The position numbers and the translations under genes are program-made. Under the pieces are notes generated by a model. It did not search any database, was not told the DNA's origin, and worked only from the letters and a program-made list of their open reading frames with translations. This document shows positions 1-23,850 of a stretch of DNA of 23,850 nucleotides, piece by piece. Positions within the stretch are counted from its first letter, which is position 1. The number at the start of each line of letters is the position of its first letter. This DNA comes from a virus, in the IMG/VR virus record IMGVR_UViG_3300008459_000397, positions 1-23,850 of that record; one strand, written 5' to 3'.

Positions 1-120
1 GCGGTTGATGTTCTTCATATCCTTTACTTTGTCCATGAACCATTCGCGGGACTGTGTCGTCCGCGGTGTAATTCCAGCTCTAAAAGCTTCATATTCGAGT
101 TTTTGAAATAAATTGCTCAT
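1..120 (-). CDS. Unidentified phage protein, N-terminal fragment
   Basis: An open frame runs leftwards from an ATG at 120-118 to the window edge, giving 40 residues that begin MSNLFQKLEYEAFRAGITPR. The frame has no stop and is rich in charged and aromatic residues, with no signal peptide or membrane segment. It lies just downstream of the gp4-like gene on the same strand. In T4, gene 2 (DNA end protector) is close to gene 4, so a head-completion role is possible by position, but the fragment is too short to identify. A CATAAATA late-promoter-like box ends only 6 nt before the ATG, which would give a nearly leaderless transcript. Translation may instead come from read-through of the gp4 message. 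Confidence 0.6.
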   Translation of the reverse strand, partial: MSNLFQKLEYEAFRAGITPRTTQSREWFMDKVKDMKNINR

Positions 121-125
121 GTTCT

Positions 126-133
126 TATTTATG
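126..133 (-). promoter_or_regulatory. Late-promoter-like box (CATAAATA), minus strand
   Basis: Read on the minus strand this is CATAAATA, one base from the T4 late consensus TATAAATA and matching the NATAAATA form described for marine T4-like phages. It lies in the short gap before the minus-strand gene at 120. The distance to the ATG is very short, so it would yield a leader of almost no length. Chance occurrence in AT-rich DNA is possible. Confidence 0.35.
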
Positions 134-148
134 TTGATTTTTCTAAAA

Positions 149-176
149 AGCAGGGGATAATAACTTAGCGCCTGCT
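149..176 (-). terminator. Possible weak intrinsic terminator after the gp4-like gene
   Basis: On the minus strand AGCAGG (176-171) and CCTGCT (154-149) form a perfect 6-bp stem around a 16-nt loop, followed directly by a short T run. The stop codon of the gp4-like gene lies in the loop. The stem is short and the loop long, so termination would be partial at best. It sits between two co-directional genes and may only attenuate. Confidence 0.3.
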
Positions 177-653
177 GCGGTCCGTAGAAGGGCTTAACGG
201 TTTCAGAGGCTTAAGCGGCTTTGGCATGATGCCCAGCTTTTGCAATGTGTGCTCAGTCCAAATCTGAAACTCGTAATTATTGTCCTTAGCATACTTATCA
301 GCAGCTTTCCACTTGCATTGATTCTTAACGTAAGTAGTAGCTTCTGTAACATACTGCTTTGTCTTACGTTTACCTGTTGGAGGCTTTGTTTGCTTATCAG
401 GCTTGATCTCAATCAGAAAGGTCTTTCCCTCAACAGTTGTATACTTGATGTCGACAAAGTATCTGTGGTAGCTCTTGTCAATGTCGTAGAAGTATGGGAT
501 GACAACTTCTTCCGAGCACCATTCCTTTATTTGTGGGTTGAGATCCAACCACTTGAAACAGTATCGTTCCCACATTGATCTAAAGACAACATTGCTAGCG
601 TCACCTTTGTACTTGTGAACATTCACAACTTTATACTTGCCTTTGTAAGTCAT
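165..653 (-). CDS. gp4: Head completion protein, T4 gp4 (gp50)-like
   Basis: This 162-residue protein matches T4 gp4 (150 residues) along its length. The N-terminus MTYKGKYKVVNVHKYKGD corresponds to T4 MAYSGKW...ISKYRGD, and the pattern RSMWERYCFKWLDLNP, then SEEVVIPYFYD, RYFVDIKYT, FLIEIKPDKQTKPP and KWKAADKYA follows the family in order. The D...EIKP arrangement resembles the D-ExK core of restriction-endonuclease-like folds, which fits the proposed role in trimming or finishing DNA-filled heads before tail joining. The ATG at 653 is chosen because family similarity begins there; an upstream in-frame ATG at 680 adds only a hydrophobic stretch. The last 20 or so residues form a Pro/Lys-rich tail (PLKPLKPL) beyond the T4 length. 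The gene is transcribed away from the baseplate operon. Confidence 0.88.
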   Translation of the reverse strand: MTYKGKYKVVNVHKYKGDASNVVFRSMWERYCFKWLDLNPQIKEWCSEEVVIPYFYDIDKSYHRYFVDIKYTTVEGKTFLIEIKPDKQTKPPTGKRKTKQYVTEATTYVKNQCKWKAADKYAKDNNYEFQIWTEHTLQKLGIMPKPLKPLKPLSPSTDRSRR

Positions 654-662
654 GGAAACCCA

Positions 663-670
663 TATAAATA
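663..670 (+). promoter_or_regulatory. T4-type late promoter TATAAATA for the hub operon
   Basis: A perfect TATAAATA, the T4 late consensus read by RNA polymerase with the gp55 sigma-like subunit, lies 35 nt before the ATG at 705. It is in the divergent gap between the minus-strand gp4-like gene and the plus-strand baseplate operon. The flanks, CCA before and AAA after, resemble the copy at 8735. Confidence 0.75.
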
Positions 671-690
671 AAACCAACATATGTATTACT

Positions 691-697
691 TATTTAG
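691..697 (-). promoter_or_regulatory. CTAAATA late-promoter-like box for the gp4-like gene
   Basis: Read on the minus strand this is CTAAATA, a late-promoter variant reported for marine T4-like phages. It lies 37 nt upstream of the gp4-like ATG at 653, the expected distance. It faces the plus-strand promoter at 663-670, so the two predicted leaders would overlap by a few bases. Confidence 0.4.
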
Positions 698-704
698 GTG
701 TTAG

Positions 705-1640
705 ATGCCAGGTGCTCCTCTACCAAACAGTTTACGTTTTCCTAGAGAGAACATAAATGATTATAAAGGAACTGTTGAGTTCCGTCTAGTGCGTATTGAA
801 CCACCCACTGTGGACGCTTTTGAATTTGGTAAAATTTTAGTAAAATTAGCAGATGATGGAATTGAGGGCCTTACCGGTATAAGTGGTGTAGATCCAGGAT
901 TTCAAGCAGCATTGACAAATAACGCCCCAGTACTACAAGGGCGCCGAGAATTTCCTAGTAGTTATCCAAATGTTATATTATATTTACCTCAAGCTATTCA
1001 GTTTAATGATGGTATGGAATATGATAACAATGTTCAGCTAGGAGTTTTTGGTGCGGCGGGTGAGGCTGCAATAAATGCTGGGCAGGGTACAACAGAAGCG
1101 ATTGCTCAAATTGTCGCCGAGGGTGTAAGTTCGTTTACAGATCTATTTAAACAGATGCCCACTCAAGATCTTGCAAGACTAGCGCTTACAAGAGCTACCC
1201 AAAAAATTCCGGTTCTTGGGGATGTTGTATCCTCAGCAACTAGAGTTGCTGTTAATCCCAACAGAAGAACTCTTTTCAGAGGTGTCCGCCCTCGCGAGTT
1301 TTCTTTCAACTTCAAAATGATTGCTAGTTCTCCACAAGAAGCAAGAGACATTGAAAGTATCATAAAGTTTTTTAGACGCGAGATGCATCCAGCATCAATT
1401 CCTATTGGGAATATATCTGCTGGATACAAATATCCAAACCCATTTCGTATTGATATGAAATACAATGGAAAGCGAGTGGGTCCCAAAATGTTAAATTCAT
1501 ACCTTGTTAATTTACAAACAACTTATAACCCAGGCAGTATGGGATTTCACATTGATGGCATGCCTTCTGAGGTTGATGTCCAAATGATGTTCTTTGAAGA
1601 GCGCGCTATTGAGCAATCTGATGTTGTGCAGGGATACTAA
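705..1640 (+). CDS. gp48: Baseplate tail tube cap, T4 gp48/gp54-like
   Basis: This 311-residue protein resembles the gp48 and gp54 family, two related T4 proteins (364 and 320 residues) that cap the baseplate hub and start tail-tube polymerisation. The supporting part is the C-terminal third, from about residue 190: RGVRPREFSFNFKMIASS, then a helix rich in EARDIESIIKFFRREMHP, a YPNPFRIDMKY strand and a final EVDVQMMFFEE strand, the tube-like beta fold of the family. The N-terminus (LRFPRENINDY) and the YLPQAIQFNDG motif near residue 105 are also typical of marine phage gp48 proteins. AGGTG 4 nt before the ATG is the likely ribosome binding site. It is the first gene of the plus-strand operon. 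The assignment to gp48 rather than gp54 is not certain. Confidence 0.72.
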   Translation: MPGAPLPNSLRFPRENINDYKGTVEFRLVRIEPPTVDAFEFGKILVKLADDGIEGLTGISGVDPGFQAALTNNAPVLQGRREFPSSYPNVILYLPQAIQFNDGMEYDNNVQLGVFGAAGEAAINAGQGTTEAIAQIVAEGVSSFTDLFKQMPTQDLARLALTRATQKIPVLGDVVSSATRVAVNPNRRTLFRGVRPREFSFNFKMIASSPQEARDIESIIKFFRREMHPASIPIGNISAGYKYPNPFRIDMKYNGKRVGPKMLNSYLVNLQTTYNPGSMGFHIDGMPSEVDVQMMFFEERAIEQSDVVQGY

Positions 1641-2366
1641 ATGACTTATTTTAAATCTTTTCCAAATATTTTATACAATTTTGGTAATGAATCTACGCAA
1701 AACGTTACTCAAGATGTTTCACTGTATGTAGAAATAATAGATGAAATAAAAGACAATATAGACTTTTATACAACATACACAATACTTGAAGGGGAGCGGC
1801 CCGATCAGTTATCTCAAAAGATATATGGGTCACCCGATTACTATTGGACATTCTTTTTAATGAATGATAAAATTAGAGAACAAGGTTGGCCATTAAACTA
1901 TCTTGATCTTGACAATCTTATTAAAAAAGAACTACCATATACAACAATCACCACTCGTAACAATGTGACAACATCGTTTAATATCGGCCAGACAATCACC
2001 GGTGGAACGTCAACTGCAACTGGTATTATTAAATCAAGACGATTAGATTTTGGTCAGCTTATTGTTCAAACAACAGGAACATTTCTTGCTGGTGAGGTTA
2101 TTTCAAGTATTGTGGGAGCAACAACTCAGACCACAACCATCTTTACTGGTAATGTTCTACAATACAATTCAACCCACCATTGGGAAGATGCTGATGGGGT
2201 ATGGGTTGATGTGGATCCTGCAGTAGGCACTAGTGCCATCTACACACCTGTTACCTACTACGAAAAATATGTAGCTGATAATGACGCATTACGTGAAATT
2301 AGAATAATTAAGCCTCAAGCTATTAACACAATATACAGATCATTTAATGAAGCGTTGACAATATAA
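1641..2366 (+). CDS. gp53: Baseplate wedge protein gp53 with an extra beta module
   Basis: The 241-residue product resembles T4 gp53 (196 residues), which clamps the wedges around the hub. It opens with the family pattern YFKSFPNILYNFG, followed by a LysM-like stretch at residues 43-95 (YTILEGERPDQLSQKIYGSP, then YYWTFFLMNDKIREQGWPL). The C-terminus (DNDALREIRIIKPQAINTIY) also fits the family. Between them, residues 113-170 form a Thr/Gly-rich insert with the pattern GQTITGGTSTATG then GTFLAGEVIS, which accounts for the extra length. Similar sequences occur in the gp8-like and long tail proteins of this window. The ATG follows the previous stop with no gap, and the stop overlaps the next ATG by one base, so translation is probably coupled. 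Confidence 0.85.
   Translation: MTYFKSFPNILYNFGNESTQNVTQDVSLYVEIIDEIKDNIDFYTTYTILEGERPDQLSQKIYGSPDYYWTFFLMNDKIREQGWPLNYLDLDNLIKKELPYTTITTRNNVTTSFNIGQTITGGTSTATGIIKSRRLDFGQLIVQTTGTFLAGEVISSIVGATTQTTTIFTGNVLQYNSTHHWEDADGVWVDVDPAVGTSAIYTPVTYYEKYVADNDALREIRIIKPQAINTIYRSFNEALTI
1977..2150 (+). other. Inserted Thr/Gly beta module in gp53 (copy 1 of 3)
   Basis: Residues 113-170 of gp53 carry a compact beta-rich module: GQTITGGTSTATG, a short strand pair, then GTFLAGEVISSIVGATTQT. T4 gp53 lacks this length. Related patterns occur in the gp8-like protein (about 13561-13745) and near the N-terminus of the 1904-residue protein (about 14160-14360). The limits are approximate. Confidence 0.5.
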
Positions 2367-3886
2367 TGCGGCCCAGTGACCAATCATCATCAGCTTATTC
2401 ATTTGAATTGGAGACTGCAGAGCTCTATAGTCCCAACTATGCTAATCGCGTATTTGATATACGGAATATTGTAGTTGAAATTGATATATTTGAGAATCTT
2501 GAAAAACCTTATCTAACTGGTAATATTCTTTTAATTAACGACAACGATTTATATTCAGTTTTTAACTTTAACGGTATTCAATCAATAGTACTTGGTTTTA
2601 GATTGCCTGAAAAAGATAGTAAAACAATTCGCAAACGATTTTACATTGATAAAACTGTTCAGGATATAAAAGCTACGGATCGTGAATCAGCACTTCTATT
2701 TCATTTAATTGAAGATATCGGATATGTGTCAGAGTATATAAATGTTAATGATGTGTTTGAGGGTAAGGGATCGGAGATTATCCGCAAAGTTGTATCTTCA
2801 TACTTCGATCGTAAAGTATATTTTGTTGATCAAGTAGAAACAATTGAACCTCAAAAACCTTTTAAGGTTGTTGTTCCAAATTTGACCCCGCTTGAAACTA
2901 CCAGCTGGGTTCTTGATAGAATGACTGCAGAAGACGGATCTCCTTTCTATCTGTATTCAACTTTATCTGGGGCTGAGGTTAGTAGTGATAAGTTAAATAC
3001 AGGTTTATATCTAAAGAACTGGCAAACAATGGTTAACCAGGTCAATAGATCTAGTTATCCTTTTGTATATTCTTCCGCTGAAACAAATAGATCAAATACT
3101 TCTATTGATCAACAAATGTTTGTGATTCAAAACCATTATGATGAGGAATCTTCAGATATAACATCATTGAACGATTCTGGATTTATCAACTCAAAGTTTT
3201 TATTTCACGATGTTAATACTAATACCACCTACATTCCTGGATATGATGAACCAACAGTAAATTATGGCTCTAATAGAACACTGCCATATGGTAAGCGTTG
3301 GACAGCAAAAGCATTCTTTGAAAAAGCATTGGGTAATACAAAACTAAGTGGTGCTGTTGTAGATAAGTATCCTACTGATGGTAGAATTCCATATAGTTTA
3401 AATACCGCTCCAAACACACAAAGTGATATAAACCCATTAATTAGTCAACGCCCCGAAAGCAGAGTTGTTGCTCAAGTGTTTAGTTCGTCAACTCATGATC
3501 CAAGTTATTATTCGTATCTTGAGGGGTTAACTGATGGGGAGCATCTAACAAAGATTAACTCAAAGGCTCTAAAAAACTGGTCAATGTTTTCACCATTAAC
3601 GTTTGCTGTTCCTGGAAGATTGTTTCTTAACGGTACAGTTAATAGCACTATTGGTGTTAAATATAAACTGCAGTTTATATCAGGTGTAGGAGAACAGGCT
3701 CGTATAGATAATCATAGATCGGGTGACTACTTAATGTATGCAGCGCGGCATGTATTTTCACGAGACGGTGGATATACTGTACACTTTAGCGGTATTAAAC
3801 TCAATGGTGGCAAACCCGGCGCACAGAACAATCTTAACGCTCCTGCCCCTTCTCCATATGATACACCTACTACAGGACCTCAATAA
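2366..3886 (+). CDS. gp27: Baseplate hub protein, T4 gp27-like
   Basis: This 506-residue protein is read as the gp27-type hub, the trimer linking tail tube to spike (T4 gp27 is 391 residues). Supporting features are the N-terminal beta stretch with RNIVVEIDIFENLEKPYLTG, a second strand region FRLPEKDSKTIRKRFYIDKT, and the central motif FKVVVPNLTPLETTSWVLDR, which is typical of gp27/gpD-like hubs, where a helix follows PNLTPLE. Its position just before the OB-fold gp5-like protein is strong support, because gp27 and gp5 form one complex. The C-terminal tail is Pro/Asn-rich and probably flexible. The protein is longer than T4 gp27, so additional surface loops are likely. It overlaps both neighbours by one base. 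Confidence 0.75.
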   Translation: MRPSDQSSSAYSFELETAELYSPNYANRVFDIRNIVVEIDIFENLEKPYLTGNILLINDNDLYSVFNFNGIQSIVLGFRLPEKDSKTIRKRFYIDKTVQDIKATDRESALLFHLIEDIGYVSEYINVNDVFEGKGSEIIRKVVSSYFDRKVYFVDQVETIEPQKPFKVVVPNLTPLETTSWVLDRMTAEDGSPFYLYSTLSGAEVSSDKLNTGLYLKNWQTMVNQVNRSSYPFVYSSAETNRSNTSIDQQMFVIQNHYDEESSDITSLNDSGFINSKFLFHDVNTNTTYIPGYDEPTVNYGSNRTLPYGKRWTAKAFFEKALGNTKLSGAVVDKYPTDGRIPYSLNTAPNTQSDINPLISQRPESRVVAQVFSSSTHDPSYYSYLEGLTDGEHLTKINSKALKNWSMFSPLTFAVPGRLFLNGTVNSTIGVKYKLQFISGVGEQARIDNHRSGDYLMYAARHVFSRDGGYTVHFSGIKLNGGKPGAQNNLNAPAPSPYDTPTTGPQ

Positions 3887-4851
3887 TGTTTAAAGCTCTT
3901 AGTCATGCATTTTATGGTGATCAGACCCGATGGTTTATCGGTAAGGTTGTTGACAACAACGACCCTTTGTATCTTGGTCGCGTGCGTATCAACATTCTTG
4001 GCATCCATGACAACATTGCTGATGCTGGGGATCTTCCTTGGGCATCTATGGTTTTACCAACAACAGAAGGCGGAGTAGTATCAGGTTTTCCACCTTCATT
4101 GGATATAGGCGCTCAAGTGTTTGGGATCTTCCTTGATGGGGTTCAATCACAGCTACCCCTTGTAATTGGTTCTATCCCTCACAAATTGCCATATAACGAT
4201 CCCGAGTCTGGAACGTTCGGTGCCTCCGGAGCCGAAGATCGCGATCGCCAAGGGGTTTCTAGTAATCAACCCGGAACAGCTGGACCTTCTGAACCAGTTG
4301 GCTCTCCAAATGAAAGTGCTGAAAAAGCCTATAATTATTTTAGATCTATCCAATACTCAGACGCTGTTGCAAGAGGCATTGTTGGAAATATGATCGTTGA
4401 GTCTATCAACTTTGATCCAGCAGTGATTAGATTTGATCGCTTAGGTGACACTAATACAGATCAGCCTGCTCATGGGGTGTGTCAATGGCGGGGGCCAAGG
4501 TGGCAGGGCCCGCAAGGGTTACAGGCTTTTGCTGCTCAACAGAATCCTCCTCTCAATCCAGCAAATCTTTCAACGCAATTGCAGTTTGTAAAATTTGAAC
4601 TAGACACATTTGCGTATCTCGGTAAACAGGAATTATTCAACTGCACAACCCCAGAACAAGCTGCAGTAACTTTCTGCCGAAAGTTTGAAAACCCAGCTGA
4701 TGAAGCTGGAACCAGTGCCTATAGAGATCCACCATACTCAACAGACGGCAATTTTCCACTAAAAAGAGCTGGTGAAGATAAGCGTATTAACTATGCAAAG
4801 AACTTAGTATTTAACTCTAGGTCTGTAGCTAGCTCAAGCGGCGCAGTATGA
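3886..4851 (+). CDS. gp5: Baseplate hub OB-fold protein with tail lysozyme domain, gp5-like
   Basis: This 321-residue protein combines an N-terminal OB-fold (residues 14-100: RWFIGKVVDNNDPLYLGRVR, then LPWASMVLPTT, IGAQVFGIFLDG, PLVIGSI) of the gp5/VgrG type, a Gly/Ser/Pro/Asn linker (about 106-143), and a C-terminal domain resembling the phage tail lysozyme family (about 145-310). In that domain GIVGNMIVESINFDP places Glu172 as the probable catalytic acid, and GVCQWRG is the family's second motif. In T4 gp5 (575 residues) the OB-fold, a different (T4L-like) lysozyme and the beta-helical needle are in one chain; here there is no needle, which appears to be supplied by the gene at 6318. The predicted role is cutting glycan strands as the spike crosses the wall. 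Confidence 0.82.
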   Translation: MFKALSHAFYGDQTRWFIGKVVDNNDPLYLGRVRINILGIHDNIADAGDLPWASMVLPTTEGGVVSGFPPSLDIGAQVFGIFLDGVQSQLPLVIGSIPHKLPYNDPESGTFGASGAEDRDRQGVSSNQPGTAGPSEPVGSPNESAEKAYNYFRSIQYSDAVARGIVGNMIVESINFDPAVIRFDRLGDTNTDQPAHGVCQWRGPRWQGPQGLQAFAAQQNPPLNPANLSTQLQFVKFELDTFAYLGKQELFNCTTPEQAAVTFCRKFENPADEAGTSAYRDPPYSTDGNFPLKRAGEDKRINYAKNLVFNSRSVASSSGAV

Positions 4852-4866
4852 TTGTAGGAAAACAAT

Positions 4867-6318
4867 ATGAGTGCATTTACAGATTTAAATCTAACATTAG
4901 CAAAACTTAACTCTCCATCGAGTTTAGGGTCTTTATTAGATACAACATTCGATATCCAACTACAATTAGATACTGCTATCACATCTAAACTTGGTACGCA
5001 GGTGGGCCAAATTATAGGTGGTGTTCAGGCTCTAACCCAAGAGACAGATGGTTTTGGCGATTTCGTTTCCGGAGCAGGTATTGCAATGCTTGCTGAAAAT
5101 CCTCCTGGTGTCCAAGTTCAAAAACCAAATAGTTCTCTAAATGCGGATCTGTCTGCCATAACTGAAACCGATATTGCGTGCGGTGGTCTTCTTGCTATTG
5201 CTATTGCTGCAAACAATCCCGAAGCTATAGCTAAAATGGTGAAAGGGGTTGTTGGAAATATTTCTGCTACGGCTCTGAACGAAATGATGAAAGAAATTTC
5301 ACCTGCGATTGGTGCTATCCAGGATAAAATTGATGGAGTGTTGGCCAATATCGAGAATGGTATTAATGGTGCATTAGGTGATGTAAACGCAGCCTTGAAT
5401 CAAGCGCTAGGTGGTGTGAATGCAGCAATAGGTCAGGTAAATGAAGCTATTAGTGGTGCATTAAGTTTGGGCGGGAATCTACCTTGTGGTATAAGTGCTG
5501 CTGTAACCACACCTCCTCTGATCCCCCCTATTGGATTAGGAGCTTTGGGTAGTATCGGTGGTGGTGCATTAACTGAGATAGGCAACTTTCAATTAAAAAT
5601 TAACCTTGATCTAACATCTGGTTTAGGAAATCTATTAAATAGTGCCGCAAGCACATTTGAGAACAGTTTGCCACCGCTATTTTCAACATTAATTGACATT
5701 AATGCTGGAGGGAACATAGGAGATGACATAACTGTTAATTCATCAGTACAAGTTCAGTCTATATTTGCTGGTGCTACTAGAGAAATTACAACAGTGGTTG
5801 TTGGATGCTCAAACACATTTAAAGATCAGGATGTAAGAGTAAGCAACGTTCCCGGCTGGCATTTTTTAATTACACGCACAGGTGAATTGCAACAAGTTAC
5901 AAACATCAATGAACCTGGAGCTTTTAATCAAAATTATAATGAAAGATCTATTGGTATTGTGTTTGCGGGAGGATTGAATACAACTCTAAAAGAAGCGGGT
6001 GATCAGGATAAACGCAATTTTGCTTCCGCTCAAAGTATCACAAGAGAACAGTATAACACGTTTGATAAGTTTATGAATATGTTTTATAGTGTCTTCCCTC
6101 ATGGGCAAGCTGTTGGCAATCAAGATATAGATCGGAATTCACCATTCCCAGTATTTGATGTTGCATCATATTGTAAGCAACGTTTTGATAAAGATACAAT
6201 TATTAATCCGAGTAAGCCAGCTCCACCTCTAAGTGAGCTCGAGGTACAAATGAATCTGAATGCACAAGGTGTATCCGATCCAGGTATTGAAGATGAACCA
6301 AATGAAGGAGCACAATAA
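4867..6318 (+). CDS. Hub-associated protein with a degenerate T7-lysozyme-type amidase domain
   Basis: The product is 483 residues. Residues 1-270 are Gly/Ala/Asn-rich and probably helical, with short repeats around 165-200 (GDVNAALNQALGGVNAAIGQ). Residues 305-440 align by eye with amidase_2/PGRP proteins, most clearly T7 lysozyme: VVVGCSNTF for VHCSATK, PGWHFLITRTGEL for VGYHFIIKRDGTV, NYNERSIGIVFAGG for GYNHNSIGVCLVGG, and PFPVFDV for CPSFDL. The residues that make T7 lysozyme work are all replaced: zinc ligands His17, His122 and Cys130 become Gly313, Asn418 and Phe427, and Tyr46 and Lys128 become Trp331 and Ser425. The domain is therefore probably not an enzyme and may bind wall or a hub partner. 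It lies between the lysozyme-bearing hub and the needle. The ATG follows TAGGAAAA. Confidence 0.7.
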   Translation: MSAFTDLNLTLAKLNSPSSLGSLLDTTFDIQLQLDTAITSKLGTQVGQIIGGVQALTQETDGFGDFVSGAGIAMLAENPPGVQVQKPNSSLNADLSAITETDIACGGLLAIAIAANNPEAIAKMVKGVVGNISATALNEMMKEISPAIGAIQDKIDGVLANIENGINGALGDVNAALNQALGGVNAAIGQVNEAISGALSLGGNLPCGISAAVTTPPLIPPIGLGALGSIGGGALTEIGNFQLKINLDLTSGLGNLLNSAASTFENSLPPLFSTLIDINAGGNIGDDITVNSSVQVQSIFAGATREITTVVVGCSNTFKDQDVRVSNVPGWHFLITRTGELQQVTNINEPGAFNQNYNERSIGIVFAGGLNTTLKEAGDQDKRNFASAQSITREQYNTFDKFMNMFYSVFPHGQAVGNQDIDRNSPFPVFDVASYCKQRFDKDTIINPSKPAPPLSELEVQMNLNAQGVSDPGIEDEPNEGAQ

Positions 6319-8729
6319 TGTCATATCCTGATGATTTCAGAAGAACTGCGGGGTCTATAGGTAGTTTGCAGGGTAGTATTCCTGCGGACATGCAAGGAAG
6401 CACAACTACATCATATAGTGCATTAAACAACCCTCAGAATACACAAACTGTTGGTGGTTCAAAGGGTGCAGATGTTCAATATCCTCACAGTAGAACAAAC
6501 GTTTCGCGTTCAGGCCACGTATTACAATTTAACGATACCCCAGCTGGAGAGCGCGTTCTATTAAAGCACAGATCAGGATCAGCTGTTGATATGTTGCCAA
6601 ATGGGGATATGGCTATATCATCTAACGGCAACCTGGTTCTAACAGTGATGAAAGATCAAAGTATTGTTATTCATGGTAGTGTAAAGTATGAAGTTAATGG
6701 AGACTTTGACTTTGACGTTCGTGGAAACTTTAATGTTAACGCCTTGAATTACAACCTCAATGTCGAGGGTAACAAATTAGAAACAATTAAAGGTGCGTCC
6801 CGTTCAATTATTTCTGGTAACCAAGGGACCACAGTGAAGGGCAGTACTTCTCTTACAACTCTTGGATCTCTTACTCAAACGGCTCTTGGCAATACAAACA
6901 TTATATCAAAGGGAACGTTAATGTCAACATCTGGAAGCAACATGACAGTTGCATCTGGCGGCACAATGAAAACATCCGCCGCGGGTGGATATGATGTTTC
7001 TTCAACAAATATTAACATCGCAGGTAACTCAACAACAGTTGTGGGTGCAACTGGAACGTTTGGAGGTGAGGGTGTCCACATTTATGCAAAGAATGTTCGT
7101 GCTCAAAAAACTGTATATGCAGAAACAATGCAGGCCACAACATTCCACGGGGATGTATCTGGAACAGCATCATCTGCATTAGCGGCAAACGTGGCTGCAG
7201 CACCAGGTGGTGGTGGGGCGTCTCTAACAAACGTTTCAGTTGATGGTACGTCTACAGCACTACCTAACGGCGCTTTGATGACAGACTACTTAACTCTATC
7301 ACCAAAAGGCATTCTTCAAGTGAGTATTGATGAAACTGGTGATCTGTATAAGATGATCAATAAGACTGAATTTTATCAGGGTCTTTCGATGGATCGATTA
7401 TCAACTAATGATGTTAGAAGCAAGATGCACGACGAAGCTAACCACTCCAACTCAGCATTTGCAGCTTCATGTATTGCGGAAGGTACGTTAAGTCCAACCT
7501 ACGCAAATCCTACACCACCTGGTATCAATAGAGCGGCAAGTTCATCATCTTCTGGCGCATACCTTGGAAATCAGGATATGGGAACATCAGAACCGGCTTG
7601 GATCAAACCCGCGCAGAAACCAACCAAGAAACCATTTCTTCCTGATGCTAGATCAAGAATTGGTCAGAGTACAAGTATAACAGAAAAAACTGCATTGATG
7701 AGTGGTATCCCTCTAAGCACATTTTTAAGAGGGGCTACGTTAAACAACATTGTCGATAATAAAAAAAGACAGCAGATTGCAAGAAACTTACAGGTGCACG
7801 CTTGGTATCTGTCCATTATTAATAGTGGTGTAATTTTTGATCATAACCTCTACACTTTAAGGGTTCAAAGAGGTTTATATTCTCCTGGCCCAGCAGAAAA
7901 ACCTACAGCAACTAGTGTTAATGGTTTGGCTATGGAAGGTAGAAGTGTTATATATGAATTAGTTAACAAGGGATCGGGACAAGTAGAAACCAGCAAAACT
8001 TATGATCTTGCAGTTTACTTAAAAGATTTTATTCCTTTTGATCAGTTAATCCTTGATTATGACACATATGATCCTTCTGGTGTGTTGTCGGTGGGTATCA
8101 TTATTAATACCCCCGTAATACCCGAAACTTATGTTAATATCAAGTGGGATAATAAAGTTGAAACTCGCCACAATAATAAGGTACTTGCGGGCGATCTACT
8201 TGAAGTTTTCCAACAACCTGGTGGAGCAATCGACACTCGCAAGCCACCCGTTGGTGGAGCGTCAGCAAATGGTATATCTGGAGTATTACCAGCAGATGGT
8301 GTTGTTCAAGCAAGAAATAAAAATCCAAACTCGTTGCCCAAACAAAATATTATTGATGCGGTCGCCGTAGCGGTTAGAAATTTAGGTCCAGGATATCAAG
8401 CTGTTATTACACCTAAGGGTGGCATTGCCCCCCGAGCGTCCGGGACAATTAACCATATATTGGGTGATGCCATGGATTTTCAACTAAAATTTAATGGTAA
8501 TTTTGTTTACCCTACAGACAAAAACAGAGAGATTCAGGCATTGTATCGTAAATTGCTAATTGCCCTCCGCGATAATGCAAACGCTAAAGGTATCCGACCT
8601 GGTATAGGAGGGTATGATAACTCCGCGGATGGACAATTTATACATTACGATGAAGCGCCCCACCGTCAAGGTAAACTCGGTCGCGTGGGGACATGGCAGT
8701 TTGGTTTTGATACATCGTTCCTTGCTTAA
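6318..8729 (+). CDS. Cell-puncturing needle protein with C-terminal M15-type peptidase domain
   Basis: This 803-residue protein has three parts. Residues 60-300 look like the beta-helical needle region of T4 gp5/VgrG: SRSGHVLQFNDTPAGERVLL, then SGSAVDMLPNGDMAI and many short Gly/Asn-turn repeats. Residues 300-650 contain a Ser/Pro-rich stretch and a beta region that I do not recognise. Residues 665-803 resemble zinc D-Ala-D-Ala carboxypeptidase-type M15 domains: NHILGDAMDF gives the HxxGxAxD motif (His713, Asp720) and FIHYDE gives the HxD motif (His776, Asp778). The zinc ligands are thus intact, while the usual catalytic acid three residues before the last His is Gln773, as far as a hand alignment shows. 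The role inferred is to extend the hub spike and cleave peptide crosslinks. It overlaps the preceding stop by one base. Confidence 0.72.
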   Translation: MSYPDDFRRTAGSIGSLQGSIPADMQGSTTTSYSALNNPQNTQTVGGSKGADVQYPHSRTNVSRSGHVLQFNDTPAGERVLLKHRSGSAVDMLPNGDMAISSNGNLVLTVMKDQSIVIHGSVKYEVNGDFDFDVRGNFNVNALNYNLNVEGNKLETIKGASRSIISGNQGTTVKGSTSLTTLGSLTQTALGNTNIISKGTLMSTSGSNMTVASGGTMKTSAAGGYDVSSTNINIAGNSTTVVGATGTFGGEGVHIYAKNVRAQKTVYAETMQATTFHGDVSGTASSALAANVAAAPGGGGASLTNVSVDGTSTALPNGALMTDYLTLSPKGILQVSIDETGDLYKMINKTEFYQGLSMDRLSTNDVRSKMHDEANHSNSAFAASCIAEGTLSPTYANPTPPGINRAASSSSSGAYLGNQDMGTSEPAWIKPAQKPTKKPFLPDARSRIGQSTSITEKTALMSGIPLSTFLRGATLNNIVDNKKRQQIARNLQVHAWYLSIINSGVIFDHNLYTLRVQRGLYSPGPAEKPTATSVNGLAMEGRSVIYELVNKGSGQVETSKTYDLAVYLKDFIPFDQLILDYDTYDPSGVLSVGIIINTPVIPETYVNIKWDNKVETRHNNKVLAGDLLEVFQQPGGAIDTRKPPVGGASANGISGVLPADGVVQARNKNPNSLPKQNIIDAVAVAVRNLGPGYQAVITPKGGIAPRASGTINHILGDAMDFQLKFNGNFVYPTDKNREIQALYRKLLIALRDNANAKGIRPGIGGYDNSADGQFIHYDEAPHRQGKLGRVGTWQFGFDTSFLA

Positions 8730-8734
8730 TACCA

Positions 8735-8742
8735 TATAAATA
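8735..8742 (+). promoter_or_regulatory. T4-type late promoter TATAAATA for the wedge genes
   Basis: A perfect TATAAATA lies in the 36-nt gap between the needle gene and the gp25-like gene, 23 nt before the chosen start at 8766. Its CCA and AAC flanks resemble those at 663-670. It would start a second late transcript carrying gp25, gp6 and the next gene. Confidence 0.75.
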
Positions 8743-8753
8743 AACATAAACTT

Positions 8754-8758
8754 AAGGA
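8754..8758 (+). promoter_or_regulatory. Ribosome binding site deciding the gp25 start
   Basis: AAGGA ends 7 nt before the GTG at 8766, the normal spacing. An upstream GTG at 8760 is in the same frame but leaves only one base after AAGGA, so 8766 is preferred. Confidence 0.65.
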
Positions 8759-8765
8759 CGTGATC

Positions 8766-9227
8766 GTGGCAAAAGCGTTTTCAATAGAAGATGGTAATAT
8801 TCAAAACCGCAGTCTTGTTACATCTCGTAATAGGCTGTATAAGGATATTGACCTAACGTTTGCTAATAAGCCAACGACTGGTGAAAATCCTACAAAGACC
8901 GACATCTACAAAAAAGAAGACGCTGCAGCAGTTAAACAAGCTGTGAAGAATTTATTAATGACTAACTTTGGTGAGAAGCCATTTCAACCATTCTTTGGCG
9001 CCGATCTTCAAGCCCTTCTATTTGATCTAGCTGACGACACAATTGCAGATAGTATTGATATTGCAATTCGTAGTGCTGTTACATTATATGAACCTAGAGC
9101 ATCTATTAGAAAAGTGGGAGTTCGGGCATTACCAGATAACAACAGTGTATCGGTTTATGTAGAATTCTTAATAGTCAACACAGAAGAAGTAGTAACGTTT
9201 GAGACTACATTATCAAGGTTAAGATAA
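8766..9227 (+). CDS. gp25: Baseplate wedge protein gp25
   Basis: The 153-residue product from GTG at 8766 (MAKAFSIEDGN) is a gp25-type wedge protein (T4 gp25, 132 residues; P2 gpW family), part of the conserved inner core that joins wedges to the hub and triggers sheath contraction. Diagnostic stretches are YKDIDLTFANKP near residue 30, KQAVKNLLMTNFGEKPFQPF in the middle, which contains the GE[KR]PFQPxFG signature, and DLQALLFDLAD. Although the family is listed as gene 25-like lysozyme, it is structural. It is followed by gp6 with a one-base gap, matching the usual W-J order. A start at the GTG at 8760 would add two residues but has a poor ribosome site. Confidence 0.93.
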   Translation: MAKAFSIEDGNIQNRSLVTSRNRLYKDIDLTFANKPTTGENPTKTDIYKKEDAAAVKQAVKNLLMTNFGEKPFQPFFGADLQALLFDLADDTIADSIDIAIRSAVTLYEPRASIRKVGVRALPDNNSVSVYVEFLIVNTEEVVTFETTLSRLR

Positions 9228-9228
9228 C

Positions 9229-11064
9229 ATGACAACTATTCAGTCATCCCAACTCGATTTCAACAATATTAAGAATAGTCTCAAGACTTACCTGTCTCAA
9301 CAGCCCGAGTTTGCCGATTATAATTTTGAAGCTTCTGGCCTGTCAAACATTCTTGATGTGCTAGCTTACAACACCCACATGAATGGTTTGATAGCAAACT
9401 TTGCATTAAATGAATCGTTCTTAACAACTTCTCAGCTTCGATCCTCTGTTGTTGCTCATGCTGAATCGCTTGGATATACCCCAAGATCAAAGACTGCATC
9501 TATAGCGTATTTAAGATTGAGCATTAGTAACACAAACAGCGGTCGCAGTACAACAGTTACGCTACCAGCTTACACAAAGTTTACAACATCAGTTGATGGT
9601 GTAGCGTACAACTTTCAAACTATATTTCCATATACTGCTACAGATAATGGAAGCGGTAATTATGTGTTCACAACATCGACCGGATCAACACTTATACCGG
9701 TGTATGAAGGTCGTCTAACTACAAAAACATTTATTGTTGGTGAAGCTGGTGATAACCAGATTTATGTTATCCCTGATGAAAATATGGACGCAGCAACTCT
9801 TGATGTAAAGGTTTATGATACTCTAACAGGAACATCTTTTAAATCTTATACATCTATCAGAAGAGCTGTGAGAGTTGACTCAAGTTCAACGTATTACAGC
9901 ACTCACGAAGCTCCAAATGGATACATTGATCTTCATTTTGGAGATGGACTAACCACAGGTCAAGCCCCCGTTGCTGGAAATAGAATAGTTGCGACCTACC
10001 TATCAACTGGCGGAGCTGCTGCAAACACAGCTAATAGATTTACTCCATCTACAACCGTATCAATGGATAATGCTAACTATAATCTAACTGCTACAGTACA
10101 GGCTGCAGCGGCGGGGGGCGCTGATAAAGAATCAATTGAAACAATTAGACAGAATGCACCAATTGCTTTTGCTGCACAGCAACGACTTGTTACATCTTTA
10201 GACTATAAAGGTGTGATCCTGGCAAATTATGCAGCCGCTGCAGACGTTGCAGCTTGGGGTGGTGAAGATAACATTCCTCCAAAATATGGTAAAGTTATGG
10301 TCAGCATAAAGTTTGCAGATGGTGTAACATCTACAGGTCAGCAAGCTGTAAAAGATAGTATTATTAATGATGTTACCAACAACCTAGCTATTGTATCGAT
10401 AGATACAGAGTTTGTTGATCCTATTGTTACATACATTGGTTGCCAGACATATTTTAACTATAACCCTAATAGAACGACAACTCCTGTCAGTGTTGCAGAA
10501 ACACAGGTGGTTAATCTTATTAGTCAATATTCAGACAACAATCTTGAACGATTTGGTGGGTCTTTTAGACGTTCAAACCTACTAGCAGAGATTGATGAAT
10601 TATCAGATGCTATCCTCGACTCAAGAATGGATATAATACTACAGCGTAGATTCACTCCAACCCTGAACGCTGCAACGAGTTACTCTATTGTGTTTCCTGT
10701 TACGCTTGCTTCCCCAAACAATCAAACACCAGTAGTAACTTCTAACAACTTCGTATTTAACTCACAAGTCTGCTCAATTAAGAACAGACTTGGAACTAAC
10801 ATACTTCAAGTCGTGGCGCCTGCTGGAACGATTTTAGTAGACAATGTTGGAAACTACAACCCCAACACTGGAGTAGTGACCCTAACTGGATTAAATATAT
10901 CATCAGTTGTAGGATATACGACTAACCCAGAAATTAAACTAAACAGTATTCCAGCTAATCCTGCAACAATTAGCCCTAGAAGAAATAATGTTCTTGAAGT
11001 AGATTTGAGTAGCTCGTTTGCTGTTGGTTCTCTAGATTATGAAAATAATAGAGTAACCGTCTAA
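9229..11064 (+). CDS. gp6: Baseplate wedge protein gp6 (Baseplate_J-like)
   Basis: This 611-residue protein matches gp6 (T4 660 residues; P2 gpJ), which dimerises to form the iris ring of the inner baseplate. The N-terminus follows the family pattern: SSQLDFNNIKNSLKTYLSQQ, FADYNFEASGLSNILDVLAY, NTHMNGLIANFALNESFLTT, and LGYTPRS. Further on, HFGDGLTTGQAP is the beta-rich core common to J proteins, followed by IETIRQNAPIAFAAQQRLVT and a helical LDYKGVILANY stretch. Its place between gp25 and the gp7/gpI-position gene is conserved from P2 to T4-like phages. The stop overlaps the next ATG by one base (TAATG). Confidence 0.93.
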   Translation: MTTIQSSQLDFNNIKNSLKTYLSQQPEFADYNFEASGLSNILDVLAYNTHMNGLIANFALNESFLTTSQLRSSVVAHAESLGYTPRSKTASIAYLRLSISNTNSGRSTTVTLPAYTKFTTSVDGVAYNFQTIFPYTATDNGSGNYVFTTSTGSTLIPVYEGRLTTKTFIVGEAGDNQIYVIPDENMDAATLDVKVYDTLTGTSFKSYTSIRRAVRVDSSSTYYSTHEAPNGYIDLHFGDGLTTGQAPVAGNRIVATYLSTGGAAANTANRFTPSTTVSMDNANYNLTATVQAAAAGGADKESIETIRQNAPIAFAAQQRLVTSLDYKGVILANYAAAADVAAWGGEDNIPPKYGKVMVSIKFADGVTSTGQQAVKDSIINDVTNNLAIVSIDTEFVDPIVTYIGCQTYFNYNPNRTTTPVSVAETQVVNLISQYSDNNLERFGGSFRRSNLLAEIDELSDAILDSRMDIILQRRFTPTLNAATSYSIVFPVTLASPNNQTPVVTSNNFVFNSQVCSIKNRLGTNILQVVAPAGTILVDNVGNYNPNTGVVTLTGLNISSVVGYTTNPEIKLNSIPANPATISPRRNNVLEVDLSSSFAVGSLDYENNRVTV

Positions 11065-12029
11065 TGGCAAATACTCCTTTCTCAATAGAACGTAGATATC
11101 TAACACTTCACAAAAATAAAGTTCGTGAAGTTTTACCTGAGCATTTTATTGCTCAGTATCCAGATCTTATAACATTCCTTGAGAAATATTATCAATACCT
11201 TGATTCGGATCAGACAACCAACTTTGATGCTCAGATTAAGCAGCTATTCGCTGTTAGAGATCTTCACGCAACATCGACTGAGAATCTTAATAGAATCTTA
11301 AAAGAAATAGGTTTGGGTTTAGCCAACACCACATACTTTCAAGACCCTGTCTTTTCAGCTCAGCTAATATCTATTTTCCACCGCGTTAAAGGTTCTCTAT
11401 ATTCTGTAGAAGCGTTCTTCAAAGCCTTCTATGGTATTGATGCAGAAGTGTCTTATCCTAAGAGAAACATCTTTATCGTGGGCGAATCTCAAATTGGTCC
11501 TGAATCGTTGAGATTTATTCAAGATGGTGCATTGTATCAGATATTCTCAATTCTTATTAAATCTGAATTACCAAGCTCAGTCTGGCGAGAATTGTTTAAA
11601 GAGTTTGCCCAACCCGCTGGTTTTTATCTTGGATCAGAAGTTGTTTTAACAGGTGTAGCAGATAATCTAGAAACAATAGCTAACTTTATGCCTGTTGTTA
11701 TACCTGATAGCAATGCTGGTACATACATATATGAAGAAATAGCTATAGGCGCTGGTATTTTTGGTGATATTGATATTACTGAAATTATTGCATCTGATTC
11801 TAGCGGGGTCTTTATTAGACGTTCACCATATCACTCATTGCAACCATATAGCACAATTACAATTGGTCAATTGGATGACATGTATCAATCTGCTAAAGAC
11901 CTTGCCATTATTGGACCATCTTTGTTTGACGAAGATAGCGATGCTAATGGTAATGCAATGGATATGTCAAACACAATTCAAACATTTGACCAGATCAAAT
12001 ACATGTGGTATGACTCCGACTCTGCTTAA
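11064..12029 (+). CDS. Structural protein in the gp7/P2 gpI position
   Basis: The 321-residue product is charged and mainly helical at the N-terminus (EVLPEHFIAQYPDLITFLEK, then LFAVRDLHATSTENLNRILK), with a mixed region around FHRVKGSLYSVEAFFKAFYG and a beta-containing C-terminus. Similar proteins follow gp6 in marine T4-like phages. In T4 gp6 is followed by gp7 (1032 residues), and in P2 gpJ by gpI, and both bind the J/gp6 ring; the pattern of a helix pair ending in SVEAFFKAFYG resembles that family. It is far shorter than T4 gp7, so a reduced gp7 is inferred from position rather than shown. Translation is coupled to gp6, and it ends just before a late promoter. Confidence 0.5.
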   Translation: MANTPFSIERRYLTLHKNKVREVLPEHFIAQYPDLITFLEKYYQYLDSDQTTNFDAQIKQLFAVRDLHATSTENLNRILKEIGLGLANTTYFQDPVFSAQLISIFHRVKGSLYSVEAFFKAFYGIDAEVSYPKRNIFIVGESQIGPESLRFIQDGALYQIFSILIKSELPSSVWRELFKEFAQPAGFYLGSEVVLTGVADNLETIANFMPVVIPDSNAGTYIYEEIAIGAGIFGDIDITEIIASDSSGVFIRRSPYHSLQPYSTITIGQLDDMYQSAKDLAIIGPSLFDEDSDANGNAMDMSNTIQTFDQIKYMWYDSDSA

Positions 12030-12036
12030 TTTGTCA

Positions 12037-12044
12037 TATAAATA
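12037..12044 (+). promoter_or_regulatory. T4-type late promoter TATAAATA for the gp8/tail protein genes
   Basis: A perfect TATAAATA lies in the 42-nt gap after the gp7-position gene, 27 nt before the ATG at 12072. It would start a transcript covering the small fibre-like protein, gp8, the long Hint-bearing protein and possibly everything downstream, since no further promoter is visible. Confidence 0.75.
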
Positions 12045-12071
12045 ACTTTAGTTAAATCGAGTGGAAGCCTT

Positions 12072-12506
12072 ATGACTAGACAAAACATCAGCACAGGATC
12101 AGCAGCAAACGACGGAACCGGAGACACTCTGCGATCTGCCGGTACCAAGATTAATGCTAATTTTGGTGAACTTTATTATGATCTTGGTGGCGATAGCGAT
12201 ACGCTACCAGGAAAGCGTGTGCTCCACAGATACAATACAATAACAAGTGATGGCACACTTAGCCTTGCGTATGATTACTATATTCTTAACAAAGGCACAG
12301 CTCTTGCAATTACACTACCTAGCGGTGGTCAAATTGGCGAAACGAAAGTATTCACAAATAAAGGAGCTGGTGTAGCAACTGTTACAGCCAATCTAGCTGG
12401 AGCTTCCGTATCATTTGCTCTTGCACAAAACGAGGGTTGCCAGGTAATTTGGGATGGTACTGAGTGGTTTATAATTGGTAACCAAAGCGTTGTTACGTTA
12501 GCCTAA
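12072..12506 (+). CDS. Small tail-fibre-like structural protein
   Basis: This 144-residue protein has an N-terminal signature, NDGTGDTLRSAGTKINANFG (residues 13-32), that recurs in many marine phage fibre and virion proteins. It probably marks a short attachment segment. The rest is predicted beta, with LPSGGQIGETKVFTNKG and a final IWDGTEWFIIGN strand, as in small jelly-roll or fibre tip proteins. There is no signal peptide or membrane segment. The site GTGGAAG precedes the ATG. It lies between the wedge genes and gp8, so a role as a minor baseplate or short fibre component is inferred. The exact function is unknown. Confidence 0.65.
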   Translation: MTRQNISTGSAANDGTGDTLRSAGTKINANFGELYYDLGGDSDTLPGKRVLHRYNTITSDGTLSLAYDYYILNKGTALAITLPSGGQIGETKVFTNKGAGVATVTANLAGASVSFALAQNEGCQVIWDGTEWFIIGNQSVVTLA

Positions 12507-12518
12507 TAGGAAATATAA

Positions 12519-13868
12519 ATGGCAATTGTTACAGATACATTTAAGAAGTTTGTTGGGGACAAAATCAAACTCGATTTTGACAGCGCCGCCACTCTTTACT
12601 TTATTGGCATTGGTCGTTCACAAGTTTGGAACGATTCTGATATCACAACAACCCCAACGAATAGACCAGCTACAGAAAGAGACTTCCGTCAAAACCTTCA
12701 AGCTGTAAGACAGATTAATGACATATCATTTGTTATTCCTAGAGTCAACTGGACATCTGGTTCAATATATAATGCTTTTGATGATAATGTAACAAATTAT
12801 CCATCCCCAAACTACTATGTTCTAAACCAATCAAACGATGTATATGTTTGTATCCAACAGGGTAGAACTGTGGCTGGTATTGCAGCTGCTTCTACCGTTG
12901 AACCAACCGGAACACTAACCACAATAGTTAAAACCGCTGATGGATACATCTGGAAGTATTTGTATACTATTGGTGCTTATAGTGCAAGCCGCTTCTTGGC
13001 AAGTAACTATATGCCTGTACAGTTTATTGATTCTGCAGACTCTAATGATCCCATCAGCGAACGCGTTCAGCTTGATATTCAAAATGCAGCCATCGATGGA
13101 CAAATACTAGGTATTGCTATCACAAGCGGCGGCACTGGTTATTCCTCAACTCCGACAATAACTATTTACGGTGATGGGGAAAGTGCTACAGCAACTGCAA
13201 TTATCTCCGGTGGAGCTGTTGTTGATATTAAAATGGATAGCAATGGTGCCGGTCAGATAAAAGGTTCTGGTTATCAACAAGCATCTGTTTCGTTCTCAGC
13301 AGGAAACGCAACAGCTAGAGCAATCTTAGCTCCTAAAGGTGGGCTTGGGGCCAACCCAATTATCGATCTAAAATCAACCTATATTATGCTCAATGGCAGA
13401 CCTTCTGGTACTGAAAATGGAACATTCTTAATCAATCAAGATTTTAGACAGGTTGGAGTGATTCGCAATATCAAAAAGCTAAATGCTTTCGACTCAGACT
13501 TTACTGATGCATCAGCAACGGCTCTTACTAAACTAATATTCAATCCAGGTGCCACAGCATTTACCACTGACAATATTATTGTTGGTGCAACATCTGGAGC
13601 AAAAGCGTACATAGACTTTGCTGATTCTGGTGCCGGTGCGTTTATACACCAAACAGAAACAACTGGATTTAGAAACTTTCAAATTGGCGAATCTCTAACA
13701 GCAACAAACCTTGCCGGCTCAGCAACAACAGGATCGGCGGTTTTAGCCTCCTTTGACTCAGCTACTGTAAACAAGTATAGTGGTGAACTGCTATATATTG
13801 ATAATAGAGCTGCAATCGTCAGATCAGCCGGCGAAACTCAAGACATTAAAGTAGTAATTCAACTATAA
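12519..13868 (+). CDS. gp8: Baseplate wedge protein gp8 with extra beta modules
   Basis: This 449-residue protein matches T4 gp8 (334 residues) at both ends: N-terminal YFIGIGRSQVWNDSD (T4 FITFGRSEPW), FVIPRVNWTSGSIYNAFDD, then TADGYIWKYLYTI (T4 GDGYVWEYLFEI), and at the C-terminus YSGELLYIDNRAAIVRSAGE (T4 HSGEMIYMENRPPIIMAMDQ). gp8 forms dimers on the outer wedge. The additional length comes from two inserts: residues 190-276, a repeat region with SGGTGYSSTPTITIYGDGES then SGYQQASVSFSAGN, and residues 347-408, a beta module with NIIVGATSGAKAYI then FQIGESLT, resembling the insert in gp53. The ATG follows TAGGAAAT. It precedes the long tail protein, as T4 gp8 precedes gp9 and gp10. Confidence 0.9.
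   Translation: MAIVTDTFKKFVGDKIKLDFDSAATLYFIGIGRSQVWNDSDITTTPTNRPATERDFRQNLQAVRQINDISFVIPRVNWTSGSIYNAFDDNVTNYPSPNYYVLNQSNDVYVCIQQGRTVAGIAAASTVEPTGTLTTIVKTADGYIWKYLYTIGAYSASRFLASNYMPVQFIDSADSNDPISERVQLDIQNAAIDGQILGIAITSGGTGYSSTPTITIYGDGESATATAIISGGAVVDIKMDSNGAGQIKGSGYQQASVSFSAGNATARAILAPKGGLGANPIIDLKSTYIMLNGRPSGTENGTFLINQDFRQVGVIRNIKKLNAFDSDFTDASATALTKLIFNPGATAFTTDNIIVGATSGAKAYIDFADSGAGAFIHQTETTGFRNFQIGESLTATNLAGSATTGSAVLASFDSATVNKYSGELLYIDNRAAIVRSAGETQDIKVVIQL
13104..13345 (+). repeat. Gly-Tyr beta repeats inserted in gp8
   Basis: The encoded segment has two imperfect copies of a pattern made of SGGTGYSSTPTITIYGDGES and, after about 35 residues, SGYQQASVSFSAGNATARA. Each has a GxGY turn, a beta strand and a G(D/N)G(x)AtA motif. 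The repeat lies between the two conserved ends of gp8 and is not in T4 gp8. Confidence 0.5.
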
Positions 13869-13882
13869 CGGTAAAATAAAAT

Positions 13883-16800
13883 ATGGCTAGTACACTTATT
13901 CAAAACCTTTTTGCTACCACATATAAAGATGATTATCGTGATAGTGATAACTACCACCGTATCTTATTTAACTCAGGTAGAGCTCTTCAAGCAAGAGAGC
14001 TTACCCAGATGCAGACAATTATCCAAAATGAAATAGCTCGTTTTGGTCGTAATATCTTTAAGGAAGGCGCATCTGTAGTGCCTGGTGGTGCTACATTAGA
14101 TACTAATTATACATTTGTTAAACTTAACACCGCTACTAACACACTACCTACAACCAACCTTGTAAATAATATTTTCACTGGTCAAACGTCTGGTCTCCGC
14201 GCAAAGATTTTAGAAGTTGTGCCAGCGGAAGGTGCTGACCCAGCTACATTATATGTTGAATATATCGGTGGGGTGTCAGGCGGGGTATCCACAGCATTAA
14301 GATTCACTCCTGGCGAAAACATAACTGATGGTACAACCACTTTAACTGTACAAACAACAAATACTGATACGAATCGTGCATCTGGCCAAGGTGTAAGATT
14401 TTCTGTAGCAAATGGAACATTTTTTACTAGAGGCCATTTTGTATTTGTTGAGCAGCAGTCTCTTATTATTAGTAAATACAGCCCGGTGTATAATGGGGTA
14501 GTGGGTTTCATAGTTACAGAAGACGTTGTTACAGTCGCTGATGATGTTAATCTATATGACAACCAAGGGGTAACGCCAAACACAACCGCCCCAGGGGCCG
14601 ACAGATATAGAATTACATGTACATTAACAGATCAATCAAATGTTGATTCTGATCAAGATTTTATCTATGTTGCTGAAATAAAAAATTCAGTAATTGTTGA
14701 TAACGTCAAAGGCACAGGCGAATTTAATAAGATTAATGATCTTCTTGCTACGAGAACAAAAGAGGAATCTGGAGATTATATTGTTAGACCATTCTATCTA
14801 AAGTTTGATGAAGATTCAGATATTAATTTTCTAATTGCTGATGTTTCAGCTGGTGTAGCATATCTTAATGGATACAGACGCGAGGTGCCGGCACCTCAAA
14901 AAATTAGAATTCGTAAACCAACGTCTACTGCATCTTTTAATAACGAGGCAATTGCTGCTAACTACGGTAACTATATTGTTTGTTCAACAATTAAAGGCAC
15001 TCCATTAATCAACACGGTTGAGAAATGGAATTTGAGAAGTGCAACCGGATACGGTGGTTCAACTATTGGTACAGCGCGTGTTAAAGCGGTTGAAGAAGAT
15101 GGTGCAACTTACAAATACTATCTAACTGACATTTTAATGACTGGTTCTAACAACTTCAGAGATGTTAGATCAATTGGTGTTAGTGTAACAACATATGCAG
15201 ATCTTGTATTGGAAAACTCACTAGCAGTTATTAAAGATGCTGCAAACAATGATTTGCTGTTTGCTCTTCCAAGACAAAGACCTCAAAATATTTCCGATAT
15301 TAGCTTGCAGGTGCAAAAGCGTTTTACTACCACAAACGCATCAGGAACGGCAACGCTCGGCCCAGGTAATCTAGGAGCAGGTGAAACTTGGGCTGATGTC
15401 AACTCGTGGATTATAACCGTTGATTCAAGTGGTAATAATATTTCCTCCACTGTATCTGTTTCAGGTTCTGGAACCACAACTGCAACAATTAGTAGCATTC
15501 CTGTTGGTAACGGCGCAACGATTGAAGTGCTAGCTTATATCGATAAGTCGGCAGGTGTCGCTGCTACAAAGACTATGACTACAACAACGCGTAGCGCTGC
15601 TATTGAATCTGACGGTACTGGCAATAAATATTTAGATTTGCGCAAAGCAGATGTATATGACATTCTTAGAGTTAGAGACTCAGATTCAAACGGTGCTGAC
15701 CTAACTAACTACTTCAGATTTGATAATGGCCAGCGCGATAACTTCTACGATACTGGTAAGCTGAGACTTAAATCGACATTCTCCGCTCCTACTGGAAACG
15801 TGTTTGCTAGATTCCGCTACTTTACTCAAGGTGCTGGTGATTTCTTTGCTGCAACATCATACGATTCGGCAACAACTGGATTGTCTTATAGCGAAATTCC
15901 CAACTTTAGACTATCAAACGGCACAACTGTTAATCTTAGAGATTTTCTAGATTTCCGCCCTCGCATTGGAGACCGTGGAACAACCTTTGATAGCGCTACA
16001 GCTAGTATAAGATTCCTACCTAAAAACACGGATATTATCCGCGCAGATGTAGACTACTATTTGCCAAGATCTGATAAACTTGTTTTATCAGAAGCCTTTA
16101 CTAGCTCTAGGGGTAAATCGGATATTGATGCTGTCCTGACATTTATTGAGGGTACGCCGTCATTTAATCCAGATTATCCCCCTACTCCAGAAAATGCTAT
16201 GGAGCTGTACAAAATTCGAATGAATCCTAATACATTGAATGATTCGGATTTGGGTATTTCTATGATTGAACACAAGCGCTACACAATGGCAGATATTGGA
16301 GCTCTTGAAAAAAGAATTGACCGCTTAGAAGAATACACAACACTATCATTATTGGAACTTGAGACAAGTACTTTTGCTGTTGTCGACTCGGCTGGTATTT
16401 CAAGAACTAAAGCTGGATTTTTGGCTGATGGTTTTTCTGATCACTTCTTTTCTGATACAATATCGACAGAATATAGAGCTTCTATCAATCCAAAGGCAGG
16501 AGTTGTTAGACCGTCTGTAATAACAAATAATATTAGACTAAAATACGACTCTAGTAAATCTTCAAATGTTGTGTTGAAGGGAGATACTGTATATCTAAAT
16601 TATGATGAAGTTGAATTTGTTTCACAACCAATGATGTCTGGATCAGAAAACATTAATCCGTTCCACGTCATCAACACTATTGGCACTCTTCATCTATCTC
16701 CCGCTTCCGATGAATGGAAAGACACTCAATACCTTCCCGCTCGAATTATTGACGGTGGTATAAGAGTAGATGTTAACCCTCAATCAAACTTTAATGAGCA

Positions 16801-19597
16801 TCAGTGGCAGTGGCAGGGTAATACAACCAGTAATACAACCGGTAGTGTAACTGATGGTGTTGGCACCGTAGTAGGTGGATCAACATCGACCTCAACATCA
16901 AGAAAGACAACCACAAATCCTAACGGCGGAACAACAACTACTACCACCAGAACAACTACAACAGTTGTTGATAGAGTTGTTGCTGACGAAACAATCCGTT
17001 CAACAATTGGTGATAGAGTTGTTGATGTTGCTGTTATTCCATTTATGAGATCACGTAAGATTCACTTTGAAGCATTTGGTTTAAAACCATTTCAACAGTA
17101 TTTTGCAGTCTTTGATAATACTTTGGTATCCGATTGGGTTCGTGAAGAACCATTTGTTAACTATGCAGAAACAACAAATGATTATGGAAATATCTACAAT
17201 AATGCTACACAACATCCAGAAGGACCCACAATCTTAACATCGGATGGTAGTGGTTTGATGACTGGGTCATTCTTTATTCCTAATACACCAAATCTTAGGT
17301 TTAGAACCGGTATTCGCGAATTTAAATTACTTAACGTTAATTCAAACAATGAAGTTGACGCCACTTCTCTAGCTGTTGGTGTTTATGAAGCTAATGGAAT
17401 TTTAGAAACAAGACAACAAGACATTCTATCAACTCGAGCAATTACTGTTCGCTCATTTACATCAACATCAACTGAGACATCTGTATCGGTTACAGATCCA
17501 CCACCGCCTCCGCCTCCGCCTCCGCCAGATCCACCTGAACCGAGGGTTCCTCGTCGAACGAGAGATGATCAGTTTTCGTGCTTTGTTGCAGGAACTCAGA
17601 TTACTATGGCGGATGGGTCTAAGAAAAATATTGAAGATGTCGAAATTGGTGAAAAACTATTAGGCCAAGATGGTGTGATTAACACCGTTCTTGAATTTGA
17701 TCATCCTCAACTTGATGGTAGAGATATAATCGGTATTAATGGTAACGGCAAGTTTATGACGCCAGAACATCCACTCTTTACTAAGAATGGTTGGAGATCA
17801 TATTCAGCAGCAACGTTTGAACGTCAATTCCCGCATATGTTATTCCTCGATGTAAAAGATCTTGAAATTGGGGATGAGATTCTTGTTGATGATGGTTCTT
17901 GGCTACTTGTTGAAAGTTTGGAAGTATATAAAAATGAACCAGAGCAAACTGTCTACAATTTTATCCTAGATGGTAATAATACCTATTATGCAAATGGTTT
18001 ATTGGCTCATAATAGAAGTCATAGTGACCCACTAGCTCAAACTTTTTACAATAATTTTGATGAGGGGGTCTTCTTAACAAAGGTTGCTATATATTTTAAG
18101 ACAAAACCAACAGACGCTAATAACCCATCAACTGTTACTCTTGAGATTAGATCTGTTGTAAATGGTTACCCATCATCAAACTTTGTTGTTCCAAACTCTA
18201 CAGTTACCTTGGCTCCAAGTCAAGTTAATCTTCCAGCTGCCCAAACAGTAGACGCAGTATTAGCTGCTCCAACATACTTTGTCTTCCCAGAACCCGTATT
18301 TTTAATGGGCGACACTGATTACTGTATTGTTCTTCTTACGGGAACAACTGACTATAATGTTTATGTTGGCGAAACTGATGCCTTTGTTCTTGGAAGCGAT
18401 CAAAGAAGAATCACTCAACAACCATCCTTAGGATCACTATTTAAGTCTCAAAATCAACAAACATGGGAACCGGATCAAACAAAAGATCTAGCCTTTAAAT
18501 TATTCAGAGCTGAGTTCAGTACATCCCCTGGATATGCTGTACTTGAAAATGTTGATGTGCCTAAGAAACTACTTGTTACAGATCCAATTCAAGTAGACTC
18601 TGGATCTCGTTGGGCTACAATTTATCACCCGCTCCACGGTTTCGACTCAGGAGATACGGTTAATATAACTGGACTAGATTCTGCTACTACATACAGCGGA
18701 GTTTTAGGAAGAAGCATTATAGGAAACAATATTGTTAGTTTCCCTGATGCTTCTGGTTTCCAGATCTATATGGACTCTGCAGCAACAGCGACCGCACTTG
18801 TTGGTGGCTCATCAGTATTAGCTAGCCAAAATTTCATGTATGATATTATTAATCCTCATATTGATATGTTGGTTCCGGGCTCAACGTTTGTAGGAACATC
18901 GGCAAAGCTCACAACAGGAAGATCCCTAGCTGGTAATGAAACAAGATTTGTTAAAGATGCTAATTTTAACAGTATTGTAGTAAAAGAGGATAACTATGCA
19001 AATGCTCCTCTAATGGTTGCAGATCGCAGTTATGAAAATCTTGCTCCTCTAAATGGTGAACGATCTATATCAGTCAAGATTGATATGGTATCTTCAAGAG
19101 GCTCTGTATCTCCTATTATTGATATGCAAAGAGCATCATCAATTTTGGTGAGTAATTTGATTGATAAACAAGACTCTGATCGCTCTCTTGCAGGATTCAA
19201 TACACCACTCGTGTTTATTAATGAAACAGACCCTCAAGATGGAACCCATGTGGCAAAGCACGTGACTGTTCCTGTGGGACTTGCTGAGGATGCTGTAGGC
19301 CTGCAAGTTGTTCTAGCTGCTAATAGACCAGCAGATGCTGACTTCCTTGTATACTATAGAACTGCAACTAGCGGTGTAAATATTAGAACAAAGAACTGGA
19401 CATATGTTGCTCAAGATGTTCCTATTCCTTCTGATGATAACCCTAATGTGTTCCGTGAGTATCGTTATCTAATAGGTGGAAAAAATGGTACATTAACACC
19501 ATTTACAGAATATCAATTAAAAATTGTATTCCGTTCTACAAACAGTTCTAAGGTTCCATCAATAACAGACCTGAGAGTAATAGCTTTGGGGAACTAA
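13883..19597 (+). CDS. Long tail structural protein (DUF4815-like) with embedded Hint domain
   Basis: This 1904-residue protein resembles the long virion proteins of marine T4-like phages, usually found near gp8. The N-terminus has the conserved YHRILFNSGRALQARELTQM and FGRNIFKEGASVVPGG patterns. A beta module follows at residues 93-158; a coiled-coil-like stretch (YTMADIGALEKRIDRLEEYT, about 800-825) and a Thr-rich linker (about 979-1030) come next. Ten consecutive Pro residues (1206-1215) lead to a Hint domain from Cys1233 to Asn1377. The C-terminal module (1382-1904) begins SDPLAQTF and continues with VFLTKVAIYFKTKPTDANNP, as in homologs without Hint. By position it corresponds to gp9/gp10-type outer baseplate or fibre-attachment proteins. 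Cleavage or splicing at the Hint would change its final form: 1232- and 527-residue pieces, or a 1759-residue chain. The ATG follows a short AT-rich gap. Confidence 0.82.
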   Translation: MASTLIQNLFATTYKDDYRDSDNYHRILFNSGRALQARELTQMQTIIQNEIARFGRNIFKEGASVVPGGATLDTNYTFVKLNTATNTLPTTNLVNNIFTGQTSGLRAKILEVVPAEGADPATLYVEYIGGVSGGVSTALRFTPGENITDGTTTLTVQTTNTDTNRASGQGVRFSVANGTFFTRGHFVFVEQQSLIISKYSPVYNGVVGFIVTEDVVTVADDVNLYDNQGVTPNTTAPGADRYRITCTLTDQSNVDSDQDFIYVAEIKNSVIVDNVKGTGEFNKINDLLATRTKEESGDYIVRPFYLKFDEDSDINFLIADVSAGVAYLNGYRREVPAPQKIRIRKPTSTASFNNEAIAANYGNYIVCSTIKGTPLINTVEKWNLRSATGYGGSTIGTARVKAVEEDGATYKYYLTDILMTGSNNFRDVRSIGVSVTTYADLVLENSLAVIKDAANNDLLFALPRQRPQNISDISLQVQKRFTTTNASGTATLGPGNLGAGETWADVNSWIITVDSSGNNISSTVSVSGSGTTTATISSIPVGNGATIEVLAYIDKSAGVAATKTMTTTTRSAAIESDGTGNKYLDLRKADVYDILRVRDSDSNGADLTNYFRFDNGQRDNFYDTGKLRLKSTFSAPTGNVFARFRYFTQGAGDFFAATSYDSATTGLSYSEIPNFRLSNGTTVNLRDFLDFRPRIGDRGTTFDSATASIRFLPKNTDIIRADVDYYLPRSDKLVLSEAFTSSRGKSDIDAVLTFIEGTPSFNPDYPPTPENAMELYKIRMNPNTLNDSDLGISMIEHKRYTMADIGALEKRIDRLEEYTTLSLLELETSTFAVVDSAGISRTKAGFLADGFSDHFFSDTISTEYRASINPKAGVVRPSVITNNIRLKYDSSKSSNVVLKGDTVYLNYDEVEFVSQPMMSGSENINPFHVINTIGTLHLSPASDEWKDTQYLPARIIDGGIRVDVNPQSNFNEHQWQWQGNTTSNTTGSVTDGVGTVVGGSTSTSTSRKTTTNPNGGTTTTTTRTTTTVVDRVVADETIRSTIGDRVVDVAVIPFMRSRKIHFEAFGLKPFQQYFAVFDNTLVSDWVREEPFVNYAETTNDYGNIYNNATQHPEGPTILTSDGSGLMTGSFFIPNTPNLRFRTGIREFKLLNVNSNNEVDATSLAVGVYEANGILETRQQDILSTRAITVRSFTSTSTETSVSVTDPPPPPPPPPPDPPEPRVPRRTRDDQFSCFVAGTQITMADGSKKNIEDVEIGEKLLGQDGVINTVLEFDHPQLDGRDIIGINGNGKFMTPEHPLFTKNGWRSYSAATFERQFPHMLFLDVKDLEIGDEILVDDGSWLLVESLEVYKNEPEQTVYNFILDGNNTYYANGLLAHNRSHSDPLAQTFYNNFDEGVFLTKVAIYFKTKPTDANNPSTVTLEIRSVVNGYPSSNFVVPNSTVTLAPSQVNLPAAQTVDAVLAAPTYFVFPEPVFLMGDTDYCIVLLTGTTDYNVYVGETDAFVLGSDQRRITQQPSLGSLFKSQNQQTWEPDQTKDLAFKLFRAEFSTSPGYAVLENVDVPKKLLVTDPIQVDSGSRWATIYHPLHGFDSGDTVNITGLDSATTYSGVLGRSIIGNNIVSFPDASGFQIYMDSAATATALVGGSSVLASQNFMYDIINPHIDMLVPGSTFVGTSAKLTTGRSLAGNETRFVKDANFNSIVVKEDNYANAPLMVADRSYENLAPLNGERSISVKIDMVSSRGSVSPIIDMQRASSILVSNLIDKQDSDRSLAGFNTPLVFINETDPQDGTHVAKHVTVPVGLAEDAVGLQVVLAANRPADADFLVYYRTATSGVNIRTKNWTYVAQDVPIPSDDNPNVFREYRYLIGGKNGTLTPFTEYQLKIVFRSTNSSKVPSITDLRVIALGN
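17498..17527 (+). repeat. Polyproline tract with CCGCCT repeats
   Basis: Ten Pro codons in a row (CCA CCA CCG CCT CCG CCT CCG CCT CCG CCA) encode residues 1206-1215 of the long tail protein. The alternating CCG/CCT units form a short tandem repeat that could expand or contract by slippage in whole codons. The tract stiffens the linker between the N-terminal part and the Hint domain. Confidence 0.8.
17579..18013 (+). other. Hint (intein-like autoprocessing) domain without homing endonuclease
   Basis: The 145 residues from Cys1233 to Asn1377 carry the intein blocks in order: block A CFVAGTQITMADGS, followed by IEDVEIGEKLL; block B MTPEHPLF with Thr1293 and His1296 (TxxH); block F TVYNFILDGNNTYYANG; and block G LLAHN with His1376-Asn1377. 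There is no endonuclease insert. The block F position that is often His is Asn1366. The next residue is Arg1378, not the Cys, Ser or Thr needed for ordinary splicing. The domain is in frame with both flanks and lies directly before the SDPLAQTF module. Self-cleavage is therefore more likely than clean splicing. This type resembles bacterial intein-like domains. Confidence 0.85.
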
Positions 19598-19803
19598 TGA
19601 AAAACTATATTCCAGTATCAGGCAATCGTTCATTTGCTCGAGATGAAAAAACGGGGGCTATTGTGAACATAAATACTGAAGAGATTAAGGAAGCGCGTAA
19701 TAGAAAAGCTGCGAAGAATAAAGAAAAAGAAGAATTTCAGCAGCTAAAAACAGAAGTTGCTGAAATTAAACAACTGCTAAAACAATTGGTTGAGAAACTA
19801 TAA
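19597..19803 (+). CDS. Small coiled-coil phage protein
   Basis: This 68-residue, highly charged protein has an N-terminal segment (NYIPVSGNRSFARDEKTGAI) and a C-terminal helix with heptad hydrophobics (FQQLKTEVAEIKQLLKQLVE). Comparable small proteins follow the long tail protein in marine T4-like phages. The first ATG overlaps the preceding TAA (TAATG), and its own stop overlaps the next start, so all three genes are probably translated together. A role in oligomerising or bridging tail fibre parts is a guess; no enzyme motif is present. Confidence 0.65.
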   Translation: MKNYIPVSGNRSFARDEKTGAIVNINTEEIKEARNRKAAKNKEKEEFQQLKTEVAEIKQLLKQLVEKL

Positions 19804-20483
19804 TGGTACTAAGAACAGTAAATCTATCTGATACTATTGATCAGTGGAAGAATCAGCACAATAGTCTTGCAACAGATGTTGGCGATCTTTCCCTATTAAA
19901 CACTACAGATAGCTCTAGCATTGTAGCTGCAATCAACTCGTTGATTGGTGAGTTTGATTCTGCTAACATTGTTACTCTAGCTCGAAGCTCTTTGAGTGGT
20001 GGTACTGGAATCACATATAGCTCATCTACTGGTGTTATAACATTAAGTGTTCCAGCAAACACTATTACGTTTACTATGATGGCAGACTCTGCTATTGGTA
20101 CATCGGAGCTAAGAAACAACTCTGTAACGTTTGAAAAAATGGCAGACTCTGCTATTGGTACATCGGAGCTAAGAAAAAATGCTGTTACTTATTCTAAAAT
20201 ACAGAACATTGTAACAGCTAACAGAGTGTTGGGATCAACATCAGCAAATGGTCCTGTTACAGAAGTGCAAATTCAAACAGCAATGTATGCTACAGGATCG
20301 GTTGACTCTGCAGCACTTGGTAGCTTATCAGTAGCTACAGCCAAGCTTCAAAACAATGCTGTAACGTTTGACAAGATGGCTGATTCTTCTGTTGGAAGCA
20401 ACGAGCTTCGTCAAGCTGTTCAATTAATCATATATAATTCAGCTGGTTCAGCTGTTAAATCATTGTATGGTGCTGGTGAGTAA
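19803..20483 (+). CDS. Tail-fibre-like repeat protein
   Basis: The 226-residue product has a fibre-like layout. A helical N-terminus (LSDTIDQWKNQHNSLATDVG, residues 8-27) is followed by GGTGITYSSSTGVITLSVP, a motif common in phage fibres, and then a 20-residue tandem repeat, VTFEKMADSAIGTSELRNN type, with two nearly identical copies and a diverged third one near the C-terminus (NAVTFDKMADSSVGSNELRQ). Such repeats typically form triple-stranded fibre shafts. The absence of a signal sequence or membrane helix supports a virion role. Its translation is coupled to both neighbours by one-base overlaps. The receptor or partner is unknown. Confidence 0.7.
   Translation: MVLRTVNLSDTIDQWKNQHNSLATDVGDLSLLNTTDSSSIVAAINSLIGEFDSANIVTLARSSLSGGTGITYSSSTGVITLSVPANTITFTMMADSAIGTSELRNNSVTFEKMADSAIGTSELRKNAVTYSKIQNIVTANRVLGSTSANGPVTEVQIQTAMYATGSVDSAALGSLSVATAKLQNNAVTFDKMADSSVGSNELRQAVQLIIYNSAGSAVKSLYGAGE
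20079..20176 (+). repeat. 60-bp tandem repeat in the fibre gene
   Basis: The 38 bases 20079-20116 are identical to 20139-20176, a 60-nt period (20 codons) starting ATGGCAGACTCTGC. The rest of each unit differs. A third, diverged unit lies near 20352-20413. The identity of the two adjacent copies suggests recent duplication. Confidence 0.85.
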
Positions 20484-21424
20484 TGGCAGTAAGAAGACCT
20501 CTTAAACTCGACGGATCTAATAACCTTGTTGAGATGAGCGATACAGATATCGCTAACATCAAGGCTGAGATGGTTCGTCAGTATAGCTTAAGCCCTTCCG
20601 TCACTCTTGCGTATAGCGCTGGGAGTGGTAACTTGGGGACAATTGCTGATACCAGATATCAAGCTGGTGCCGTATCTTCAACAAATACTTCGTTCCCGAC
20701 AGAAGCTACAACTGCTGAACCAAGTCAGTTAACTGTTAACTATACAACAATTCTTGAGGCTTTTACTACACTATCGGCACCCGCTGATACAAATAGTGTT
20801 GCATTTCCTGTATATCTAACAGCATCAAACCACATTCAAGCTATGACTCTTACAGACATGCGCGACACCTTTGTTGATGATGTTATTACAACCTTAACGA
20901 CTGCAGCTACGACCACTTCTCAGGGTGGCACATATAGAATTCACACTGCAAACACTCTAGCTGGCCATACATTAGTTAGTGCAACTCCAGTATTCACAGA
21001 TACGCGGCCAGATTTGACTCTATATACTGCATTAGGTATTCCTGAAACCCAGGACCAACCGGTTACAGTTACTAACTATTATCTGTTTAGAATTGATGGT
21101 GCGACCGTTGGTACAATTCCTACACCAGTGTTTGTTAGAAACGCTGATGGTAATTTACAACAATATACTACTGCAGCTTTACAAACCATACTTCAAGATA
21201 TGGTCCGCTACTATGCAGCTAACGTTACTGGATACAAGGTAGATTATGCTCTTTCAACATCAGCTACAAACTCTCGTGGATCTGGTATGGCTAATACCGA
21301 TTACACTAGCGTCACCGGTAACTATCAGACAAACCAGGTTGGGGATACATATTATGCGCAAGAATTCCCGAACGGAACCCTATCAACGATAACTACTACA
21401 TATTTAACATGCGCACGAGTGTAA
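20483..21424 (+). CDS. Virion structural protein, fibre-associated
   Basis: This 313-residue protein opens with AVRRPLKLDGSNNLVEMSDT, a pattern I associate with virion proteins of marine T4-like phages. It is Thr/Ala-rich and mostly predicted beta, with segments such as TYRIHTANTLAGHTLVSATP, NYYLFRIDGATVG and a C-terminal TTTYLTCARV. No catalytic motif, membrane segment or signal peptide is visible. It is coupled to the fibre-like gene by a one-base overlap and followed by a new ribosome site. A tail tip or fibre accessory role is inferred from composition and location only. Confidence 0.62.
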   Translation: MAVRRPLKLDGSNNLVEMSDTDIANIKAEMVRQYSLSPSVTLAYSAGSGNLGTIADTRYQAGAVSSTNTSFPTEATTAEPSQLTVNYTTILEAFTTLSAPADTNSVAFPVYLTASNHIQAMTLTDMRDTFVDDVITTLTTAATTTSQGGTYRIHTANTLAGHTLVSATPVFTDTRPDLTLYTALGIPETQDQPVTVTNYYLFRIDGATVGTIPTPVFVRNADGNLQQYTTAALQTILQDMVRYYAANVTGYKVDYALSTSATNSRGSGMANTDYTSVTGNYQTNQVGDTYYAQEFPNGTLSTITTTYLTCARV

Positions 21425-21437
21425 AGGATTTTATATA

Positions 21438-21983
21438 ATGGCAACTTTTTCAGGTAAACAGATTCTCCACGCCGTTTTTACAAACAATGCTAACGATACA
21501 ATTGAAGTCGTTTACAACCATAAAGAAGATGGTGAGACTCCTGAGTATATTAGCGTTTGGGTTCCAGCTACAGACCCCACAAACGTGGAGTTAATAGGTT
21601 TAAAGCAAGAGGGTTGGTCTTTTGAAAGAATCCAACGAGAAACTCACAATTATCTTGAGAAGCAAAAGCAGGCCCGCGAAGCTCGCATGTATAAGATGGT
21701 TGAAGAAAAAGTAGAAGAAACAAAACTTAAAATTGCCCAAATGTATGAGCAGCGATACAATGAAATGATTGACGCTGGTCCAGTAGTAACGACAAACATT
21801 CTTCAAGCTGTTATTGAATTAAATAACGACGAAGATATTTTATTTAAAACAAAACTAGCTGTGTTTGATTTGCCACAGGTAAAGGATTTAAAAGATAGAG
21901 CCTCTAAACAAAAAATTAGGACGGCCAAATCTTTAATGGAATTGTTTGGAGTTTTGGGAGCAGTTTTAGAAGAAACAAAATGA
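21438..21983 (+). CDS. Uncharacterised coiled-coil phage protein
   Basis: The 181-residue product starts with a beta-containing part (GKQILHAVFTNNANDTIEVV) and has a long charged helix at about residues 56-110 (ETHNYLEKQKQAREARMYKM, then KLKIAQMYEQRYNEMID), which should form a coiled coil. A second helical part closes the protein. No family is recognised. AAGGA lies upstream of the ATG. The stop overlaps the next start by four bases (ATGA). Between the fibre genes and the transferase genes it might be a fibre assembly chaperone, but the sequence does not show that. Confidence 0.55.
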   Translation: MATFSGKQILHAVFTNNANDTIEVVYNHKEDGETPEYISVWVPATDPTNVELIGLKQEGWSFERIQRETHNYLEKQKQAREARMYKMVEEKVEETKLKIAQMYEQRYNEMIDAGPVVTTNILQAVIELNNDEDILFKTKLAVFDLPQVKDLKDRASKQKIRTAKSLMELFGVLGAVLEETK

Positions 21984-22642
21984 ATATAATATTTGTGAAT
22001 TTTGGCACCAAGTATACTCCTGGGCATGTCAATCAACTTTTTAATGCTTTAAAAAAACACAACAGTACTTTTAAATATTTTGTTTATACTGACAATGACT
22101 TTAAAGATATAGGTCAGTATGATTTAGATATAAAAATCATAAAACCTTTAAAACCTAAACTGCCAAAGTGGTGGAATAAGCTAGCTATGTTTAGTGAAGC
22201 TTTTCCAGTTAGGGGCCGGATTTTATATTTCGACATCGACACTGTTATAAAAAGCGATCCATTTAAAATAATTAATGATATCGATTGGTCTAAACTAACA
22301 ATGATAGATTGTCATTGGAAGTCAAAAGATATGATCAGATTGACTAATCTTGACGTTACAATTAATTCATCTGTCCTTGCATGGGATTCAGATAATCCAA
22401 AAATACACCATATATGGAACCATTTTAATAGTGGCTATAAAGACTACTATCTAAGAAAATATGTTGGCATAGATAGGTTTCTAGTGCATGAATCTTTCGA
22501 TGCTAGTTTGTTTGCACATTTCCCCCACGATTATATTATGTCATACAAATATGAAAGCCACGATAAGCTGGCTCCAGTAATTACTTTTGAGGAATTAGAT
22601 TTTGGATCAATTGATACTCTACAGATCTCTCAAACTCGTTGA
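21980..22642 (+). CDS. Glycosyltransferase-like protein (GT-A fold)
   Basis: This 220-residue protein has a GT-A type start (MNIIFVNFGTKYTPGHVNQL), a Lys/Pro loop, then WWNKLAMFSEAFP and RILYFDIDTVI. Asp85-Ile86-Asp87 is the DxD motif that coordinates metal and the nucleotide-sugar in such enzymes. NSSVLAWDSDNPKIHHIW, about residue 129 onward, is comparable to the acceptor side region of GT8-like proteins. It is at the short end for the fold. Its start overlaps the previous stop by four bases. The substrate is not evident. A second DxD protein begins at 23237, separated by a methyltransferase-like gene, so they may act on the same surface glycan or protein. Confidence 0.68.
   Translation: MNIIFVNFGTKYTPGHVNQLFNALKKHNSTFKYFVYTDNDFKDIGQYDLDIKIIKPLKPKLPKWWNKLAMFSEAFPVRGRILYFDIDTVIKSDPFKIINDIDWSKLTMIDCHWKSKDMIRLTNLDVTINSSVLAWDSDNPKIHHIWNHFNSGYKDYYLRKYVGIDRFLVHESFDASLFAHFPHDYIMSYKYESHDKLAPVITFEELDFGSIDTLQISQTR
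22589..22594 (+). promoter_or_regulatory. Ribosome binding site for a TTG start
   Basis: GAGGAA ends 7 nt before the TTG at 22602 and lies within the end of the glycosyltransferase-like gene. It is the best site near the beginning of the next frame; the first in-frame ATG (22662) has no comparable site close by. Confidence 0.5.
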
Positions 22643-23240
22643 AGAGATCTACAATGAATCTATGTACGGTGATCCAGACATCTATAGAATAAAAGATGTT
22701 GTGCACAGCGTTGACGCTAACCACTGGAAAAGCAAGCAGTGGTTGGTTGACGTCTTTTATCAAGTTTACGGGTTCGATTCTGGTAAAGTGTTTGTTGCAG
22801 GAGGCTGGTACGGCTTACTGAGTTTTCTACTACGTAAAAGATACCCAGACAAATCCTTTAATATAGAGTCAGCCGACATGGATCCAAAGTGTGAGCAGTT
22901 TGGATACAAATTGTTCTTTGATCAAGATATTGCCTTTACAACGATGGATGTTGTAAAGGCTGACAAAGATCTTGAAGACTGCACAGCTATTATTTGCACT
23001 AGCTGCGAGCACATTGATAAAGATGATCTCGCAATGTTCATAAAAACAAAACCAGCAAACGCTTGGTTAATTTTGCAAACAAATGACTATACTGATCTAG
23101 CATCACATGTCAACTGCAGCAGCAGCTTAGAAGATTTTGTTGACTTTGTTGACAAGGCGATGCCCAACGAACCCTACTGGGCGTACAAGGGCGCGTTGAA
23201 CTTGGGTGACTTTACAAGATATATGGTGATCGTACGATGA
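22602..23240 (+). CDS. SAM-dependent methyltransferase-like protein
   Basis: The 212-residue product has a Rossmann-like centre. KVFVAGGWYGLLSFLLRKRY (residues 62-81) matches the position of methyltransferase motif I with AGGWYG in place of GxGxG, and NIESADMDP (87-95) supplies the acidic end of the second strand; DCTAIICTSCEHI (about 126-138) fits the next strand. The N-terminal part contains DVVHSVDANHWKSKQWLVD. TTG is used as the start because of the ribosome site at 22589-22594, giving a 41-nt overlap with the glycosyltransferase-like gene. A start at ATG 22662 would shorten it by 20 residues. The substrate is unknown. The variant motif I means that cofactor binding is inferred. Confidence 0.58.
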   Translation: MDQLILYRSLKLVEEIYNESMYGDPDIYRIKDVVHSVDANHWKSKQWLVDVFYQVYGFDSGKVFVAGGWYGLLSFLLRKRYPDKSFNIESADMDPKCEQFGYKLFFDQDIAFTTMDVVKADKDLEDCTAIICTSCEHIDKDDLAMFIKTKPANAWLILQTNDYTDLASHVNCSSSLEDFVDFVDKAMPNEPYWAYKGALNLGDFTRYMVIVR

Positions 23241-23850
23241 GAAGAATTATATTTACCATATACATTAACATCCCAGATGATCAGTTGGATAACCCAGGTC
23301 ACTACTCTCCTGATGGTATCCTACAAGATACTGATAAGAGCAAGAAGACAAAAGATGCGTTGACAAAGTATAAAGATCATCTGATTAATAGGCAAAAACA
23401 ATATGCTGATAAATTGAGTGTTGACTATAAGGTATTTGAGTGGGATGAAGAATACACAAACTTTGTTGAGCATTTTAAGATAAACTATCCACAAATATCC
23501 CACTATGATATTATATGCTTTTACAAGCATCACCTAATGCTGTTGCTTGCTGAGCAGTATGATCAGATCTGTTATTTTGATTTGGATATATTACCAAACA
23601 CTGATGATAACGTTTTTGAGACTTTTGATTTAGCTAACACGTTTGCTGTTCCTGACTCAAACAAAGAAGCAGTTTGGGGTAAAACAGTACATCCAAAATA
23701 CTACAACACTTGTATTAGAAACCCAGCCACAAAGTATTGGAATGCTCATGCTATGTTAAGCGAAGAAGGATATGAGCCTGATCAGCATGTCTACAATACT
23801 GGTATCATGGTTGCATCAAGCGAGATTATCAAGAAGCTAGATTACTTTGG
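23237..23850 (+). CDS. Glycosyltransferase-like protein, 3' end outside window
   Basis: From the ATG at 23237, overlapping the preceding TGA by four bases (ATGA), an open frame of 204 codons runs off the right edge. It begins MRRIIFTIYINIP, has a Lys-rich helical part, and CYFDLDILPNTDDNVFE places a DxD at Asp115-Leu116-Asp117. The later pattern VYNTGIMVASSEIIKKLDYF is typical of GT8-like proteins, where an NTG motif follows the DxD. The N-terminal segment is longer than that of the first glycosyltransferase-like gene and not closely similar, so the two are probably not recent duplicates. The substrate is unknown. Confidence 0.68.
   Translation, partial: MRRIIFTIYINIPDDQLDNPGHYSPDGILQDTDKSKKTKDALTKYKDHLINRQKQYADKLSVDYKVFEWDEEYTNFVEHFKINYPQISHYDIICFYKHHLMLLLAEQYDQICYFDLDILPNTDDNVFETFDLANTFAVPDSNKEAVWGKTVHPKYYNTCIRNPATKYWNAHAMLSEEGYEPDQHVYNTGIMVASSEIIKKLDYF

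Follow-up and report, generated by a model that had tools for sequence, protein, structure and literature searches.

A conserved glycosyltransferase-methyltransferase module linked to fibre-region genes in pelagimyophage-like T4 relatives

The 23,850-base linear virus record analysed here (the window) is a fragment of a T4-like pelagimyophage whose last three genes, encoding a glycosyltransferase (GT1), a methyltransferase (MT) and a second glycosyltransferase (GT8), are its share of a conserved GT1-MT-GT8-GT4 module that, in pelagimyophage-like relatives of T4, is linked to f313 and chap181, two genes of the fibre region. Glycosyltransferases beside fibre genes have already been published for these phages, as the consulted portion of that report indicates (PMC7029224). 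Judged against the available text of earlier work, the fixed methyltransferase-bearing cassette, the almost complete linkage of this cassette to f313 and chap181 and its occurrence in both orientations appear to be new. Tentatively, and with somewhat less than even confidence, we read the cassette as a cytoplasmic protein-glycan machine that would serve the phage's own fibre apparatus.

Results

Organization of the window

Pfam and PHROG searches identified T4-like baseplate and tail genes in the window, and a DNA search detected no similarity between the window and phage records. A gp8-like baseplate wedge gene (12519-13868; phrog_438) precedes a + strand gene (13883..19597) for a 1904-aa VrlC-like baseplate/tail protein with DUF4815 (PF16075, E 5.2e-52) and an inserted Hint domain; a profile built from this protein matches VrlC of the cultured phage Mosig with an E-value of 6.7e-221. 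On the same strand follow genes for a 68-aa virion structural protein (19597..19803; phrog_473, E 2.8e-15), a 226-aa tail-fibre-like protein (19803..20483; phrog_892 tail fiber, E 6.6e-12), the 313-aa Thr-rich fibre-region protein f313 (20483..21424) and the 181-aa protein chap181 (21438..21983). The cassette begins 2.4 kb past the VrlC-like gene, where fibre genes and glycosyltransferases are both present, and comprises GT1 (21980..22642), MT (22602..23240) and GT8 (23237..23850).

The initial annotation had placed three overlapping transferase-like genes on the strand of the fibre genes and running directly on from them. All three genes are indeed on the + strand and the overlaps are as described, ATGA between chap181 and GT1, 41 nt between GT1 and MT and ATGA between MT and GT8. 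The direct run-on stands in part: the transferases are tied to the fibre block, but the gene just before them encodes the coiled-coil protein chap181, which is not evidently a fibre. Similarly, the three genes are real but the proposed cluster is one gene short, as a fourth transferase, GT4, follows in the nearest relatives. The GT8 ORF leaves the contig after 204 codons, compared with a length of about 287 aa in relatives. MT begins with TTG, a start which is credible because a Shine-Dalgarno-like GAGG lies 9 nt upstream, the residues ahead of the first ATG are conserved, and in several relatives ATG stands at the position of the TTG or beside it. Comparison of the window with three relatives gave pN/pS values of 0.18-0.20 for GT1, 0.08-0.14 for MT and 0.13-0.16 for GT8, low values which indicate that all three are real genes under purifying selection.

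f313 homologues are present in Mosig and in the 80 contigs examined (the best 80 of at least 528 matches). The protein has no Pfam or PHROG match, and its position suggests a fibre role. Thr makes up 18.5% of f313, the highest content among the window's 18 forward ORFs that are 120 aa or longer, and the family mean over 199 homologues is 13.7%; Thr-rich fibre proteins may still be unglycosylated. The chap181 model (pLDDT 89.2) consists of a beta N-terminus, a long coiled coil of variable length and a helical C-terminus, and had no PDB match at E <= 0.001 (best VIA Z 6.4); a chaperone role is not claimed, since the model lacks such a match. In relatives chap181 ranges in length from about 120 to over 400 aa (L137, L150, L152, L157 and others), variation that apparently arises from coiled-coil repeats and resembles a spacer of tuned length.

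In the window's VrlC-like protein a Hint/intein-like insert spans about aa 1233-1377 (PF05203, E 3.7e-11), beginning SCFVAGT and ending AHN, with Arg instead of Cys, Ser or Thr as the next residue. Among 88 distinct VrlC ORFs, the Hint start motif with MADG occurs in 5 (the window, L002, L014, L027 and L131), and in relatives without the insert the flanking DPLAQTF motif comes directly. Two close relatives, L204 and L202, have VrlC as two separate ORFs (484-4227 and 4274 onward in L204), the split lying upstream of the DPLAQTF-like motif and not far from the position of the window's Hint insert.

Identity of the transferases

GT1 matches the PHROG 1962 family 'glycosyltransferase' (E 7.5e-8), and both aspartates of its DXD motif, D85 and D87, are invariant in all 29 aligned members. 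PF01501, the family 8 glycosyltransferase profile, does not match GT1 of the window and matches 2 of the 29 members weakly (best E 4.4e-4). GT8 matches PF01501 with an E-value of 3.3e-7 (30.6 bits against a cut-off of 24.3), as do 5 of 11 members of its family at E <= 0.01, and its DXD residues D115 and D117 are invariant in all 11. Profiles of GT1 and GT8 had no matches in sequence searches of solved structures. GT4, a 232-aa protein that comes after GT8 in the closest relatives, has no convincing Pfam match; its DXD is invariant in 17 of 17 members, three of which match the PHROG glycosyltransferase family of GT1. Profile comparison related GT1 to GT4 with a probability of 96% and found no relation between GT1 and GT8, and the idea that a single enzyme is present in three copies was abandoned for this reason. 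In one relative, two GT8-type domains are fused in a single 581-aa ORF (L021:9161-10906) directly after GT1 and MT.

MT had no Pfam match at E <= 0.1 and none in PHROG or NCBIfam. Its AlphaFold model (pLDDT 94.9) adopts a class I methyltransferase fold, with 941 PDB matches at E <= 0.001 in a fold search and VIA Z values of up to 18.4 to methyltransferases (5w7k, rmsd 2.6, 179 aligned); the fold names the class and no substrate, because methyltransferases of many substrates tie. Searched by profile against solved structures, MT gave weak spermidine-synthase/methyltransferase matches only (best E 0.0011), and the top matches of the model in BFVD are unnamed phage proteins. The Gly-rich motif GGWYG is conserved, with W69 invariant, and the acidic residue D92 is invariant in 30 of 30 members. 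MT is a predicted class I SAM-dependent methyltransferase, and these conserved motifs fit SAM binding and methyl transfer. No membrane-like segment was detected in GT1, MT, GT8 or GT4, the maximum 19-residue Kyte-Doolittle mean being 1.27.

Linkage of the cassette to fibre-region genes

Linkage was examined by using f313, GT8 and MT in turn as bait and taking the best 80 matches for each, a choice which makes the three locus sets lean to close relatives. For f313, 52 of the best 80 of at least 528 confirmed matches have at least 5 kb downstream; every one of these 52 carries at least one cassette glycosyltransferase and 46 carry MT together with two or more glycosyltransferases, the six without MT being L207, L219, L220, L221, L269 and L270. 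Cassette genes were found upstream of f313 in none of the same 80 contigs, 64 of which have at least 5 kb on that side. Near-identical contigs are present in this set, which collapses to 54 groups at 90% identity; among group representatives with 5 kb downstream, a glycosyltransferase is found in 37 of 37 and MT as well in 32 of 37. For GT8, 39 of the best 80 of 205 matches have 5 kb on both sides, and within 7 kb these contigs contain chap181 in 39 cases, f313 in 38, MT in 37 and a second glycosyltransferase in 38. The strict one-strand order chap181-GT1-MT-GT8-GT4 is observed in 27 of these best 80 GT8 contigs. The tie of the transferases to the fibre block is therefore supported by the f313 and GT8 searches as well as by Mosig.

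Cassette orientation is variable, the first cassette gene being on the opposite strand in 33 of the 52 f313 contigs that extend at least 5 kb downstream (best 80 of at least 528). Persistence of the linkage despite strand inversion, in these contigs and in Mosig, indicates that it reflects more than a shared transcript. The MT family extends beyond the cassette: of the 39 more distant MT contigs flanked by 5 kb on each side (best 80 of at least 533 matches), 18 have none of the three glycosyltransferase families.

Extended islands of relatives also encode carbamoyltransferases, DegT aminotransferases and epimerases (66 of 79 unclassified downstream ORFs scanned). The phage cassette is also present in two GTDB bins with the labels Rhodobacteraceae and Bacteroidetes, as f313-chap181-GT1-MT-GT8 in L105 and GT1-MT-GT8 in L106; these are probably phage contigs binned with bacteria. 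Bacterial MT homologues (L107, L108, L109, L112, L113 and L115) have a conserved neighbour on the opposite strand, and glycosyltransferase family 28 C-terminal domains were detected in 11 of the 61 neighbours of bacterial MT homologues that were scanned, from 107 listed.

Expression

The octamer TATAAATA is located 15-70 nt ahead of an ORF start at 110 of 201 sites in 81 contigs, compared with a median of 5% for 56 permutations of its letters. By strand, it precedes ORFs at 107 of 173 sites on the structural strand and at 3 of 28 on the other. In these phages TATAAATA therefore behaves as a late-promoter-like signal almost solely of the structural strand, a claim that rests on position over the 81 contigs; the window considered by itself contains ATAAATA 6 times against an expectation of 8.4, no more than chance, and sigma-70 and terminator scans remained at chance level. 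In the window the octamer occurs at 663, 8735 and 12037, the last of these (12037..12044, + strand) lying 35 nt before the ORF at 12072-12506, and no further exact copy is found to 23850, consistent with late transcription reading through into the cassette. Virion genes lie on both sides of the module in window-type contigs, and in seven of them TATAAATA directly follows GT4 and precedes the next gene on the fibre side (about 117 aa). Copies just before MT in 7 same-strand contigs were rejected as promoter evidence because they coincide with the SYKY codons in GT1. In Mosig, a palindromic AT-rich stretch with the motif on both strands lies by the start of the opposite-strand operon, an ambiguous arrangement.

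The proposal that these genes are expressed late with the fibres is consequently plausible in the window but not general: with 33 of 52 first cassette genes inverted, co-transcription is a property of the window's branch and not of the system. Early expression had been offered as grounds for rejecting the initial reading, a condition that is too strict since, according to the consulted part of the source, the capsid-glycosylating genes of PBCV-1 are expressed early (PMC9614988). The TATAAATA signal may prove useful because promoter detection in pelagimyophages is reported, in the available text, to have failed (PMC7029224).

Discussion

A close counterpart of this arrangement is Pelagibacter phage Mosig EXVC030M (MT647606), in which homologues of MT, GT8, GT4, GT1, chap181, f313 and VrlC are found in one neighbourhood; the Mosig cassette differs in being opposite in strand to the fibre genes, in having a nitroreductase gene that separates GT4 from GT1 and in being joined to carbamoyltransferase, radical SAM and aminotransferase genes. 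The main text of the Mosig genome announcement does not discuss the cassette. The gtrABC systems of P22-like phages include a membrane flippase and membrane enzymes, and none of GT1, MT, GT8 or GT4, all soluble-looking, is of this type. As described in the part of the source consulted, the gtrABC systems resemble the cassette as phage-borne glycosyl-modifying clusters acting on a phage-bound glycan but belong to temperate phages (PMC2629481). At the level of the region, the cassette resembles the host recognition cluster (HRC) of pelagimyophages and cyanomyophages, described in the available text as lying downstream of VrlC, bordered on its other side by the neck gene gp14 and mixing fibre genes with glycosyltransferases (PMC7029224): the window cassette opens a region downstream of VrlC which contains fibre genes and glycosyltransferases, GT8 prominent among them. 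In contrast to the HRC, which is portrayed there as hypervariable and nonsyntenic, the cassette is a fixed GT1-MT-GT8-GT4 set adjoining f313 and chap181 in many contigs, and whereas the published structural operons contain only structural or hypothetical proteins, the window cassette is inside a structural-strand gene run (PMC7029224). The word methyltransferase is absent from the main text of the same article (PMC7029224). No account of the cassette was found in literature on virion glycosylation or on VrlC with glycosyltransferases, a survey in which subscription papers were mostly outside the scope and which leaves absence unproven.

PBCV-1 belongs to a different virus realm. Its A064R protein, as described in the portion of the report consulted, combines two glycosyltransferase domains, one of them GT-A with a DXD, and a class I methyltransferase domain, about 200 aa each, which build and methyl-cap a virion glycan (PMC9614988); the likeness to the cassette is one of function, since A064R is a single three-domain protein acting on a capsid N-glycan. 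Glycans are also reported on structural proteins, the capsid and tail tube, of a tailed mycobacteriophage (Freeman 2023, as cited in PMC12619734).

In the proposed decoration of the fibre apparatus, the glycosyltransferases would add sugars in turn, from host nucleotide-sugars, to a fibre protein encoded by a neighbouring gene, the best guess from adjacency being Thr-rich f313, and MT would cap or otherwise modify one sugar, with methyl from SAM, before assembly. We infer the virion-protein acceptor, the placement of methyl on sugar, the order of the steps and the effect on adsorption or shielding. This proposal draws on the fixed and inversion-proof linkage to f313, the soluble-looking enzymes, the Thr-rich composition of f313 and a module bracketed by virion genes with no late-type promoter before it; A064R may serve as a precedent by analogy, to the extent that the consulted text describes it (PMC9614988). 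The same genes could instead act outside the virion, adding and methylating sugars on LPS or another surface glycan of the host during infection, so that released virions avoid debris and competing phages are kept from adsorbing, with fibre and receptor-altering enzymes having to match. We consider this a strong competitor that nevertheless falls short of an even chance. A receptor-binding fibre and receptor-altering enzymes would likewise be expected to travel together, and family 8 enzymes are better known from LPS synthesis, both of which count against decoration of the fibre. The carbamoyltransferases, DegT aminotransferases and epimerases near the cassette in relatives, sugar-making and O-carbamoylating activities among them, are also expected of surface-polysaccharide clusters, glycosyltransferase genes occur near bacterial MT homologues, and the inverted cassettes (33 of 52) are on a strand where late-type promoters are nearly absent (3 of 28 sites). 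GT8 is, in the consulted text, the top-represented glycosyltransferase family of pelagimyophages, and the authors propose O-chain modification against coinfection (PMC7029224), and phages such as epsilon34 are described as carrying gtrABC operons that modify the host O antigen (PMC2629481). However, the cassette enzymes have no membrane-like segment and no flippase was seen, the window genes are apparently in a late structural operon, which would leave little time for surface remodelling, and a fixed partnership with f313 and chap181 in an otherwise hypervariable region is not specifically predicted by host-surface modification. Sequential glycosylation and methyl capping of f313 is slightly favoured over host-surface modification.

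Two explanations that involve neither fibre nor host surface appear much less probable. Modification of a small molecule or metabolite, with the linkage arising from an insertion hotspot alone, is consistent with the MT family being broader than the cassette (18 of 39 distant MT contigs, best 80 of at least 533) and with a fold that names no substrate, but a hotspot leaves unexplained both the linkage to one fibre gene in 52 of 52 contigs (best 80 of at least 528) and the fact that the same three or four families recur whichever way they are oriented, and we regard this explanation as improbable. Hypermodification of phage DNA, in which the glycosyltransferases would decorate modified bases against restriction, appears more improbable still: phage glycosyltransferases can glycosylate DNA, as the consulted parts of two reports state (PMC7029224, PMC12619734), but no base-modification gene was detected in the cassette or the scanned neighbours, the cassette is tied to fibre and not to replication genes, and a single SAR11 genome out of more than 100 is noted, in the text available, to encode restriction-modification (PMC7029224).

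Returning to decoration of the fibre, a broader version is possible but distinctly doubtful, namely that f313, its coiled-coil partner and GT1-MT-GT8-GT4 form a co-evolving fibre glycosylation-and-methylation unit, near-universal in one large marine T4-like clade, whose recognition or shielding would operate via a phage-made methylated glycan. Phages of SAR11-type bacteria are very abundant and, to our knowledge, how they recognize their hosts is poorly known. If the fibre is decorated, host recognition or resistance to decay may be determined by a sugar and not only by protein sequence, and the cultured phage Mosig makes the cassette testable. If the host surface is altered instead, the cassette would be a clear candidate for a role in competition between ocean phages. 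On either reading, the fixed neighbourhood provides a precise, small set of genes, as opposed to a hypervariable island.
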